Positions 1 through 64,000 of a DNA stretch of 64,000 bases are shown here, one piece after another. The DNA is from Novosphingobium sp. G106. GTDB lineage: Bacteria; Pseudomonadota; Alphaproteobacteria; Sphingomonadales; Sphingomonadaceae. The position numbers and the translations under genes are program-made. Location of the stretch: the NCBI RefSeq assembly GCF_019075875.1, contig NZ_JAHOOZ010000001.1:2046001-2110000 (forward strand), in the 5' to 3' direction. How positions within the stretch are numbered: position 1 is the first letter of the stretch; the number at the start of each line of letters is the position of its first letter. The notes under the pieces were generated by a model that had not been told where the DNA came from, ran no database searches, and saw only the letters and a program-made list of their open reading frames with translations.

Positions 1-968
1 TGATCTTGACTTTGCCCCGCGCCGTGCGGCGGCTGCGTCCCGACATCCTGTTCTGTCCCGGAAACAGCTACACGGTCGTCGCGGTCGCGCTCAAGCTGCT
101 GCTCGGGCGCGATTGCCCGCCGATGCTGGCTAAAGTCAGCAACGGTTTCGACCGCCGCGACATGACGTGGTGGCAGCGCGGAGCCTATCGCTTCTGGTTG
201 CGGATGCAGGGCCGCTACCTCGATCTCGCGGTCGGACTGGAAGAGGCGATGGAAGCGGAAATCTGCGAGGCCTTGCGGCTGCCGGCTGAACGCGTCGCGA
301 CAATTCCCGATCCGGCCCTGTCGCTGCATCTGATCGAACGGCTCAGAACCGAGCCGCGCCTGCCGAGGCCCTCAGAAGCCGGTCGCCGCTTCGTCTCGGT
401 AGGACGCCTCGTTCCCCAGAAGAACTTCGCGCTGATGCTCCGGGCCTTCCACCGCGGGGCGGCGGAAAACGATACGCTCACGATCATCGGCGATGGACCG
501 GAGCGCGCGCGACTGGCGAAGCTCGCAGCAGATCTCGATCTCGACCGACGCGTCGAATTCCGCGGCTACGTGGCAGACCCTTCGGCGCTCTTGCCGGAAT
601 TCGACGTCTGCCTGCTTTCCTCCGACTACGAGGGCGTGCCCGCGGCGGTCCTCGAGGCCTTGGCCGCGCGCGTGCCGATCGTCGCGACCGATTGCTGCCG
701 CAGCATGGCCGGCCTCCTCCTCCATGGCGTACTCGGAGAACTCGTCGCTGTCGGCGACGAGCGTGCCTTCGCCGACGCGATCGCGAATGCATCGCCGGCG
801 CAACCGGACGATGCGCTCAGCCTCGCTCAAGCGCGCCGTTTCACGATCGACCACGCGGGCGAAGCCTATCTGCAGGAAATGCGCCGGCTTCTGCCACGCC
901 CTGCCGGTAGCGCAGAGTTCAGACCAGCCGCGACCCCAGGCACGCCCGTAAGAGAACATTGCGCATGA
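1..968 (+). CDS. Family 4 glycosyltransferase, 5'-truncated by window edge
   Basis: Transfers a sugar from an activated donor, probably in surface polysaccharide or glycolipid assembly at the cytoplasmic membrane. The visible 320 residues contain the C-terminal Rossmann half of a GT-B enzyme: a VGRLVPQKN segment near residue 132, an IIGDGPER nucleotide-sugar loop near 160, and an SSDYEGVPAAVLEA motif near 205 that carries the E-x7-E type catalytic and donor-binding acid. The frame is open to the left edge and the N-terminal domain looks short, so the true start lies outside the window; the TTG at position 6 is not a convincing start. The stop overlaps the next start as ATGA, which suggests one operon with the two following genes. 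The acceptor and sugar cannot be read from the sequence. Confidence 0.85.
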   Translation, partial: ILTLPRAVRRLRPDILFCPGNSYTVVAVALKLLLGRDCPPMLAKVSNGFDRRDMTWWQRGAYRFWLRMQGRYLDLAVGLEEAMEAEICEALRLPAERVATIPDPALSLHLIERLRTEPRLPRPSEAGRRFVSVGRLVPQKNFALMLRAFHRGAAENDTLTIIGDGPERARLAKLAADLDLDRRVEFRGYVADPSALLPEFDVCLLSSDYEGVPAAVLEALAARVPIVATDCCRSMAGLLLHGVLGELVAVGDERAFADAIANASPAQPDDALSLAQARRFTIDHAGEAYLQEMRRLLPRPAGSAEFRPAATPGTPVREHCA

Positions 969-1927
969 CCCTTCACGCCATGATCGACAGTCCTGCGCCG
1001 CCGGTTTTCGACCACCCCGAGCGGGGCGCGGGCATTCCTCGGATGATCGACCCCAAGCCGCTCGTAGAGATCGGCGGAAGCCGGATACGGTGGATCGGCC
1101 CCGCCGTCTCGGTGCTGATCCTCCTCGCCGTCATCTATCAGCTTCGCCAGCTCGACTTCCGGCACCTGCTGGAGCTGCTGCCTTTCAGCCCGCCATTCTG
1201 GATCGTCTTCGCCGCCTACTATTTCGCCGGCCCGTTTTCGGAATGGGTCATATTCCGGCGGCTCTGGTCGCTTCCGGTCGGCGGCTTCACCGCGCTCCTG
1301 CGCAAGCTTGTCAGCAACGAAATCCTGCTGGGATACCTGGGCGAAGTCTATTTCTACGCCTGGGCACGCCGCCATGCCCAGATCACCACGGCCCCCTTCG
1401 GCGCGATCAAGGACGTCACGATCCTAAGCGCGCTGACCGGCAATCTGTTCACCCTGTTGATGGTAGCGGTTGCGGCGCCGCTGTTCGGCGCGCTCCATCT
1501 CGGAATCAACAGCACTGCCTTCATCGGCTCGACGGTCTTCGTGCTGGTCCTGTCCGCGGCGATGCTGCTGCTGCGCAAGCGGCTGTTCACCCTGCCTAGG
1601 CGCGACCTGATCTTCGTAACGCTTGTCCACTCGGCGAGGATCGTCACCATGATGATGCTCGCAGCCACCGCCTGGCACCTGCTGCTTCCCTCCGTGGCGC
1701 TGACCTGGTGGCTGCTGCTCGGTACGCTGCGCCAGCTTCTCTCGCGCCTGCCCTTCCTGCCAAACAAGGACGTCGTCTTTGCCGGGCTGGCTTCATTCCT
1801 CGTCGGATCGGACGTGCAGATCGCATCCGCCATCGCCCTGTTCTCTTCCCTGATCGTGGGCGCGCATCTTCTTGTCGGAGCCTATGTCGGCGCCGCCGAG
1901 CTGCTGCGCGCAGACCGTGGGGCATGA
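965..1927 (+). CDS. UPF0104 / lysylphosphatidylglycerol-synthase-like integral membrane protein
   Basis: A 320-residue polytopic inner-membrane protein with about seven to eight hydrophobic segments, the first near residues 45-62 and the last near 285-310. The pattern resembles the flippase-like UPF0104 domain found in MprF and in many polysaccharide clusters, but no soluble aminoacyl-transferase domain follows, so lipid lysylation is not expected. An in-frame TTG lies two codons earlier at 959. The ATG at 965 was chosen because it forms an ATGA overlap with the preceding glycosyltransferase stop. It also overlaps the next gene by ATGA, so all three are translationally coupled. A role in lipid or glycan translocation is inferred from family and context only. 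Confidence 0.7.
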   Translation: MTLHAMIDSPAPPVFDHPERGAGIPRMIDPKPLVEIGGSRIRWIGPAVSVLILLAVIYQLRQLDFRHLLELLPFSPPFWIVFAAYYFAGPFSEWVIFRRLWSLPVGGFTALLRKLVSNEILLGYLGEVYFYAWARRHAQITTAPFGAIKDVTILSALTGNLFTLLMVAVAAPLFGALHLGINSTAFIGSTVFVLVLSAAMLLLRKRLFTLPRRDLIFVTLVHSARIVTMMMLAATAWHLLLPSVALTWWLLLGTLRQLLSRLPFLPNKDVVFAGLASFLVGSDVQIASAIALFSSLIVGAHLLVGAYVGAAELLRADRGA

Positions 1928-2433
1928 TCGCCGTCATGGCTCCCCTGCTGCTCGGTGCCTACCTGCCCTCGACTCCCGAGCTGGGTACTGCCGAAGGGCG
2001 CTGCCGGCGCGGCGAGCAGGGCCCCGCCCTGCTCGTGGAAATCGACGGGCTGAAGGATCGGCGTGGCCGGATCAGGCTGGAACTCTATCCGGCGAACGAC
2101 ACCGACTTCCTGCAGGACGACAATCTGCTGGTAGCAGCGGGAAAGACGTTCCGACGGGTCGAAGCGCCGGTTCCGACCGCTGGCCCCGTCGAGCTTTGCA
2201 TTCGCGCGCCCTCCCCCGGAACCTACGCGCTTGCCGTGTTGCACGACCGCGACGGCAATCGCCGCTTCAGCCTGTCGATCGACGGCATCGGCTTCGGAGG
2301 CAATCCGAAGCTGGGCTGGTCGAAACCGAAAGCCGCAGCGGCAAGCATTCGCGTCGGTCCTTCGCCGACCCCGGCGCGGGTCGTCATGAACTACCGCCGG
2401 GGACTCTTTTCCTTCGGACCGATCGGGAAATGA
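1924..2433 (+). CDS. DUF2141 domain protein
   Basis: A 169-residue protein with a short hydrophobic N-terminus (residues 1-13), suggesting export, followed by a beta-rich DUF2141 domain. The family signature is visible as a YALAVLHDRDGN segment and a downstream GIGFGGNP stretch. Members of DUF2141 are secreted or periplasmic and their biochemical role is unknown. The start ATG overlaps the upstream stop (ATGA), and the next glycosyltransferase starts four bases after this stop, so the gene sits inside the glycan operon. A much longer open frame extends upstream but it covers the membrane-protein gene and has no family support. Confidence 0.75.
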   Translation: MIAVMAPLLLGAYLPSTPELGTAEGRCRRGEQGPALLVEIDGLKDRRGRIRLELYPANDTDFLQDDNLLVAAGKTFRRVEAPVPTAGPVELCIRAPSPGTYALAVLHDRDGNRRFSLSIDGIGFGGNPKLGWSKPKAAAASIRVGPSPTPARVVMNYRRGLFSFGPIGK

Positions 2434-2437
2434 CCGC

Positions 2438-3614
2438 TTGCGTATCGTAGATATCTGCGCCTTTTACACCCCCGCGGGCGGCGGTGTAAAAAACTTATGT
2501 CGAACGCAAACTGGAGGCTGCACGGCCAGGCTGCGAGGAAGTGATCATCGTCGCGCCGGGCCAGGGTGAAACGACGATACGCCATTCCGCCGCAGGCCGG
2601 ATCATGACGATACCCGGACCGACGCTGCCCGTCGATCGCCGCTACCGCTATTTCAATGACGAACCGGCGCTGCACGCGCTGCTCGACCGGCTCGACCCCG
2701 ATGTCGTCGAGGTGTCCTCTCCCTGGGGCAGCCCGGCCATGGTCGCTCGCTGGCGCGGCCGCGCGCTTCGCTCGCTGGTCATGCATGCGGATCCTCTGTC
2801 AGCCTATGCCTATCGCTGGTTCGGCGGTATCGCATCGCGCGGGAACATCGACCGCGGGTTCGAATTCTTCTGGCGCCACTTGCGCCGTCTCGACCAGCAG
2901 TTCGACATCGTCGTCAGCGCCGGCGCAAGCCTGACCGGCCGGCTGGCGGCAGGCGGAATGCGCAAGGTTCAGACGCTTCCCATGGGCGTAACGCCGGGCA
3001 TTTTCACGCCGGCACTGCGCGACGAGCGGCTGAGAGCCCGACTGCTCGCTCGATGCGGTCTGGACAGCGATGCGACGTTGCTGATCGGCCTGGGCCGGCT
3101 TGCTCCGGAAAAGCGTTGGCCGATGGTGATCGAGGCCGTAGCGGCCGCGGGCTATAGCCATCCGCTGGGACTGGTACTGTTTGGCAACGGACGCGAACGG
3201 GCGCGGGTCATCCGGGCCGCAGCCAACAATCCCCATGTCCAGCTGCACGCGCCCATCACCGACCGGGGCGAGCTCGCCACCGTGCTCGCAAGCGCCGACG
3301 CGCTGGTTCACGGCTGCGAGGCCGAAACATTCTGCATGGTCGCCGCCGAAGCAAAAGCCAGCGGACTACCTCTCATCGTCCCGGACGAAGGCGGCGCCAG
3401 CGACCAGTTCGTTCGCGGCCAGGGCGAAATCTACCAGGCCTGCTCGTCATCGAGCCTGGCAGAAGCGATCGGCCGCTTCATGGGTTCGGACCCGAAGCTT
3501 CAGAGACGCCGTGCGACTGCATCGGCCGCGACAGTAGGAAGCATGGACACCCATTTCGCACGCCTGTTCGAGGTCTATGCCAATGCAATGCGTTCGCCCG
3601 CCAGCGTAGCCTGA
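2438..3614 (+). CDS. Family 4 glycosyltransferase with an apparent frameshift at an A6 run
   Basis: The C-terminal 357 residues are an uninterrupted GT-B glycosyltransferase with a GLGRLAPEKRW loop near residue 177 of that part and a CEAETFCMVAAEAKASG donor-binding motif near 250. The canonical N-terminus (RIVDICAFYTPAGGGVK) is encoded just upstream from a TTG at 2438, but in another frame. The two halves join seamlessly if one A is removed from the six A's at 2488-2493, giving VK-TYVERKLEAA and a 391-residue protein. Without that correction only a GTG at 2541 could start translation and the protein would lack its first beta-strand. The zero-frame sequence A-AAA-AAC resembles a slippery site, but the shift needed is +1, not -1. 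It follows the DUF2141 gene by four bases. Confidence 0.8.
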
Positions 3615-3631
3615 GCCGACTCCGAACGACA

Positions 3632-4522
3632 CTAGCCCTGTGCCATGGAGAGACCGATCACGGGCGCAGCGAACGAGGCGGATTGCGCGAGCGTGGTGAC
3701 CTGCAAGCCGGCAGCGCGGCAGCGCTCGACGAGGGCACTGGGAAGGCCCCTCCCATCTACCATCACACGCTTGAGCAGCGGCAACCGGCTGCCACATGCC
3801 TCGATCACCGAAACCAGTCCCGCAAGTTGCCCGCGATCGATCACGAGCGAGGTGATCCGAAGCTCGCCCAGTGCCCGTGCCAGACGCACGAAATCCGGAC
3901 GCTGGGGATTTTCGAGACCTATGCGATGGGGCGGAGGAACGACGTAGGTACCGCCGGCGATAATCGTCGCATAGAAACCCGCAGCCGTTTCCACGACGGA
4001 CCAAGCTGGCAACAAAGCGAGATGGCGGTCGAAATCCTGCCGCGGGCAGGAGTGCACCAGCGTAGCCGCGATTTCGACAAGCAGGTCCACGGATAGACTG
4101 ACCTGCTTGAACTTGCCCCCCCTGCTCGGGACACACAGGAGCCGCAGATGCCCTTGCAACGGGGCGATCGGCAGCGAATTGCGGAGCTGAATCTTGATCG
4201 GCGAATTCAGATAGGCTGCGTGCGCTCCGTTCCAGGCAACGGCGGCGGCCGTATCGCTGGCGCTCAATGTGGTCGGCATGATCAATTGGGAGACCTCTGC
4301 CTTGACGAGAGCGAGGTCGAGGATCGACCGGGCAAGGCCATTTCCGATTTGCACCGCAACCGGGCGACTCCGGCTGAATTGCGATGCAAGTTCTCCCGCA
4401 AAAGTTCGGACCAGCTCCGAGAACAAATGATAGTCGACGGGCAAATCGACTACCGTGTCCACCGCCATCCTGTGAGCGGATCTGGCGCCATGGCTATGTA
4501 TGGCATCAATTAGGCAGTTCAT
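3632..4522 (-). pseudogene. Degenerate, truncated acyl-CoA ligase-like (ANL family) protein
   Basis: A 296-residue product that follows the layout of an AMP-binding acyl-CoA ligase: an RPVAVQIGNG...LDLALVKAEV segment near residues 52-75, an ALLPAWSVVETAAGFYATIIAGGTYV-type segment near 170, and an LPLLKRVMVDGRGLP stretch near 250. The ATP-binding P-loop that should read TSGTTGxPKG is replaced by a CVPSRGGKFKQ stretch. The chain stops where the YGxxE motif should be, so the AMP-binding end and the whole C-terminal lid are missing. Normal family length is about 500 residues. It is therefore unlikely to be an active ligase. It could be a decaying gene or a repurposed acyl-binding protein. It is convergent with the glycosyltransferase and stands alone. 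Confidence 0.55.
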
Positions 4523-4755
4523 GTTCGCTCCGGTAGCACCGTCTCGATCGCGGCGGGGCCGAGCTCATTTCGACGCCGTCCGTTTCGATGACGACACCGA
4601 ACGCTGTAGCCGCAGTTCGCTCGCCAATAGTTCGCCAACGAAGGGAGGCCCTGAGAGCGAGTTCGCTTAGGCGACCTTCGCATCTTGTATAAATTCCGCG
4701 ATCCGCTGCGAAGGTTTCGCCGGCTATCCGACGGACGAACGTCCGAAGGGTAGTC
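4523..4755. other. Divergent intergenic region, nothing clear
   Basis: This 233-base stretch separates the leftward ligase relic from the rightward lipoprotein relic. An AT-richer patch (TTGTATAAATTCC near 4684-4697) could hold a promoter, but no confident -35/-10 pair, palindrome or RNA gene was found. Confidence 0.3.
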
Positions 4756-4983
4756 ATGCGACCGACCGTGAGAATTCTGTGCGCCTCGCTCGTTCTCGCG
4801 TTCGCCGCCTGTGGCGGCGCGGCGCGCAAGGCCAGCGACAAGCCGGCCAAGGTCGATCCCGTAGCTCACGAAAGCGAGCTCATGAGGATCACGCAGCGAG
4901 GCATAGTCAAGCGACCTGAAATGCACGTGACCTCCTGCTTTCCACCAGCAGGGATTAGAGCCCAGCGGTTTTGTTGCGCATGA
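4756..4983 (+). pseudogene. Truncated lipoprotein resembling the start of an RND efflux adaptor
   Basis: The first 20 residues form a lipoprotein signal (RPTVR, hydrophobic core, lipobox FAAC with the modified Cys at residue 20). The following KPAKVDPVAHESELMRIT segment looks to me like the N-terminus of HlyD/CusB-type periplasmic adaptors of metal-efflux RND pumps. Homology then ends abruptly at about position 4890 and the frame runs into 29 unrelated residues. The expected barrel-sandwich and alpha-hairpin domains (about 350 residues) are absent, and no RND pump gene follows. This is best read as a 5' relic left by a deletion or by insertion of the adjoining catabolic locus. A genuine 75-residue lipoprotein cannot be excluded. 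Confidence 0.45.
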
Positions 4984-5028
4984 GTGCAGGTCCTTATGCA
5001 GTTCAGCAGCGTCCTCGGTGGGCGCGTC

Positions 5029-6705
5029 TCAACCCGAGAGCTTCTCAAATTCCAGTTCGGGGAACCCTTGGTCGGCGGATTGATCGAGCCTGTCGTAGTA
5101 ATTGTTGGCACCGCCGAAATAGATCAGCACGCGCGGCGGCTTGTCCTGCCGGTTGGCGCCCATCATCCAGGAATGGACCTTGCCGCCCTCGGCCATCAGC
5201 GTCTGTCCGTGGATATCAGCAGTGTGCGCCGTCCACTCCCGCTGCGCCTCGAGCCTCGGCTTGAAGACGTCGAAGCCTTCGCGTTCCATTTTCGCGATGC
5301 AGCGGCTGATCCAGATCACATTCTGCTCGATCGAGGTCGGCAGGTTGGCAAATGGCGCCTGCGGCCCGGTGACGATGAACATGTTGGGGAAATTGGCCAC
5401 GCAGACACCCATGATGCTCTCGGACACCGTTTTCCATGTTTCGGCCAGAGTCTTGCCGCTGCTGCCGCGGATCGGAAAGGCTTCGAGCGCGCCAGTATAG
5501 GCCTTGAACCCTGTCGCCAGGACGATGATGTCGAACTCATAGTGTTCGCGGGTCGTGCGGATACCGGTTTCCGTGATTTCGACCAGTGGCTCGCGGTCCT
5601 TGATGTCGACGAGACGCACATTGTCGCGGTTGAACGCTTCGAAGTAGCCGTGGTCGAGCGGGGGGCGCTTGGCGAACAAGGGATAGTCGTCGAAACTGGG
5701 CGAGAGCAGCTTCGCGATCTCGGGATCGTCCACGCGTTCCTTCATCTTCGCGACGATGAATTCCGACGCCATCCGGTTAGCCTCGGGGCTGGTCAGCAGG
5801 TCGTCGAAGGTTTCGAAGACCCAGCGGAAGCTGCCGGTCCAGTTTTCCTCGAAGATCCGCTGGCGTTCCTCGTGAGGCGTATCGACGGCGTTGCGACCGA
5901 CCGGACTGTCGAAGGCCATGCCGAACACGTGGTTGCGACATTTCGCTATGACCGCGTCGTAGTCGGCCTTGATCTCCTTTTCCCATTCCGGGGTCATCGG
6001 CTTCTGCATGGCCGGCAGGACGTAGTTCGGCGTGCGCTGGAACACCGTCACGCTGCCGGCGGTCTCCGCAACGACGGGCAACATCTGTACCGTGGTCGCG
6101 CCAGCGCCGATGATGCCGATCCGCTTGCCCGCATAGTCGAGCCCTTCCTGCGGCCAGCGGGACGAGTGGAATAGCGGGCCGCGGAAGCTATCCATGCCTT
6201 CGATCTTCGGGATCATCGGCTCCGAAATCATGCCCATGCCGCTGACGAAGTATTTGCAGGTATAGGTCTCACCACTGCGCGTGGTGATCTGCCAGCGCCC
6301 CTGGCCGTCGAGGTACCGCGCTTCGACGATCTCTGTATCGAGCTGGATATGCGGCCGCATCTGGCACTTGTCGGCGATGAAGTGGAAATAGCGGTGCGTC
6401 TCCTCCCAGCCCGGATAGCGCTTTGTCCAGGACCATTCCTGCAGCAGCTCCTTCGAGAAGGCGAGGCAGTAGTAGTAGCTCTCGCTGTCCGTGGCAGCAC
6501 CGGGATAGCGGTTCCACGTCCAGGTTCCGCCGATGTCCGAGGCCCTGTCGAAGATGCGAACCGAAAGCCCCAGTTCGCGCACGTAGTGGATCAGGGCGAG
6601 ACCCGCGAAACCGGCGCCGATGCCGATTACGTCGAAGTCTACCTCTGCCGCTGCTCCCTTCTGCAACGAAAGGGCCTCATCGGTCGAAGCGTTCGTAGTG
6701 GTCAT
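5029..6705 (-). CDS. Baeyer-Villiger flavin monooxygenase
   Basis: FAD- and NADPH-dependent class B monooxygenase of 558 residues that inserts one oxygen atom next to a ketone carbonyl, giving an ester or lactone. A first dinucleotide fold GAGFAG is at residues 30-35, and a GGTWTWNRYPG..D motif near 59-73 is typical of this class. The full Baeyer-Villiger fingerprint FRGPLFHSSRWP is at 174-185, and a second fold GAGATT is at 200-205. Overall it resembles cyclohexanone and phenylacetone monooxygenases. An upstream TTG exists at 6720, but the ATG at 6705 has a GGGAG ribosome site at proper spacing. It is the last gene of the leftward catabolic block, 96 bases after the CaiB-type gene. The ketone substrate is unknown; alicyclic or terpenoid ketones would fit the neighbourhood. 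Confidence 0.92.
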   Translation of the reverse strand: MTTTNASTDEALSLQKGAAAEVDFDVIGIGAGFAGLALIHYVRELGLSVRIFDRASDIGGTWTWNRYPGAATDSESYYYCLAFSKELLQEWSWTKRYPGWEETHRYFHFIADKCQMRPHIQLDTEIVEARYLDGQGRWQITTRSGETYTCKYFVSGMGMISEPMIPKIEGMDSFRGPLFHSSRWPQEGLDYAGKRIGIIGAGATTVQMLPVVAETAGSVTVFQRTPNYVLPAMQKPMTPEWEKEIKADYDAVIAKCRNHVFGMAFDSPVGRNAVDTPHEERQRIFEENWTGSFRWVFETFDDLLTSPEANRMASEFIVAKMKERVDDPEIAKLLSPSFDDYPLFAKRPPLDHGYFEAFNRDNVRLVDIKDREPLVEITETGIRTTREHYEFDIIVLATGFKAYTGALEAFPIRGSSGKTLAETWKTVSESIMGVCVANFPNMFIVTGPQAPFANLPTSIEQNVIWISRCIAKMEREGFDVFKPRLEAQREWTAHTADIHGQTLMAEGGKVHSWMMGANRQDKPPRVLIYFGGANNYYDRLDQSADQGFPELEFEKLSG

Positions 6706-6729
6706 CTGTCGTGCTCCCAAAACAACCCG

Positions 6730-6753
6730 GACGGTGCCTTCGTTGGGACCGTC
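6730..6753 (-). terminator. Possible terminator after the CaiB-type gene
   Basis: Inverted arms GACGGT (6730-6735) and ACCGTC (6748-6753) enclose a 12-base loop region. Read on the minus strand the stem is followed by GGGTTGTTTT. It lies between the CaiB-type gene and the monooxygenase, so it could attenuate rather than end transcription. The stem is short and imperfect. Confidence 0.3.
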
Positions 6754-6801
6754 GCTTTTCAGTCCGTATCTTCAATCCGAGCCAAACCAGGCCGGACGCC
6801 G

Positions 6802-7920
6802 TCAGCGCGGTTTGATCTCGGTATCGATTCCGATCTCTCGCAGGATCGCCTCGCGGTCGGAATCGCGTCGCCACATGATCGGCCTGACCGACTCTGTGTC
6901 TGCGAAGCGTGGCGCGGGAGAAGGCTGGATGTAGCCACTGTCATCGGCGTAGCTGCCCCGCGCCTTGTTGTGATCGTGAGCGATTGCCTCGTCCATCGTC
7001 AGAACTTCGCTGTAACAGCAGTCGCGGTCCTGCAACCTGGCGGTCCAGGCCTCTCGCGAGGCAGAAGCGAAGATCCCGGCCAGACGGGCCTTCATCACGA
7101 GCCACTTTGACGGGTCGTACTGATCGGCAAACGCCGGGTCATCGGCGAGTTCGAGCGCCTCGATCAGGCGGGAAAAGAACTTGGCTTCGATGGCACCGAT
7201 CGCGATGAAGGTTCCGTCAGCACAGGCATAGCAGGCGTAGAACGGCGCGCCGCCGTCGAGCAGGTTTTGCCCTCGCGGCCTATCCCACATGCCGTTGTGC
7301 TTCAGCGACCACATCCCCGCCATCATCACCGTGGCGCCGTCGGCCATGCTGCAGTCAATGATCCGGCCTCGGCCGCTTTGCCGCGCCGCGAGCAGAGCCG
7401 TGACGAACCCGAAAGCCAGCATCATGCCGCCGCCGCCATAGTCGCCGATCAGGTTCAGCGGCGGCGCCGGCGGCTGTCCTTCGGGACCGATCGCCGCGAG
7501 GCAACCGCTGAGCGAGATATAGTTCAGATCATGCCCGGCCTTGTCCGAAAGCGGCCCGTGCTGGCCCCAGCCGGTCATCCGCGCGTAGACCAGGCCTGGA
7601 TTACGCATCATCAGCATGTCCGGCCCCAGGCCCAGCCGTTCGGCGACACCGGGCCGGAAGCCTTCAATCAGGCCGTCGGCGGTTTCGACGAGCTTCGCGA
7701 CGATTTCGACGCTTTCCGGTTGCTTGAGGTCGAGCGTGATCGATCGTCGCGAACGCAGGAGGACGTCGCGCCCCTGGTCCTGCCCCAGCGGGTCGCTGCC
7801 CCCGGGCCGATCGATCCGGATCACCTCCGCACCATGGTCGGCGAGCATCATTCCACAGAATGGCGCAGGGCCGATCCCGGCCAGTTCGATTACGCGCACA
7901 CCTTCGAGCGGAGGACGCAT
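6802..7920 (-). CDS. CaiB/BaiF-family CoA-transferase, alpha-methylacyl-CoA racemase-like
   Basis: Class III CoA-transferase fold, 372 residues. The N-terminus (EGVRVIELAGIGPAPFCGM, then AEVIRIDRPGG) and the middle (TGWGQHGPLSDKAGHDLNY near 120, NLIGDYGGGG near 155) match alpha-methylacyl-CoA racemases, in which the His of GHDLNY and the Asp of GDYGG act as the acid-base pair. The likely reaction is inversion of a 2-methyl branched acyl-CoA so that a stereospecific acyl-CoA dehydrogenase can use it. CoA transfer is the alternative. The frame is open 33 codons further upstream, but the ATG at 7920 has an AAGGCGG site and begins the conserved domain. A 262-base gap with a palindromic operator separates it from the tetR gene. 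Confidence 0.85.
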   Translation of the reverse strand: MRPPLEGVRVIELAGIGPAPFCGMMLADHGAEVIRIDRPGGSDPLGQDQGRDVLLRSRRSITLDLKQPESVEIVAKLVETADGLIEGFRPGVAERLGLGPDMLMMRNPGLVYARMTGWGQHGPLSDKAGHDLNYISLSGCLAAIGPEGQPPAPPLNLIGDYGGGGMMLAFGFVTALLAARQSGRGRIIDCSMADGATVMMAGMWSLKHNGMWDRPRGQNLLDGGAPFYACYACADGTFIAIGAIEAKFFSRLIEALELADDPAFADQYDPSKWLVMKARLAGIFASASREAWTARLQDRDCCYSEVLTMDEAIAHDHNKARGSYADDSGYIQPSPAPRFADTESVRPIMWRRDSDREAILREIGIDTEIKPR

Positions 7921-8129
7921 CAAACCGCCTTCGACGCGATCCTCACCAGTCATGCGAAACCGCGGCGGGCGCGCGTGGTTGCATAGGCCAAGGCGCCCCT
8001 GCCGATTGGCCGGTCGCATCGATCACCCCATGCCGTCGACAGGCCGACGTCCATTTCGCTCTCCTCAGTTGCCTGGCCCATCCTGCTTCGAAGACGCCGC
8101 CCAAGACTCGCTGAGCGAGTTTTAACTTA

Positions 8130-8148
8130 TTTGCTTACGTCTAGCAAA
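8130..8148. promoter_or_regulatory. TetR-type operator O1
   Basis: Palindrome TTTGCT-TACGTCT-AGCAAA, 19 bp, in an AT-rich patch between tetR and the CaiB-type gene. It shares TTGCTTACGnCnAGCAA with the larger palindrome at 14611-14645 in the divergent promoter of the same locus. It is about 210 bases upstream of the CaiB start and could govern transcription of the CaiB and monooxygenase genes. Confidence 0.65.
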
Positions 8149-8182
8149 TATATTTACCGTCACCGCAATTGCTTGATTTTGC

Positions 8183-8827
8183 TTATTTTACCGACAGGGT
8201 ATCGAGCGCATTTCGGCGGTAATGCTGGAACACCGCATGCACGTCGATGCGTTCGGGATCGACCAGCCACTGATAGATCAGCCCGAAGATCAAAGAGGCG
8301 AACTCCACTGCAAAGCACTGGGGATCGATCGTGCCCCGGATCGTCCCCTCGCTGATACCTTCGCGCACCCAGCGTTCGGCATCGCGGCGGTATGCGGTGT
8401 GATTGCGCGCAAGACGCTGACGCACCTCATCGTGGCTCGACATCGATTCGAACCAGAGAATGTAGAGCGCCTTCATCTCGTGCGAGCGGTTGAGCAGGAA
8501 ATACTCGACCGCATCGAGCGCCGCGCTGAACGCAGGCAGCCCGGTGCTGCTACCGACGGCGTGCCGCAGTTCCTCGGCCCAACGACGATTGAAGTCGCGC
8601 ACCAGTTGGCTGAACAGGCCTTCCTTGGAGCCGAAGCGATTGCTGGCCAGCCCGCGACTGTAACCCGCCCTCTCCCCGACTTCGCGCAGTGTGGTGTTGT
8701 GTGTACCGTGTTCGGCAATCAGTTCCTTCGCCGCTTCGAGCATTCGCGCGTCGGACAGCGCGGTCCGTTCGGCCTGCGTCATGCGCTTGGAAGCCGGACT
8801 GCTCTGGACGGCAATATTCTGTTTCAT
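8183..8827 (-). CDS. TetR/AcrR-family transcriptional regulator
   Basis: A 214-residue repressor. An N-terminal helix-turn-helix lies at about residues 22-70 (LREVGERAGYSRGLASNRFGSKEGL, the characteristic recognition helix region). It is followed by an all-helical ligand-binding and dimerisation domain of divergent sequence ending near residue 205. It lies one base after the acyl-CoA ligase stop, so it belongs to the leftward operon. It is the natural candidate to bind the palindromes at 8130-8148 and 14611-14645. The inducer is probably an acyl-CoA or a pathway intermediate; this is inference from the surrounding genes. Confidence 0.9.
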   Translation of the reverse strand: MKQNIAVQSSPASKRMTQAERTALSDARMLEAAKELIAEHGTHNTTLREVGERAGYSRGLASNRFGSKEGLFSQLVRDFNRRWAEELRHAVGSSTGLPAFSAALDAVEYFLLNRSHEMKALYILWFESMSSHDEVRQRLARNHTAYRRDAERWVREGISEGTIRGTIDPQCFAVEFASLIFGLIYQWLVDPERIDVHAVFQHYRRNALDTLSVK

Positions 8828-8828
8828 G

Positions 8829-10475
8829 TCAGCATTCTTCTGCGGCGAACATCGGTTCGTGAACGATGGCTATATGTCCTGCCGCGACTTGCTCCCGCAA
8901 GCGCTTCTTGTCGATCTTGCCCACGCTCGTCTTGGGGAGCGCTGGAAGGATCGCCCAATATTCGGGCACCATGAACTTCGCCATGCGGCCGCGCAGCACG
9001 GCCCGCAGCGCCGCGAAATCGGGATCGTCGGCACCGTCCCAAGCAACGATAGCCAGTGGGCGCTCCTCCCAGCGCGGGTCGGACACCGCCACCACCGCCA
9101 CCTCGACCACTCCAGACAGTGCAGCGATCCCGTTCTCGAGGTCGACCGAAGATATCCATTCGCCGCCGGACTTGATCAGGTCTTTGATGCGATCGGTGAC
9201 CTGGACATAACCGAACGGATCGATGCTGCCGACATCTCCGGTTTCGAACCAGCCGTCGGCCGTGATCGCGTGCGGCGTGTCGTGGTAGCCGGCGGTCACC
9301 CAAGGCCCTCGGACCTGCAACTGGCCAATCGCCTCACCGTCCTCCGCAACCGGGGTGCCGCCGTCGTCGACGATGCGCACTTCCATGCCGGCGACGGGCC
9401 GACCGCTCTTTGCGCGCCAGGCAGCCTCATCCTCCGGCGCAGTTCCACGAGGCGGGCTGGATAGGACGCACATAGGGCTCGTTTCGGTCATACCCCAGCC
9501 CTGCAACACATCGATACCCCACACCTCACGCACGCGCTCGATCAGGTGGCGCGACACGGCCGAACCGCCCGAGATGATTGTGCGGAAGCTCGACATATCC
9601 ATCGGCTGTCGCAAATTTCGCGTCAGCAGGTCGTTGAGGATCGTAGGGACCGTCATCGTCAGCGTCGGGCGAGCCTGGGCGATCATCTCGGCAATCGGAT
9701 CGGGCTGGAGGAAGCGCGATGGCATCACCATGTCCGCCCCCGCGAGCCAGCACGAATAGGGCAGGCCCCAGGCGCTGGCGTGAAACATCGGCGGCATCAT
9801 CAGTACGCGGTCGGCATTGCAGATCCCGAATGCGTCGCTTCCCATTGACGCCAGGCTGTGGAGGAAGATCGATCGGTGACTGTAGGTCACGCCCTTGGGA
9901 TTGCCAGTGGTTCCCGAGGTGTAGCACATCGCCGCGGCCGACCGTTCGTCGAGTTCCGGCCAGTCCATCATCGGATCGGCGGCCGCCAGCAAGTCGGCCA
10001 GGGCATGGGGCACGACATTCATGCCGTCGAATGCCCCGCCCCCGTCGCCATCGGTAACGATGACGTGCCGCAGACCCGGCAAATCGCCTGCAAACGCGGC
10101 GAGAAGTTCGACGAGGCTGCTGTCGACGATAATCACCCGATCGTCGGCGTGATTGGCAATCCAGCCAATCTGGTCGGGATAAAGCCTCAGGTTCAGGGTG
10201 TGCAGCACGAAACCCGCCGCCGGCACCGCGAGATAGGCTTCGAGATGCGCATGACTGTTCCAGCACAGCGTGCCGACGCGGTCTCCGGGCGCAATGCCAA
10301 GCTCGTGCAGGGCGCTCGCCAGTCTCCGCGACCGGTCGGCGATGTCGGCGAAGGTCATCGCCCGCAGGCCCTGGCCGTCGAAGGTGGAGACGGTGCTGTC
10401 AGCGAACAACCGCGCACCACGCAGGAAGATCATCTGCGTCGTCAGCGGGAAGTCCATCATCGTCGCATCGATCAT
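8829..10475 (-). CDS. AMP-dependent acyl-CoA ligase (medium/long-chain type)
   Basis: Activates a carboxylic acid to its acyl-CoA using ATP. The 548-residue protein has all ANL motifs: the P-loop YTSGTTGNPKG near residue 180, GWGMTETSP near 330, WFETGDVG near 425, the hinge DRIKDLIKSGGEWIS near 440, and the catalytic lysine in the KTSVGKIDKK segment near 530. The open frame extends 133 codons upstream through the neighbouring kinase gene. The ATG at 10475 is preferred because it begins the family domain and overlaps the kinase stop as ATGA. It probably activates the acid set free after ring opening of the locus substrate, with the racemase and dehydrogenase acting afterwards. Confidence 0.92.
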   Translation of the reverse strand: MIDATMMDFPLTTQMIFLRGARLFADSTVSTFDGQGLRAMTFADIADRSRRLASALHELGIAPGDRVGTLCWNSHAHLEAYLAVPAAGFVLHTLNLRLYPDQIGWIANHADDRVIIVDSSLVELLAAFAGDLPGLRHVIVTDGDGGGAFDGMNVVPHALADLLAAADPMMDWPELDERSAAAMCYTSGTTGNPKGVTYSHRSIFLHSLASMGSDAFGICNADRVLMMPPMFHASAWGLPYSCWLAGADMVMPSRFLQPDPIAEMIAQARPTLTMTVPTILNDLLTRNLRQPMDMSSFRTIISGGSAVSRHLIERVREVWGIDVLQGWGMTETSPMCVLSSPPRGTAPEDEAAWRAKSGRPVAGMEVRIVDDGGTPVAEDGEAIGQLQVRGPWVTAGYHDTPHAITADGWFETGDVGSIDPFGYVQVTDRIKDLIKSGGEWISSVDLENGIAALSGVVEVAVVAVSDPRWEERPLAIVAWDGADDPDFAALRAVLRGRMAKFMVPEYWAILPALPKTSVGKIDKKRLREQVAAGHIAIVHEPMFAAEEC

Positions 10476-11497
10476 CGTGCGGCTTCCTCGACCAGCGTCG
10501 CGGCCTCGCGCAGCAGGTTCGGGACATCGTATTCGAGCCCGCGGGCATAGTCGCTCGAAACCTTGCCCTGGGCACAGAGCACCCAGGCGCCTTCGACGAT
10601 CGCGGCCAGTCGCCACGCGGAAAAGACGATATGCCAGGCGAGCGCCGCATGATCGCGCCCGCTCGCGAGTGACCAGATCTCCGCCATTTCGGCCCTTCCG
10701 GGCGCTTCGGAGTGGTTGGAGATCGCCTGCACGAAGGCGAAGCCCAGCGGCGCTGCCGGATCGCGTTTCCAGAAGAACAGGCAGAGGCCAAGGTCGACCA
10801 GAGGATCGCCGAGCGTCGCCATTTCCCAGTCGATCACAGCGCGTACTTCGGGCCGCTCCCGCCCGGCAAGGCAATTATCGAGATGGAAGTCGCAATGGAT
10901 GATGGCGGGGCTGCCTTCCGCAGGAAGCGTGGCGAGCAGCCATTCGCCGACCTCCGTCAGCAGCGGCAGGTCGCGCACGGCATTGTCCGCGCGCACTTTC
11001 AGCCAGCGCTCGATCTGCCGCCGCGCGAAGCCTGCAGGCTTGCCGAAGCCTTGCGCGTGCAACGGTGCGGTGTCGACCCGGTGGATCGTGCCGAGCGTTT
11101 CCATCAGCGAACGGCCTATCTCGGCAGTCGCATCGGCACCATAGGCATCGGGAAAGGCATCGGTGATGGTCACGCCATCGACGAATTCGGACAGGGCGAA
11201 CGGCTGGCCGATCACCTGCGGGTCATCGCAATAGGCGACCGGACGCGGCGCCGGGGCGTGATCGGCAAGCGCCGAGATCGCCGCGAATTCGCGCGAGATC
11301 CCCGCCGCAGCCTTGTCCGAAACGGTTTCCGTGGGCGGATGGCGCAACACGAAGCGCCCCTCTCGGGCGGTCACCAGGCGCGTGACGTTGGCATTGCCTC
11401 CAGCGAGCTGGCCGCCGATCCCGACATCGTGCAGGCCGGCATTGGCGCAGAGCCAGTCCGCGAGCCTGGTGTCGGCATCGGAGGTCACAACCCGCAC
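10472..11497 (-). CDS. APH-family phosphotransferase (ACAD10/11 kinase-domain type)
   Basis: A 341-residue protein of the aminoglycoside-phosphotransferase fold. It has the ATP-binding lobe (GGNANVTRLV near residue 33, RFVLRHPP near 48), the catalytic loop HCDFHLDN near 200 and the metal-binding IDWEMATLGDPLVDL segment near 222. This subgroup is typically found with acyl-CoA dehydrogenases and ligases and resembles the kinase domain of mammalian ACAD10/ACAD11, which phosphorylates hydroxyacyl-CoA so that it can be eliminated. That suggests a role on a hydroxylated acyl-CoA here rather than antibiotic resistance. The GTG start lies 13 bases inside the SDR gene. The stop overlaps the ligase start. 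Confidence 0.85.
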   Translation of the reverse strand: MRVVTSDADTRLADWLCANAGLHDVGIGGQLAGGNANVTRLVTAREGRFVLRHPPTETVSDKAAAGISREFAAISALADHAPAPRPVAYCDDPQVIGQPFALSEFVDGVTITDAFPDAYGADATAEIGRSLMETLGTIHRVDTAPLHAQGFGKPAGFARRQIERWLKVRADNAVRDLPLLTEVGEWLLATLPAEGSPAIIHCDFHLDNCLAGRERPEVRAVIDWEMATLGDPLVDLGLCLFFWKRDPAAPLGFAFVQAISNHSEAPGRAEMAEIWSLASGRDHAALAWHIVFSAWRLAAIVEGAWVLCAQGKVSSDYARGLEYDVPNLLREAATLVEEAAR

Positions 11498-12222
11498 ATC
11501 AGGCCCCCGTCGGTGAATACCGTCGAGCCGGTCATGTATGTCGATCCCGCGACCCAGAAGCAGGCCTCGGCGATTTCTTCCGCTTCGCCCATCCGTCCGA
11601 GCGGCACTTTCGCCACGATCGCTTCGCGCGCCTTCTTACTGATGCCACTGGTCATTTCGGTCATCACGAAGCCCGGCACCACGAGATTGACCCGGATGCC
11701 GCGGCGGGCGAGTTCGGCTGCGAGCACATTGGTCAAGCCAGCAAGCCCGGCCTTCGATGCGCCATAACAGCTATCACCGGAAAAGCCGCGAAAGCCGACT
11801 ACTGCGCCCACGTTCACGATTGAGCCGCCTTTCCCCATGTGCGGCAGCGCAGAGCGCACGACATGGAGCGGGCCGGAGAGGTTGGTAGCGAGCGTCGCGT
11901 CCCAATCCTCGATCGCGAAGCTTTCGACCCGGCCACCCCGATGCAGCCCGGCGCTGTTGACCAGCACGTCGATGCCGCCCCATTCCGCTGCCACCCGCGC
12001 GCAGCAGTTCTGCACCTGCGACGGGTCGCTGACATCCGCCGCGATGCCCATAGCCCGGTCGCCAAGCGCCAAGGCTTCCGCCGCAATCGAGTCGCTTCGC
12101 GCGACGAGGCAAACCCGGTCCCCCGCCGCCAGCGCGCGTTCGGCGATTGCTCGACCGATACCGCGCGAGGCGCCGGTCACCACCCAGCGGCGGGGCAGTG
12201 GCGGGAAGGCCGGCCGATCCAC
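11485..12222 (-). CDS. Short-chain dehydrogenase/reductase lacking the catalytic serine
   Basis: A 245-residue SDR with the NAD(P)-binding TGASRGIG at residues 17-24, NSAG near 88 and the YxxSK pair (YGASK near 152). The residue 13 positions before the Tyr, which is normally the catalytic Ser, is Ala (VNVGAVVGF in place of VNISSxxG). The enzyme may therefore have altered activity or use another residue. The start is GTG with an AGGAG site seven bases upstream. It follows the TonB receptor by nine bases and overlaps the kinase by 13. It probably oxidises or reduces a hydroxy or keto intermediate of the pathway. Confidence 0.88.
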   Translation of the reverse strand: MDRPAFPPLPRRWVVTGASRGIGRAIAERALAAGDRVCLVARSDSIAAEALALGDRAMGIAADVSDPSQVQNCCARVAAEWGGIDVLVNSAGLHRGGRVESFAIEDWDATLATNLSGPLHVVRSALPHMGKGGSIVNVGAVVGFRGFSGDSCYGASKAGLAGLTNVLAAELARRGIRVNLVVPGFVMTEMTSGISKKAREAIVAKVPLGRMGEAEEIAEACFWVAGSTYMTGSTVFTDGGLMCGL

Positions 12223-12231
12223 GAGATGCTC

Positions 12232-14517
12232 CTAGAAAGTCTGCGTGACCGCAACGCCATAGGTCCGGCGCGGCCGCGGTGCGGCGTAGCTCCAGACACC
12301 CTGCACGTCGTAGCCGATCGTCCAGCCCTTCTCGTTGGCCAGGTTCTGGCCGAACACGCTTACCGTCGTCTTGTTGAACCGCACGTTGGCCGAAGCATCG
12401 ACCAGATACTGGCCGCCGTTGCGAAGGTTCGGATTGTTGAGGAACGTGATCTCGTGCGGACCGATGTAATGGACATCCCCGGTAATCCAAGCCGAGGCAT
12501 TGTCCCCGATTTCGGTTTCATATGTCGCGCCGAAGCTCCACGTCCATTTCGGCGCACGGCGGATCTTGAGGAAGGTCGCGTCCACCGGCGTGCCGGTGCT
12601 GAAGATGTCGCCGAAGAATTTCTTATACTTGGCGTCGAGGTACCCTAGATTGCCGTTCACCTTCAGGTTCCGGGTGACCTGAGCCGTCAGATCGAACTCG
12701 ACGCCCTTGAAATCGGCTGACGACGCGTTGATCGTCCGGTTTTCGCGCCCCGTGGACGTTCCGGGCGCCGGCACGTCGAGATCCTGCTGCATGTCCTTGT
12801 ACTTCATCAGGAATGCCGAGCCGTTCAGACGTACGCGCCCGCCGGCGAACTCGGTCTTGAAACCGACCTCGTAGTTATCGAGCGTTTCCGGATTGTAGGG
12901 GATCGTCGCGGCGCCGATCGTCGATGGCCGGCCGTTGAAGCCACCGCCGCGATAGCCGCGTGACCACAGGGCATAGACCATGGCGTCATTGTTCAGTTCG
13001 TAGCGAAGCGAAATCCTGGGCGTGAACTTCGACCAGCTTGCCTTCACCGGCGTCGTCATGACGATCTGCCCGCCCGCAAGGCTGGGCTGGATCACCGCGA
13101 CAGGGTTTGCCTCCACCAGCGTTCCGTAGATAAAAATCGGCTTGTCGTTGACCAGGCTGGTCTTCTTGTCATGCGTATAGCGTGCACCGACGGTCAGAGT
13201 CAGGCCGTCGACCAGCTTGTAGTCGGCTTCCCCGTAGAACGCCCAGGACTTGTTGGTCTGCGTCACGTCCTGCGCACTGGTGAGCAACGGCGCACCAGCG
13301 AAGCCGATGTAGTTCTTCAGGTTGATCGTATAGCGCGAATCCCACAGGTAAGCGCCCAGCACGAAAGTCAGCGGGCCGTTCCCGCCCTTGGTCAGGCGTA
13401 GCTCGTTGGTCGTCTGACGCCAGCGGGCGGGACGATCGGTGTGGTACAAGGTCTGCGGTCCGGCATCGAAATCCTGATTGATCGCTTCGTTCGTCTTCAA
13501 CCATCCCAGGATGTAGTCGATCTGAAAATCGGAGCCGAGATCGTAGGTCGCCTTGGCGATTGCCATGTCGAGCTTGAACGTCGCGTTCTTGTCCAGCCGA
13601 CCGTTGCTCACGCTGACATAGCGGTCGCCGGATGTCGGCACGCCCGGGCTGGGCGAGCACTGCTGATATGCCGCGCAGAAAAGGTCGGTCGGGCGGTTGA
13701 CCGCGAGGAGCTGTGGCGGATCCTGCTTGGTCTTCTGGTGATCGTAGCTGACCTGGATGTGAAGATCGGTGGTCGGCTCGAACAGCAGCGCGCCGGAGAC
13801 CGCGTAGAATTCCGAACGCTGGCCCGGCTGGTTGTAGAAGCGGTTGTAGAAATAGCCGTCCGACTTTTCATAGGCTCCACTGACCTTGACCGCCAGATTG
13901 TCGGTCAGGCCCGTGCTGGCGACGGCCTCGGCTTTCCAGGTATCGAACTTGCCATAGGTGACGCGCGCCTTGCCCGTCAGGTCGTAGGTCGGCCGTGAGC
14001 GGGCAATGTTGATGACGCCACCTGTCGCGTTGCGGCCGAACAGCGTGCCTTGCGGTCCGCGCAGCACCTCGACGCGGTCGATGTCTATGGCTTTGAGCAG
14101 GCTGCCCGAGCTTTGCCCGATGTAGACGTCGTCGAACACGACGCCGACCGCCGGGTCGACCGACTTCTCCACGTCGGCAACGCCGATGCCACGGATGTAG
14201 ACGGCGGCGACGCCCCCCGGCCCCTGTTGGGTATCATCGATGACGACGTTCGGCGATGAATCGGCGAAGTCGCGGACGTCGGAATCGAAGCGCTTGGCCA
14301 AGTCGCCGGCCGAAAGAGCACTGATCGAAGCGGGAACATCCTGCATGCGTTCTACACGCTTGCGGGCGGTGACGACGATATCTTCAAGGCCGCCCTCGTT
14401 CCTTTCGGCGACCGGCGACGCGGCAGACTGTCCATAGGTGGGAACCGTCCAGGCGACAGCCGAACTGGCAACCGAGAGTGACAGGACAAACCGATTCCGG
14501 ATCATGCCTGCGAGCAT
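12232..14517 (-). CDS. TonB-dependent outer-membrane receptor
   Basis: A 761-residue receptor. Signal peptide residues 1-30 end near TYGQSAAS. A TonB-box/plug start follows (EDIVVTARKR near residue 46, then DVPASISALS and the plug motif with RVEVLRGPQGTLFGRNATGG near 130-150), then a 22-strand beta-barrel ending in the aromatic VAVTQTF terminus. Energy comes from TonB-ExbB-ExbD, encoded elsewhere. Sphingomonads use such receptors for hydrophobic carbon compounds as well as siderophores. Here the link to catabolic genes suggests uptake of the locus substrate. The ATG at 14517 with GGAGGGGAG upstream is preferred over a TTG at 14538. It is the first gene of the leftward operon. Confidence 0.93.
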   Translation of the reverse strand: MLAGMIRNRFVLSLSVASSAVAWTVPTYGQSAASPVAERNEGGLEDIVVTARKRVERMQDVPASISALSAGDLAKRFDSDVRDFADSSPNVVIDDTQQGPGGVAAVYIRGIGVADVEKSVDPAVGVVFDDVYIGQSSGSLLKAIDIDRVEVLRGPQGTLFGRNATGGVINIARSRPTYDLTGKARVTYGKFDTWKAEAVASTGLTDNLAVKVSGAYEKSDGYFYNRFYNQPGQRSEFYAVSGALLFEPTTDLHIQVSYDHQKTKQDPPQLLAVNRPTDLFCAAYQQCSPSPGVPTSGDRYVSVSNGRLDKNATFKLDMAIAKATYDLGSDFQIDYILGWLKTNEAINQDFDAGPQTLYHTDRPARWRQTTNELRLTKGGNGPLTFVLGAYLWDSRYTINLKNYIGFAGAPLLTSAQDVTQTNKSWAFYGEADYKLVDGLTLTVGARYTHDKKTSLVNDKPIFIYGTLVEANPVAVIQPSLAGGQIVMTTPVKASWSKFTPRISLRYELNNDAMVYALWSRGYRGGGFNGRPSTIGAATIPYNPETLDNYEVGFKTEFAGGRVRLNGSAFLMKYKDMQQDLDVPAPGTSTGRENRTINASSADFKGVEFDLTAQVTRNLKVNGNLGYLDAKYKKFFGDIFSTGTPVDATFLKIRRAPKWTWSFGATYETEIGDNASAWITGDVHYIGPHEITFLNNPNLRNGGQYLVDASANVRFNKTTVSVFGQNLANEKGWTIGYDVQGVWSYAAPRPRRTYGVAVTQTF

Positions 14518-14610
14518 CGAAATCTCCCCTCCATTCAAGCATCGCCGGCCCCTTGCCGGTCATTTTGCTTGCCGCACGCACGACGATTCCGTCGCACCGG
14601 CAAAGGCAGA

Positions 14611-14645
14611 TAATCATACTTGCTTACGACAAGCAAGTGTGATTA
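14611..14645. promoter_or_regulatory. TetR-type operator O2 in the divergent promoter
   Basis: A 35-bp palindrome centred at 14628. The inner arms ACTTGCTT / AAGCAAGT flank ACGAC, and the outer arms TAATCA / TGATTA are separated from them by one unpaired base on each side. It shares TTGCTTACGnCnAGCAA with the site at 8130-8148. It lies 94 bases from the TonB receptor start and 77 bases from the SDR start, so one bound dimer pair could repress both operons. Binding by the local TetR is inferred. Confidence 0.75.
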
Positions 14646-14721
14646 TCTCGACCCATAGGCACTGAAGCGGCGCAACCAAGCTGCCCGGCCTTTCAGCTGC
14701 GTCGATATCGGGAGAGCGTGA

Positions 14722-15474
14722 ATGAGTGGTCGATTGAATGGCAAGGTGGCGCTGATTTCTGGCGGCGCCAGCGGCCTGGGCGCTGCGCAAGCCACCCTGT
14801 ACGCCAGGGAAGGCGCGAAAGTCGTAATCGGCGACTTACAGGAATCGCTTGGTGCCGAAACGGTCGCGACGATTGCGGCCAAAGGCGGCGACGCCCGGTT
14901 CGTCCGGCTCGACGTGACCGATCCGGCGAGCTGGCACGCGGCAGTCGCTTTTGCAGCTTCCGAATTCGGAAAGCTCACAACGCTCGTCAACAACGCCGGC
15001 ATATTTCACCCTGGCGGCGTCGAAAACGAGACCGAGCAAGGCTGGGCGCAAATGATCGCGGTCAACCAGACCGGCGTATTCCTGGGCATGAAGGCTGCGG
15101 CGCCAGAGCTGCTCAAATCGGGCAATGCGGCGATCGTCAACATCTCCTCGCTATATGGTTTGATCGGCAGCGCCGATGCGATCGGCTATCATGCGTCGAA
15201 GGCGGCGGTTCGCGTGATGAGCAAGGGCACGGCTCTCGAATTCGCGAAGCGCGGCATCCGCGTGAACACGATCTTCCCCGGGCAGATCTGCACGCCGATC
15301 CTGGGCGACATCACGCCTGAACAGGATGCCGCGATCAAGGCCGCGATCCCGATGGGCGAAGTCGGCGACCCGATGGATATCGCCTACGGCTCGCTCTACC
15401 TCGCCTCGGACGAAGCGAAATACGTCTCCGGCGCCGAGCTTTGGATCGATGGCGGGTGGTACGCAGCATGCTGA
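14722..15474 (+). CDS. Classical short-chain dehydrogenase/reductase
   Basis: A 250-residue NAD(P)-dependent SDR. Cofactor motif SGGASGLG is near residue 13, the NNAG element near 90, and the full catalytic set Ser (NISSLYG), Tyr and Lys (YHASK) near 140-160; it ends with the IDGGW motif. It resembles 3-alpha/20-beta-hydroxysteroid and cyclohexanol-type dehydrogenases, so oxidation of a secondary alcohol to the ketone used by the Baeyer-Villiger enzyme is plausible. A GGGAG ribosome site precedes the ATG. It is the first gene of the rightward operon and is driven from the palindromic promoter. The substrate is unproven. Confidence 0.9.
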   Translation: MSGRLNGKVALISGGASGLGAAQATLYAREGAKVVIGDLQESLGAETVATIAAKGGDARFVRLDVTDPASWHAAVAFAASEFGKLTTLVNNAGIFHPGGVENETEQGWAQMIAVNQTGVFLGMKAAAPELLKSGNAAIVNISSLYGLIGSADAIGYHASKAAVRVMSKGTALEFAKRGIRVNTIFPGQICTPILGDITPEQDAAIKAAIPMGEVGDPMDIAYGSLYLASDEAKYVSGAELWIDGGWYAAC

Positions 15475-15499
15475 TCGCACGCACCGGAGGCGCAGGGGC

Positions 15500-16807
15500 A
15501 TGAGCTGGGATTTTTCGACCGACCCTGAATTCCAGCAGTCGCTCGACTGGATGCGCGACTTCGTGCGCGAGGAGGTCGAGCCGCTCGATCTCGTGTTCCG
15601 CGGACCGGCCGATCCTTTCGACCCGAAAGGACCGGCGCGGCCCATCATCAAGCCGCTGCAGCAAGTGGTCAAGGACCGCGGGCTGTGGGCCTGCCACTTG
15701 GGTCCCGAGCTTGGCGGCAAAGGCTTCGGGCAAGTAAAGCTCGGGCTCATGAACGAGATCCTCGGCCGCAGCCGGTTTGCGCCGGTCGTGTTCGGCACCC
15801 AGGCCCCCGACACGGGCAATGCAGAAATCCTCGCCCGCTTCGGCAGCGAGGATCAGAAGGCCCGCTATCTCCAGCCTTTGCTGGATGGCGATATTGTCTC
15901 CTGTTACTCGATGACCGAGCCGCAGGCGGGCTCCGATCCCGGCGAATTCACCTGCCGCGCGCGGCGCGACGGCGACGAATGGGTGATCGACGGCGAAAAA
16001 TGGTTCGCAAGCCATGCCTGCGTTGCCGAATTTCTGATCGTGATGACGATCACCGATCCCGACGTCCCTGTGCACGAGGGATCGAGCATGATCATCGTGC
16101 CCAATCCCACGCCGGGAATGGAAATAGTGCGCAACACCGCGGTCGGCCCGAGGGACGAGATCGGATCCGGTGTCCACGGCTATATCCGTTTCACGGGATG
16201 CCGGGTGCCCGTGGCAAATACGCTCGGACCCGTCGGCGAAGGTTTCAAGGTCGCCCAGTCACGGCTGGGTGGCGGCCGCATACACCACGCGATGCGCACG
16301 GTGGGCATGTTGAACAAGGCGCTCGACATGATGTGCGAACGCGCCGTGAGCCGTCGCACCAAAGGAGAGCGGCTTGCCGACAAGCAGATGGTGCAAGAGA
16401 AGATCGCCGACAGCTACACGCAGATCCTGCAGTTCCGCCTTCATGTGCTCTACGCCGCGTGGCTGCTCGACCGGGACAAGGGCTACACCCATCCCGTGCG
16501 ACGTGAGATTTCGGCCGTGAAGGCGGCAATGCCGGGCGTGCTCAAGGATGTCGTCTATCGCGCGCTCCACCTGCACGGTTCGCTCGGCATGTCGAACGAA
16601 ACGCCGCTGATGGACATGTGGCAATACGTCCCCGAAATGGGCATCGTCGATGGGCCGACCGAGGTTCACAAGGTGTCGGTCGCGCGCGATCTGCTGCGCC
16701 ACGTCAAACCTGCAACGGGGATATTTCCCAGCTACCACGTGCCGACAGCGCGCGAAGCGGCGCTGCGCAAGTTCTCACCCTATCTCGACGGAAGGGACGC
16801 AGCGTGA
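15500..16807 (+). CDS. Acyl-CoA dehydrogenase family protein
   Basis: FAD-dependent dehydrogenase of 435 residues that introduces an alpha,beta double bond into an acyl-CoA. The N-terminal helical domain contains ELGGKGFGQ near residue 72. The FAD/substrate beta-domain has YSMTEPQAGSDP near 138 and GEKWFASHA near 168. The C-terminal domain has LHGSLGMSNETPL near 375 and a conserved VDGPTEVH near 400. The frame is open upstream into the SDR gene, but the ATG at 15500 begins the family domain and follows GGAGG. It lies 25 bases after the SDR stop and overlaps the next gene as GTGA. It likely acts on the product of the ligase and racemase. Confidence 0.92.
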   Translation: MSWDFSTDPEFQQSLDWMRDFVREEVEPLDLVFRGPADPFDPKGPARPIIKPLQQVVKDRGLWACHLGPELGGKGFGQVKLGLMNEILGRSRFAPVVFGTQAPDTGNAEILARFGSEDQKARYLQPLLDGDIVSCYSMTEPQAGSDPGEFTCRARRDGDEWVIDGEKWFASHACVAEFLIVMTITDPDVPVHEGSSMIIVPNPTPGMEIVRNTAVGPRDEIGSGVHGYIRFTGCRVPVANTLGPVGEGFKVAQSRLGGGRIHHAMRTVGMLNKALDMMCERAVSRRTKGERLADKQMVQEKIADSYTQILQFRLHVLYAAWLLDRDKGYTHPVRREISAVKAAMPGVLKDVVYRALHLHGSLGMSNETPLMDMWQYVPEMGIVDGPTEVHKVSVARDLLRHVKPATGIFPSYHVPTAREAALRKFSPYLDGRDAA

Positions 16808-17265
16808 CCGACGCCCTCCTCCAACGCATCGACCGGCTGGAAAGCCGGTTCGCCATGCTCGATCTCGTCAGCGACTATTGCCATGGCTTCGACAAGCGAG
16901 ATTTCGACCGCTTCCTTGCCATCTGGTGGGAGGATTGCGTCTGGGAGATCGGGCCGCCCTTCGGAACCTTCCACGGCCACGCCGGGATCAACGAGGCCGT
17001 GAAGGACATCCTCTGGCCCGCCTGGTTTCAGTCGACCCACTGCACCACCAACCTCCGCATAGACTTTTCGAGCGATGACCATGCCGGCGGCGTTTGCGAC
17101 GTCGATTGCATCGGTACGACCAGCGATGGCCAGGCGCAAACCGTCGCCGCAACCTACACGGACACCTTCGAACGTCGCGACGGCGTCTGGAAGATTGCGC
17201 GGCGGCACGTGAAGATGCACCATTTCAGCCCGCTCGTCGGGATCAAGCTCGAAGCGCCGCAATAG
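16804..17265 (+). CDS. NTF2/SnoaL-like domain protein
   Basis: A 153-residue single-domain protein of the nuclear-transport-factor-2 fold, cone-shaped alpha+beta, related to ring-hydroxylating dioxygenase small subunits, scytalone dehydratase and ketosteroid isomerase. Family-like features are the DYCHGFDKRDFDRFLAIWWEDCVW helix-strand region at residues 22-45 and the closing strand DGVWKIARRHV near 130. The catalytic Asp/His set cannot be assigned with confidence, so isomerase, dehydratase or hydratase activity are all possible. It begins with GTG overlapping the dehydrogenase stop, which shows tight coupling within the rightward catabolic operon. Confidence 0.8.
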   Translation: MTDALLQRIDRLESRFAMLDLVSDYCHGFDKRDFDRFLAIWWEDCVWEIGPPFGTFHGHAGINEAVKDILWPAWFQSTHCTTNLRIDFSSDDHAGGVCDVDCIGTTSDGQAQTVAATYTDTFERRDGVWKIARRHVKMHHFSPLVGIKLEAPQ

Positions 17266-17292
17266 GCGCAACGGCGAGAGGAGAGGAACAGC

Positions 17293-18096
17293 ATGGCCTA
17301 TCTCGATACGGGCCGGGGCCGAGTCTACTACGAGCATCATGCCGGGGAGAAGCTGCCCGTCCTGCTGATCCACGCCTGGGCGATGAGCACGCGGGTATGG
17401 GATTCGACGCTTTCGGCCCTTCAGGAAGCCGGGCATTCGGTTGTCGCCTTCGATCACCGTGGATGCAGCCAGTCGGACAAGGATTTCGACGATTTCTCGA
17501 TCGGCGCCGTCGCAGGTGATGCCGTCGCGATCTGCGATGGGCTGGGGCTCGAGAAAGTGGCGGTGAACGGCTGGTCTCTTGGCGGCGCCGTCGCGACCGA
17601 AGTCGCGCACCGGATCGGCGGGCGGTGTGCGGGGCTGATCCTCACCTGCGGCGCGAGCCCGCGCTATACCCAGGCGGAAGGTTTCCCCCACGGCGGCACC
17701 GCCGACGACGTACGGGCCACGGTCGCCGCGATCCGGCCGGATCGCGCCAGCTTCTTCCACGGCATCTCCCGTGCCGTCTGCGCCCGGCCCGTCGGCGAGG
17801 CAGTGCTCGATTGGATGTGGTCGGTGTTCATGGAGGCCGCGCCCGGCGCCGACCGCACCCTTGGCGAACTCGCCACGATCGACCAGCGCGACATTCTGGC
17901 CGCGCTCGACGTGCCGCTGCTGTCGATTGTCGGCAGCGACGACGTTTTCACACCGCCGGGCATCGGCGAATTCGCCGCGCAAATTGCCAAGCGCCCCCGC
18001 CTGGTCCGTTTCGAAGATTGCGGCCACGGCCCCATGTTCGAGGAATATGACCGCTACTGCGCCGAATTGCTCGGCTTTCTCGCCAGACTGGAGTGA
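17293..18096 (+). CDS. Alpha/beta hydrolase
   Basis: A 267-residue serine hydrolase of the alpha/beta fold. The oxyanion-hole strand IHAWAM is near residue 27. The nucleophile elbow GWSLGG (Ser near 94) is followed by the acid in VGSDDVF near 215 and the catalytic His in CGHGPMF near 243. This is a normal length and complete triad. In a locus with a Baeyer-Villiger monooxygenase the expected job is hydrolysis of the ester or lactone product, but esters of the primary substrate are also possible. It starts 28 bases after the NTF2-like gene and its stop is followed within six bases by the next start. Confidence 0.9.
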   Translation: MAYLDTGRGRVYYEHHAGEKLPVLLIHAWAMSTRVWDSTLSALQEAGHSVVAFDHRGCSQSDKDFDDFSIGAVAGDAVAICDGLGLEKVAVNGWSLGGAVATEVAHRIGGRCAGLILTCGASPRYTQAEGFPHGGTADDVRATVAAIRPDRASFFHGISRAVCARPVGEAVLDWMWSVFMEAAPGADRTLGELATIDQRDILAALDVPLLSIVGSDDVFTPPGIGEFAAQIAKRPRLVRFEDCGHGPMFEEYDRYCAELLGFLARLE

Positions 18097-18101
18097 GTGC
18101 G

Positions 18102-19100
18102 ATGAGCGTGAACTTCGGGCTGTGGTACGATTTCCGCAACCCGCCCCAGTGGCGCCAGCCGTTCGGCCGGATGTACGCCGACTATCTCGACCAGATCGTG
18201 CGCGCCGAGGCGCTGGGATTCGATTCCGTCTGGCTCACCGAACACCATTTCTGCGAGGACGGTTACACCCCCTCACCACTCGTTATCAGCGGCGCTATCG
18301 GAGCCCGCACGACGCGCATGCGCATCGGCACGAACCTCATCGTCTTGCCCCTGCACGATCCGGTGCGTATCGCAGAGGACGCCGCGACAGTGTCCCTGCT
18401 GACCGGCGGACGCTTCGATCTTGGTGTCGGCATCGGTTACAAACAGGGCGAGTTCGAGGCCTTCGGGCGCGAATTGAAGCATCGCCCCAGCCTGATCGAA
18501 GACTCCGTGGAGATCATCCGGCGCGGATGGCGCGGCGAGAATGTGAACTATTCGGGCAAACTCCATTCTCTCGGCAACCTGCCGATCACCCCGGTGCCGG
18601 AAAGCCCGCCCGCGTTGCTGATCGGCGGAATGGCCGAACCAGCGATCGACCGCGCGGCGCGTATCGGCGATGGTTTCCTGTCGACTGGCGGAATCGGCCT
18701 CGACACCTATGTCGAGGCGCTCGAACGGCAGGGCAAGGATCCGGGCCAAGGCCGCATCGCCCTCGGTTGCTGGGCGCTGATTTCCGACGACCCGAAACTG
18801 GAGGCCGAACGCGCAGGGCCCCACGCTCTCTACCAGGCGAATGAATATATTCGGTGGGGTGCGTTCGGCCCGCCCGATCAGGTACCCCTGTTCCCCGATG
18901 CCGCCACCGCGCTCGATCAGGGATTGTACGAAGTTTGGACGCCCGACGAGGCCATCGCCAAGCTGTCCGCACTGATCGGAAAATACCCTCAGATCGTCGA
19001 CATTCATTTCTGGGCACAGTTGCCCGGCGAACCGGTCTCGGCAGGTGAGCGCCGGATCGAGTGCCTCGCCGGAAAGGTCCTCCCGCAGCTGAGGACCTGA
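18102..19100 (+). CDS. LLM-class flavin-dependent monooxygenase (luciferase-like)
   Basis: A 332-residue TIM-barrel flavoprotein of the bacterial luciferase superfamily that uses reduced FMN (or F420) from a partner reductase. Typical elements are GFDSVWLTEHHF near residue 32, the RIGTNLIVLPLHDPVRIAEDAA-type segment near 70-92 and FDLGVGIGYKQGEF near 107-120. An earlier GTG at 18093 overlaps the hydrolase stop. The ATG at 18102 has GGAG eight bases upstream and is preferred. It closes the rightward operon. It could start the pathway by oxygenating the substrate or act as a second oxygenase. No flavin reductase is encoded nearby. Confidence 0.88.
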   Translation: MSVNFGLWYDFRNPPQWRQPFGRMYADYLDQIVRAEALGFDSVWLTEHHFCEDGYTPSPLVISGAIGARTTRMRIGTNLIVLPLHDPVRIAEDAATVSLLTGGRFDLGVGIGYKQGEFEAFGRELKHRPSLIEDSVEIIRRGWRGENVNYSGKLHSLGNLPITPVPESPPALLIGGMAEPAIDRAARIGDGFLSTGGIGLDTYVEALERQGKDPGQGRIALGCWALISDDPKLEAERAGPHALYQANEYIRWGAFGPPDQVPLFPDAATALDQGLYEVWTPDEAIAKLSALIGKYPQIVDIHFWAQLPGEPVSAGERRIECLAGKVLPQLRT

Positions 19101-19146
19101 AGTTGAGGGGCCGCACCGAACCCGCTTCCCACGGTTCAGCTTCCGA

Positions 19147-19464
19147 CTACGGCAGGCCGCCTGGGACGCCCTCGGCACCGGCTCGCTCGCGGCGGTCAAT
19201 GAGACGGCGACGCCAAGCGAGGCCCAGAGGCCAAAGCATGGCGGCGCCCAACGCCGCGTCGACCGCAACGATGCAGAGAAAGGCACTACTGGTGAACGTA
19301 TTTCCCCAGGCGAGAAACAACCCCGCGAGGCAAAGTGGAACACCTATTTCGGGATGACGGACGAGCTTGAACGTGCTCCAGCAAAGCCAGCAGAACAGCG
19401 CCGCGATCAGCAGCGCGCCGACTATCAAAGCCGCGGACTTGCCGATGATCAACAGCAGCGTCAT
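19147..19464 (-). CDS. Small integral membrane protein under a MarR-type operator
   Basis: A 105-residue protein with three hydrophobic segments (about residues 4-30, 42-58 and 62-85) and a basic, polar C-terminus. No family was recognised. The frame is open to 19560, but the ATG at 19464 has a GGAGAGG ribosome site and the upstream residues are not hydrophobic. It lies downstream of marR on the same strand, with a 15-bp MarR-type palindrome between them at 19536-19550. Its expression is therefore probably repressed by that regulator. Function unknown. Confidence 0.6.
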   Translation of the reverse strand: MTLLLIIGKSAALIVGALLIAALFCWLCWSTFKLVRHPEIGVPLCLAGLFLAWGNTFTSSAFLCIVAVDAALGAAMLWPLGLAWRRRLIDRRERAGAEGVPGGLP

Positions 19465-19535
19465 TTCGGCACCTCTCCGGGTCGCTTGACCCGTCCGTCC
19501 CCCTGTGGCTTTCTCCCGAACCACTAGGCTAGTTA

Positions 19536-19550
19536 TATCGTAATACGATA
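19536..19550. promoter_or_regulatory. MarR-type operator upstream of the small membrane protein
   Basis: Perfect palindrome TATCGT-AAT-ACGATA located 72 bases before the start of the leftward membrane-protein gene and just downstream of marR. A second copy that matches 13 of 15 bases lies at 20019-20033 on the other side of marR. Confidence 0.7.
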
Positions 19551-19581
19551 CAAATAGCAAGGCAAATTCGCCCGCGCCGCG

Positions 19582-19992
19582 CTATTCCCCGATGCGGGCG
19601 AGCAGATCGGAAAGCATGGGGCGCAGCCGGCGAATCTCTTCGCGGTGGGTGACGCTGAGCTGGGCCAGAAGGCTGTCCGCCTTGTCCGTAGGGACCACCT
19701 GCGCCTGTCGGCGGTCACTTGGGGACACCTGCCGCTCCAGCAGGCCAAGTCCTTCGAGACGGTCGACGAGCCCGCTGGCGCTGTGGGGCTTCAGCATCAG
19801 CCATTCGGCGATGTTGCCGATCGTCGCTTTGTTCGGTTGCGCGGCCTTTATCGCCAGCAGCGCCTGGTGCTGCTGCGGTGTCAGGCCGACCTCGGACGCG
19901 CGTGCCTCGCTGAAGGCCAGGAACCTGCGCAGCGTGCCGCGAAATTCCGCCAGCACGCGGTAGTCGGCATCGTTCAGGGCATCTTTCGTCAT
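19582..19992 (-). CDS. MarR-family transcriptional regulator
   Basis: A 136-residue winged-helix repressor. Helices at residues 35-50 (LTPQQHQALLAIKAA) precede the DNA-recognition region IAEWLMLKPHSASGLVDRLEGLGLL near 60-85. The wing, with the typical SPSDRRQAQV, is near 90-100. It is divergent from the ClC channel gene and two matching palindromes flank it, so it probably regulates itself, the channel and the small membrane gene. The ligand is unknown. In this family, phenolic acids or oxidation are common signals. Confidence 0.9.
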   Translation of the reverse strand: MTKDALNDADYRVLAEFRGTLRRFLAFSEARASEVGLTPQQHQALLAIKAAQPNKATIGNIAEWLMLKPHSASGLVDRLEGLGLLERQVSPSDRRQAQVVPTDKADSLLAQLSVTHREEIRRLRPMLSDLLARIGE

Positions 19993-20018
19993 GGGCCTCC
20001 CGAGCGGTCATTGATAAA

Positions 20019-20033
20019 TATCGCAATACGACA
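20019..20033. promoter_or_regulatory. MarR-type operator in the marR/ClC divergent promoter
   Basis: Near-palindrome TATCGC-AAT-ACGACA, differing from the perfect site at 19536-19550 at only two positions. It lies 27 bases upstream of the marR start and 36 bases before the ClC start, so binding would affect both promoters. Confidence 0.65.
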
Positions 20034-20068
20034 TAAATGCGGCCGTCAATCAACGACAGGCCCTTTGC

Positions 20069-21816
20069 ATGAACGCGTCCGCGGCAATCTCCAAGTCCCG
20101 AAAACTCGCCGATCACAGCGCAGATCGGCGTATGCTGTGGCTGGTCGCCGCTGCGCTGCCGGTCGGAACGGGCGGCGCCTTCGGCGCGTGGATCCTGCTC
20201 AAGCTGATCGCGGTGGCGACCAACATCTTCTGGTTCGGGCACCTCTCGGCTGCACCCAGCCAGATCGCCGACAATAGGCTCGGCCTCGGCGTGGTGATCG
20301 TCCCGATCGTCGGCAGCCTCATCATCGGGCTCATGGCGCGCTTCGGATCGGAGAAGATTCGCGGTCACGGCATTCCCGAGGCGATCGAGGCGATCCTCTA
20401 TGGCGAGAGCCGGCTGTCGCCCAAAGTCGCGGTGCTGAAACCGCTGTCCTCCGCCATATCGATCGGCAGCGGCGGGCCTTTCGGTGCCGAAGGGCCGATC
20501 ATCATGACGGGCGGCGCGATCGGCTCGCTGTTCGCCCAGTGCTTTCACCTGAGCGCGGCCGAGCGGAAATCACTGCTCGTGTCGGGTGCGGCGGCGGGCA
20601 TGACGGCGATCTTCGGCTCGCCGGTGGCCGCCGTACTGCTCGCGGTCGAAGTGCTGCTGTTCGAATGGAAGCCGCGCAGCTTCGTGCCCGTCGTCATCGC
20701 CGTCCTCGTCTCGCTGGCCTGGCGTCCGCTGCTGGTCGGCTCGGGACCGCTGTTCGCCTTTTCCGCAGCGACTCCGGCGGGCGCGCTAGCGATTGGCGCG
20801 GCGATAGGAGTAGGCATTTTCGTCGGCGGCGAGGCGGCGCTGCTGTCCTGGCTGCTCTACCGCGTTGAGGATCTGTTTCATCGCTTGCCGATCCATTGGA
20901 TGTGGTGGCCGGCCCTCGGCGGCGCGGTCGTCGGCATTGGCGGGCTCGTAGACGCTCACGTGCTCGGCGCCGGATACCAGTCGATCGAGGCCCTGCTGCA
21001 GGGTTCGATGGCGCTGCGTGCCCTGCTTACGTTGCTGTTCGTCAAGGCTGTGGTCTGGCTGGTGGCGCTGGGATCGGGCACCTCGGGCGGCGTCCTCGCC
21101 CCCTACTCATTCTCGGCGGAGCGCTCGGCCTGCTGGTCGGACAATTCCTGCCCGGAGATCCCGGTTTCTGGGCGATGATCGGCATGGCTGGCATCATCAG
21201 CGGTGCCATGCGGGCACAGATGACAGCTGCAGTGTTCGCCGTGGAACTGACCGGCCATTTCGATGCCCTGCCCGCGACGCTGGCCGCTTCGGTCGGCGCC
21301 TATGCCGTCAGCGTGCTGGTGATGCGCCGTTCGATCCTGACCGAGAAGATCGCCCGCCGCGGACGGCATATCCTGCAGGAATATACGGTCGATCCGCTCG
21401 AGTTCCTCCAAGCCAGAGACGTGATGACTCCGGACCCGACCTGCCTACCAGGATCGATGCCGGTGGCGGACGCCGTGGCCCACTTCGCCCGGCCAGGAGC
21501 GCACCGCTCCTATCCGGTCATCGACAGCGACGGCCGGCTGCAGGGTGTGGCTTCTCGGTCAGATGCGCTGCAGTGGCAGATCGACGGCAGTCCGGCGGGT
21601 GCCTCGCTGGCCGAGGTGCTGTCCGATGCCTCGCAGCCATTCGGCTGGGCGACATCGCCGATCGGCGAAATTGCCGACCAGATGATAGAGACGGGCATCG
21701 GCCGTATCCCGGTCGTCGATCCCGATACGGCACGTGTCGTGGGCATTTTGACCCGCCACGACTTGCTCCGGGCGCGCTACACTCAGACGACTGCCGAAAG
21801 CCAACGGAGTCGCTGA
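20069..21816 (+). CDS. ClC-family chloride channel/antiporter with C-terminal CBS pair, apparent frameshift
   Basis: A polytopic ClC protein of 582 residues after correction. Selectivity-filter motifs are visible: GSGGPFGAEGPII near residue 134, GSGTSGGVLAP near 338, and after the shift LLILGGALG with the GFWAMIGMAGIISGAMRAQMTA region. Two CBS motifs follow (DVMTPDPT near 450, then GRIPVVDPD near 540), typical of nucleotide-sensing ClC tails. The ORF breaks at the C5 run 21099-21103. One additional C restores the canonical APLLILGG and joins the frame ending at 21816; otherwise the product would stop at 21178. The second CBS motif is intact, which argues against long decay. It is divergent from marR and probably moves chloride or fluoride. 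Confidence 0.85.
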
Positions 21817-21841
21817 AAGCTGCCAGGACTGGGAGCGGATG

Positions 21842-21988
21842 ATGGCAATCCTGTACGTCGTTCTCGCCCTGCTCGGTATGGCCGGGCTTGCGATCGCACT
21901 GTTCGCGGAGCACGCGCCGCATTGGCTGCGCTGGGTCGGCGGCGCGCTAAGCGCGGTCCTGCTGGTCTCGGGGGTTTGGCATCTCTAG
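21842..21988 (+). CDS. Small two-helix membrane protein
   Basis: A 48-residue ORF beginning MAILYVVLALLGMAG and ending VLLVSGVWHL. Two hydrophobic helices are separated by a short EHAPHWLRW loop. A GGGAG ribosome site precedes the ATG at 21842 (a tandem ATG at 21839 is too close to it). It starts 25 bases after the ClC/CBS stop, so cotranscription is likely and an accessory role to the channel is possible. No family is recognised. Confidence 0.5.
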   Translation: MAILYVVLALLGMAGLAIALFAEHAPHWLRWVGGALSAVLLVSGVWHL

Positions 21989-21992
21989 CGGA

Positions 21993-22034
21993 GGCGGCGC
22001 GCCAAACCCGGAAAGTCCCACTTGGCGCGCCGCC
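21993..22034. terminator. Bidirectional hairpin between convergent genes
   Basis: Perfect 13-base inverted repeat GGCGGCGCGCCAA (21993-22005) and TTGGCGCGCCGCC (22022-22034) with a 16-base loop. It sits exactly between the convergent small membrane gene and the acyl-CoA dehydrogenase gene. There is no strong T-tract on either side. Confidence 0.65.
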
Positions 22035-22040
22035 CTCGCC

Positions 22041-23306
22041 CTACCCTCGCGAAGGCCCGCGCGGTACGTCCCTGAACGGCACGCCCTTGTCCCCCGACGC
22101 TTCGCGCGGCATGCCGAGCACGCGTTCGCTGACGACGTTGCGCGAGATCTCGGTGGTGCCGCCGCCGATGCAGCCGACTTGGCGCATCAGGAAGTTCATG
22201 CCCTGCGCGCCGGTGTCTTCCTCTTCCTCCTCTGTCCAGGCGGCCGCGCCGGAACCGGCGAGTTCGAAGGCGATCGTCGCCTGGCGGACGCCGGCAACGC
22301 CGCGGAACAGGCGGTCGATCGAGGACTGATCGACATTGCCCTTGCCCGATGCCGCGGCCGTGGCGATGCGGCGCGAAAGCTCGTGGCTGACGAGCGAAAG
22401 CGCGCGCGCCTCACCGATCAGTTCCTGCGCAGCCGGGTCATCGAGCTTGCCCGCCTTTTTCGCGATCGCGACGTTGGTCGGAGTCTTCGAGCGGGTCTTG
22501 CCGCCGCCGCTGACGCCTTCGGGCGTCGTCACATAGGGCGAGTTGTGGCCGAAGCGCTCGTGATACATCCAGCGCTGGCCGACGGTCCAGCCCGCGTCGA
22601 TCTCGCCCATGCGGTCGCTGTCGGGAATGCGGACGTCGGTGAAGAATTCCTGGCAGGCCTCGGATTCGCCGTTCAGGCGTTCGATGCGGTGGATCTCGAT
22701 GCCCGGCTGGTGCAGCGGCAGCAGGAACACGGTCAGCCCCTGGTGCTTGGGCACGTTCCAGTTGGTCCGCGCGAGGCAAAGGCCCCAGTCGGCCCACCAG
22801 GCGCGCGAGGTCCAGACCTTCGACCCGTTGAGAATCCAGCTATCGCCGTCGCGCGTGGCAGCAGTCGTTGCGCCGGCAACGTCCGAACCGCCGCCGGGCT
22901 CCGAGAGCATCTGCACCCAGACTTCGTCACCCTTGAGGATCGCGGGGATGTGCGCGGCCTTCTGCTCGGGCGTACCATATTCGAGCAGCACCGCGGCGCA
23001 GGGCGAGAAGGTCGGCACCGAGAAGCGCGACGGATATTCGTGCCCGGCCAGTTCTTCGTTGAAGGCACGGTTGTGCGCCGGGGTCAGGCCCTGGCCGCCG
23101 TATTCCTTGGGGAAGCAGATGCCGGCGAAGCCGCCGTCATAAAGCTTGCGCTGCAGGGCACGGTCGCGTGCCACGGCAACGAGCTCTTCCTCGTCGTTCT
23201 CGCAGTTCTGGTCGAGATCCCAGGGCTGGACCGGACCGAGGTTCGCCTTGATCCAGGCACGCGCACGCAAGCGGAAGTCCTCGACGCTTTCTTCGATGTC
23301 GCTCAT
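22041..23306 (-). CDS. Acyl-CoA dehydrogenase, larger partner of a pair
   Basis: A 421-residue FAD-dependent acyl-CoA dehydrogenase. Family features are FPKEYGGQGL near residue 65, LSEPGGGSDVAG near 133, GSKVWTSRAWWADWG near 160 and the C-terminal GCIGGGTTEISRNVVSERVLG near 382-402. An acidic run of five Glu lies near residue 363. It overlaps the second dehydrogenase gene by four bases (ATGA). Pairs of a longer and a shorter dehydrogenase encoded in tandem often form alpha2-beta2 enzymes for bulky acyl-CoAs such as steroid side chains. This pair fits that pattern, but the subunit structure is inferred. Confidence 0.9.
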   Translation of the reverse strand: MSDIEESVEDFRLRARAWIKANLGPVQPWDLDQNCENDEEELVAVARDRALQRKLYDGGFAGICFPKEYGGQGLTPAHNRAFNEELAGHEYPSRFSVPTFSPCAAVLLEYGTPEQKAAHIPAILKGDEVWVQMLSEPGGGSDVAGATTAATRDGDSWILNGSKVWTSRAWWADWGLCLARTNWNVPKHQGLTVFLLPLHQPGIEIHRIERLNGESEACQEFFTDVRIPDSDRMGEIDAGWTVGQRWMYHERFGHNSPYVTTPEGVSGGGKTRSKTPTNVAIAKKAGKLDDPAAQELIGEARALSLVSHELSRRIATAAASGKGNVDQSSIDRLFRGVAGVRQATIAFELAGSGAAAWTEEEEEDTGAQGMNFLMRQVGCIGGGTTEISRNVVSERVLGMPREASGDKGVPFRDVPRGPSRG

Positions 23307-24442
23307 GCCGCGTTCTCCTGTGCCATCCGAATCTGGGCGATGAGCCGGCGGTGCTCGGCCGGGGTGCCGTAGAGCAGGCTGTTCAGTGTCACCCGCCGCA
23401 GGAAGAAGTGCAGGTCGTGCTCATAGGTCACGCCGATACCGCCGTGGAGTTGGACGCCTTCCTGCGCCAGTTCAGGCCCCTGGACGCCGATGTAGGACTT
23501 GGCCGCACTCGCCGTCTCGGCAGCGAGGTCGGTCTGGTCGGCAACAGCTTCGGCCGCAGCGTCGCTGATCGCATGGCTTGCCTCGAGCCAGGACTTCATA
23601 TCGGCGAAGCGGTGCTTGAGCGCCTGGTAAGATGCGAGCGCGCGGCCGAAGGTGTAGCGGCCGAAAGCCCAGTCGAGCGTCATGTCGAAAGCCGCGTCCA
23701 TCGCCCCGACCGATTCGGCCGAGAGGATCACCGCGGCGTTCTGGATCTGGCGCGAGACCTGCTCGCCCGCACGGCCATATTCGCCGAGCAGCGCAGAAGC
23801 AGGCGCCCGCACGCCGTTGAACGTGACCGAACCGAAACGCCGGGTGACGTCCATGCCCTTCAAGGCCTTGATCTCGATCCCCGGTGCACCGGTTGGGACG
23901 AGGACCTGGGTCATCCCGCCCTCACTCATGCCGGTGACGAGCAAGTAGCCAGCCTGCTTTGCCGATTCGACCGGCCGGACCGAACCGTCGATCACGACGT
24001 CGTCGCCGTCGCGGCGGATCGTGACGGTGGCTTCGCCAGGCCGCTGCCAGGGCGCGGCGCCCATGGCGCTCGTGGCTATGCTCGCGCCCGAGATGACCTC
24101 GCCGAGCACGGCCTGCTGAAGCTCGCCCCCCTGCCCGCTCAGGGCCGCGGCAACCACGTTACAGTCGACGAGCGGCCCCGGTGCGGCATGCTTGCCGAAT
24201 TCGTAGGCGATCAGCGCGAGATCGACCGCGCCGCGGCCGCTGACGCTGCCGCCGCCGTCATCCTCGCCGACGAGCAGCATGGTCCAGCCGAGTTCGGCGC
24301 CGCTTTGCCAATAGGCGGGATCGAAACCCGCGGGATCGTTGCGCAAGTCCTTGCGCATGAGGCTCAGCGGAACCTGATCGCCGAGAAAGCGCGCGGTCGT
24401 GTCGCGCAGCAGTTCCTGGTCCGAAGTCAAATTATGCCACAT
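23303..24442 (-). CDS. Acyl-CoA dehydrogenase, smaller partner of a pair
   Basis: A 379-residue acyl-CoA dehydrogenase family protein. It has the N-terminal helical domain, a shortened middle domain in which the usual TEPxxGSD loop is replaced by SAMGAAPWQRPGE, and a conserved C-terminal LHGGIGVTYEHDLHFFLRR near 335-353. The missing FAD-loop signature suggests the chain depends on its longer partner. It is the first gene of the leftward two-gene operon and is divergent from the nitronate monooxygenase gene across 158 bases. Confidence 0.88.
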   Translation of the reverse strand: MWHNLTSDQELLRDTTARFLGDQVPLSLMRKDLRNDPAGFDPAYWQSGAELGWTMLLVGEDDGGGSVSGRGAVDLALIAYEFGKHAAPGPLVDCNVVAAALSGQGGELQQAVLGEVISGASIATSAMGAAPWQRPGEATVTIRRDGDDVVIDGSVRPVESAKQAGYLLVTGMSEGGMTQVLVPTGAPGIEIKALKGMDVTRRFGSVTFNGVRAPASALLGEYGRAGEQVSRQIQNAAVILSAESVGAMDAAFDMTLDWAFGRYTFGRALASYQALKHRFADMKSWLEASHAISDAAAEAVADQTDLAAETASAAKSYIGVQGPELAQEGVQLHGGIGVTYEHDLHFFLRRVTLNSLLYGTPAEHRRLIAQIRMAQENAA

Positions 24443-24600
24443 CGAGTCGGTATCCTCCCGCCCGATGCGCTAAATCGCGCGACGCGGATTGGCAATGACA
24501 CGCTCGCGTCCGGTGACCGCCGGGACGATGCTTGGCACCTATATTGTGATCAGCCCACGCTGGCTCTACGCCATTACCGTCACGGAGAAGGAATGGGCGA

Positions 24601-25593
24601 ATGGCGCTGATCGAGGAATTGCGCGGAAATCTGACCTTGCCGGCCTTCGCCGCACCGATGTTCCTGGTTAGCGGTCCCGCCCTTGCCATCGCCTGCTGCC
24701 AAGCGGGCATCATCGGCTCGCTGACGCGCAATCACACGCGCGACTTCGAGGAGATGGAAGCCCAGCTCAAGACCGTGCGCGAAGCACTGGACCAGTTCGC
24801 CGATGCCAATCCCGGCAAGGTCATCGGCCCGCTGGCGATGAACATCTCGCCCAATTTCAGCCAGGAGGAATTCCGCCGCCACCTCGATGCTTGCCGCCGC
24901 TACGGCGTGCGGATCATCGTCACTTCGGTGGGCGATCCGACGCTCAACGCGCCGCTGGTGCAGGAATACGGCCTGCTCCATTTCCACGACGCGACGACCA
25001 TCCGCTTTGCCGAGAAGGCCGCGGCAGCCGGGGCGGACGGCATCGTCTGCATCGGCGCGGGTGGCGGCGGCCATGCCGGGACGATCAGTCACCTTGCTTT
25101 CGTCCCCGCGGTGCGCGCGTTCTACGACGGGATGATCGTCATGGCCGGCGCGGTCTCGACCGGGGCCGTCATCCGCGCCGCCGAAGTGCTCGGTGCCGAC
25201 CTCGCCTATGTCGGCACGCGGATCATCGCAACGCAGGAATCGTCGGCACCCGATGCCTACAAGGCGATGCTCGTCGAAGGCGGGGTGACCGACGTGCTCT
25301 ACACCGCCGCGGTCAACGGCATGCCGGCATCGTGGCTCAAGGCCTCGATGCGCGAGGTCGGGCTCGATCCGGACAATGTCAGCTTCATCCCGCCGCGCCA
25401 CAACACCGACCACCTGCCCGCGGGGAAGACGCCGTGGCGCGATATCTGGAGCGGCGGCCAGGGCATCGGCCTGATTGACGACCTGCCGACCGTGGCAGAT
25501 CTGGTCGCGAGGCTGCAGCGCGAGTATGTCGCCGCCTGCGCTGTGCCAGACATGGCCGCCCAGGCCCGGGCCGCGCTGGAGCAGAGCGCGTGA
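24601..25593 (+). CDS. Nitronate monooxygenase family protein
   Basis: A 330-residue TIM-barrel FMN protein of the 2-nitropropane dioxygenase/nitronate monooxygenase family. Motifs are FAAPMFLVSGP near residue 16, the FMN-phosphate loop GAGGGGHAG near 152 and VMAGAVSTGAVIRAAEVLGADLAYVGTR-type strands near 180-207. Many family members in fatty-acid loci act as trans-2-enoyl-CoA reductases or unknown oxidoreductases rather than on nitronates. It overlaps the enoyl-CoA hydratase start by four bases (GTGA), so a role in CoA-thioester metabolism is favoured. A GGAGAAGGA site precedes the start. Confidence 0.88.
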   Translation: MALIEELRGNLTLPAFAAPMFLVSGPALAIACCQAGIIGSLTRNHTRDFEEMEAQLKTVREALDQFADANPGKVIGPLAMNISPNFSQEEFRRHLDACRRYGVRIIVTSVGDPTLNAPLVQEYGLLHFHDATTIRFAEKAAAAGADGIVCIGAGGGGHAGTISHLAFVPAVRAFYDGMIVMAGAVSTGAVIRAAEVLGADLAYVGTRIIATQESSAPDAYKAMLVEGGVTDVLYTAAVNGMPASWLKASMREVGLDPDNVSFIPPRHNTDHLPAGKTPWRDIWSGGQGIGLIDDLPTVADLVARLQREYVAACAVPDMAAQARAALEQSA

Positions 25594-26327
25594 GCGAGGC
25601 CCGGATCACGCGAGAGGATGCTGACGGCCTCTGCACGCTAACGCTGAACCGGCCGGACAAGCTCAACGCGCTCGACACCGCCGCCTTCGAAGCGCTCGAC
25701 GCGCATTGCGCCGCGCTCGAGCAGGCGACGGAGACCATCGGCTGCGTCGTCCTGCGCGGCAGTGGCCGTGGGTTCTCCGCCGGCGCCGACCTCGGCAAGA
25801 TCGGTGCAACACCGATCGACCCGCGCTTCAAGCCCGGCGTGATCGACCGGCTCAGCCGTCTGCCGCAGCCGGTGATCGCCGCAGTCCACGGCGTCTGCTT
25901 CACCGGCGGGCTCGAACTAGCGCTCGCCTGCGATTTCATCGTCGCCGATGCCACCGCCAAGTTCGCGGATACCCATGGCAAGTTCGGCTTGGTCGGCGCC
26001 TGGGGCATGGGCCAACGACTCTCGCGCCGCATCGGTACGCCCGCGGCCAAGCACATGATGATGACTGCGCGCGCGCTCCAGGCCAACGAGGCGCGCGATA
26101 TCGGCCTGGTCGACATGCTGGTCGAAGCCGGCGGGCTCGATGCCGTGATCGCCAGCCTCTCAGCCGAGATCCTCGCCAATTCCCGGCACACCAACTTCGC
26201 CGCCAAGCGCATGCTGCGCGAGACCGAGGGGATGTCGCTCGCCGATGCCCTGGCGCACGAACACGAGAACTATCCTGGATCGGCACCCGATTCGCCGGAA
26301 CGCATCGCCCGCTTCACCCGGAAGTGA
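25590..26327 (+). CDS. Enoyl-CoA hydratase/isomerase family protein
   Basis: A 245-residue crotonase-fold protein. The CoA-binding loop SAGADLGK is near residue 65, the oxyanion-hole region HGVCFTGGLELALACDF near 95-111 has the first Glu in place, and ADTHGKFGLVGAWG lies near 123. The position of the second catalytic Glu of classical hydratases is occupied by His (THGKFG), so simple syn-hydration is uncertain; isomerase, hydrolase or lyase chemistry is possible. The start overlaps the monooxygenase stop. The stop abuts the convergent cupredoxin gene with no spacer. Confidence 0.9.
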   Translation: MSEARITREDADGLCTLTLNRPDKLNALDTAAFEALDAHCAALEQATETIGCVVLRGSGRGFSAGADLGKIGATPIDPRFKPGVIDRLSRLPQPVIAAVHGVCFTGGLELALACDFIVADATAKFADTHGKFGLVGAWGMGQRLSRRIGTPAAKHMMMTARALQANEARDIGLVDMLVEAGGLDAVIASLSAEILANSRHTNFAAKRMLRETEGMSLADALAHEHENYPGSAPDSPERIARFTRK

Positions 26328-26720
26328 TCAGTCGACGACGATATCGCCCTTCATGCCGAACATCGTGTGCATCGTATGGGTGCAGCGCAGCTTGTAGGCG
26401 CCGCGACGCGGAACCAGGGCGATGTCCTTGCTCTGGCCGCCGCGCAGCTCGATCGCGCCCATATAGATCAGCCCTTTGTCCTGCTCACTGACCGTCGCAG
26501 CGGCGAAGAATTCGGGGGCCGAGAAGTTGTGACCGCCGCGCGCTTCGTTGACCAGATGCAGCACTACGGGCTGGCCGGCACGCAGATGGATCGCCGCCGG
26601 CGCGAAGTTGAAACTCGACAGCGTAACCGTGACTCGCGGTGCGCGGGCGAAGTCCGGCTCCTGCGCCAAAGCGCTGGACGACACCAGGGCCGAAGCGGCA
26701 ACGATGAGCAAGCGTGACAT
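26328..26720 (-). CDS. Secreted cupredoxin-like protein
   Basis: A 130-residue exported protein: signal peptide residues 1-20 (SSSALA then QEPD), then a cupredoxin beta-sandwich. Type 1 copper ligands are visible as the His of GGHNFSAPEF near residue 63 and the Cys-x-His...Met cluster LRCTHTMHTMFGMKG near 110-124. It is likely periplasmic and able to bind copper and transfer electrons. Start codons further upstream exist, but only the ATG at 26720 gives a clean signal peptide. It is divergent from the type III polyketide synthase across 142 bases. A role as electron carrier for a specific partner is not evident. Confidence 0.85.
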   Translation of the reverse strand: MSRLLIVAASALVSSSALAQEPDFARAPRVTVTLSSFNFAPAAIHLRAGQPVVLHLVNEARGGHNFSAPEFFAAATVSEQDKGLIYMGAIELRGGQSKDIALVPRRGAYKLRCTHTMHTMFGMKGDIVVD

Positions 26721-26862
26721 GGGGCCTTGCTTGAGAGAGAACCGCATCTCGATAGAAAACCCGATTGAACCACAAGCCGACATTCAGGAACAAGCTGGCA
26801 GGCAAGAGATTGACTTGCTCTGAATGACGCGGCGCAAGCCGCTGCCAACCGAAGGGAACCGC

Positions 26863-27930
26863 ATGGCCGATCGGCCCGCCTGCATCAATGCGATCGGCTG
26901 CGCCGTCCCTCGCCACGATGTCCATGACGCCTTCATCGCCTGGGCAGAAGGTCAGGTTCCGGGCGAGCGCGAGCGCGCGCTGTTCCGGCGCATGGCCGAA
27001 CGCTCGGGCATCGCGCACCGCTGGTCGGTGCTGCCGCCGACGGTCGACGGTGGTTCTCCGGTAGACCGCGGCGGCTTCTACGCGGATGGCATGCCGCCGA
27101 CCTCCGAACGGATGGCGCTGTATGCCGTCCATGCGCCTGCGCTGGCGCTGGAGGCAGTTGCGGCGCTGGCTACTCACACGTCGATCGAAGGCATCACCCA
27201 TCTCGTCGTCGCCAGCTGCACCGGTTTCGTCGCGCCCGGTATCGACCAGATCATCGCTGACACGCTCGGCATCACGGGGGTCGAGCGGACGCTGGTCGGC
27301 TTCATGGGCTGCTATGCCGCGGTCGCCGCGCTGCGCACCGCGCGCCACATCGTCCGCTCCGAGCCCGCGGCACGCGTGCTGGTGGTGACCGTGGAACTAT
27401 CCAGCCTGCACCTGCACGACGACCACGAGATCGAACCGCTGCTGATGATGCTGCAATTCGGCGACGGCGCCGCCGCCGCGCTGGTCACGGCAGGTGGAGA
27501 CGGGCTGCTGATGGAGCACCCTTTCGCAGTCCAGCTCGAACAATCGGCCGAGCTGATTCGCTGGACCGTCGGCGACACCGGCTTTCGCATGCATCTCTCG
27601 GGCGAGGTTCCGGGCCGCATCCAGGCGGCGCTGCGGGACGATGCGGTGCGGAAGGTGGTGCTGGGCACACGGACACCGGGCGACATCGCCCATTGGGCGG
27701 TCCATGCCGGCGGTCGTTCGATCCTCGACGCAGTCGAGCATGGCCTCAATCTTCGCCCGGACACGCTGGCGCCCTCGCGCGGCGTGCTGGCGCGGTACGG
27801 CAACATGTCGTCCGCGACGCTGATGTTCATCCTCGCCGACCTGCTCGCGGGATCGCCTCAGGGAGACGGCATCGCGCTCGCCTTCGGCCCCGGTCTCGCC
27901 GCCGAGGGCTTCCACTTCCGACCGACATGA
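26863..27930 (+). CDS. Type III polyketide synthase
   Basis: A homodimeric chalcone-synthase-fold enzyme of 355 residues that extends a CoA starter with malonyl-CoA and cyclises the product to a pyrone, resorcinol or phloroglucinol type ring. The catalytic triad is complete: Cys119 in ASCTGFVAPGID, His281 in HAGGRS and Asn314 in RYGNMSSAT. An earlier start at 26824 is possible, but the ATG at 26863 has GAAGGGA at good spacing. The stop overlaps the FAD oxidoreductase start (ATGA). Bacterial enzymes of this type often use long-chain acyl starters to give alkylpyrones or alkylresorcinols. The product here is unknown. Confidence 0.93.
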   Translation: MADRPACINAIGCAVPRHDVHDAFIAWAEGQVPGERERALFRRMAERSGIAHRWSVLPPTVDGGSPVDRGGFYADGMPPTSERMALYAVHAPALALEAVAALATHTSIEGITHLVVASCTGFVAPGIDQIIADTLGITGVERTLVGFMGCYAAVAALRTARHIVRSEPAARVLVVTVELSSLHLHDDHEIEPLLMMLQFGDGAAAALVTAGGDGLLMEHPFAVQLEQSAELIRWTVGDTGFRMHLSGEVPGRIQAALRDDAVRKVVLGTRTPGDIAHWAVHAGGRSILDAVEHGLNLRPDTLAPSRGVLARYGNMSSATLMFILADLLAGSPQGDGIALAFGPGLAAEGFHFRPT

Positions 27931-29012
27931 ACGCGGTCATCGTCGGCGGCGGCCCTGCCGGCACCGCCGCCGCGATCACGCTGGCGCGCGGCGGAATGGC
28001 AACGCGGCTGATCGAGCGGACCACGGGCGCGCACGACATGGTCTGCGGCGGGTTTCTCGGCTGGGATGCTCTGGCCTCGCTAAGTCGGCTTGGCATCGAT
28101 GCGGCAGCGCTGGGGGCAAGGCCGATCACCCGACTGCGGCTGGTTGCGGGCAGGCAGCAGGTCGAAGCCGCCCTGCCCCATGCTGCCGCCGGACTCTCGC
28201 GGCGGTGCCTCGACGCGGCGCTGCTGGACCTTGCATCGGCAAGCGGCGCGCAGATCGAGCGCGGTGTCGCCGTGCGCAGCGCCGATCCCGAGCGGCGCAC
28301 CGTCCGCATCCAGGATGGCAGCCAGATCGCTTGCGACGCGCTGATCCTCGCCACGGGCAAGCACGAATTGCGCGGTCTGGCCCGGCCGCTGGCGCTGCGC
28401 CGCGCCACGCTGTCGGTGGGGCTGCGTGCGGTCCTGCCACCGTCGCCGACGCGCGCTTCGGCGCTGACCGACGTGATCGAACTGCACCTTTTCGACGGCG
28501 GTTATGCCGGGCTGCTGCTGCAGGAAGACGGCTCGGCCAACCTCTGCCTGTCGGTTTCACAGGAGCGCCTCGCAGAAGCCGGCGCGCCCGCCGTCCTGTT
28601 GGCGGACCTCGCTAGCGAACTTCCGATGCTCGACGAGCGGATCGGTGCGGATATACCCCGAGCGCTCAGCGCGATCGCCGGTGTACCCTATGGTTGGCGC
28701 GCCCGCTCGACCACCCGCGGCGTGTTCCGCGTCGGCGACCAGGGCGCGGTCATCGCCAGCCTGGCCGGCGACGGCATCGCGCTAGCGCTCGCCGGCGGGA
28801 TAGGCGCAGCCGAAGCTCTGCTGGCAAACGGTCCCGGTGCCGCAGCGAACTGGCAGACCTCCTTCCGTGCGCAGACCCGGCGCCCGCTGGCCCTTGCCGA
28901 GGCCCTGCGGCACGGCGCGGAGCATCCCGCCAGCCGCGGCCCGCTGATGGCCCTGCTGCGGCTCGCACCCGGCCTTGTCCGCCCGGCTGCCCTGCTCACG
29001 CGGATCGGTTGA
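27927..29012 (+). CDS. FAD-dependent oxidoreductase next to the polyketide synthase
   Basis: A 361-residue flavoprotein of the geranylgeranyl-reductase/aromatic-hydroxylase type fold. The N-terminal ADP-binding loop is VGGGPAGTAAA at residues 6-16, a central LILATGKHE is near 144, and the second FAD motif VGDQGAVIASLAGDGIALAL is near 273. It starts inside the polyketide synthase stop (ATGA), so both are translated as a unit. The likely role is hydroxylation or oxidation of the polyketide ring. Reduction of an isoprenoid or alkyl chain is the alternative. Confidence 0.85.
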   Translation: MNAVIVGGGPAGTAAAITLARGGMATRLIERTTGAHDMVCGGFLGWDALASLSRLGIDAAALGARPITRLRLVAGRQQVEAALPHAAAGLSRRCLDAALLDLASASGAQIERGVAVRSADPERRTVRIQDGSQIACDALILATGKHELRGLARPLALRRATLSVGLRAVLPPSPTRASALTDVIELHLFDGGYAGLLLQEDGSANLCLSVSQERLAEAGAPAVLLADLASELPMLDERIGADIPRALSAIAGVPYGWRARSTTRGVFRVGDQGAVIASLAGDGIALALAGGIGAAEALLANGPGAAANWQTSFRAQTRRPLALAEALRHGAEHPASRGPLMALLRLAPGLVRPAALLTRIG

Positions 29013-29045
29013 TCCGCCATATTACCCTGTTAGGTCACGCCCACC

Positions 29046-29453
29046 ATGAAACGCCTTCTCCTTCCCGCACCACTGCTGTTTCTTCTGGGCAATGCTCCGC
29101 CGAGCGTGGAAGGCCTTTGGCGCACCGACGACGGCAAGGGGCTCGTTCGCATCGGAGCATGCGGCGGCGATGTTTGCGGCTGGATAGCGCAGGTCCTCGA
29201 TCGCACGCCCGGCGTCCCGACCACCGACATCAAGAACCCCGATGCGAAACTGCGCCAGCGCCCAATCCTGGGCCTTCCGACCCTGACCGGCTTCACCCGC
29301 AACGGGGCGATATGGTCGGGAGGCCGCGCCTATGATCCAAAGTCGGGCAACAGCTACCGCGCGACCCTGGAGCTCAATCCCGACGGTTCGCTGAAAGTGA
29401 CCGGCTGCGTGTTGTTCATCTGCCAGTCGAAACGCTGGACACGCGCCGGCTAG
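29046..29453 (+). CDS. DUF2147 family exported protein
   Basis: A 135-residue protein with a short signal peptide (residues 1-17, LLLPAPLLFLLGNA) and a DUF2147 lipocalin-like beta-domain. Family features are EGLWRTDDGKGLVRI at 22-36, paired Cys in GACGGDVCGW near 40, and a terminal GCVLFICQSKRW. The function of this family is unknown. It follows the FAD oxidoreductase by 33 bases and overlaps the convergent methyltransferase by four bases. Confidence 0.82.
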   Translation: MKRLLLPAPLLFLLGNAPPSVEGLWRTDDGKGLVRIGACGGDVCGWIAQVLDRTPGVPTTDIKNPDAKLRQRPILGLPTLTGFTRNGAIWSGGRAYDPKSGNSYRATLELNPDGSLKVTGCVLFICQSKRWTRAG

Positions 29454-30289
29454 CGCTTTTCCCAGACGAACACGCCATAGCGCATCGCGCCGCTGCGCAG
29501 CGCCCAAATCAGCCGCGGCAGGCTGAGGATAAAATCACGGCTTCGCGTGGCCGAACTCATCGCGAGGCGACGCAATTCCGGGTCGGTCACCATCCGGCCC
29601 AGCAGGCGGCGCAGGCAGATACTCCAGGTCTTGCGGACGTTGCGGCTGATGTCCTCATAGCCCGCGAGCCGGAAACCCGTCGCCGCGCCCAGCGCTTCGT
29701 AGTCCGCGCGGCTGCCCATCGACGGAAGTCGGCCTTCGCTGCAGATGGGCTTCAGCAGGTGCCGCACTTCCCAGTCGGTCGGATCCTCGCCTTCGAGCCA
29801 GGCGCAGACCACCAGTCGCCCCCCCGGTCGCAGCACGCGGTAGGCCTCGGCGAAGAAACGCAGCTTGTCGACCATGTGCTCGGAGCTCTCGACCGAATAG
29901 GCGCGATCGAATGCGGCGTCGGTCAGGCCGTTGTCGAGCCAGTCGCGGACCAGCACGGTAACCCCCGGCGTCCCGCGAGCCTGGGCGACCTGCGCCTGGG
30001 CGGCGGACAGCGTCAGGCCGGTCACGGCCACGCCACGGCGCGCCGCGAGATCGGCGGCTGTCGCCGCATAACCGCAGCCGATGTCGCAGACCGCCTGCCC
30101 CGGTGACAGCGCCAGCCGCTCTTCGACCAGTCGCACCAGCGCATCGGTGGCTTCGTCGGGCGTCTCGCGGCCGGTGCGCCAGTAGCCATGGTGGACATGC
30201 TCGCCCCAGATGCGGCGATAGGCGGCATCGAGCTCGTCGTAGTGGAGCGCGACGCCAGCCGCGGTCTGCGGGATGTCGGGGATGATCAA
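29450..30289 (-). CDS. SAM-dependent methyltransferase
   Basis: A 279-residue class I methyltransferase. Motif I (VCDIGCGYAATAADLA near residue 67) binds S-adenosylmethionine. The acidic loop of motif II follows, then YSVESSEHM near 127 and LRPGGRLVVCAW near 149. The overall layout resembles tocopherol- and ubiquinone-type C-methyltransferases. The open frame extends far upstream into the SDR gene. The TTG at 30289 overlapping the SDR stop as TTGA is the likely start, and the first residues (IIPDIPQTAAGVALHYDELDAAYRRIWG) match the family. It may decorate the polyketide made by the convergent operon; this is inference from proximity. Confidence 0.85.
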   Translation of the reverse strand: MIIPDIPQTAAGVALHYDELDAAYRRIWGEHVHHGYWRTGRETPDEATDALVRLVEERLALSPGQAVCDIGCGYAATAADLAARRGVAVTGLTLSAAQAQVAQARGTPGVTVLVRDWLDNGLTDAAFDRAYSVESSEHMVDKLRFFAEAYRVLRPGGRLVVCAWLEGEDPTDWEVRHLLKPICSEGRLPSMGSRADYEALGAATGFRLAGYEDISRNVRKTWSICLRRLLGRMVTDPELRRLAMSSATRSRDFILSLPRLIWALRSGAMRYGVFVWEKR

Positions 30290-31263
30290 GAGTCGCTCTC
30301 CGCGATCGGCCTGACCGCGAAGCCCGTCGCCGAGGACAGCCTGCCATCGAAGCCGAACAGCGATGCGACCTTGGCCGAGCGTTCGCCGAGGTCCTTGGCA
30401 TGGAAGAAGCGCTCGTCGGCCATGACCCGGGGCATCATCGCGTGCACTTCCTCGATCGAAGCGCCCGCACCGATCACGCCCTCGTTTTCGGCGATCATCA
30501 TCCGCGCGATCCGCCCCCCGCCGACGGCGAAGATCTCGCCGTTGACGCTGCAGCCCTCGCTCAGCAGCCAGGCCGCGGTTACCGCGACCTTTTCGGGCTG
30601 CATCGTGCGGTAGAACCATTCGGCATAGGCCGAGGGGTGGAACCGCTCGGTCATCCGCGTCCGCGCCGAAGGCGATATGGCGTTGACCCGGACGTTGTCC
30701 TTGGGTCCTTCGAGCGCGAGGCAGCGGGTGATGGCGACATAGGCGCCTTTCGCCGCGGCATAGTCCGTATTGCCCATCGCGCCGTAGATCGCGCCCGACG
30801 GCATCAGGACGATGCGGCCATAGTGCTGGCGCGCCATGTGCGGCCAGGCGGCGCGCGCCATCCACAGCGCGGCGAAGGGATTGACCCGCATCACCAGTTC
30901 GAGATCGTGGCTCGATAGCCGGTCGGCTGCCTTGAGGTCGGGGCACGGGCTGGCGAAATGGACGATCCCGTCGATCCGGCCGAAGGCATCGACGCTGGCT
31001 TGAACTGCCGCCACGGCGCCAGCTTCGCTCGCGAGATCGGCGGTACAGGCGACGGAGATGCCGCCCGCGGCCGCTATTTCCGCAACCACAGCCTCCGCCG
31101 GGCCGGTGCTGGACTGTTCTCCGTCCATCGCCGCGCCGTTGTCGGCAACCACAACCTGTGCACCCCGGCCCGCGAGTAGCAAGGCCGTCGCTCGCCCCAG
31201 ACCGCGACCGCCGCCGGTGACCAGGATCGCCCTGCCGTCGAAGCGGATCTCATCCTCTGCCAT
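30286..31263 (-). CDS. Short-chain dehydrogenase (MFE-2/17beta-HSD4-like)
   Basis: A 325-residue SDR, longer than classical members and similar in layout to the dehydrogenase domain of multifunctional beta-oxidation enzymes. The cofactor motif TGGGRGLG is near residue 16. It has a long insertion after the second strand (DNGAAMDGEQSSTGPA near 41-56), Ser in MPSGAIYG near 154 and YAAAK near 167. The C-terminal 60 residues extend beyond the SDR core. It overlaps the methyltransferase start and is divergent from ettA. A 3-hydroxyacyl-CoA or ketone substrate is plausible. Confidence 0.85.
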   Translation of the reverse strand: MAEDEIRFDGRAILVTGGGRGLGRATALLLAGRGAQVVVADNGAAMDGEQSSTGPAEAVVAEIAAAGGISVACTADLASEAGAVAAVQASVDAFGRIDGIVHFASPCPDLKAADRLSSHDLELVMRVNPFAALWMARAAWPHMARQHYGRIVLMPSGAIYGAMGNTDYAAAKGAYVAITRCLALEGPKDNVRVNAISPSARTRMTERFHPSAYAEWFYRTMQPEKVAVTAAWLLSEGCSVNGEIFAVGGGRIARMMIAENEGVIGAGASIEEVHAMMPRVMADERFFHAKDLGERSAKVASLFGFDGRLSSATGFAVRPIAESDS

Positions 31264-31320
31264 AGCCCAGTCCTAAGCCGTTTGCCCAAGCCGTTCGCGC
31301 ACAGGCTACAACCGCTCCGC

Positions 31321-31334
31321 CCGATTGCAATCGG
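31321..31334. promoter_or_regulatory. Perfect palindrome in the SDR/ettA divergent region
   Basis: CCGATTGCAATCGG, a 14-bp perfect palindrome 58 bases upstream of the SDR start and 112 bases upstream of ettA. It could be an operator for either gene. No matching copy was noticed elsewhere in the window. Confidence 0.35.
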
Positions 31335-31445
31335 CGGTTTGCCTTACCATCTAGCCTCCACGACGTGCGCCCGCTTGCGGCGCCCGGCGTGGGCCTGTAG
31401 AGGCCTGCGCAACTTTCCCACACCGCATATCCCCAGAGGAACCCG

Positions 31446-33125
31446 ATGGCCGCGCAATACGCCTTCGTCATGAAGGGCATGACCAAGACCTTCCCCGGCG
31501 CCCCGAAGCCGGTACTGAACAATATCAGCCTGCAGTTCTACCAGGGCTCGAAGATCGGCATCGTCGGCCCGAACGGCGTCGGCAAGTCGACCCTGATCAA
31601 GATCATGGCCGGGATCGACACCGATTTCACCGGCGAGGCCTGGCCCGGCGAGAACATCTCGGTCGGCTATCTCGAGCAGGAGCCCCAGCTCGACAACAGC
31701 AAGACTGTGCTGGAAAACGTCAAGGACGGCGCGCGCGAGACGGCCGACCTGGTCGACCGCTTCAACGAGATCTCGATGATCATGGCCGATCCGCCGGAGG
31801 ACGCCGATTTCGACGCCCTGATGGAAGAGATGGGCACGCTCCAGGAAAAGATCGACGCGGTCGACGGCTGGACGCTCGACAACCAGCTCGAACTGGCGAT
31901 GGAAGCGCTGCGCTGCCCGCCCGGCGACTGGCCCGTCGGCAACCTGTCGGGCGGTGAGAAGCGCCGCATCGCGCTGACCCGCCTGCTGCTGCAGAAGCCC
32001 GACATCCTGCTGCTCGACGAACCGACCAACCACCTTGACGCGGAGTCGGTGGAATGGCTCGAAGCGCACCTCAAGGAATATGCCGGTGCGGTGCTGATGA
32101 TCACCCACGACCGCTACTTCCTCGACAACGTGGTGGGCTGGATTCTCGAACTCGATCGCGGGAAATACTTCCCTTACGAAGGCAACTACTCGACCTACCT
32201 CGAGAAGAAGTCCAAGCGCCTCGAACAGGAAGAGCGCGAGGAATCCAGCCGTCAGACCGCGATCAAGAGCGAGCTCGAATGGATCCGGCAGGGCGCCAAG
32301 GCGCGCCAGACCAAGTCCAAGGCGCGTATCGCCAAGTTCGAGCAGCTGGTCGAGCAGCAGAACAACCGCAGCCCCGGCAAGGCCCAGATCGTCATCCAGG
32401 TGCCCGAGCGCCTGGGCGGCAAGGTGATCGAGGCCAAGAACCTGACCAAGGCCTATGGCGACAAGCTTCTGTTCGAGAACCTGAGCTTCCTGCTGCCGCC
32501 GGGCGGCATCGTCGGCGTGATCGGCCCTAACGGCGCCGGCAAGTCGACGCTGTTCAAGATGATCACCGGCCAGGAAACGCCCGACGAGGGTGAGATCGAC
32601 ATCGGCTCGACTGTGCGCCTCGGCTATGTCGACCAGAGCCGCGATCACCTCGACGGTTCGAAGAACGTCTGGGAGGAAATCTCCGACGGGCTCGACTACA
32701 TGAAGATCAACGGCCACGACCAGTCGACGCGTGCCTACGTGGGCGCGTTCAACTTCAAGGGCCAGGACCAGCAGAAGAACGTCGGCAAGCTGTCGGGCGG
32801 TGAGCGCAACCGCGTCAACATCGCCAAGATGCTCAAGAAGGGCGGCAATGTCCTGCTGCTCGACGAACCGACCAACGACCTCGACGTCGAGACCTTGGCC
32901 GCGCTCGAAGAAGCCATCGAGAACTTCGCCGGCTGCGCCGTGGTCATCAGCCACGACCGCTTCTTCCTCGATCGCCTGGCAACGCACATCCTCGCCTTCG
33001 AGGGCAACAGCCACGTCGAATGGTTCGAAGGCAACTTCGAAGCCTACGAAGAGGACAAGCGCCGCCGTCTGGGCGACGCGGCCGACCGTCCGACACGGCT
33101 CGCCTACAAGAAGCTGACGCGCTGA
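31446..33125 (+). CDS. ettA: Energy-dependent translational throttle ABC-F protein EttA
   Basis: A 559-residue soluble ABC-F ATPase that binds the ribosomal E site and gates the first translocation steps according to energy state. Two complete ABC domains are present: Walker A GPNGVGKST near residue 38 and GPNGAGKST near 360, signatures LSGGEKRR near 164 and LSGGERNR near 448, and Walker B LLLLDEPTNHLD-type and LLLDEPTNDLD near 185 and 472. The arm and linker between them (KKSKRLEQEEREE near 255) are of EttA length. There are no membrane segments. The near-universal length and sequence make the assignment secure. Confidence 0.96.
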   Translation: MAAQYAFVMKGMTKTFPGAPKPVLNNISLQFYQGSKIGIVGPNGVGKSTLIKIMAGIDTDFTGEAWPGENISVGYLEQEPQLDNSKTVLENVKDGARETADLVDRFNEISMIMADPPEDADFDALMEEMGTLQEKIDAVDGWTLDNQLELAMEALRCPPGDWPVGNLSGGEKRRIALTRLLLQKPDILLLDEPTNHLDAESVEWLEAHLKEYAGAVLMITHDRYFLDNVVGWILELDRGKYFPYEGNYSTYLEKKSKRLEQEEREESSRQTAIKSELEWIRQGAKARQTKSKARIAKFEQLVEQQNNRSPGKAQIVIQVPERLGGKVIEAKNLTKAYGDKLLFENLSFLLPPGGIVGVIGPNGAGKSTLFKMITGQETPDEGEIDIGSTVRLGYVDQSRDHLDGSKNVWEEISDGLDYMKINGHDQSTRAYVGAFNFKGQDQQKNVGKLSGGERNRVNIAKMLKKGGNVLLLDEPTNDLDVETLAALEEAIENFAGCAVVISHDRFFLDRLATHILAFEGNSHVEWFEGNFEAYEEDKRRRLGDAADRPTRLAYKKLTR

Positions 33126-33259
33126 AGTTCAGAAAACCGCCATTTAACCTGAACAAAAGACCATCTACCCGGTTCACGCTTTCGACAGCGCAGATCGGGT
33201 AACCATTCTGTAACAATTGCTGCGACGGTTTCGCAGCTTGGGTGGAATGGAGAGCGGCG

Positions 33260-34219
33260 ATGGCCGGGCGTAAACTCTTGAAATCGGGCGGCATGACCGC
33301 CCTTGTCGCAGGGCTGGCCATGCTGGCCCTGCCCACTGGCGCGCAAGCGCAGGATCGCGGTCAAGGCCGCTGGAACCGCGGCGGTGGCGAAGCGGCAGCG
33401 CAGAGCAACAATGGCAGCGGCAATGATGGCGGTGGCGCCGCCTGGCGCGGCAGAGACGGCGGTGGCCGCAGCTTTCGCGGCGAACAGTCGACACCGGCGC
33501 CGGCACCTGCGCCTCAAGCGCAAGTCCAGGCGCAGCCGCAGCGGAACTGGTCGCGCGGCAATGGCGACGGCAACAGCTGGCGCGGACGCAACAACACGGT
33601 CCAGAACGCGCCTGCCCCGCAGGCCCAGGTCCAGACCGAGCGCCGCAACTGGTCTGGCAATGGCCAGCCGGCGTGGCGTGGCCGAGGCCAGGACCAGTGG
33701 CAGGGCCGCAGCGGCGACGGCACCCGTGGCCGCGATGACGTGGCGCGCTGGCGCAACGATGACAACAACAACCGCCGGGACAATAGCAACGTCAACCGCT
33801 GGAGCGGCAACACCTGGCGTGGGGATGGAAATGCTTGGCGGGGCAACAACAACGCCTGGCGCGGCAGCAACGACAACGCGTGGCGCGGCGATCGGCGGAA
33901 CTACGCAGGCAACTGGAACCGCGACTGGCGCCGCGACAACCGCTACGATTGGCGCGGCTACCGCAATGCCAACCGCAATGTCTATCGTCTCGGCACCTAC
34001 TACGCGCCCTATGGCAGCTATTCCTATCGACGGCTGAGTTCGGGGTTCTATCTCGACGCGCTGTTCTTCGGCAGCCGCTACTGGATCGACGATCCGTGGC
34101 AGTACCGCCTGCCGCCGGCCTACGGACCCTATCGCTGGGTGCGCTATTACGATGACGCGCTGCTGGTCGATACCTATACCGGCGAAGTCGTGGACGTGAT
34201 CTACAGCTTCTTCTGGTAA
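33260..34219 (+). CDS. RcnB-like exported protein with Trp-Arg-Gly repeats
   Basis: A 319-residue secreted protein: signal peptide to about residue 31 (GAQAQ), then a long low-complexity region to about residue 230 rich in Gly, Asn, Arg and Trp with many copies of WRG (for example NAWRGNNNAWRG). A compact C-terminal domain YRLPPAYGPYRWVRYYDDALLVD ends in a short hydrophobic strand. That C-terminal domain matches RcnB-type periplasmic proteins linked to nickel/cobalt homeostasis. The repeat region is likely disordered and positively charged. The ATG at 33260 with GGAG upstream is preferred over the GTG at 33242. Confidence 0.75.
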   Translation: MAGRKLLKSGGMTALVAGLAMLALPTGAQAQDRGQGRWNRGGGEAAAQSNNGSGNDGGGAAWRGRDGGGRSFRGEQSTPAPAPAPQAQVQAQPQRNWSRGNGDGNSWRGRNNTVQNAPAPQAQVQTERRNWSGNGQPAWRGRGQDQWQGRSGDGTRGRDDVARWRNDDNNNRRDNSNVNRWSGNTWRGDGNAWRGNNNAWRGSNDNAWRGDRRNYAGNWNRDWRRDNRYDWRGYRNANRNVYRLGTYYAPYGSYSYRRLSSGFYLDALFFGSRYWIDDPWQYRLPPAYGPYRWVRYYDDALLVDTYTGEVVDVIYSFFW

Positions 34220-34249
34220 AGCCTTGCCGGAGAGTGTCCGGTAACCGAG

Positions 34250-34283
34250 CCCCCGCCCGAAAGGTGCGGGGGTTCTTGGTTTT
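34250..34283 (+). terminator. Rho-independent terminator
   Basis: Stem CCCCCGC (34250-34256) and GCGGGGG (34266-34272) with a nine-base loop, followed by TTCTTGGTTTT. It lies 31 bases after the RcnB-like gene stop and before the oxygenase gene. Confidence 0.8.
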
Positions 34284-34325
34284 GAGCCGCTTTTGCCTTG
34301 CCCTTCGCCCACCTTGCGATAGGGC

Positions 34326-35024
34326 ATGCCAGACGATGACCCGCCCTTCCCGTCCGACAGCATGAGTGCCAGCCCGGCCTCGGAGAAAGCCGCACTGGCC
34401 CGTCTCGGCGCCGCGGTCAGCAAGCGGCTGGAAACCGATCCCGCAGTTTACCGCGTTCCCGTCGACCGGGCTGACGTGTTCACGGTGGGCGAATTCCTAA
34501 GCACACAGGAATGCACGCACCTTATGGCGATGATCGACCGGGTGGCAGAGCCCTCCCGGACCTACGCCGGCGGCGCGGACAAGACCCGGACTAGCTTTTC
34601 GGGCGATGTCGATCCGAACGACAGCTTCGTCCGCATGATCGAACGCCGCATCTGCGACCTCCTCGGCATCGACCCGTGCTGGGGCGAGACCGTACAAGGC
34701 CAGCGCTATGAAGTGGGGCAGGAATTCCACGCACACTACGACTGGTTCGACACCAAGGCCGCCTATTGGCCCGACGAGATCAAGCACGGCGGCCAGCGCA
34801 GCTGGACGGCGATGGCCTATCTGAGCGACATGGCCGACGGTGGCGCAACCTTCTTCCCGCAAATCGGTTTGAGCATGCAGCCTCAGGCCGGCGCCCTGCT
34901 GGTCTGGAACAACATGCTGCTCGACGGTAGCCCCAATCCCGACGTTCGCCATGCCGCGCTCCCCGTGGTCAGCGGCGTCAAATATGTCATCACCAAATGG
35001 TTCAGGACGCGTCCATGGGGCTGA
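34326..35024 (+). CDS. 2-oxoglutarate/Fe(II) prolyl 4-hydroxylase-like oxygenase
   Basis: A 232-residue double-stranded beta-helix dioxygenase. The iron ligands are visible as HAHYDWF (His and Asp near residues 137-140) and the distal His in VRHAALPV near 209, followed by GVKYVITKWFR with the Lys that binds 2-oxoglutarate. Bacterial members resemble the catalytic domain of prolyl 4-hydroxylase and hydroxylate proline in proteins or peptides. An alternative start at 34362 would shorten the N-terminus by 12 residues without touching the domain. The stop overlaps the start of the DUF885 gene by 10 bases. Confidence 0.88.
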   Translation: MPDDDPPFPSDSMSASPASEKAALARLGAAVSKRLETDPAVYRVPVDRADVFTVGEFLSTQECTHLMAMIDRVAEPSRTYAGGADKTRTSFSGDVDPNDSFVRMIERRICDLLGIDPCWGETVQGQRYEVGQEFHAHYDWFDTKAAYWPDEIKHGGQRSWTAMAYLSDMADGGATFFPQIGLSMQPQAGALLVWNNMLLDGSPNPDVRHAALPVVSGVKYVITKWFRTRPWG

Positions 35025-36869
35025 AGCCCGCTACTTTCCCTTTGTCCGCAGCGCTGCTCATCCTGGCTTGTCCCCCCGCAACCGGCCCGCGCCGAGAGCC
35101 TGCCCTTGCCCCCGCCCGCCGCCGCCCGCTCTCTCGAAGCGAGTCCCGACGAGCAGCCCAGCGAAGATGCCCGTCTCGCGCGCCTGTTCGCCGACGATGC
35201 CCGCCGCGAGGATGCGCTCGACCCGCTCGACGCGCTCTACCGCGGCGCCCGGCCCGACCCTGCCATGCTGGCACAGCTCTATACCGATACGCTCGACGAC
35301 CGTTTGCTCGCCTCTGCCGAGGAGAGCCTGCGCGCGCTCGGCGAGATCGATCGCGCCAAACTGAGCCCCGGCAGCCAGATTTCCTACGACGTCTTCGCCC
35401 GGTCGAAGGAAGAGCAGGCAGAATGGCTGCAGCCCGCGCTGCGCTCGCTGACAGCGGTGCGGCCGTTCAACCATTTCGGCGGACTGCACGTCGAGTTCTC
35501 CTCGCTGATGTCGAGCGAAGGCGCGATCCGCTTCGACAGCGAGGCCGACTACCGCGACGCACTGGTCCTCGACGGCGCTTTTGGCAAAGTGCTCGACAAT
35601 GCGATCGCGCGCTTTCGCCAGGGCATGGCCAGCGGCGTGGTCGAGACCAAGGTCACCACGCGCAATATGATCGCGCAGCTCGACGCGATGACCGCGCAGG
35701 CGCCCGAGCAATCGCCGTTCTATTCCCCGGTGCTCAAGTTTCCCGCCAGCATGCCCGAACCACGGCGCGCCCAGCTGCGAGAGGCCTATGCCGCGGTGAT
35801 CCGCGAGACGATCTATCCGGCCTATGGCCGCCTGCGACGCTTCCTGGCCGACGAATATCTTCCCGCCGCACGCGACCAGGTCGGCATCTCGGCGATGAAG
35901 CAGGGCACCGAACTTTACGTCGAGCTGATCAAGCGCGAGACCACGCTCGAGCTCGATCCCGAGAAGGTCCACGCGCTCGGTCTCTCCGAAGTCGCGCGCA
36001 TTCAGCGCGAGATGGACGGCGTGCGCCGCGAGATGGCATTCAGCGGCAACCTGCGCGCCTTCTTCGACTACATCCGCACCGATCCGCAGTTCCACCCCAA
36101 GACCGCACAGGAACTGGCCGACGGTTTCGCCGCCGTGGCCAAACAGGTCGACGCGCAGATCCCGCGCTTCTTCCTCAAGGTGCCTAGGACGCCGCTGCTG
36201 ATCCAGCCCTACCCCGCTTTCCGCGCGAAGTACGAGGCCGGCGCCAGCTATAATCAGGGCGCTTCTGACGGATCGCGGCCGGGCATCTTCTATTTCAACA
36301 CCTACGACCTCCCCAGCCGGTTCCTGACCGGGATGACCACGCTCTACCTGCACGAAGGCATCCCCGGGCATCACTTCCAGATCAGCCTCGCGCAGGAAGA
36401 CACCAGCCTGCCCTCGTTCCAGCGCTTCGAGGGCAACAACGCCTTCGTCGAAGGCTGGGCGCTGTATGCCGAGACGCTGGGCTACGCGATGGGCTTCTAC
36501 AAGGACCCGCGCCAGCACTGGGGCACGCTCGACGACGAGATGCTGCGCGCGATGCGGCTGGTGGTCGATACGGGCATCCATGCCGAAGGTTGGACCCGAG
36601 ACCAGTCGATCGACTATATGCTGGCCAATTCGGGCATGGGCCGCAGCGACGCCACGGCCGAAGTCGAACGCTACATCGCGATGCCCGGCCAAGCGCTCAG
36701 CTACAAGATCGGCGCGATGACCATCCAGCGCCTGCGCGCCAAGGCCGAAAGCGCGCTGGGGCCGAAGTTCGACATCCGCCAGTTCCATCAGCAGGTGCTG
36801 GGCTCGGGCGCGCTGCCGCTGCCGGTTCTGGAAGCAAAGATCGACCGGTGGATCGAGGCAGGCCGGTAG
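35015..36869 (+). CDS. DUF885 family zinc metallopeptidase, exported, apparent frameshift in the signal region
   Basis: A 617-residue protein after correction. The main ORF carries the DUF885 domain with the zinc-binding motif HEGIPGHH and a downstream EGWALYAE that supplies the third ligand. A signal peptide (GLKPATFPLSAALLILA, then CP and an ARAES-like cleavage region) is encoded from the ATG at 35015 but in another frame. Removing one C from the six C's at 35072-35077 joins the two in frame. Without it, translation would need a TTG at 35106 and the protein would lose its export signal. The start overlaps the oxygenase stop by 10 bases. The substrates of these peptidases are poorly known. 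Confidence 0.85.
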
Positions 36870-36946
36870 CAGCGCAACTGCAATGGATGTGAAACCGACA
36901 TGTCGCATAGACGCCGCACTTGGGGCAAGAGACGGCGGGTAAAGCG

Positions 36947-37921
36947 ATGGTGAGGCGATATCTATTCCGGCGAAATATCTCTGTCGCGCTGATCGGTCAT
37001 GTCGCGCTTGGCGGGTCGTTGGCTCTGGCCAATGATGGTCCCCCCGTCACCGCGCCGCAGCCTGAACCGATGCCGACTGAACTGCAGGCGGGTTTTCAAA
37101 AGTGCGACGCACCGCTCTTTCTGGTGCAGGATGCATTCCGACTGCAGAACAAGGTGCACACTGCGGGTTGCAAGGTGGAGTACCGACTGCTCGCCAGACT
37201 CTCCCGCCTGCCGGAATTCAGCAAGCTGGCGTTCTCGTGCCCCGTCATCGTGACGCTTGACCGCAAGCATCTTCCTTTCGCCAGCATCAGCTATGTGACG
37301 CCAAGCCGCTGTGATCTCGCGGGACAGAAAATCGAAAACGCGCTGATGGTGGCACTGCTGCCCATACGGTTCGATGCGCTCGACCCGGAGATTGGCGATT
37401 CCATTATGTTCAGCGTCGATCTTCGAGTTGCTGCCGCCCGCGGCACCGCTCCCGAACCCTCCGCCATGTTTGCCTTCTTGCGGCAGGACGGAATGGACCT
37501 GGATGCCCGTTCGCGGCTGGTTACCTTCGCTAACCGGGACAAATTGCCGCCGCTTCCCCCGCCACCTAATAGCGCGTCTGGGCCTGGTATGAGCTTCAGC
37601 GGAGGTGCACGCGCCGCCCACGCTGACCAGTTCGCGCGCGCCTGGCAGGCGCAGGTCGGCAAGCAGGCGGCAGCCGCCATCCGCAGCGATTCGGACCTCG
37701 ACAGGCGGCTGCGAAAGAAGGCCTGGTCGGTAACGGTCAGGGTCCGCATCGGAGGCGACCAGACGCTGCGTACCGTCGACATCCTGGCCGCGACAGGTGC
37801 GGCCGAAAATCAGGCAGATGCAATCAAGGCCGCGCTGCTGACCATCGATCGTATCGAGCAAATTCCCGGCCAGCCCGGCGTATTCTTCGGCCCAATCACC
37901 TTTGCAATCAGCGGCCCCTAA
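36947..37921 (+). CDS. Exported hypothetical protein with a possible TonB-like C-terminus
   Basis: A 324-residue protein with a signal peptide (residues 1-27, ending near SLALA). A Cys-containing N-terminal domain follows with paired Cys near 41, 66, 89 and 111, then a Pro-rich linker (PPLPPPPNS near 215), then a C-terminal region with the SVTVRVRIGGDQTLRTVDILAATG pattern seen in TonB- and energy-transducer-like domains. A TTG at 36920 gives a longer but less plausible start. The stop overlaps the convergent DUF1003 gene by four bases. Function unknown. Confidence 0.6.
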   Translation: MVRRYLFRRNISVALIGHVALGGSLALANDGPPVTAPQPEPMPTELQAGFQKCDAPLFLVQDAFRLQNKVHTAGCKVEYRLLARLSRLPEFSKLAFSCPVIVTLDRKHLPFASISYVTPSRCDLAGQKIENALMVALLPIRFDALDPEIGDSIMFSVDLRVAAARGTAPEPSAMFAFLRQDGMDLDARSRLVTFANRDKLPPLPPPPNSASGPGMSFSGGARAAHADQFARAWQAQVGKQAAAAIRSDSDLDRRLRKKAWSVTVRVRIGGDQTLRTVDILAATGAAENQADAIKAALLTIDRIEQIPGQPGVFFGPITFAISGP

Positions 37922-38439
37922 GCAAGGCCATCGCCACTCTTGTCATCCAAGCGCTTCAGCAGCCGGTCGAACCGGCGCTGCAGGCGAATGATCTCGAGCT
38001 GGGTGCGCAGGTTGACCTCGTAGTCGTGGCGCGCGGCGATGCGGTCCTTGGCCGACTGGCGGTTCTGGCTCATCATGATCACCGGCGCCTGGATCGCGGC
38101 GAGCATCGACAGCATCAGGTTGAGGAAGATGTAGGGATAGGCATCGAAGGGATGGATGCCGAGGTCTTCGAGGATGCGGCTGTTGATCAGGACCCAACTC
38201 AGCAGCACCACGCCGAAGGCAATGATGAAGCCCCAGGAACCACCGACTGCCGCGACCTTGTCGGCCAGCCGCTCGCTGAAGGTCGCGTGGAGTGCCGCTT
38301 CCTCGTCCGCGTCGAGATCGATCAGCGTCCCTGTCGATATCCGGCGTAGGACGTTCTGCTCTTCGGGGTCCAGCTCTGCGAACCGGCGGCCGAGGAGATC
38401 CTCGGCCAGTTGTTCAGGCGTTCTTCCCGGGTTGTGCAT
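37918..38439 (-). CDS. DUF1003 membrane protein
   Basis: A 173-residue protein with two transmembrane segments (about residues 64-83 and 98-118) flanked by charged regions, matching the DUF1003 family. Landmarks are FSERLADKVAAVGGSWGFI near 50 and DAYPYIFLNLMLSMLAAIQAPVIMMSQNR near 98-126. The C-terminal third is a basic amphipathic helix, possibly coiled-coil. Its start lies 26 bases inside the lysyl-tRNA synthetase stop region, so the two are cotranscribed. The function of the family is unknown. Confidence 0.85.
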   Translation of the reverse strand: MHNPGRTPEQLAEDLLGRRFAELDPEEQNVLRRISTGTLIDLDADEEAALHATFSERLADKVAAVGGSWGFIIAFGVVLLSWVLINSRILEDLGIHPFDAYPYIFLNLMLSMLAAIQAPVIMMSQNRQSAKDRIAARHDYEVNLRTQLEIIRLQRRFDRLLKRLDDKSGDGLA

Positions 38440-40039
38440 CCAACGCCTCCGCGATCAGCTTGCGGGTGTTTGCCACGCCGTAGAGCGCGATGAAACTCCC
38501 CATGCGCGGGCCCTGGGCAGAACCCAGCAATGTCTCGTAGAGCGCCTTGAACCAGTCGCGCAGCTGCTCGAAGCCATAGTGAGGGTCCTTGCCGATCTCG
38601 TAGACGATGTTCTGCAGTTCCTCGGCCGTGGCTTCATCGGAGGTTCCCGCCAGTTCCTCGTCGAGCGCGGCGAGCGCGGCTGCCTCGTTCTCCTCAGGCT
38701 TCCGGCGCTGGAGCGTCGGCGCGATGAAGTCGCGATTGTAGGCGAGCGCGCAGGTCACCAGCACGTCGATCTCGGGATGCGCCTCGGGCGTCGCCTCGGC
38801 GACATAGTTGGCCAAGTAGGACCAGACCTGCTCGCGCGTGGCATTGGCGCCGAGTACGCCGACGAGGTTCAGCAGCAGGCCATAAGTCACCGGTAGCCTA
38901 TCGCCCGCGCCGCCCTTGTCGCCATTGGTGCGCAGCAGGTGCCAGACCGGATTGCCGAGCTTCTGCTCGACCGGCTGATCGGCGAGCTTCTCGCGGAACT
39001 GCCAGTATTCGTCGACCGCGCGCGGGATCACGCCGATGTGGAGCTGCTTGGCGCTCTTGGGTTCGCGGAACAGGTAAAAGCCCAGGCTCTCCTCGCTGCC
39101 ATAGGTCAGCCACTGGTCGATCGTCAGGCCGTTGCCCTTGGACTTGGAGATTTTCTCGCCGTTCTCGTCGAGGAAGAGCTCGTAGATCAGCCCTTCGGGG
39201 CGCTTGCCACCGAGGATCTGGGCGATCTTGCCCGACTGCGTACCGCTGTCGGTCAGATCCTTGCCGTACATCTCGTAGTCGACGCCGAGGTCGACCCAGC
39301 GCATCGCCCAGTCGACCTTCCACTGCAGCTTGGCCTGGCCGCCGAGGATCGAGTGCTCGATCGTCTCGCCGTGGTCGACGAAGCGGACGATGCCAGCCTC
39401 GGCATCGACGACCTCGACGGGCACCTGCAACACCTCACCGGTCACCGGCGAGATCGGCAGTACCGGCGAATAGGTCTTGCGCCGCTCCTCGCGGAGCGTC
39501 GGCAGCATAACGCCCATGATCGCGTCATAGTTCTTCAGCACGTTCTTCAGCGCGCCGTCGAACTCGCCCGAATTGTAGCGATCCGAAGCAGCGACGAACT
39601 CGTAATCGAAGCCGAAGCGGTCGAGGAATTCGCGCAGCATCGCGTTGTTGTGGTGGGCGAAGCTCTCATACTTGCCGAACGGATCGGGGATGCGGCTCAG
39701 CGGCCGGCCGATGTGGGCTGCGAGCAGCCCCTGGTTGGGCACGTTGTCGGGCACCTTGCGCAGCCCGTCCATATCGTCGCTGAACGCCACCAGCCGCGTC
39801 GGCGCGCCGCCGGTGAGAACCTCGTAGGCGCGGCGCACGAGCGTGGTACGCAGGACTTCCTGGAACGTGCCGATATGCGGCAGGCCCGAGGGGCCATAGC
39901 CGGTCTCGAACAGCATTGGCCGAATTTGACCATCTTGGCCGGCTTTCCCCTGCGGAAAGCGCTTCATCAGCTTGCGGGCTTCCTCGAAGGGCCATGCCTT
40001 GGAGGTCTGGGCGGCTGTCGTAAGATCGGCTTCAGTCAT
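38414..40039 (-). CDS. lysK: Lysyl-tRNA synthetase, class I
   Basis: Charges tRNA-Lys with lysine. The 541-residue protein is the class I (Rossmann-fold) form found in archaea and alphaproteobacteria, not the common class II LysS. Signature motifs are the HIGH equivalent LPHIGTFQE near residue 53 and KISKSKG (KMSKS equivalent) near 291. The C-terminal anticodon-binding helical cage is complete. An essential housekeeping gene unless a class II copy exists elsewhere. It is divergent from the mscS-like gene across 125 bases. Confidence 0.95.
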   Translation of the reverse strand: MTEADLTTAAQTSKAWPFEEARKLMKRFPQGKAGQDGQIRPMLFETGYGPSGLPHIGTFQEVLRTTLVRRAYEVLTGGAPTRLVAFSDDMDGLRKVPDNVPNQGLLAAHIGRPLSRIPDPFGKYESFAHHNNAMLREFLDRFGFDYEFVAASDRYNSGEFDGALKNVLKNYDAIMGVMLPTLREERRKTYSPVLPISPVTGEVLQVPVEVVDAEAGIVRFVDHGETIEHSILGGQAKLQWKVDWAMRWVDLGVDYEMYGKDLTDSGTQSGKIAQILGGKRPEGLIYELFLDENGEKISKSKGNGLTIDQWLTYGSEESLGFYLFREPKSAKQLHIGVIPRAVDEYWQFREKLADQPVEQKLGNPVWHLLRTNGDKGGAGDRLPVTYGLLLNLVGVLGANATREQVWSYLANYVAEATPEAHPEIDVLVTCALAYNRDFIAPTLQRRKPEENEAAALAALDEELAGTSDEATAEELQNIVYEIGKDPHYGFEQLRDWFKALYETLLGSAQGPRMGSFIALYGVANTRKLIAEALDAQPGKNA

Positions 40040-40164
40040 GGTCCCGCGCCTTTCGCGCCAAAGCGACGGGCTGGCAAGGGCGAAGGGCCCAGCCGAGGCC
40101 GCTCACGGAACCCAAAGCGGGCCCTGCCGGTTACTTATGGCGAAAAACCAAGGAATTCTTGCGC

Positions 40165-41043
40165 GTGAACTATATCAATACGCTCAACGCCCAGATTCAG
40201 TCGATGGTCAAAGGCTTCGTCCAGAACGTGCCGAACCTGATCATTTCGCTGCTCGTCCTCATCGTCACCTGGCTGCTGGCGAAATCCGCTGTGCGCATCG
40301 CCGATCGCCTGACCAAGCACACGCAGATGCGCGAGAACCTCAAGCAGCTGGTCGAAACGCTGGTCCGCATGTCGATCTGGGTTTTCGGCCTGCTGATCGC
40401 CGCGACGATCTCGATGCCCGGCCTCACCCCGGGAAGCCTGTTCGCCGGCCTCGGCATCGGCGCTTTGGCCATCGGCTTCGCGTTTCAGGACATATTCGAG
40501 AACTTTCTCGCCGGCGTGCTGATCATGGTGCGTGACCGTATGCGCATCGGCGACACGATCGAGTGCCAGTCCATCACCGGCAAGGTCGAGCGCATAACCC
40601 TGCGCGAAAGCCACATCCGCGCGCCGTCGAATGAACTGACGATCGTGCCCAATTCGGTGCTGTTCAAGAACCCCGTTAAGATCACCACCGACAAGCCGCA
40701 ACGCCGGTTCCAGATCGTCGTCAGCGTGGTCAGTGACCACGATCTCGACCTTGCCGCGGAGACGATCCGCAAGGCCGTGGAAGGCGTCCCCGATATCGAC
40801 ATGAACCATCCCGTCGCGGTCTTCGCGCAGGAGTTCAAACCAAGCGCAGTCGATTTCCTTGTCCAGTGGTGGGCGGCCGCGCGGCAGAAGGACGAGTTTA
40901 CCGACCGGATCATTCGCCAGATCAAGCGCCGGCTGGACGATGCCGAGATCCAGATCGCCGGCGCGCAGCCGACCACGATCGAAATGGTCAAGCCGCCCGA
41001 GGCAACCGCACAACCCGTGCCCCGGGAGATCGAGCGCGTCTGA
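40165..41043 (+). CDS. MscS-family mechanosensitive channel
   Basis: A 292-residue small-conductance mechanosensitive channel protein. Transmembrane helices lie at about residues 20-40 and 65-85. A pore helix TM3 rich in Gly and Ala (LFAGLGIGALAIGFAFQDIFENFLAG near 92-118) continues into the MscS beta-domain with GDTIE and VPNS motifs and an alpha/beta C-terminal domain. It releases ions under hypo-osmotic shock. The GTG at 40165 is taken as start (AGGA ten bases upstream); a TTG at 40159 is also possible. Confidence 0.9.
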   Translation: MNYINTLNAQIQSMVKGFVQNVPNLIISLLVLIVTWLLAKSAVRIADRLTKHTQMRENLKQLVETLVRMSIWVFGLLIAATISMPGLTPGSLFAGLGIGALAIGFAFQDIFENFLAGVLIMVRDRMRIGDTIECQSITGKVERITLRESHIRAPSNELTIVPNSVLFKNPVKITTDKPQRRFQIVVSVVSDHDLDLAAETIRKAVEGVPDIDMNHPVAVFAQEFKPSAVDFLVQWWAAARQKDEFTDRIIRQIKRRLDDAEIQIAGAQPTTIEMVKPPEATAQPVPREIERV

Positions 41044-41087
41044 CCTGTGATGGTTCGGTAACCTCTCGCGTTTACAATAGCGCGCGG

Positions 41088-41687
41088 ATGATGCCTGACC
41101 AGCAACTCAGCTCCGCGCTTCCCCCCACGCTAGAGCAGTCCCTCCGACGCGAACTGATCGCCGGCGAGCACCTGCTGTGGCGCGGCCAACCGCGGCCCAA
41201 CAAGCTGACACGCGGCTTCGGCATCTGGCTTTTCGCGCTGCCCTGGACCGCCTTCGCGCTGATGTGGGAGGCCTTTGCCTTCCTGCCCTGGGTGACCGCG
41301 CTGAAGACGCCCGACTGGCTCCAGTGGAGCTTCGGCATCGTTTTCCCGCTGTTCGGCCTGCCGTTCATTGCGGTGGGGCTATGGATGCTGTGGGCGCCGA
41401 TCCACGCGCTGCGCCGCGCCGGCAAGACCGCCTATGCCCTGACCGAACGGCGCCTGCTACGGGTCGTCGAGGCGCGGGAGATTACGGTCGCGAGCGTCCT
41501 GCTCCACCAGATCGGCCCGATCGACCGGCGCGAGGACAGCCAGGGCTTCGGCGACCTGCGCATCCAGACGCACAGCACAGTCGACAGCGAAGGCGACCGC
41601 ACTACCGAACGCTTCGAGGTTCTCGGCGTCCCCGGCGTCGCCCGGCTCGAGCGCCTGATACTGGAAAACCTGGCCACCAAAGGCTGA
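41088..41687 (+). CDS. Bacterial PH-domain membrane protein
   Basis: A 199-residue protein with two transmembrane segments (about residues 44-66 and 76-100) preceded by GEHLLWRGQPRP and followed by a bacterial pleckstrin-homology-like domain (YALTERRLLRV near 122, then alternating beta strands). The layout matches DUF304/YdbS-like proteins of unknown function. Tandem ATG codons lie at 41088 and 41091, and no good ribosome site is visible. It stands between mscS and the helicase gene. Confidence 0.65.
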   Translation: MMPDQQLSSALPPTLEQSLRRELIAGEHLLWRGQPRPNKLTRGFGIWLFALPWTAFALMWEAFAFLPWVTALKTPDWLQWSFGIVFPLFGLPFIAVGLWMLWAPIHALRRAGKTAYALTERRLLRVVEAREITVASVLLHQIGPIDRREDSQGFGDLRIQTHSTVDSEGDRTTERFEVLGVPGVARLERLILENLATKG

Positions 41688-41729
41688 TCGCCCTTTCCCC
41701 GAGTTCCAGTTTCGTTCTAGATAACCGGC

Positions 41730-44451
41730 ATGGCCGCCCTCCCCCCTTCCCGCGATCCATGCCAGCCATGGCGGCTGCTGGCTGCGCGACGCGATCGGGG
41801 TCACGCGCGGCATCGGCAAGGGCGAGGCGATCATGGCGGCGGCCGACACGCCGCTGCTGATGCTCAACGCGCCGCTGGTGGCGACGCGGCTCGGCTATCC
41901 GGACCTGTCGGGGCTCGACCTGCTCGAGCTCTACGCCTTCATTCACCCGGCGCGCTTCGTCGTACCGACGCCAAAGGGCCTCGCCAATGCGCTCGGCCTG
42001 GCCGAGCCTGAAGGCGACGACCAGGTTCCCGCGCTGCTCCAGTCTGCTGCCGCTGCGCTGCTCGACACCTGCGAGAGCCCCGACTGGGCCGAGCGCGAAG
42101 GTGCCTGGAGCGCGCTGCAATCGCTGATCCGCATGCGCTGGCCCTGGGCAGCGCAGCTAACGTCGCGGATCGCCCAGCCCGAGCGTGCCGAGCGCTGGCT
42201 GTTCTCCAAGCTGCCCGAATGGGACGAAGCGCCCGAGCGGCCACAACCGGCGCAGGTGACGCTCGACGAGGACACCGTGCTGGCCCGTCTCGCGGCGCTC
42301 ACCGGCGACGAAGCCGAGCAGCGCCCGGGCCAGCGCGCTTATGCCGCCGAGACTGCGCAGACCTTCGCCCCGCGCCGGCGCGAAGCCGCGCCGCATGTGC
42401 TGTTGACCCAGGCCGGCACCGGCATCGGCAAGACCTTGGGCTATCTCGCGCCCGCTTCGGTCTGGTCGCAGGAATCGGGCGGCACGGTCTGGGTCTCGAC
42501 TTTCACCAAGGCGCTGCAACGTCAGCTCCGCCGCGAAAGCCGCCGCGCCTGGCCGGGCAAGCGCGCCGACGGCAGCCAGCCCGTGGTCGTGCGCAAGGGA
42601 CGCGAGAACTACCTCTGCCTGCTGAACCTGGAAGACGCACTGCAAGGCGGCTTCAACGGCAGGGCGGCAATCCTGGCGCAGCTCGTCGCGCGCTGGGCCG
42701 CCTATACCCAAGACGGCGACATGATCGGCGGCGACCTGCCCGGCTGGCTGGGCACGCTGTTCCGCCAGCGCGGCATCACCTCGCTGACCGACCGGCGCGG
42801 GGAATGCGTCTATGCCGGCTGCCCGCATTTCCGGAAGTGCTTCATCGAGCGCGCCGCGCGGGCTTCGGCCCAGGCCGACCTCGTCATCGCCAACCACGCG
42901 CTGGTCATGGTCAACGCCGCGCGCGGCCGCGATCATGCCGCACGGCCGACGCGGCTGATCTTCGACGAAGGGCACCACGTTTTCGAGGCGGCCGATTCGA
43001 CCTTCGCCGCCGCACTTACCGGGGCCGAAACGATCGAGCTGAGGCGCTGGGTGCTGGGTCCGGAGCGCGGCTCCAAAGGCCGCCGCCGCGGACTGTCGGC
43101 ACGGCTTGCCGATATTTCGAGCTACGACGAGCAAGGTGCCAAGGCGATCGCCGCCGCCGCCTATGCGGCCGAGGCGCTGCCCGGCGACGGCTGGCTGCAA
43201 CGGCTCGGCGAAGGCGCGCCTTCGGGTCCGCTCGAGGAGCTGTTCGCCGCGGTGCGCGCACTGGTCTATGCCCGCGACGAAAGCGGGGGACAGGAAGCGG
43301 GCTATGGCCTGGAGACCGAAGCGGCGCAGCTCGACGGTGCCTTCATCGAGCGCGCGCAGGCCGCCGGATCGGCGCTCGCGGAACTGCGCCAGCCCTTGAT
43401 GCGGCTTGGTCTCCGGCTTGAATCGCTGCTCGAGGAACCGCCCGACTGGCTCGACGGCCCCGGCCGCATGCGGATCGAAGGTGCGCGCCATTCGCTGGCC
43501 TGGCGGATCGACCTGCTCTCCGCCTGGGAAGCACTGCTCGAACGGCTCGGCGGCGCGGCCGATCCCGAATTCGTCGACTGGCTGGCCGTCGAGCGCTCGG
43601 ACGCACGCGAGTTCGACATCGGCCTCCACCGCCGCTGGCTCGATCCGATGAAGCCCTTCGCCCGCGTCGTGCTCGAGCCGTCGCACGGCGTCATGCTGAC
43701 TTCGGCGACGCTCAAGGACTCGGCCGACTGGGACACCGCGGTCGCGCGCAGCGGCGCGGCGCATATCGGCGTGGCCCCGCGCCTCTCGGCCTTCGACAGC
43801 CCGTTCGACTATGCCGCCCAGGCCGAAGTCCTGATCGTCACCGACGTGCCCAAGGGCGACATCCCCGCACTCGCCGCCGCCTATGGCCGGCTGATCGAGG
43901 CCGCGGGCGGCGGCGTGCTCGGGCTGTTCACCGCGATCCGCCGGCTGCGCGCGGTCTATGGCCGGATCGCCGACCGCCTCGCCCGCGCAGGGCTGCCGCT
44001 GTTCGCGCAGCACGTCGATCCGATCGACACGGGTACGCTGGTCGATATCTTCCGCGACGATCCGCGCGCCTCGCTGCTCGGCACCGACGCGCTGCGCGAC
44101 GGCGTCGACGTTCCCGGCCATTCGCTGCGGCTGGTGGTGATGGAGCAGGTGCCCTGGCCCAAGCCCTCGATCCTGCACCGCGCGCGGCGCCTCGCTGGCG
44201 GCGGCTCAGCCCACGACGATCGCATCATTCGCGCACGCCTGGCGCAGGCTTTCGGCCGACTGATCCGCAGCCGCGAGGACCGCGGCCATTTCGTCGTGCT
44301 GTCCTCGGCTTTCCCATCGCGCCTGCTCAGCGCCTTTCCGGCAGGAACCCCCGTGCGCCGCCTGACGCTAGACGAAGCTTTACAACGGGTGGCAGGCGGT
44401 GTTTCAGAGGACGCCGTGAACACCGACGCTCCTCTGACCAAACCCGCATGA
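41730..44451 (+). CDS. DinG/XPD-type ATP-dependent DNA helicase with apparent frameshift near the start
   Basis: A superfamily 2 iron-sulfur helicase of 906 residues after correction. Walker A is AGTGIGKTLGYLAPA. The four Fe-S cysteines lie in NYLC and in the CVYAGCPHFRKC segment. The DEAH box is FDEGHH, and the C-terminal motif VI region is RLAQAFGRLIRS. The conserved N-terminus (LPAIHASHGGCW) is in frame only from about 41746. Removing one C from the C6 run 41741-41746 links it to the ATG at 41730. Otherwise the first usable start is 41833, 34 codons later. The likely role is unwinding of damaged or R-loop DNA. Confidence 0.85.
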
Positions 44452-44461
44452 AACCGCGCTC

Positions 44462-45007
44462 ATGAAAACCCTGGGTATCTGGCGTCACGCCAAGTCCGAT
44501 TGGAACGACCGCAGCGCGCGCGATTTCGACCGGCCGCTCAACGCCCGCGGGCTCAAGGGCGCGGCGATCATGGGCAAGCATATCGCCGGCCAGCCGATCT
44601 ACTGGGAGCGGATCGTCGCCTCACCCGCGGTGCGCGTGGCGCAGACGATCGAGCTCGGCTCGCAGGCTGCGCGGATCAATCCGCAAGTGCGCTGGGACCG
44701 GCGCATCTATCTCGCCAGCTCGGCCACGCTGATCGATCTGCTGCGCGAGCAGGACGGCGATCCGACGACGATCCTGATGGTCGGGCACAATCCGGGGCTC
44801 GAGGACCTGATCTTCGATCTCGTCCCCGACGACGGCAGCAGCCCGCTGCGTGACATCGTCGAGGAGAAATTCCCGACTGCCGCTTTCGCCAAGCTGGAAA
44901 TCGACATCGCCAGCTGGGCCGATCTCGAAGAAGCGAGCGCGCGGCTCGTTCTGCTCACCCGCCCGCGCGATCTCGACGCGGAGCTGGGTCCCGAACCGGT
45001 TAGCTGA
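44462..45007 (+). CDS. SixA-like histidine phosphatase
   Basis: A 181-residue protein of the histidine phosphatase (phosphoglycerate-mutase-like) superfamily. The catalytic RHAKSDW motif (phospho-accepting His at residue 9) opens the protein, and the second His is in VGHNPGLE near 103. It is similar to SixA, which dephosphorylates histidine phosphotransfer domains, but small metabolites are also possible. It starts 10 bases after the helicase stop. Confidence 0.88.
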   Translation: MKTLGIWRHAKSDWNDRSARDFDRPLNARGLKGAAIMGKHIAGQPIYWERIVASPAVRVAQTIELGSQAARINPQVRWDRRIYLASSATLIDLLREQDGDPTTILMVGHNPGLEDLIFDLVPDDGSSPLRDIVEEKFPTAAFAKLEIDIASWADLEEASARLVLLTRPRDLDAELGPEPVS

Positions 45008-45049
45008 ACCCGGCCAGCAAAAAACTAACTACGTAATTATTTGAAGGCC

Positions 45050-45439
45050 TCAAGCGCCTGCAAGAGCCTCTGCAAGGGCAAATCGGATCGCCTGCAACTG
45101 CGAAATCAGGTTCGCAGCGACGGATGGGCTCGCCGGTGCGGTTCGCGATTCGGCGGCCGGCTTTACCTCGCCGCCTTCGATCGCCTGCCGTGCCCCGCGC
45201 AGCGTGTAGCCCTGCTGATGGACCAGCCGATCGATCGTCGCGACCAGGAGCACGTCCTCCGGCCGATAATAGCGCCGACCGCCGCTGCGCTTGATCGGCT
45301 TGAGCATCGGAAACTGTTCTTCCCAATAGCGCAGCACGTGCTGGCGGATATTCAGAGCGGCGGCCACTTCCCCGATCGTACGCAAGGCATCGGGCGCCTT
45401 GCCATCGGAAAACCCCGGGAAAGTGGCCTGTTCCGTCAT
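45050..45439 (-). CDS. MerR-family regulator downstream of ihfA
   Basis: A 129-residue MerR-type protein. The winged helix occupies residues 20-85 ([24 protein letters not shown], then [30 protein letters not shown]). The C-terminal tail is short and has no metal-binding Cys cluster, so a metal sensor is unlikely. Its start overlaps the ihfA stop as ATGA. In alphaproteobacteria a MerR gene after ihfA and fabH is a conserved arrangement; its target is not known here. Confidence 0.9.
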
Positions 45440-45732
45440 TTTCCGCCAATCCTGTCCTTGAGCATCTGACTGGCGCGGAAGGTCAGCACCCTTCGGGGGG
45501 TGATAGGCACTTCGACGCCGGTCTTCGGATTTCGGCCGATCCTTTCGGCCTTGTCGCGCAGCAGAAAGGTGCCGAAGCCCGAGATCTTGACGTTCTCGCC
45601 CTTGCCCAATGCATCGCACATATGCGTCAATATCGATTCCACCATCGCGAGCGATTCCGCCCGCGAAAGCCCTAGCTTTCGATTAATCGCCTCCGCAATC
45701 GCGGCACGCGTAAGCGTTTCCGTGGAGCGCAT
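45436..45732 (-). CDS. ihfA: Integration host factor alpha subunit
   Basis: A 98-residue DNA-bending protein of the HU/IHF family that pairs with IHF beta and bends DNA at specific sites. Visible features are the helical N-terminal dimer body, [21 protein letters not shown] leading into the beta arm, the intercalating Pro region ([14 protein letters not shown] near residue 75), and a short C-terminal helix. The frame is open upstream, but the ATG at 45732 gives the family length. Genomic context (rpmF-plsX-fabH-ihfA-merR) supports the alpha assignment. Confidence 0.94.
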
Positions 45733-45860
45733 AAAGCCCCTATCCCCATTAACGCGACCCCCGCGCAGTGGAGTAATCGGGATTCCGATAAAAAGCAATG
45801 CACTGGAAGAGTTTGCGGGAATCTACCGAAATGGCGGGTAACCGCTCTGGTTCAGCAAAC

Positions 45861-45875
45861 CCGCCCGAGGGGCGG
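45861..45875 (-). terminator. Short hairpin between fabH and ihfA
   Basis: CCGCCC (45861-45866), loop GAG, GGGCGG (45870-45875). On the minus strand it is followed by GTTTGCTG, so the T-tract is weak. It may attenuate read-through from fabH into ihfA. Confidence 0.3.
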
Positions 45876-45913
45876 ATACGGGCCAAGGATACCGGCCAAG
45901 GTTGGGATCCCGC

Positions 45914-46894
45914 CTAGATCCGGATCAGGCTGGCGCCCCAGGTAAAGCCGCCGCCCATCGCCTCGAGCATGACGAGGTCGCCCTGCTTGATGCGACCATC
46001 ACGGATCGCCGCGTCGAGCGCCAGCGGCACCGATGCGGCCGAGGTGTTGGCGTGCTGGTCCACGGTCATCACCACCTTGTCGGGCGAGAAGCCGAGCTTC
46101 CTGGCCGTAGCATCGAGGATGCGAGCATTGGCCTGGTGCGGTACCAACCAGTCGATCTCTTCGGTCGAGATGCCGGCAGCCTCGACAACTTCGAGCAAAA
46201 CCGACGTGAGATTGGTCACGGCGTGGCGGAAGACCTCGCGGCCCTTCATGCGCAGCTTGCCGACCGTGCCCGTGGTCGACGGCCCGCCGTCGACATAGAG
46301 CAACTGGTTGTGCTGACCATCGGCGTGGAGCTTGGTAGCAAGCACGCCGCGCGGCTGGTTCGACGCCTCGTCCAAAGGTTCTGTCCGCGCTTCGAGGACG
46401 ATCGCGCCGGCGCCATCGCCGAACAGCACGCAGGTCGTCCGGTCCTCCCAGTCGAGGATGCGGCTGAAGGTTTCCGAGCCGATCACCAGCGCCCGGTTGG
46501 CCGCGCCCGAGACGAGCATCGAATCGGCCACGCCGAGCGCGTAGAGGAAGCCCGAGCAAACCGCGGCGACGTCGAAGGCGATGCCGCCGTTGCAGCCCAG
46601 CTCGTTCTGCACGATCGTCGCCGTCGCCGGGAAGGTCTGGTCGGGCGTCGCCGTGGCCAGCACGATCAGATCGATCGACTTGGCGTCGATCCCGGCGGCT
46701 TCGAGCGCACGCTTCGCCGATTCGGTGGCGAGGCTGGATGTGGTTTCATCGGGCGCCGCAACGTGACGGTTGCGGATGCCCGTGCGCTCGACGATCCATT
46801 CGTCGCTGGTATCGACCATGCGCGCCAGTTCTTCGTTGCCAAGCTTGCGGCGCGGCAGTGCGGAACCCGTACCCAGAACGACCGAACGACGCAT
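45914..46894 (-). CDS. fabH: 3-oxoacyl-ACP synthase III
   Basis: Condenses an acyl-CoA (usually acetyl-CoA) with malonyl-ACP to begin type II fatty-acid synthesis. The 326-residue thiolase-fold protein has the full Cys-His-Asn triad: Cys in AAVCSGF near residue 113, His in VPHQAN near 250 and Asn in QHANTSAAS near 280. Start region and length are standard. It is separated from the plsX stop by a one-base overlap, the classic arrangement of lipid initiation genes. Confidence 0.97.
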
Positions 46895-47976
46895 CAGGCG
46901 GCGTCCCCCGTAGCGGCAGCCCCCGTCTGGGCGCTACGGCGCCGCTTCAGGCTGTCTTCGCCCACGCGGGCAAGGTCGGCAGTAATCCGTTCGGTCACAT
47001 TTTCTTCCAGAAGGCGGGCCGTCACGTGGACGGCATTGGCAACCCCCACGGCATTGGCGCTGCCGTGGCTCTTTACGACGATACCGTTGAGCCCGAGGAA
47101 CACGGCGCCGTTGTGGTTGTTGGGGTCGAGGTGGTGCTTCAGCAGCTCGGTCGCAGGGCGCGACACCAGGAAGCCGAATTTCGAGCGCAGCGAGCTCGAG
47201 AAGCTGCGGCGCAGCAGGTCGGCGACGAAGCGGGCCGTGCCCTCGATCGCCTTGAGCGCGATATTGCCCGAGAAGCCGTCCGAGACGACGACGTCGACCT
47301 CACCGCGGCAGACCTTGTCCGCCTCGATGAAGCCGTCGAACGAAATGGAAAGATCCCTGGCCGCAGCCCTGAGGCGATCCGAGGCCTCACGCAGCTCTTC
47401 GGTACCCTTCATTTCTTCGGTACCGATGTTGAGCAGCCGCACGCGCGGCGCCTCCAGCCCCGTGACGACGCGCGAATAGGCGGCGCCCATGATGGCGAAC
47501 TGGATGAGGTTGCGCGCGTCGCACTCGGTATTGGCGCCGAGGTCGAGCATGACGACGTCGTTGTCGCCGAGCGTCGGCAGCAGGGCGGCGAGCGCAGGAC
47601 GGTCGATGCCGGGCATCGTGCGCAGTGCCAGCTTGGCGATGGCCATGAGCGCGCCTGTGTTGCCCGCGCTGACCGCGGCGCCGGCGTCGCCCGCCTTCAC
47701 CGCGTTGATCGCCATGCCCATCGACGTGGTCTTGGCGCGGCGCAGAGCCTGGCTCGGCTTGTCCTCGCCGCTGATCACGTCGGTCGAATGGAGGATCTCC
47801 GACGCGCCGCGCAGGTTCGGATGATTCTCGAGCGCGGCCTTGATTCGCGTCTCGTCACCGACCAGCAGGAACTTGAAACGGTCATGACGACGGCGCGCCA
47901 GAGCGGCGCCCTCGACCATTACCCGCACGCCCTCGTCCCCGCCCATCGCGTCGACAGCGATACGCGGAAGACTCAT
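46894..47976 (-). CDS. plsX: Phosphate acyltransferase PlsX
   Basis: Converts acyl-ACP and phosphate to acyl-phosphate for phosphatidic acid synthesis at the membrane surface. The 360-residue protein begins IAVDAMGGD, the family hallmark, and contains [14 protein letters not shown] near 104, [11 protein letters not shown] near 145 and [12 protein letters not shown] near 235. The TTG at 47979 is one codon earlier, but the ATG at 47976 is preferred. It lies between rpmF and fabH as in most bacteria. The C-terminal tail is extended and basic. Confidence 0.97.
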
Positions 47977-48000
47977 CAAGCGTGTCCCTGACTGACGGGC

Positions 48001-48180
48001 TTAGAGCCCGACCGCGATAATCTCGCGACCGTTGTAGTGACCGCAGGCGTTGCACAGGTTGTGCGGGCGCTTGAGCTCGCCGCAGTTGCCACATTCGTGG
48101 AACGCTTCAACCTTCAGCGCATCATGGCTGCGGCGCATGCCCCGGCGGGACGGGCTGGTTTTTCTCTTAGGGACAGCCAT
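48001..48180 (-). CDS. rpmF: Ribosomal protein L32
   Basis: A 59-residue ribosomal protein, [20 protein letters not shown] at the start, with a zinc-ribbon Cys set in [24 protein letters not shown] order. It is the zinc-binding paralogue type. The DUF177 (yceD) gene that often precedes rpmF is not present immediately upstream. The leader contains a hairpin at 48242-48277. It is the first gene of the rpmF-plsX-fabH block. Confidence 0.97.
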
Positions 48181-48241
48181 TTCGGCACCTGTTCCTGCAA
48201 ATTATTACGTTTTCTGAAGGCCGCCCTAGGCCATGGCTAAC

Positions 48242-48277
48242 CGGCACACAAGCCTGCGTATGCAGACCTTTGTGCCG
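48242..48277. promoter_or_regulatory. Imperfect 36-base hairpin in the rpmF/MAPEG intergenic region
   Basis: Outer arms CGGCACA (48242-48248) and TGTGCCG (48271-48277), inner arms CTGC (48254-48257) and GCAG (48262-48265) around GTAT. It lies about 62 bases before rpmF on the minus strand and 109 bases before the MAPEG gene on the plus strand. It could be a leader element or an operator. Confidence 0.4.
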
Positions 48278-48385
48278 CAACCGGGTCCGGCGACAGCGAA
48301 GGCGCGCCTATAGCGATTTCCGCGTGCGTTGCAAGCACTGTGGCGCTAGCCAGCGCGGGAGACTGAAAACGGGGAGGAATACCGA

Positions 48386-48778
48386 GTGCTGCTTCCGACA
48401 ACTTTGTGCCTGGCCGCCGCGGCCGCAGTTATCAACATCTGGATTTCGATGCGCGTGGGACGTGTACGCCATGCGGTCAAGGTATCGGTGGGTGATGGTG
48501 GCGACGAGGCGCTCGTGCGCCGGATGCGGGCCCATGCCAACTTCATCGAGAACACGCCGCTGACGCTGATCCTGATCGCCGCGATCGATCTTTCGGGCAA
48601 AGGCGCGGCCTGGCTGGCGATCGTTGGAGCCATCTACATGCTCGGCCGCGTCTGCCATGCGCTGGGCATGGACGGCGGTTCGATGCAGGCACTGCGCGGC
48701 GCGGGCACGGCGATCACCATGCTCACTCAGCTAGGCCTGGCGATCGTGGCAGTGCTGATCGCGCTCGGGCACCTCTAG
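48386..48778 (+). CDS. MAPEG-family membrane protein
   Basis: A 130-residue integral membrane protein of the MAPEG superfamily with four predicted helices (about residues 2-20, 55-72, 75-92 and 105-126). Conserved elements are RMRAHANFIENTPLTLILI near 46-64 and GRVCHALGMD near 86. Eukaryotic relatives are microsomal glutathione transferases; bacterial activity is usually untested. A GGAGG site precedes the GTG start. It is divergent from rpmF. Confidence 0.85.
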   Translation: MLLPTTLCLAAAAAVINIWISMRVGRVRHAVKVSVGDGGDEALVRRMRAHANFIENTPLTLILIAAIDLSGKGAAWLAIVGAIYMLGRVCHALGMDGGSMQALRGAGTAITMLTQLGLAIVAVLIALGHL

Positions 48779-48787
48779 CCCCAGGAA

Positions 48788-49462
48788 TCAACCAAAGCGC
48801 GCGTCCGCCACGAAAGGATTGGTCCGCCGCTCCTGACCGAAGGTGCTCGTCGGCCCATGGCCGGGCACGAAAGTCACCTCGTCGCCCAGCGGCCAGAGGC
48901 GCTGGGTGATCGAATCGAGCAGGTCCTGGTGGTTGCCCTGCGGGAAATCGGTGCGGCCGATCGAGCCGGCAAACAGCACGTCGCCCACCATCGCCACCTG
49001 CGACGGTGCATGGTGGAACACGACATGGCCCGGCGTGTGTCCCGGGCAATGGACGACGTCGAAGGTCAGTTCGCCCACGGTCACCTGATCGCCCCCATTG
49101 AGCCAGCGGTCGGGCTCGAAGCTCTCGCCGGGCAGGCCGAAGCGCATCGACGAATCGTCGAGCCCCTCGATCCAGAAGCGGTCGCCCTGGTGCGGCCCCT
49201 CGATCGGCACGCCCATCTCCTTCGCCAGGACACCGGCCTGGCCGCAGTGGTCCATATGGCCGTGGGTGACGAGGATCTTCTCGAGCGTGACCCCGGTCTT
49301 CTCGAGCGCCAGCTTGAGCTTGTCGAGATCCCCGCCCGGGTCGACGAAAGCACCGCGCATGGTCTTGGTGCACCAGACCAGCGAGCAGTTCTGCTCGAAA
49401 GCGGTGACGGGAACAATGGCGACGCGCATCGGCGGGCCGGATTCTGGGGCAGTTTCGGTCAT
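48788..49462 (-). CDS. Metallo-beta-lactamase-fold hydrolase, glyoxalase II-like
   Basis: A 224-residue MBL-fold enzyme with a complete di-metal site: THGHMDHCG near residue 66, HCPGHTPGH near 138 (ligand His), an Asp in GDVLFAGSIGRTDFP near 162 and a C-terminal PGHGPTS near 200. The GSIGRTDFPQGNH stretch is typical of the YcbL/glyoxalase II-type subgroup that hydrolyses thioesters such as S-lactoylglutathione. It is convergent with the MAPEG gene across nine bases. Confidence 0.9.
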   Translation of the reverse strand: MTETAPESGPPMRVAIVPVTAFEQNCSLVWCTKTMRGAFVDPGGDLDKLKLALEKTGVTLEKILVTHGHMDHCGQAGVLAKEMGVPIEGPHQGDRFWIEGLDDSSMRFGLPGESFEPDRWLNGGDQVTVGELTFDVVHCPGHTPGHVVFHHAPSQVAMVGDVLFAGSIGRTDFPQGNHQDLLDSITQRLWPLGDEVTFVPGHGPTSTFGQERRTNPFVADARFG

Positions 49463-49515
49463 GCGCCGGAGATGGCGGCGGATCGGCCCAGAATCAATCC
49501 TACTATCAATCCTTA

Positions 49516-50145
49516 CTATAGCCGCCCGCCCTTCCAGACGACACGGCCGACCACATCGACATCGCGAGGCGTGAGTTCGATCGGATCATAGGCCGGATTA
49601 TCGCTCTTGAGCACGATCAGCCCCGGCCGCCCGGTTTCCAGCCGCTTGACCAACAGCGCCCCGTCGACGCGCACGACGTGGATGCCGTCGCGCAAGGGGC
49701 GCGGAGCGCTGTCGACGAGGATCTCGTCGCCGTCGCGCAGCACCGGTTCCATCGAATCGCCGTCGACCGAGATCGCCGACAACCCTCGCGGGTCGAGGCC
49801 CTGCCGGCGCAGCCAGGCACGGCCGAAGCGGAAAGCGCCGATCGGCTGCTCATCTTGCGCCAGCGCACCCGGTCCGGCCGAAGCGCCGAGCGCGAGGCGT
49901 GGAACATCAATCCAGTCCATATTGGAGGATTTTTCCTCCGATGCGCCAAGCTCCCCCTCGCTCACGCCGAAGAAGCGCGCCAGCGTCGCCCGGTCCCCTT
50001 CCTCGAGCTTGCGCGGGCTACCCTTGCGCACGAACTGCTGCAAATAGGCCGAATTCCGGCCGATCAGCGCCGAAAGCTGCGCGAGACTCACGCCCCGTTC
50101 GGCGGACAATTCGAGCAGACGCTCGCGCGGATCGGATGCGGCCAT
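49516..50145 (-). CDS. LexA-like repressor (XRE helix-turn-helix plus S24 peptidase)
   Basis: A 209-residue repressor. The N-terminal helix-turn-helix (residues 8-60, SLAQLSALIGRNSAYLQQF) is followed by an S24 domain with Ser131 in DGDSMEP and Lys167 in LLVKRLE, the Ser-Lys dyad of self-cleaving repressors. An Ala90-Gly91 pair in LGASAGPG is a candidate cleavage site. It resembles phage C2-type repressors and accessory LexA paralogues. It faces two small rightward genes across a palindrome-rich spacer, like a repressor/cro switch, but no phage genes lie nearby. Response to RecA filament is inferred, not shown. Confidence 0.88.
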   Translation of the reverse strand: MAASDPRERLLELSAERGVSLAQLSALIGRNSAYLQQFVRKGSPRKLEEGDRATLARFFGVSEGELGASEEKSSNMDWIDVPRLALGASAGPGALAQDEQPIGAFRFGRAWLRRQGLDPRGLSAISVDGDSMEPVLRDGDEILVDSAPRPLRDGIHVVRVDGALLVKRLETGRPGLIVLKSDNPAYDPIELTPRDVDVVGRVVWKGGRL

Positions 50146-50150
50146 ATGAC

Positions 50151-50186
50151 AATCCTATACGTAGGATTTTTCCTAGACAAGTAGGA
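50151..50186. promoter_or_regulatory. Operator cluster of the S24 repressor
   Basis: Two adjacent inverted repeats with the half-site TCCTA/TAGGA: AATCCTA-TACG-TAGGATT at 50151-50168 and TCCTA-GACAAG-TAGGA at 50171-50186. A further TAGGA lies at 50203. The site begins six bases before the repressor start on one side and lies about 60 bases from the small HTH gene on the other, as expected for autoregulation of a divergent switch. Confidence 0.65.
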
Positions 50187-50243
50187 TTTCAATTGGAACA
50201 TTATAGGAACATTGATTCGCCGCTTTGGCCATGGGGAGATGTC

Positions 50244-50429
50244 ATGCTGCTGCGCCAGATCGAGAAGTTCCTGCGCGAAACCGGGATGCCGTGGACCAAG
50301 TTTGGCCGCCTCGCCGCCCACGATCCGCGCTTCGTCGAGGATCTTCGCAACGGCCGCACGCCCCGTCCGCAGACCGAGGCACGCATCGTCCGGTTCATCG
50401 CGACCTATCGGGAGACAAACCATGCGTAG
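50244..50429 (+). CDS. Small helix-turn-helix-like protein divergent from the S24 repressor
   Basis: A 61-residue protein, all-helical by eye. It begins MLLRQIEKFLRETGMPWTKF and continues with GRLAAHDPRFVEDLRNGRTPRP, which looks like a small DNA-binding helix-turn-helix with a second basic helix (EARIVRFIATYRE). It has no recognised family. A GGGGAG site lies six bases before the ATG. It overlaps the next gene by eight bases. Its position mirrors cro-type or anti-repressor genes next to self-cleaving repressors. Confidence 0.6.
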   Translation: MLLRQIEKFLRETGMPWTKFGRLAAHDPRFVEDLRNGRTPRPQTEARIVRFIATYRETNHA

Positions 50430-50757
50430 CAACATCCCCGGCCTGCGCCGCCCGTGGCGCGTCCTGCTCTCGGCCGTGACCGATCTCGCCGGCGGCAAGG
50501 CCGAACTGCAGCGCCACGTAGAACGCCCCTGGGCCAGCGTCACCTTCGCGGGCACCCGCCACACGATCGTCCTGGCCTTCACCGGCGAGGACGCGGTGGC
50601 GGCCGGCGATGCCTTTATGAACGCCCTGCCCGAGCACGAGTTCACGATCCCGCGGCAATTGGTCGCGGACGCGGCGGTGGTGTCGGTCGAGCAGACAATG
50701 CTCCCGCAGCCGAAGCTCACAGTGGAGATCGAATTGCTGCTGCTGGAGGACAGCTAA
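50422..50757 (+). CDS. Conserved-looking protein of unknown function, coupled to the small HTH gene
   Basis: A 111-residue cytoplasmic protein with mixed alpha/beta character: two beta segments (ASVTFAGTRHTIVLAFTG near residues 38-55), a helix (EDAVAAGDAFMNAL) and two more strands near the acidic C-terminus (LTVEIELLLLEDS). There is no signal peptide or metal motif, and no family was recognised. It overlaps the HTH gene and ends at a strong hairpin, so these two genes form a complete short operon under the S24 repressor operators. Confidence 0.6.
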   Translation: MRSNIPGLRRPWRVLLSAVTDLAGGKAELQRHVERPWASVTFAGTRHTIVLAFTGEDAVAAGDAFMNALPEHEFTIPRQLVADAAVVSVEQTMLPQPKLTVEIELLLLEDS

Positions 50758-50784
50758 CCTTCTCCCGCCAGGCGGGAGAAGGTT
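50756..50784. terminator. Bidirectional terminator hairpin
   Basis: Perfect 14-base arms AACCTTCTCCCGCC (50756-50769) and GGCGGGAGAAGGTT (50771-50784) around one A, between the convergent small operon and the ThDP enzyme gene. No long T-tract follows. Confidence 0.75.
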
Positions 50785-50791
50785 ACTTCCA

Positions 50792-52468
50792 TCAAAGCGC
50801 CTTCGACAGCGCCTTGATGTCCTTGTTCAGGATCTGGTCGTTCTCCGAATAGTCGACCGGGCAATCGATCAGGTGAACGCCCGGCGTGTCGCGGCAATGC
50901 GCGATCAGTTCGCGCAAATGCGCAGCGCTTTCCACGCGGTAGCCGTTGGCACCGTAGCTTTCGGCGTACTTCACGAAATCCGGGTTGCCGTAGGTTAGCC
51001 CCCAGTCCTCGAAGCCCATGTTTGCCTGCTTCCAGCGGATCATGCCGTAGGAGTTGTCGTTGAGGATCAGCACCGTGATGTTGAGCTTCAGGCGGACCGC
51101 GGTCTCCATTTCCTGGCTGTTCATCATGAAGCCGCCGTCGCCGCAGATCGCCATGACCTTGCGGTCGGGATAGACCATCGCCGAGGCCATGGCCGAGGGT
51201 AGCCCCGCCCCCATCGTCGCCAGCGCATTGTCGAGCAGCACGGTGTTGGGCTTGCAGGCGGTATAGCCGCGCGCGAACCAGATCTTGTAGACGCCGTTGT
51301 CGAGGCAGATGATGCCGTTGTCGGGCATGGCATCGCGGACCTGCTGGACCAGATGCGGCGGGAAGATCGGGAAGCGCTCGTCGCTCGCCAGCTTGGCCGT
51401 GTGCTCGATCTCGGCCTTGCGGTAGGCGAGCATGTGGTCGACCTTCCAGGCCGAGGAAGGCTCGATGACTTCCTTCATCTGCCAGACGGCGTTGGCGATG
51501 TCGCCGATCACCTCGATATGCGGGAAATAGACGGGATCGACTTCGGCCGTCTTGGTCGACATGTGGATCACCGTCGGCCCTGGCCCTTCCAGCCCTTCGT
51601 TGCGCATGAAGAACGGCGGCTTCTCGATCACGTCGTGGCCGATGTTGACGATGCAGTCCGACGATTCGATCGCGCGGTGGCAGAAGTCGCCCGCCGACAG
51701 CGCCGCGCAGCCGAGGAACTTCGGGTGCCGCTCGTCGATCACGCCCTTGCCCAGTTGGGTGGTGATGAAGGGGATGCCGGTCTTCTCGATGAACTCGAGC
51801 AGCATCTTGGAGGTCATCGTGCGGTTGGCGCCCGCGCCGATCACGAGGACCGGCGACTTGGCGCTCTGGATCGCATCGACCGCCTGACGGATCGACTTCA
51901 CGTCGGCGGTCGGCCGGCGCACGGTGCTGCGCTTCAGCGGCACGGCCTCGGTATGCTCGTCTGCGATGTCCTCGGGCAGCTCGATATGGGTGGCGCCCGG
52001 CTTCTCTTCCTCGGCCAGGCGATAGGCTTCGCGCAGGCGGCTCGGGATATTGTCCGACGAGGCCATCTGGTGGGTGAACTTCGTGATCGGCGCCATCATC
52101 GAGACGACGTCGAGGATCTGGAAGCGGCCCTGCTTCGATTTCTTGATCGGCTTCTGGCCGGTGATCATCAGCATGGGCATACCGCCGAGCGTGGCATAGG
52201 CGGCGGCGGTGACGAAGTTCGTCGCGCCCGGCCCCAAGGTGGCGATGCAGACACCGGTCTTGCCGGTGTGGCGGCCATAGGTCGCGGCCATGAAGCCGGC
52301 GCCCTGCTCGTGACGGGTAAGGATCAACTTGATCTTCTTCGAGCGCGACAGCGAGTCGAGGAAATCGAGGTTCTCCTCACCCGGCACGCCGAAGATATAT
52401 TCGCAGCCCTCTTCCTCGAGGCACTCGATAAAGAGATCCGAAGCCTTCTTGCCAGCACCGTCGGCCAT
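50792..52468 (-). CDS. Acetolactate synthase-like ThDP enzyme
   Basis: A 558-residue thiamine-diphosphate enzyme. N-terminal PYR domain with the catalytic Glu in LTRHEQGAGFMAATYGR near residue 53, a central Rossmann domain, and a C-terminal PP domain with the ThDP motif GDGGFMMNSQEMET ending near LNDNSYG. It resembles stand-alone AlsS-type and related 2-oxoacid carboligases more than the regulated IlvB, and no small regulatory subunit gene follows. It is probably involved in carboligation or decarboxylation of pyruvate-like acids. Followed on the same strand upstream by the 2-hydroxyacid dehydrogenase. Confidence 0.85.
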   Translation of the reverse strand: MADGAGKKASDLFIECLEEEGCEYIFGVPGEENLDFLDSLSRSKKIKLILTRHEQGAGFMAATYGRHTGKTGVCIATLGPGATNFVTAAAYATLGGMPMLMITGQKPIKKSKQGRFQILDVVSMMAPITKFTHQMASSDNIPSRLREAYRLAEEEKPGATHIELPEDIADEHTEAVPLKRSTVRRPTADVKSIRQAVDAIQSAKSPVLVIGAGANRTMTSKMLLEFIEKTGIPFITTQLGKGVIDERHPKFLGCAALSAGDFCHRAIESSDCIVNIGHDVIEKPPFFMRNEGLEGPGPTVIHMSTKTAEVDPVYFPHIEVIGDIANAVWQMKEVIEPSSAWKVDHMLAYRKAEIEHTAKLASDERFPIFPPHLVQQVRDAMPDNGIICLDNGVYKIWFARGYTACKPNTVLLDNALATMGAGLPSAMASAMVYPDRKVMAICGDGGFMMNSQEMETAVRLKLNITVLILNDNSYGMIRWKQANMGFEDWGLTYGNPDFVKYAESYGANGYRVESAAHLRELIAHCRDTPGVHLIDCPVDYSENDQILNKDIKALSKAL

Positions 52469-52545
52469 ATCATGAAACCCCCACCTGATTTGCCCAAGAG
52501 CTATCAGGAGAAGCCTGCCAAGTCATCAACTCGTAGGCATTCAAT

Positions 52546-53490
52546 TCAATAGCCAAGACCGAGATCGACTGCGTGCTCCAGCGGCTCGCCCTTGCGATAG
52601 CGCTCGAGGTTGTCGAGGAACCGCTCGGCCCCGCGCTGGACCAGCTTGGTCTGCGAGCGGCCCGACAGGTGCATCGAGATGTGGACGTTGTCGAAGTCCC
52701 ATAGCGGATGGTCCGCCGGCAACGGTTCGGGATCGGTCACGTCGAGAAAGGCGGCGCCCAGCCGGCCTTCGCGCAAGGTGCCGAGTAGCGCCTCGGTGTC
52801 GATGACGAAGCCGCGCGAGAAGTTCATGATCGCCGCACCGGGCTTCATCGCGGCGAACTCGGCCGAGCCGATCAGCCCCGTAGTTTCTGAAGTCGATGCC
52901 ACGGCGACGATCACCCAGTCGAAATCGCCGAGCCGGCCGCGCCATTCGTCCGGACCGAGGATGCCGGGCCCCGGCGTGCGGCGCATCATCGTCACTTCGA
53001 CGCCGAACGAGCCCAGCAGGTTCTGGATGCGCCCGCCGATCCCGCCCGCGCCGAGGATCAGCACCTTGCTGTCGTAGATCTCGCCCTTGCCGGGCGCGTC
53101 GTGCAGCCATTCGTGCCGGTCCTGCGCGCGCACTACAGCGCGGTAGTTCTTGGCGATCGTCAGCATGCCCATCACGGCATATTCGGCGATCGTGATCGAG
53201 TTGAGCCCGGCCCCGTTGGTCAAGGTGATGCTACGCTCGCGCAGGAGGTCCATCGGGAAGACCTCCACCCCGGCCCCGACGGTGTTGATCCACTTGAGCC
53301 GGGTAGAGGCCCGCAGCGCCTCTCTGACGGCATTGAACTCCCAGGCATCGTACCAGCCGATCTCCGCTTCGGGCGCGAGTGCGAGCAGTTCCTCGGCGCC
53401 GGCAAACCAGCGCGGCTCGACCCAGTCGGGCAGGCGCGATTCGAGCAAAGGGCGGGCCATGGCGTTCAGTAGGGCAACGGTCTTGGTCAT
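52546..53490 (-). CDS. D-isomer-specific 2-hydroxyacid dehydrogenase
   Basis: A 314-residue NAD(P)-dependent dehydrogenase. The nucleotide-binding loop GAGGIGGRIQ is near residue 140. The catalytic Arg is in NFSRGFVID near 225, the Glu in DVTDPEPL near 253 and the His in HISMHLSGRS near 275. The catalytic domain is of glyoxylate/hydroxypyruvate reductase type. An apparent fusion to an upstream secreted protein is a frameshift artefact. The ATG at 53490 overlaps the corrected stop of the DUF3828-like gene as ATGA. Confidence 0.9.
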   Translation of the reverse strand: MTKTVALLNAMARPLLESRLPDWVEPRWFAGAEELLALAPEAEIGWYDAWEFNAVREALRASTRLKWINTVGAGVEVFPMDLLRERSITLTNGAGLNSITIAEYAVMGMLTIAKNYRAVVRAQDRHEWLHDAPGKGEIYDSKVLILGAGGIGGRIQNLLGSFGVEVTMMRRTPGPGILGPDEWRGRLGDFDWVIVAVASTSETTGLIGSAEFAAMKPGAAIMNFSRGFVIDTEALLGTLREGRLGAAFLDVTDPEPLPADHPLWDFDNVHISMHLSGRSQTKLVQRGAERFLDNLERYRKGEPLEHAVDLGLGY

Positions 53491-53982
53491 GGGTGTTTCA
53501 GGGCCTCGTCTTCGGCAATGGTCTCGCGCAGCTTCTGCTTGAGCCCGCGGGGGGAAATCGGAATCGGCGAACAGGTCGTCGAGGCGCCAGCCGTTGGCTT
53601 CGCGCTTGAAGACCAGGCGTTCGTTGCGGGTTTCGCCGAAACCGAGATCGACGCTTACGCGAACCTCGGCGACGCCGGGGGCCACACCTTGCGCCGCCGC
53701 GGGCACGGCGCGGAACTTCTTCTGGTCGAAATCCTGGCACAGGCAGAACCAGTCGCCGTCGTCGAGCGCATCGGGCTCATCCTTGGGCAGGACGCGCTGC
53801 CAATGCGCGATCAGCGCCGCGGTTTCGGTCGAGAAGATGGGATATTCCCAAGCCGACTTGGAAGTCGACGGCAGGCTATAAGGCTGGAACATCGCCTTGA
53901 CCCGCGCTTGAATCGCCGCGCCGTCGGCCGCCGGCAATGCGGCGCCGGCCAGCAATAGCGGCGTCAGGATCGTCACGGACAT
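53487..53982 (-). CDS. DUF3828-like exported protein, apparent frameshift at a G6 run
   Basis: A 164-residue protein after correction, with a signal peptide (residues 1-18) and a small alpha+beta domain (DGDWFCLCQDFDQKKF near 75, NERLVFKREANGWRLDDLFADSDFP near 118-142). As given, the frame runs on into the dehydrogenase gene, making an unlikely 478-residue secreted-plus-dehydrogenase fusion. Removing one base from the six G's at 53549-53554 gives RGLKQKLRETIAEDEALKHP and a stop at 53487 that overlaps the dehydrogenase start. A GGAGG ribosome site precedes the start. Confidence 0.75.
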
Positions 53983-54027
53983 GGCGGCCTCCTCTCCCCG
54001 GATGGTGGGGGACGCGGCCGCCCGGCG

Positions 54028-55486
54028 TCAACCGCCGATCGTCCACTCCCAGCCGATCGGATCGCCATCCATGACCTCCACGCCCTGTGCGGCGAGCTCG
54101 TCACGCAGGGCGTCGGAGGCGGCGAAGTCCTTGGCGGCGCGGGCTTCCTTGCGGCGCGCGAGCGTGGCCTCGATTTCGGCTTCGGCGATCGTCGCGGCCT
54201 TGGGCCGCATGCGCAGGTCGGCACGAGCGAGATCGAGCAAGCCGAGGCCCAGCACCGCGTCCATGGCGGCGAGCGCCGCCAGCTTCTCGCCCGGATCGAC
54301 CTTCTTGAGAGCCAAGGCTTCGTCGAACACGGTCAAAGCAACCGCGGTGTTGAGGTCGTCCGAGACCGCCGCATCGAAGCGTTCCAGGAAAGGCGCGAAC
54401 CTCGGCCCCGCCTGACCCGCGATGGCGCCGCGCTCCCTGAGCTGGGCCACTGCGATCAGCATCCGCTTCAGCCGCGTCAGCGCCGCGCCGAGGCCCTCCC
54501 ACGAGAACTCCAGCTCGCTGCGGTAGTGCGCCTGGAGGCACATCATGCGGTAGGCGAGCGGGTGGTAGCCCTTGTCGATCAGCAGTTGCAGCCGCAGGAA
54601 CTCGCCGCTGGACTTCGACATCTTGCCCGATCGCTCGACCAGGAAGTTGTTGTGCATCCAGATGTTGGCACCGGAGTTTCGCGCGACATCCAGGCCATTG
54701 GTGCAGCAGAAAGCCTGGTTCTGCGCGATCTCGTTCGGGTGGTGGATTTCGCGGTGGTCTATGCCTCCGGTGTGGATGTCGAAGGGGAAGCCGAGCAGTT
54801 GCCCCGACATCACCGAACATTCGAGATGCCAGCCCGGCGCGCCGCGGCCCCAGGGCAGAATCCCATTCCATCTGGCGCTTCTCACCCTCGGGCGTCTTGC
54901 GCCAGATCGCGAAGTCGGCGGCATTGCGCTTGCCCTCGACCGCCTCGATGCGGCCCTCACCTTCCTCGGTATGCGCGCGCGCCAGCCGGCCGTAGTCGGC
55001 AACGGTCGAGACGTCGAAATAGAGTCCGCTGTCGAGCTCGTAGCAGTGCTTGTCCGCGATGCTCTTGGCGAAATCGAGCATCGCCGGCACGTACTTGGTA
55101 GCGATCGACCACTCGGCCGGCTGGCGGATGTTGAGCGCCTTCACATCGGCCCAATAGGCCTCCGTATAGTGCTGGGCGATGTCCCAGATGGATTGGGCGC
55201 GTTCCTTCGCCATCTTCTCCATCTTGTCCTCGCCCTCGTCGGCGTCGTCGGTCAGGTGGCCGACGTCGGTGATGTTGATGACGTGGGTGAGCTTGTAGCC
55301 CTTGAAGCTCAGCGTCCGCCCGAGCACGTCGGCGAAGACGTAGGCGCGCATGTTGCCGATATGCGGGTAGTTGTAGACCGTCGGTCCGCAGGAATAGACG
55401 CGCGCCTCGCCGGGATGGACGGGCTGGAAGAGCTCCAGCTGGCGGGTGAGGCTGTTGAACAGCTTGAGCGGCGCGGCTTCGGTCAT
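54028..55486 (-). CDS. cysS: Cysteinyl-tRNA synthetase with apparent single-base insertion
   Basis: Charges tRNA-Cys. After correction it is 485 residues, the normal length. The HIGH equivalent PHIGN is near residue 40, zinc ligands are in SCGPTVYN near 32 and the WHLECSVM segment near 213, and KMSKSSG is near 270. The DALR anticodon-binding tail is complete. The gene breaks near 54857, where an extra T (read on the minus strand) separates MEWDS from PWGRGAPGWH. Both halves on either side are perfectly conserved, so a sequencing error is much more likely than loss of an essential enzyme. It is convergent with no neighbour and transcribed with the DUF3828-like block. Confidence 0.9.
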
Positions 55487-55503
55487 GGCCCCGCGCCTTA
55501 AGG

Positions 55504-56424
55504 TCAAGCCGCGTGGGCGTAAAGCAGCAGCGCGACGCCGCCCATCACCACGGCGAGGCCGGCGATCTCGTGCCCCGCCATCTTGCGCCCCGTGAGGCGA
55601 CCCGAGGTTAGCGCGACAATCGGCAGTTCGATCAGCGACATCGTCCGCACGTTGGAGGCGGGGGTCAGCGAAAACGCCGTGAACCAGAAGGCCGAAGACG
55701 CCGCGCCGGCCGCGCCGGCACCGAGCGAATTGCGCCACTCGCGCAGCGAGCCGATGAAGGCCTCCCGCTCCCATACCGCGAGGTAGGTGCCGAGCAGTGC
55801 GGTCTGAACCACCAGCGAGGACGCGAGCACCGTCAGCGCGCGGACCACGAAAGTGCCCCCATTTCCCTCGGCGGGCAACGCCTCCATCGCGCCGCGAAAG
55901 GCGATCGAGCACAGCCCCGTCAGCGCACCCGAGACGATGCCCGCCATGATCATCCCGCCCTCGCTGACCAGCTTGTCGTATTCGCCGGGCTTGACCGAAG
56001 CGAAGATCACACCCGCGGTGACGAGACCTGTCGCCGCCCAGGCGAGCGCCGGCAGATGATCGCCGAGCAGCACCACGCCGAGCAGCGCGACGATCACGGG
56101 CTCGGTCTTGATATAGGTGTAGGCGACCCCGAAGGCGCGGCGATGCATGACGAACAGCATCATCGCCGTGCCGCCGATCTGCGTGACCGCGCCGAGCACG
56201 GTCCAACCGACCGCGGCAGCGGTGAAATGCGGCAGCGGCGCATCAGCCACCGCCAGCACGCCGACCAGGAACAGCAGCGCGAAAGGCAGGCCGAAGACGA
56301 AGCGTACCTGCGTAGCCCCGAGCGTGCCGATCTTGCCGGTGAGATTGGCCTGCGCGCCGTTGCGCACCACCTGCAAGGCCGCTGCGACCAGGGTCAGCGG
56401 CACCCAGAGCAGTCCGTGGTCCAT
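55504..56424 (-). CDS. DMT-superfamily (EamA) transporter
   Basis: A 306-residue inner-membrane protein with ten hydrophobic segments arranged as two EamA repeats of five helices. Short loops contain the NGAQANLTGKIG and VKPGEYDKL stretches near residues 22 and 145. Drug/metabolite family members export amino acids, nucleotides or drugs. The substrate cannot be told. The start overlaps the first nitroreductase stop by one base, so it is in the same operon. Confidence 0.85.
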   Translation of the reverse strand: MDHGLLWVPLTLVAAALQVVRNGAQANLTGKIGTLGATQVRFVFGLPFALLFLVGVLAVADAPLPHFTAAAVGWTVLGAVTQIGGTAMMLFVMHRRAFGVAYTYIKTEPVIVALLGVVLLGDHLPALAWAATGLVTAGVIFASVKPGEYDKLVSEGGMIMAGIVSGALTGLCSIAFRGAMEALPAEGNGGTFVVRALTVLASSLVVQTALLGTYLAVWEREAFIGSLREWRNSLGAGAAGAASSAFWFTAFSLTPASNVRTMSLIELPIVALTSGRLTGRKMAGHEIAGLAVVMGGVALLLYAHAA

Positions 56425-57098
56425 CAGAACCCCTCGAACCGGACAACCTCGGACAATGGCGCGCGCGGAACGTCGAACAGGTTGACCGGCGCCGCCGGAT
56501 CGCGGCGGCCGATGGCCAGGCCGCAGAAGAAGACATAATCCTCAGGCACGGAGATCGCCTCGCGCACCTGCCGACCATACATCGCCCAGCTTTCCTGCGG
56601 GCAGGAGTCGAGCCCCTCCCCGCGCAGCAGCAGCATGACCGTCTGCAGCCACATGCCGATGTCCGACCACTGCGGTGGTCCCATGTAGCGCGGCGTATGC
56701 ACGAGCATCAGCACCGGCGCCCCGAAAGCGCGGAAGTTCTCTGCGAACTGGCCAAGCCGGCCAGCCTTGTCCTCGCGCGCGATGCCAAGCGCCTCGTACA
56801 TCATCACCTCGCCCACCCCGACGCGGCGCTCCTCGTAGGCACCGTCGAGGCCCTTGGGATAGATGTCGTATTCCATCGAGCGCCCGGCCTTGCCCAATGC
56901 CAGCGCCTCGCCGATTGCCGCCTGGAGCCGCGCAAGCGGTTCGCCGGTCAGCACCACGGCATTCCACGGCTGGACGTTGCCCCCTGAAGGTGCGCGCTGC
57001 GCGGTCTCCAGCACGCGTTCGAGCACGGCTCGGTCGACGGAGGTATCGAGGAAAGCGCGGATCGAGCGGCGGCTGGCGGCAGCTTCGGAAACCTTCAT
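56424..57098 (-). CDS. Nitroreductase family protein, copy 1 of a tandem pair
   Basis: A 224-residue FMN-dependent oxidoreductase, a homodimeric nitroreductase fold. The flavin-binding start SRRSIRAFLD is near residue 9, PSGGNVQPWNAV near 37, and the C-terminal FCGLAIGRRDPAAPVN near 196. It is highly similar throughout to the next gene (PSGCNFQPWEAT there), so the two are tandem duplicates. It may reduce nitro compounds, quinones or flavins. It lies in the operon with the DMT transporter. Confidence 0.9.
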   Translation of the reverse strand: MKVSEAAASRRSIRAFLDTSVDRAVLERVLETAQRAPSGGNVQPWNAVVLTGEPLARLQAAIGEALALGKAGRSMEYDIYPKGLDGAYEERRVGVGEVMMYEALGIAREDKAGRLGQFAENFRAFGAPVLMLVHTPRYMGPPQWSDIGMWLQTVMLLLRGEGLDSCPQESWAMYGRQVREAISVPEDYVFFCGLAIGRRDPAAPVNLFDVPRAPLSEVVRFEGF

Positions 57099-57101
57099 CG
57101 C

Positions 57102-57767
57102 CTAGTCGAAACCGTGAAACCGAACGGCTTCATCCAGCGCCACGCGGCTGCGCTCGTAGTGATTGATCGGGGCCTCATCGTCGCGGTAGCCGATTGCCAT
57201 GCCACAGAAGAACACGTGGCTCTCATCGCTGACGCCGATGTGCTGCTTGATCAACCGGCCGTGCGCAGCCAGCGATTCCTGGGCGCAGCTATCGAGGCCT
57301 TCCTCGCGGAGCAGAAGCATCACGGTCTGCAGCCACATCCCCACGTCGGACCACTGCGGCGGGCCCATGACACGCGGCAGATAGCAGAGCAGCAGCACCG
57401 GCGCGCCGAACCCGTTCCAGTTGCGCGCGTTCGATGCAGCGCGCTTGGCCGCGTCCTCGCGGGCAATGCCCTCCTTGTCGAGGCGGCGCGCGGTGATGAC
57501 GCCGAGCCGGTCCATGTACGCCTGCGGAATGCCATGCGGGATGACGTCGTATTCCTTGGGATCCTGAGCTCCCGCGGCGATCATCTTTGCCTGCAATGCT
57601 CGCAGCGGCTCACCCGTGAGCACCGTCGCTTCCCACGGCTGGAAGTTGCAACCCGACGGACTCATCTGCGCCTTCTCGAGCACGCGGCGCAGCACCGCGA
57701 GGTCTACCGGCTTATCGAGAAAGGAACGGACCGAACGGCGCGAGGCAACGGCTTCGGATAGCTTCAT
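57102..57767 (-). CDS. Nitroreductase family protein, copy 2 of a tandem pair
   Basis: A 221-residue FMN-dependent nitroreductase, the duplicate of the preceding gene, three bases upstream of it. Same order of motifs: SRRSVRSFLDKPVD near residue 9, PSGCNFQPWEATVL near 36, MGPPQWSDVGMWLQTVMLLL near 133 and FCGMAIGYRDDEAP near 193. Its start overlaps the cobT stop as TGATG. The sequence is conserved without stop codons, so both copies are probably active. The substrate is unknown. Confidence 0.9.
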   Translation of the reverse strand: MKLSEAVASRRSVRSFLDKPVDLAVLRRVLEKAQMSPSGCNFQPWEATVLTGEPLRALQAKMIAAGAQDPKEYDVIPHGIPQAYMDRLGVITARRLDKEGIAREDAAKRAASNARNWNGFGAPVLLLCYLPRVMGPPQWSDVGMWLQTVMLLLREEGLDSCAQESLAAHGRLIKQHIGVSDESHVFFCGMAIGYRDDEAPINHYERSRVALDEAVRFHGFD

Positions 57768-59581
57768 CAGTTGTCCTCAAACAGGCCCGCGAGCTGCTCG
57801 ATCATCGTCCCGCCGAGCTGTTCGACGTCCATGATCGTCACCGCGCGCTTGTAGTAGCGGGTGACGTCGTGGCCGATGCCGATGGCGACAAGCTGGACTG
57901 GCGACTGGCGCTCAATCCAGTCGATCACCTTGCGCAGGTGCGCTTCCAGGTAGCCGGCGCTGTTCACGCTCAGCGTCGAATCGTCGACCGGCGCGCCGTC
58001 TGAGATGACCATCAGGATGCGGCGATCCTCGGGCCGCGCCAGCAGGCGCGTGTGCGCCCAGAGCAGCGCCTCGCCGTCGATGTTCTCCTTGAGCAGCCCC
58101 TCGCGCATCATCAGCCCGAGGTTGCGGCGCGCGCGGCGCCAGGGCTCGTCGGCCTTCTTGTAGACGATGTGGCGCAGGTCGTTGAGGCGGCCCGGATGCT
58201 GCGGCTTGCCCGCGCCGAGCCAGGCCTCGCGGCTCTGCCCGCCCTTCCAGGCGCGCGTGGTGAAGCCGAGGATCTCGGTCTTGACCCCGCAACGCTCGAG
58301 CGTGCGCGTGAGCACGTCGGCACTGATCGCGGCGATCGAGATCGGCCGCCCGCGCATCGAGCCCGAATTGTCGATCAGCAGGGTGACGATCGTGTCCTTG
58401 AACTCGATGTCGCGCTCGATCTTGTAGGACAACGACTGGCCGGGCGAGACGACCACGCGAGCGAGCCGCGCCGCGTCGAGCAGGCCTTCCTCCTGGTCGA
58501 AATCCCACGAACGGTTCTGCTGTGCCATCAGCCGGCGCTGGAGCCGGTTGGCGAGCTTGGTGACGATGCCCTGCAGGCCCTTGAGCTGCGCGTCGAGATA
58601 GGCGCGCAGCCGGGTCAGCTCTTCCTCGTCGCAGAGATCGGCGGCCCCGACCACCTCGTCGAAGGCCTCGGTGAACACCTTGTAGTCGAAGGCGGACGGC
58701 AAGTCGGTCCAGGGGCGGTTCGGGCGAACGGGCAGCATGCCCTCCTCGCCCTCGTCGCCGCCGTCGGCTTCGTCGGTATCGTCCGAGGCTTCGGATTCGC
58801 TCTGGTCGTCGCCGTCGTCCTCGCCCTCAGTGGTCTCGGCCGCCATTTCGCTGGGTTGCTGGTCCTCGCCCGCGCTGTCGCCCTGCTCGTCGTCCTCGGT
58901 TTCCTCGTCGCCGTCCTGGTCGTCGCCGTCGTCGGGCTGCTGGTCCTGCGGCTCGACGCGGACGAGTTCGAGATGCTGGAGCATGTCGAGCGACAACGCC
59001 TGGAACGCCTTCTGGTCGTCGATCGAATTGGCGAGCGCGGCGAAGTCGTCGCCGGCGCGTTCCTCGATCCAGCCGCGCAGCATCTCGACGCCTGCTTTGG
59101 CCGGAGCCGGGACCGGCTGGCCGGTCAGCGCCTCGCGTAGCAGCAGCGCCAGCGCCGACTGGACAGGCACGTCCTCGACGTTCGTGGCGCGGGTGATCGG
59201 ATCGGTGCCCATGCGCACTGCCATCGTCGCGTCGAGATTGTCGCGGATGCCGGCATAGTCGTTCGCCCCCAGCGCCTCGTAGCGCACCTGCTCGATCGCA
59301 TCGTAACAGGCGCGCGCGACGGGCTCTATCGGCGCGTGGCGGCTATGCAGCGTGTCGCTGTGATGGCGCAGCTTGAGCGCGAAGCTGTCGGCAAAACCGC
59401 GCGCTTCCATCGCCGCGCCGCGCGGCAGGCTGCGTCCGGGCATCGGCACACGGAAGGTATGGCCCGACTGGCTCGGCGCATCGGCCGTCCAGTTGACCTC
59501 GACCTCGGCGTCATGCGCCAGCGCGCGGCTGGCACCGGCTAGGACGGACTTGAAGCGGTCTGCTGGGGATTCGTCGGACAT
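57767..59581 (-). CDS. cobT: Cobaltochelatase subunit CobT
   Basis: A 604-residue chelatase subunit of the aerobic cobalamin route. With CobS it forms the AAA-type motor that inserts cobalt into hydrogenobyrinic acid diamide with CobN. A long acidic linker (Asp and Glu, residues about 215-290) precedes a von Willebrand A domain with the MIDAS motif DNSGSMRG near 395 and the usual CobT C-terminus. The partner cobS, which is often adjacent, is not found within this window. The homologous chelatase-like protein of unknown metal specificity is the alternative. Confidence 0.9.
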
Positions 59582-59607
59582 AACCGGTGCTCAATGGCCA
59601 ACCCGTC

Positions 59608-59627
59608 ATCCCCGCGCAAGCGGGGAT
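59608..59627. repeat. Extragenic palindrome, first unit
   Basis: Inverted repeat ATCCCCGC-GCAA-GCGGGGAT in the 110-base gap between cobT and the transaldolase gene. The motif (CCCGTCATCCCCGCG...) is the widespread alphaproteobacterial REP-like type, of unknown role. It could pair as an RNA hairpin and act as a transcription end. Confidence 0.6.
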
Positions 59628-59660
59628 CGCTGGCCTCCAGGTCGGATCAAGCGGCCAGCG

Positions 59661-59681
59661 GTCCCGGGTCAAGGCCGGGAC
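59661..59681. repeat. Extragenic palindrome, second unit
   Basis: Inverted repeat GTCCCGG-GTCAAGG-CCGGGAC, 34 bases after the first palindrome. It belongs to the other common REP-like class (GTCCCGG...CCGGGAC). The two units together suggest a small mobile extragenic element. Confidence 0.6.
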
Positions 59682-59691
59682 GACCGCAAGA

Positions 59692-60342
59692 TCAGATCGA
59701 CTGACCCGTCTTCGCCCAGTCGGCGAGGAAGCCCTCGATGCCCTTCTCGGTCAGGACATGCTTGAACAGGTTCTTGATCACCGCGGGCGGCATCGTCGCG
59801 ACGTCTGCGCCGATACGCGCGCTTTCGAGCACGTGGATCGGGTGGCGGACTGAGGCGACGAGGATCTCGGTGGAGAACGCATAGTTGTCGTAGATCAGGC
59901 GGATGTCACGGATCAGGTCCATGCCGTCGAAGCCGTTGTCGTCGTGCCGGCCGACGAAGGGCGAGACGAAAGTCGCGCCGGCCTTGGCCGCGAGCAGCGC
60001 CTGATTGGCCGAGAAGCACAGCGTGACGTTGACCATGGTGCCGTCGCCGGTGAGCTTCTTGCAGGTCTTGAGCCCGTCGATGGTCAGCGGCACCTTGATG
60101 CAGACGTTGTCGGCGATGCGGCGCAAAATCTCGGCCTCGCGCATCATCCCGGCGTGATCGAGCGCGACCACTTCGGCGCTCACCGGGCCGTGGGTCAGCG
60201 CGCAGATTTCCTTGGTCACCTCCTTGAAATCCCGGCCCGCCTTGGCGATCAGCGAGGGATTGGTGGTGACGCCGTCCAGCAGGCCGGTCTCGGCAAGATC
60301 GGCGATTTCAGCGGTGTCGGCGGTGTCGACGAAAAACTTCAT
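59692..60342 (-). CDS. fsa: Transaldolase/fructose-6-phosphate aldolase family protein
   Basis: A 216-residue TIM-barrel Schiff-base enzyme. It starts [10 protein letters not shown], with [11 protein letters not shown] near residue 24, the catalytic Lys in CIKVPLT near 84, and [24 protein letters not shown] near 108. The short length matches the transaldolase B-like/FSA subfamily of alphaproteobacteria that usually acts as a transaldolase in the pentose phosphate route. It stands between cobT and a DUF4197 gene. Confidence 0.9.
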
Positions 60343-60396
60343 GATGGCTCCTGCGGGCGATTCCGCGCCCGCTATAGGCCGCCCGCCCGTCTGCCG

Positions 60397-61122
60397 CTAG
60401 GGTTGCGGCACCGGCGGCTGAATCGCCGGGCGCGCGGCGGCCAGAGCGGCCGACAGCGCCGGATCGTTGGCCGTAGCCGGATTGGCGCGGATATCCGCCT
60501 CGTCCGCGCCGATCTCGTACCAGATGCCGTTGTCGGCCGAGAGCGCAATGGCATGGGCGACGTCGCTCAGGGTGACGCCCGGCAGTGCCGCGATCGCCTG
60601 GGCCACGGTGGGGTCCTGCGCCGCGGTCAGCGCCTGCTCGAGCGGTGTGCGCAGCGCATTGACCAGGCCCGAGCCCATCTCAAGCCGTAAGGCGCTGGTC
60701 GCCGCGGTCGGCCGGCCGCGCAGGATGGCGGCGGCATCGGTGATCGGCAGCTTGCGCGCGGCTTCGGCCATGGCCGGCACCGCACCGCGCGCGCCGGCTT
60801 CGGCGAACTGGTTGAGCCGCTGGATAAGCTGCATGCGGAAGGCCGATTGCGCCAGCACGCCCGTGCCCGCCGCCGCGCCCTTGGTGAACAGCACGGGCAG
60901 GCCGAAGCGCGCCACGACGCTGTTGATGAACCCGTTCGTCTGGCTCAGGCGCGTCAGGGCGGACTGGGTCGAGAGCACCATCAACCGCCGCACGGCCTCG
61001 CTCGCGGGATCGCCCGCAGCCTGGGCCAGCGCCACGCCCGGCAGGGCCGCCATGACGCCGACGGTCAGCGCTCCGACCAGGAATTCACGGCGGTCGATGG
61101 CGGGGTATCCGGTTGCAGTCAT
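60397..61122 (-). CDS. DUF4197 family exported protein
   Basis: A 241-residue protein with a twin-arginine-like signal (DRREFLVGALTVG, residues 10-22, then a hydrophobic core to about 34). The helical DUF4197 domain follows, with ALRLEMGSGLVNALRTPLEQAL near 152-173 and a Pro-rich tail. The family is periplasmic and of unknown function. It is divergent from priA across 77 bases. Confidence 0.72.
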   Translation of the reverse strand: MTATGYPAIDRREFLVGALTVGVMAALPGVALAQAAGDPASEAVRRLMVLSTQSALTRLSQTNGFINSVVARFGLPVLFTKGAAAGTGVLAQSAFRMQLIQRLNQFAEAGARGAVPAMAEAARKLPITDAAAILRGRPTAATSALRLEMGSGLVNALRTPLEQALTAAQDPTVAQAIAALPGVTLSDVAHAIALSADNGIWYEIGADEADIRANPATANDPALSAALAAARPAIQPPVPQP

Positions 61123-61199
61123 TCGGCTTTCCTCTTGATTCTGACGGCTTGCCTGCAGGGCGATGCCTATATCCGCGATGAATAGCTATAGGCGACAGG

Positions 61200-63365
61200 A
61201 TGAATCGCGCTCGACTCCTCGTATTCAACGCCGCGCTCGGTGCGCTCGATTACCGCGTTCCCGAGGGAATGGCGATAGAGCCCGGCTCGGTAGTGGTCGC
61301 GCCGCTGGGGCCACGGCAGATCGTGGGAATTGTCTGGGAAGCGGAACGCCTGCCGGCGACGGAGGTGCCCGACAGCAAGCTGCGCCCCTTGCTCGAAGTG
61401 CTGCCCGTGCCGCCGCTCCCCGCGCCGCTGCGCCGGCTGATCGAATGGGCCGCGGACTACTACGTTGCGCCGCTCGCCGCTGTGGCGCGAATGGCGCTGG
61501 GCAGCAGCGCTGCGCTGCGCGGCGGCGGGACGACCACCGAATATCGCCTGACCGGAGAGGAACCTGCCCGGCTCACGCCCCAGCGCGCCGCTGCAATGGA
61601 TGCGCTCCATGGCGAGCAGGCGACGATCCGCGAACTCGCCGCAATCGCCGGCGTCTCCGAAGGCGTGCTGCGCGGCATGGTCGGGGCCGGGCTGCTCGAA
61701 CCCGTTACCGTGGATATCGATCGCCCGTACCCGCGTGCCCGGCCCGACTTCGCCGTGCCCGAACTCAGCGAAGGACAGCAGGAGGCCGCTGACATATTCG
61801 TCGCCGCGGTAGAGGCCGGCGGCTTTGCGCCCTTTCTGCTCGACGGAGTGACCGGCTCGGGCAAGACCGAAGTCTATTTCGAAGCCGTTGCGGCAGCATT
61901 GCAGCAAGGGCGACAGGTTTTGACACTGCTTCCCGAAATCGCGCTGACCGAAAACTTCCTGCGGCGTTTCGAGGCGCGTTTCGGCGTCGCGCCGGTGCTC
62001 TGGCATAGCTCGCTCAAAGCCAGCGAACGGCGGCGGGCCTGGCGGGCGATCGTCTCGGGAGAGGCGCAGGTCGTGGTCGGGGCGCGCTCGGCCCTGTTCA
62101 TGCCCTATCGCAAACTTGGCCTCATAGTCGTTGATGAAGCGCATGAAACCTCGTTCAAGCAGGACGACGGCGTGCGCTACAATGCCCGCGATGTCGCCGT
62201 CATTCGCGCCCGGTTCGAAAGCATCCCGGTGATCCTGGCCAGCGCTACGCCCGCGCTCGAATCGATGCATCTCGCCGATACCGGCGTCTACACGCGTATC
62301 GCCCTGCCCGACCGTTTCGGTGGCGCCAAGCTACCGACGATCTCGCTGGTCGACTTGCGCACCGAGCAGCCCGAACGCGGCCGCTGGCTCGCCCCGCGGC
62401 TCGTCGAGGAGCTGAAGGACCGGCTGGAGAAAGGGGAGCAGTCGCTGCTGTTCCTCAACCGCCGCGGCTATGCGCCGCTGACCCTCTGCCGCCACTGCGG
62501 CTACCGTTTCCAGTGCCCCAACTGCACCGCCTGGCTGGTCGAGCACCGCCTGTCGCGCCGGCTCGCCTGCCACCACTGCGGCCACGAAGTGCCCGTTCCC
62601 GAGGCCTGCCCCGAATGCAGCACGCCCGACTGCCTCGTCGCTTGCGGCCCCGGCGTCGAGCGCATCGCCGACGAGGTCGCCGAGCTGATGCCCGAGGCGC
62701 GGGTGGCAGTAGTCACTTCGGACACGCTCAACAGCCCCGAGAAGGTCGGCGAATTCGTTGCCGCGGCGGAAGGCAAGCTGATCGACGTCATCGTCGGCAC
62801 GCAGCTCGTGACCAAGGGCTACCACTTTCCCGAACTCACTCTGGTCGGCGTGGTCGATGCCGACCTCGGCCTCGAAGGCGGCGACCTACGCGCGGCCGAG
62901 CGGACCTACCAGCAGGTGGCGCAGGTCGCGGGCCGTGCTGGCCGCGGCGAGAAGCCCGGCGAAGTCCTGATCCAGACGCGCCACCCCGAAAGCAGCGTAA
63001 TTGCGGCACTGGCTGCCGGCGACCGCGACGCCTTCTACGCCGCCGAGACCGAAGCCCGCCGCGACGCCGGCGCCCCGCCTTTCGGCCGATGGGCAGCGAT
63101 CATCGTTTCCTCGGAGGACGAAGCCGAAGCCCGCGATGCCGCGCGAGCGATCGGCGGAAGACGCCCGGACCTGCCCGACGTGCTGATCCTCGGCCCCGCG
63201 CCCGCACCGATGGCCCTGCTGCGCGGCCGCTACCGCTACCGCCTGCTGATCAACGCGCGGCGCTCGGCCGAAGTACAGCGGATCATCGGCGAGTGGCTCG
63301 GCCAGTTCGACTTCCCACAGGGCGTGCGGGTGAACGTGGATATCGATCCCTACAGCTTCGTCTGA
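61200..63365 (+). CDS. priA: Primosomal replication restart helicase PriA
   Basis: A 721-residue superfamily 2 helicase that reloads the replisome at stalled forks. The N-terminal DNA-binding region (LDYRVPEGM near residue 17) is followed by Walker A VTGSGKTE near 220, VDEAHE (DEAH) near 312, zinc-binding Cys pairs in CRHCGYRFQCPNC and CHHCG...CPEC near 430-470, and a conserved TKGYHFP near 537 and AGRAGRG near 579. The length is standard. It overlaps the convergent DUF1622 gene by 16 bases. Confidence 0.96.
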   Translation: MNRARLLVFNAALGALDYRVPEGMAIEPGSVVVAPLGPRQIVGIVWEAERLPATEVPDSKLRPLLEVLPVPPLPAPLRRLIEWAADYYVAPLAAVARMALGSSAALRGGGTTTEYRLTGEEPARLTPQRAAAMDALHGEQATIRELAAIAGVSEGVLRGMVGAGLLEPVTVDIDRPYPRARPDFAVPELSEGQQEAADIFVAAVEAGGFAPFLLDGVTGSGKTEVYFEAVAAALQQGRQVLTLLPEIALTENFLRRFEARFGVAPVLWHSSLKASERRRAWRAIVSGEAQVVVGARSALFMPYRKLGLIVVDEAHETSFKQDDGVRYNARDVAVIRARFESIPVILASATPALESMHLADTGVYTRIALPDRFGGAKLPTISLVDLRTEQPERGRWLAPRLVEELKDRLEKGEQSLLFLNRRGYAPLTLCRHCGYRFQCPNCTAWLVEHRLSRRLACHHCGHEVPVPEACPECSTPDCLVACGPGVERIADEVAELMPEARVAVVTSDTLNSPEKVGEFVAAAEGKLIDVIVGTQLVTKGYHFPELTLVGVVDADLGLEGGDLRAAERTYQQVAQVAGRAGRGEKPGEVLIQTRHPESSVIAALAAGDRDAFYAAETEARRDAGAPPFGRWAAIIVSSEDEAEARDAARAIGGRRPDLPDVLILGPAPAPMALLRGRYRYRLLINARRSAEVQRIIGEWLGQFDFPQGVRVNVDIDPYSFV

Positions 63366-63700
63366 CGGCCGCGCTCACGCAGGACCTCCATGTCCCGATC
63401 GAGAAAATAGTTGAGCGCCGTGCGTATGGCGGCAATCGCGCCGAGTTTGCCGATGTCGTCCCAATCGGGCGCCAGGGTGGTTTCGACGATGTCCGCCGCC
63501 AGCTGGAATGTCAGCCCCGCCACCAGCCATCGGCCGAACGCGAGCCAGGCCTGGCGCAGCCTGTCTTCCGGACCGCCTGACAGCAGCAGATAGGACAGGC
63601 CGATGGCACCTTGGACGCAGCCGACCGCGATCGCGAGGATCGCCAGCATATTCGCGCCGAGCGCGATATATTCGGCGCTCAAGTGAGCGAAATAGGCCAA
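63350..63700 (-). CDS. DUF1622 membrane protein
   Basis: A 116-residue inner-membrane protein with three hydrophobic segments (about residues 8-35, 53-72 and 82-100) and a charged C-terminus (LDRDMEVLRERGRQ). The RLRQAWLAFGRWLVAGLTFQLAADIVETTLAP core near 47-78 matches DUF1622, proteins of unknown function. The stop overlaps the priA end by 16 bases on the opposite strand. Confidence 0.8.
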   Translation of the reverse strand: MAYFAHLSAEYIALGANMLAILAIAVGCVQGAIGLSYLLLSGGPEDRLRQAWLAFGRWLVAGLTFQLAADIVETTLAPDWDDIGKLGAIAAIRTALNYFLDRDMEVLRERGRQTKL

Positions 63701-63803
63701 GGCGCACTCCCCGGCAGACCAGGAACGAGGCGATAGCCTAGGCTGCCGGCCCCGCCCCGCTATCGGGACAAGTACCGACTGCCAAAGAGGTTGGATCGAA
63801 CGC

Positions 63804-64000
63804 CTAGCCCTCGAGCAGTGCCGCCGCCTCGATCAGCCTGTCGCCGTGCTCAACCTCTTCCTTGCCGTTCTGGCGGAAGAGCTTGGCAGCTTCCTCGTTG
63901 CCGATGTTCGCGGCCCACTTCTCGTACAGCCCCTCGCCCGCGAACTCGCCCTTGGCCAGACCGCGCAGGGCCTCGGCGGTGACGGGCGCGGTCGGGATCG
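63804..64000 (-). CDS. Ferritin-like protein, 5' part outside the window
   Basis: The last 65 codons of a leftward gene. The visible residues include LRGLAKGEFAGEGLYEKW, then ANIGNEEAAKLFRQNGKEEVEHGDRLIEAAALLEG. The E...EEVEHGDR pattern resembles the second metal helix of rubrerythrin- or ferritin-like four-helix bundles (Glu and His ligands). The start and first metal helices lie beyond the right edge, so the family call is tentative. Confidence 0.6.
   Translation of the reverse strand, partial: IPTAPVTAEALRGLAKGEFAGEGLYEKWAANIGNEEAAKLFRQNGKEEVEHGDRLIEAAALLEG

Follow-up and report, generated by a model that had tools for sequence, protein, structure and literature searches.

A predicted TetR operator at a divergent gene cluster for putative ketone breakdown in Novosphingobium sp. 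G106

The window analysed here is a stretch of 64,000 nt from Novosphingobium sp. G106 (GCF_019075875.1, NZ_JAHOOZ010000001.1, positions 2,046,001–2,110,000). It contains a cluster of 12 genes, presumably forming three transcription units, together with two palindromic sites, O1 and O2 (Table 1).

Table 1. Genes and predicted operator sites of the cluster, in window coordinates.
Feature	Position	Strand	Basis or remark
Type I Baeyer-Villiger monooxygenase (BVMO)	5029..6720	-	similarity
CaiB-family protein, closest to alpha-methylacyl-CoA racemases	6802..8019	-	start probably ATG at 7920
Predicted operator O2, ATTTGCTTACGTCTAGCAAAT	8129..8149	.	between tetR end and CaiB
TetR-family regulator, last gene of TonB operon	8183..8827	-	TetR_N PF00440, 1.5e-14; orthologues; alignment
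Acyl-CoA ligase (AMP-binding)	8829..10460	-	start chosen by homology
APH-fold kinase like ACAD11 kinase domain	10472..11497	-	domain search and alignment
SDR dehydrogenase	11485..12222	-	domain search
TonB-dependent receptor	12232..14517	-	ORF reaches 14538; ATG at 14517 preceded by GGAGGGGA
Predicted operator O1, ACTTGCTTACGACAAGCAAGT	14618..14638	.	TonB/SDR divergent gap, within 39-bp palindrome 14609-14647
SDR dehydrogenase, first gene of divergent operon	14722..15474	+	domain search
ACAD11/LvaC-type acyl-CoA dehydrogenase (ACAD)	15500..16807	+	ORF from 15326; start 15500 inferred
SnoaL-like protein	16804..17265	+	SnoaL_4 3.3e-22; start inferred
Alpha/beta-hydrolase	17293..18096	+	similarity
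Luciferase-like monooxygenase	18093..19100	+	similarity

A scan of the window finds the 17-letter pattern TTGCTTACGNCNAGCAA exactly at 8131–8147 and 14620–14636; a third match, at 14565–14581, has 3 mismatches, and shuffles average 0.86 matches at up to 3 mismatches. The original prediction was of a 19-bp motif at 8130–8148 that recurs inside a 35-bp palindrome at 14611–14645. The match between the two places is confirmed, with 17 rather than 19 letters exact; the 19 bases at 8130–8148 read TTTGCTTACGTCTAGCAAA, and 6 of their 9 position pairs are complementary. The palindrome is also present (14 of 17 pairs) and is a bit longer than described, reaching 39 bp (16 of 19 pairs). The sites lie relative to the genes as proposed: O2 separates CaiB from the tetR end, 34–54 bp past the tetR stop, and O1 is in the gap from which the TonB and SDR genes diverge. 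The proposed shared core, TTGCTTACG, over-specifies the motif, because conservation is only weak in the spacer and absent from the long palindrome's outer arms. The literal motif was rejected as the operator on the same grounds; related genomes keep AYTTGCT-N7-AGCAART instead. Within the spacer, C at +2 is found in 25 of 32 sites. These sites were picked by best match, so their invariance is partly a result of selection.

In the genome of G106 itself (7,227,927 bases searched), the literal pattern is exact at O1 and O2 alone, with five further matches listed at 2 mismatches and none at 1. For the bare core TTGCTN7AGCAA there are 8 occurrences versus 5 for the reversed control, so that taken alone it is weak evidence. 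The extended pattern AYTTGCTN7AGCAART is exact solely at O1 and O2. Allowing one mismatch, it appears at 4 places, 2 of them outside the cluster, versus 6 for the reversed control; the one outside place that was inspected falls inside a mechanical 222-codon ORF (L005). No distant regulon members were detected in this genome by that search, and the regulon looks local. The genome-wide search that had been suggested as a check did not turn up many copies of the motif at unrelated genes.

Orthologues of the TetR, 58–73% identical, were found in 20 other Sphingomonadaceae genomes, and the DNA-contact region GYSRGLASNRFGSKE is conserved in the alignment with minor changes. The homologues number 1182, with 120 among the matches listed. 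O1 is present in the TonB/SDR gap of all 21 genomes that carry an orthologous TetR (20 scored together and one separately), although counts over these carriers are not independent because the genomes are related. Each of the 20 gaps scored together matches at 12 or more of 14 positions, three of them at just 12. Against mononucleotide shuffles, 19 of the 20 gaps had no equal among 200, while the degenerate O1 of G148 (12/14) was equalled by 2 of 200. At locus L080 of G597, the region after tetR was scored, and the TonB/SDR gap lies on another contig (L093), outside the gap scoring. O2 is clear at 10 of the 21 loci and absent or degenerate at 11; at nine loci where no next gene was recognised, a fixed 300 bases past tetR were taken. 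The second site is thus not universal. Exact AYTTGCT-N7-AGCAART matches in the carrier genomes number 14, all inside the cluster. None occurs in 30 genomes of the same genus without an orthologous TetR, hand-picked at a completeness of at least 98% as a subset of those available. Among the 11 genomes lacking O2, 8 have a BVMO gene on the SDR side on the same strand, where O1 could serve it. The contigs of G556 and G594 end before any BVMO could be visible. In other genomes, the luciferase-like genes found behind O2 share just 24–30% identity with the window's own.

The motif also occurs near diverged TetRs, about 50% identical, in G176 and G317. These are two other gene contexts, and both again hold an ACAD of the ACAD11 type. 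Carriers of diverged TetRs (G317, G176, G116 and G478) are left out of the 21. Homologues of 30–36% identity (e.g., G009, G015 and G033) belong to genomes without an exact operator, and at three loci with TetRs of 31–39% identity (L066, L088 and L040), no operator with at most one mismatch in the core was found near tetR.

The enzymes were compared with characterized proteins at their catalytic residues. The CaiB-family protein matches racemases at about 1e-104 versus 7.4e-34 or weaker for CoA-transferases. The catalytic residues of MCR are His126, Asp156 and Glu241; the aligned CaiB protein has the same residue at all three, as counted by hand. The kinase has equivalents of D220 and N225 in the alignment, and HxDxxxxN is found in all 21 kinases examined. 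The ACAD has equivalents of ACAD11 R626, R631, H634, R637 and D753. RLGxGRxHHxMR is present in 20 of 20 ACADs and the catalytic Asp in 19, the remaining sequence being cut by a contig end. The literal motif HCMR reads HAMR in the window's ACAD and in 17 orthologous ones; HCMR itself is present in the ACADs of two diverged-TetR loci, L065 and L089. Both of these ACADs also carry GRLGPGRIHHCMR and ADGPDEVH, and in L065 a kinase gene adjoins. The residues of ACAD11 that serve phosphorylation–elimination of hydroxyacyl-CoA are published (excerpts of PMC12440821 and PMC11342911), and by alignment the kinase and ACAD, placed in divergent operons predicted to share one operator, keep them.

Taken together, the two palindromes are very probably, as predicted from these comparisons, where a single local repressor docks to control a 12-gene pathway of uptake and breakdown. 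The original view of one TetR, two operators and about 12 genes is thus supported by the presence of O1 in every carrier, the lack of exact sites in the non-carriers and the gene count. Comparative support extends to the operator, its tie to the TetR of Table 1, the gene set and the catalytic residues. From there, we infer binding, repression, the inducer, the operon limits, the order of steps and the substrate. O1 would repress both divergent operons, TonB-SDR-kinase-ligase-tetR to the left and SDR-ACAD-SnoaL-hydrolase-luciferase-like to the right, and O2 would repress CaiB-BVMO. Since O1 lies upstream of the unit to which tetR belongs (presuming co-transcription), TetR is proposed to be autoregulated; against this counts that it would require transcription through four upstream genes. 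Promoter scans detected no sigma-70-like promoter at O1 or O2, which leaves promoter blocking a putative mechanism, and no convincing −35/−10 pair overlapping either site was seen by eye. Because repressor, sites and genes are kept together in related bacteria, the switch is of an ordinary type.

The cluster likely serves to take up and degrade a ketone, branched or cyclic, the substrate being a guess, and would stay repressed until an intermediate, probably a CoA thioester or another compound of the pathway, binds TetR and releases it. The ketone would enter through the TonB receptor, the BVMO would turn it into an ester or lactone by oxygenation, and the hydrolase would open this product to a hydroxy acid. 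The ligase would convert this to its CoA thioester, the kinase would phosphorylate the hydroxyl of the hydroxyacyl-CoA, and the ACAD11-type dehydrogenase would eliminate the phosphate to give a 2-enoyl-CoA. The SDRs and the racemase-like protein may lead on to beta-oxidation. The model as a whole, in which TetR represses the 12 genes through O1 and O2 and the route runs from BVMO to phosphate elimination, we consider probable.

The part of this model with the most serious competitor is the chemistry. The kinase and ACAD may act separately on another substrate under the same TetR and operators, without phosphorylation–elimination. APH-fold kinases are diverse, the ACAD reads HAMR rather than HCMR, and the residue comparison was made with ACAD11. 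However, the phosphate-contacting residues and catalytic Asp of ACAD11 have equivalents here, and the ACADs of L065 and L089, the former beside a kinase gene, carry GRLGPGRIHHCMR and ADGPDEVH, so we regard separate action as unlikely. It is quite improbable that the sites belong to another regulator, with tetR incidental. Sequence alone would also allow another binder, and a MarR gene (19582–19992) lies about 5 kb from O1, but tblastn (E 1e-5) found no counterpart of this gene at the orthologous loci where the operator is kept. The absence of exact sites from all 30 non-carriers argues against a global factor, and the occurrence of the motif near diverged TetRs in other contexts speaks against either candidate.

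Hairpins in RNA or DNA, such as a terminator after tetR, would account for the position of O2 so close past the tetR stop and for the length of the palindrome around O1, and a terminator-like element does lie near each site (8103–8123 and 14544–14560, both + strand). Neither element overlaps a palindrome, though, and identical letters are found both after tetR and in the gap of a divergent promoter. The half-site letters are conserved while the outer arms of O1 are not, a pattern that suits protein contact, and we hold a hairpin origin to be very improbable. That the two-site match arose by chance would agree with a bare core that hardly outnumbers its control in G106. It is contradicted by 21 related genomes, in which both position and letters are conserved, and by absence from the 30 non-carriers, and its probability is close to negligible.

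Under the preferred reading of a local TetR repressor, the locus offers a sharply defined, testable operator–regulator pair for catabolism; the 30 non-carriers examined lack any exact copy. In environmental bacteria, it would tie the recently described phosphate-elimination chemistry of the ACAD10/11 type to TonB uptake and Baeyer-Villiger oxidation. The switch is ordinary as a regulatory device, and its TetR could become a biosensor once the inducer is found. Tentatively, and with some doubt, we extend this to a Sphingomonadaceae TetR clade, not previously described, that is dedicated to BVMO-fed phosphorylation–elimination of hydroxyacyl-CoA. Its operator would have stayed with the regulator across at least three gene organisations, in the main one of which a single palindrome ties the halves of the divergent ACAD10/11-like pair, and TetR may sense a branched hydroxy acid, isoprenoid- or terpenoid-like, in the form of its CoA thioester. 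If true, this would mark a degradation route not yet described.

The TetR switch seems undescribed, and it would govern an unusual enzyme set. The original prediction recognised no described system with this gene set and operator. This holds for the operator, since no description of it or of the regulon was found among the matches listed from the open-licence PMC literature, and not wholly for the gene set, whose centre resembles LvaA-LvaC and ACAD10-ACAD11. KstR and KstR2, the repressors of mycobacterial sterol catabolism, are likewise TetR proteins over catabolic clusters, and their inducers are of the steroid or CoA-thioester type. They differ in weak sequence match (KstR2, E 1.6e-5), in their sterol genes and in their operator. 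Control of the lva genes lies with an activator, LvaR. Levulinic acid is reportedly the subject of Rand et al. (2017). In excerpts of PMC12440821 and PMC11342911, LvaA-LvaC of Pseudomonas putida (levulinic acid) and mammalian ACAD10/ACAD11 share with the present cluster an APH-fold kinase and an ACAD with equivalent residues, with CoA ligase and SDR genes alongside. Here, the kinase and ACAD are in two divergent operons instead, and the cluster further differs from lva in its TetR, in the added TonB receptor, BVMO, racemase-like CaiB and hydrolase, and in HAMR for HCMR. A regulatory parallel is EdcR of Caenibius tardaugens, which is TetR-like and represses the edc operons for estradiol (PMC8700777). 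Its host is a related bacterium, and the two systems have in common their TetR-like repressor, divergently arranged catabolic operons, promoter palindromes proposed as operators and a TonB-type uptake gene in the cluster, but the proposed edc operator, TnnCnnTACnAnTnGTAnnGnnA, has by eye other letters than O1 and O2, and the edc enzyme set is one for estradiol degradation.

The two matching motif places claimed in the original prediction are both present, the 17-letter pattern being exact at 8131-8147 in the predicted operator O2, between the end of tetR and CaiB, and at 14620-14636 in the predicted operator O1, in the divergent gap between the TonB receptor and SDR genes. The palindrome described at O1 also exists, with a length slightly greater than claimed, 39 bp (14609-14647, 16 of 19 pairs). 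The outer arms that stretch it, GATAATCA (14609-14617) and TGATTATC (14639-14647), are not seen in related genomes. A search of the organism's own 7.23-Mb genome found the literal pattern without mismatches at these two places alone; none were listed with one mismatch and five with two. The core TTGCTN7AGCAA alone does not settle the matter, occurring at 8 places vs. 5 in the reversed control.

From spacing and overlaps, the 12 genes of the cluster are presumed to form three transcription units. Since tetR is the final gene of the TonB unit, O1 would control tetR too. Around the cluster, the 296-codon ORF is possibly a ligase relic, the adjoining acyl-CoA dehydrogenase (ACAD) genes possibly encode a heteromeric pair, and the MarR-family gene has no match in the other, orthologous loci.

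Features of the cluster and its surroundings
Feature	Position	Strand	Content or remark
O1	14618-14638		TonB/SDR divergent gap
O2	8129-8149		between the end of tetR and CaiB
TonB unit	from 14517 downward	-	TonB receptor, SDR, APH-fold kinase (10472-11497), acyl-CoA ligase, tetR (8183-8827)
Genes beyond tetR and O2		-	CaiB (6802-8019), type I Baeyer-Villiger monooxygenase (BVMO, 5029-6720)
SDR unit	from 14722 upward	+	SDR, ACAD (15500-16807), SnoaL-like, alpha/beta-hydrolase, luciferase-like monooxygenase
ORF, 296 codons	3632-4522	-	downstream of BVMO; AMP-binding match below threshold, 3.5e-5
Two adjoining ACAD genes	22041-24442	-	outside the described regulon
MarR-family gene	19582-19992	-	past the end of the SDR unit

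Orthologous TetRs were sought in 61 relatives, 397 family genomes sampled evenly from a larger group and 195 same-genus genomes. Counting the organism itself, 12 of the 397 family genomes (E<=1e-25) and 14 of the 195 same-genus genomes gave matches. With G317, G176, G116 and G478 excluded (TetRs 34-51% identical), there are 21 carrier genomes including our own, a count over related and hence non-independent genomes; the other TetRs are 58-73% identical to that of the window. The carriers are Sphingomonadaceae, and close homologues named Novosphingobium sp. are among the matches listed. Every locus of sufficient length but that of G281 (L059) retains TonB-SDR-kinase-ligase-tetR divergent from SDR-ACAD; in G281 no TonB gene was matched at the corresponding place.

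O1 was scored as the best match to the extended pattern AYTTGCT-N7-AGCAART (14 positions) in each divergent gap (SDR/SDR in G281), with 200 shuffles of each. Among 20 gaps, 8 score 14/14, 9 score 13/14 and 3 score 12/14, and no shuffle reached the score in 19; 2 of 200 reached the 12/14 of L056 (G148). The gap of the 21st carrier, G597, holds a site with one mismatch.

In the region after tetR, scores of 13/14 or 14/14 were obtained at 10 of 21 loci, and none of the 200 shuffles equalled them; the other 11 score 8-10, matched by 13-200 of 200 shuffles. A clear O2 stands ahead of CaiB-BVMO in the window, G133 and G102, of CaiB in G028, of a luciferase-like monooxygenase and CaiB in G036, G148, G178 and G095, and of a luciferase-like monooxygenase in G368 and G261. 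It is as if one oxygenase type had been swapped for another under the same predicted control. Compared with the luciferase-like gene of the window, those behind O2 in relatives show 24-30% identity; Pfam bears out the ones in L057 and L061. Directly past tetR, loci L041, L056, L057, L058, L060 and L061 have a luciferase-like monooxygenase in place of the window's CaiB-BVMO. Of the 11 loci without a clear O2, 8 (G480, G500, G598, G468, G496, G582, G597 and G591) have a same-strand BVMO past the SDR-side hydrolase, sharing 71-80% identity with that of the window; roughly 1 kb off, it might be served by O1. G480 has CaiB after tetR, yet the site there is just 10/14. The CaiB-BVMO of G281 is preceded by a degenerate palindrome (10/14), and the contigs of G556 and G594 stop too early to place a BVMO.

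In 12 carrier genomes searched whole, 13 of 13 exact matches of the extended pattern fall in the cluster, G133, G281 and G261 having none. Eleven further genomes (nine carriers, G317 and G176) hold two: the first falls within the cluster of G591, and the second, in G317, immediately precedes a run of BVMO, ACAD and SDR genes some 19 kb distant from that genome's TetR (52% identical). Thirty same-genus genomes without the TetR (about 128 Mb, from rounded sizes) gave 0 matches and 5 for the reversed control. When one mismatch is tolerated, the pattern turns up outside the cluster at roughly the low frequency of the control, a level that speaks neither for nor against distant regulon members.

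Among 32 best-match sites, TTG at -8 to -6, T at -4, A at +4, AA at +7/+8 and T at +10 are invariant; the remaining half-site positions are conserved in 20-31, and the spacer is less conserved, with C at +2 in 25. In the alignment, TetRs with the operator at their loci keep residues GYSRGLASNRFGSKE with minor changes. With the diverged TetRs of G176 and G317 (49-52% identical), the motif is present in other gene contexts: in L065 (G176:C173, 1935-6527) an exact core lies in the gap that separates tetR from a kinase gene, and in L089 (G317:C152, 9664-13506) the motif precedes a BVMO. The ACADs of both loci have the full ACAD11-type motif, which suggests a wider regulator clade tied to ACAD11-type chemistry.

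Among its matches, CaiB comes nearest to alpha-methylacyl-CoA racemases (about 1e-104) and retains the His, Asp and Glu of these enzymes. For the BVMO, the nearest matches are cyclohexanone and phenylacetone monooxygenases. Against the kinase domain of ACAD11 the window's kinase scores 4.1e-31 (best match, another deposited APH protein, 2.3e-40); against the dehydrogenase domain, the window's ACAD scores 2.8e-71 (best, a putative bacterial ACAD, 5.7e-72). PMC12440821 gives kinase D220 and N225 and ACAD R626, H634, R637 and D753 as key residues, and the window's proteins align with equivalents of all six. HxDxxxxN occurs in 21 of 21 kinases examined, RLGxGRxHHxMR in 20 of 20 ACADs, and the catalytic Asp in 19 of these; in the 20th a contig end truncates the sequence. 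Where ACAD11 has HCMR, the 18 cluster ACADs have HAMR, and those of L065 and L089 have HCMR. Replacement of ACAD10 domains by bacterial kinase and ACAD relatives is described in PMC11342911. From all this, the enzymes would lead from a ketone through a lactone or ester, hydroxy acid, hydroxyacyl-CoA and phospho-acyl-CoA to a 2-enoyl-CoA. Since racemase and BVMO are both present, our guess at the substrate is a branched or cyclic, isoprenoid-like ketone.

We found no description of this operator or regulon in the open-licence PMC literature searched. The nearest regulatory analogue seen is EdcR, whose operator, as proposed in PMC8700777, is unlike O1 and O2. Control of the kind predicted here is usual among TetR repressors; the pairing of this regulator with its operator, and the combination of genes, seem not to have been described before.
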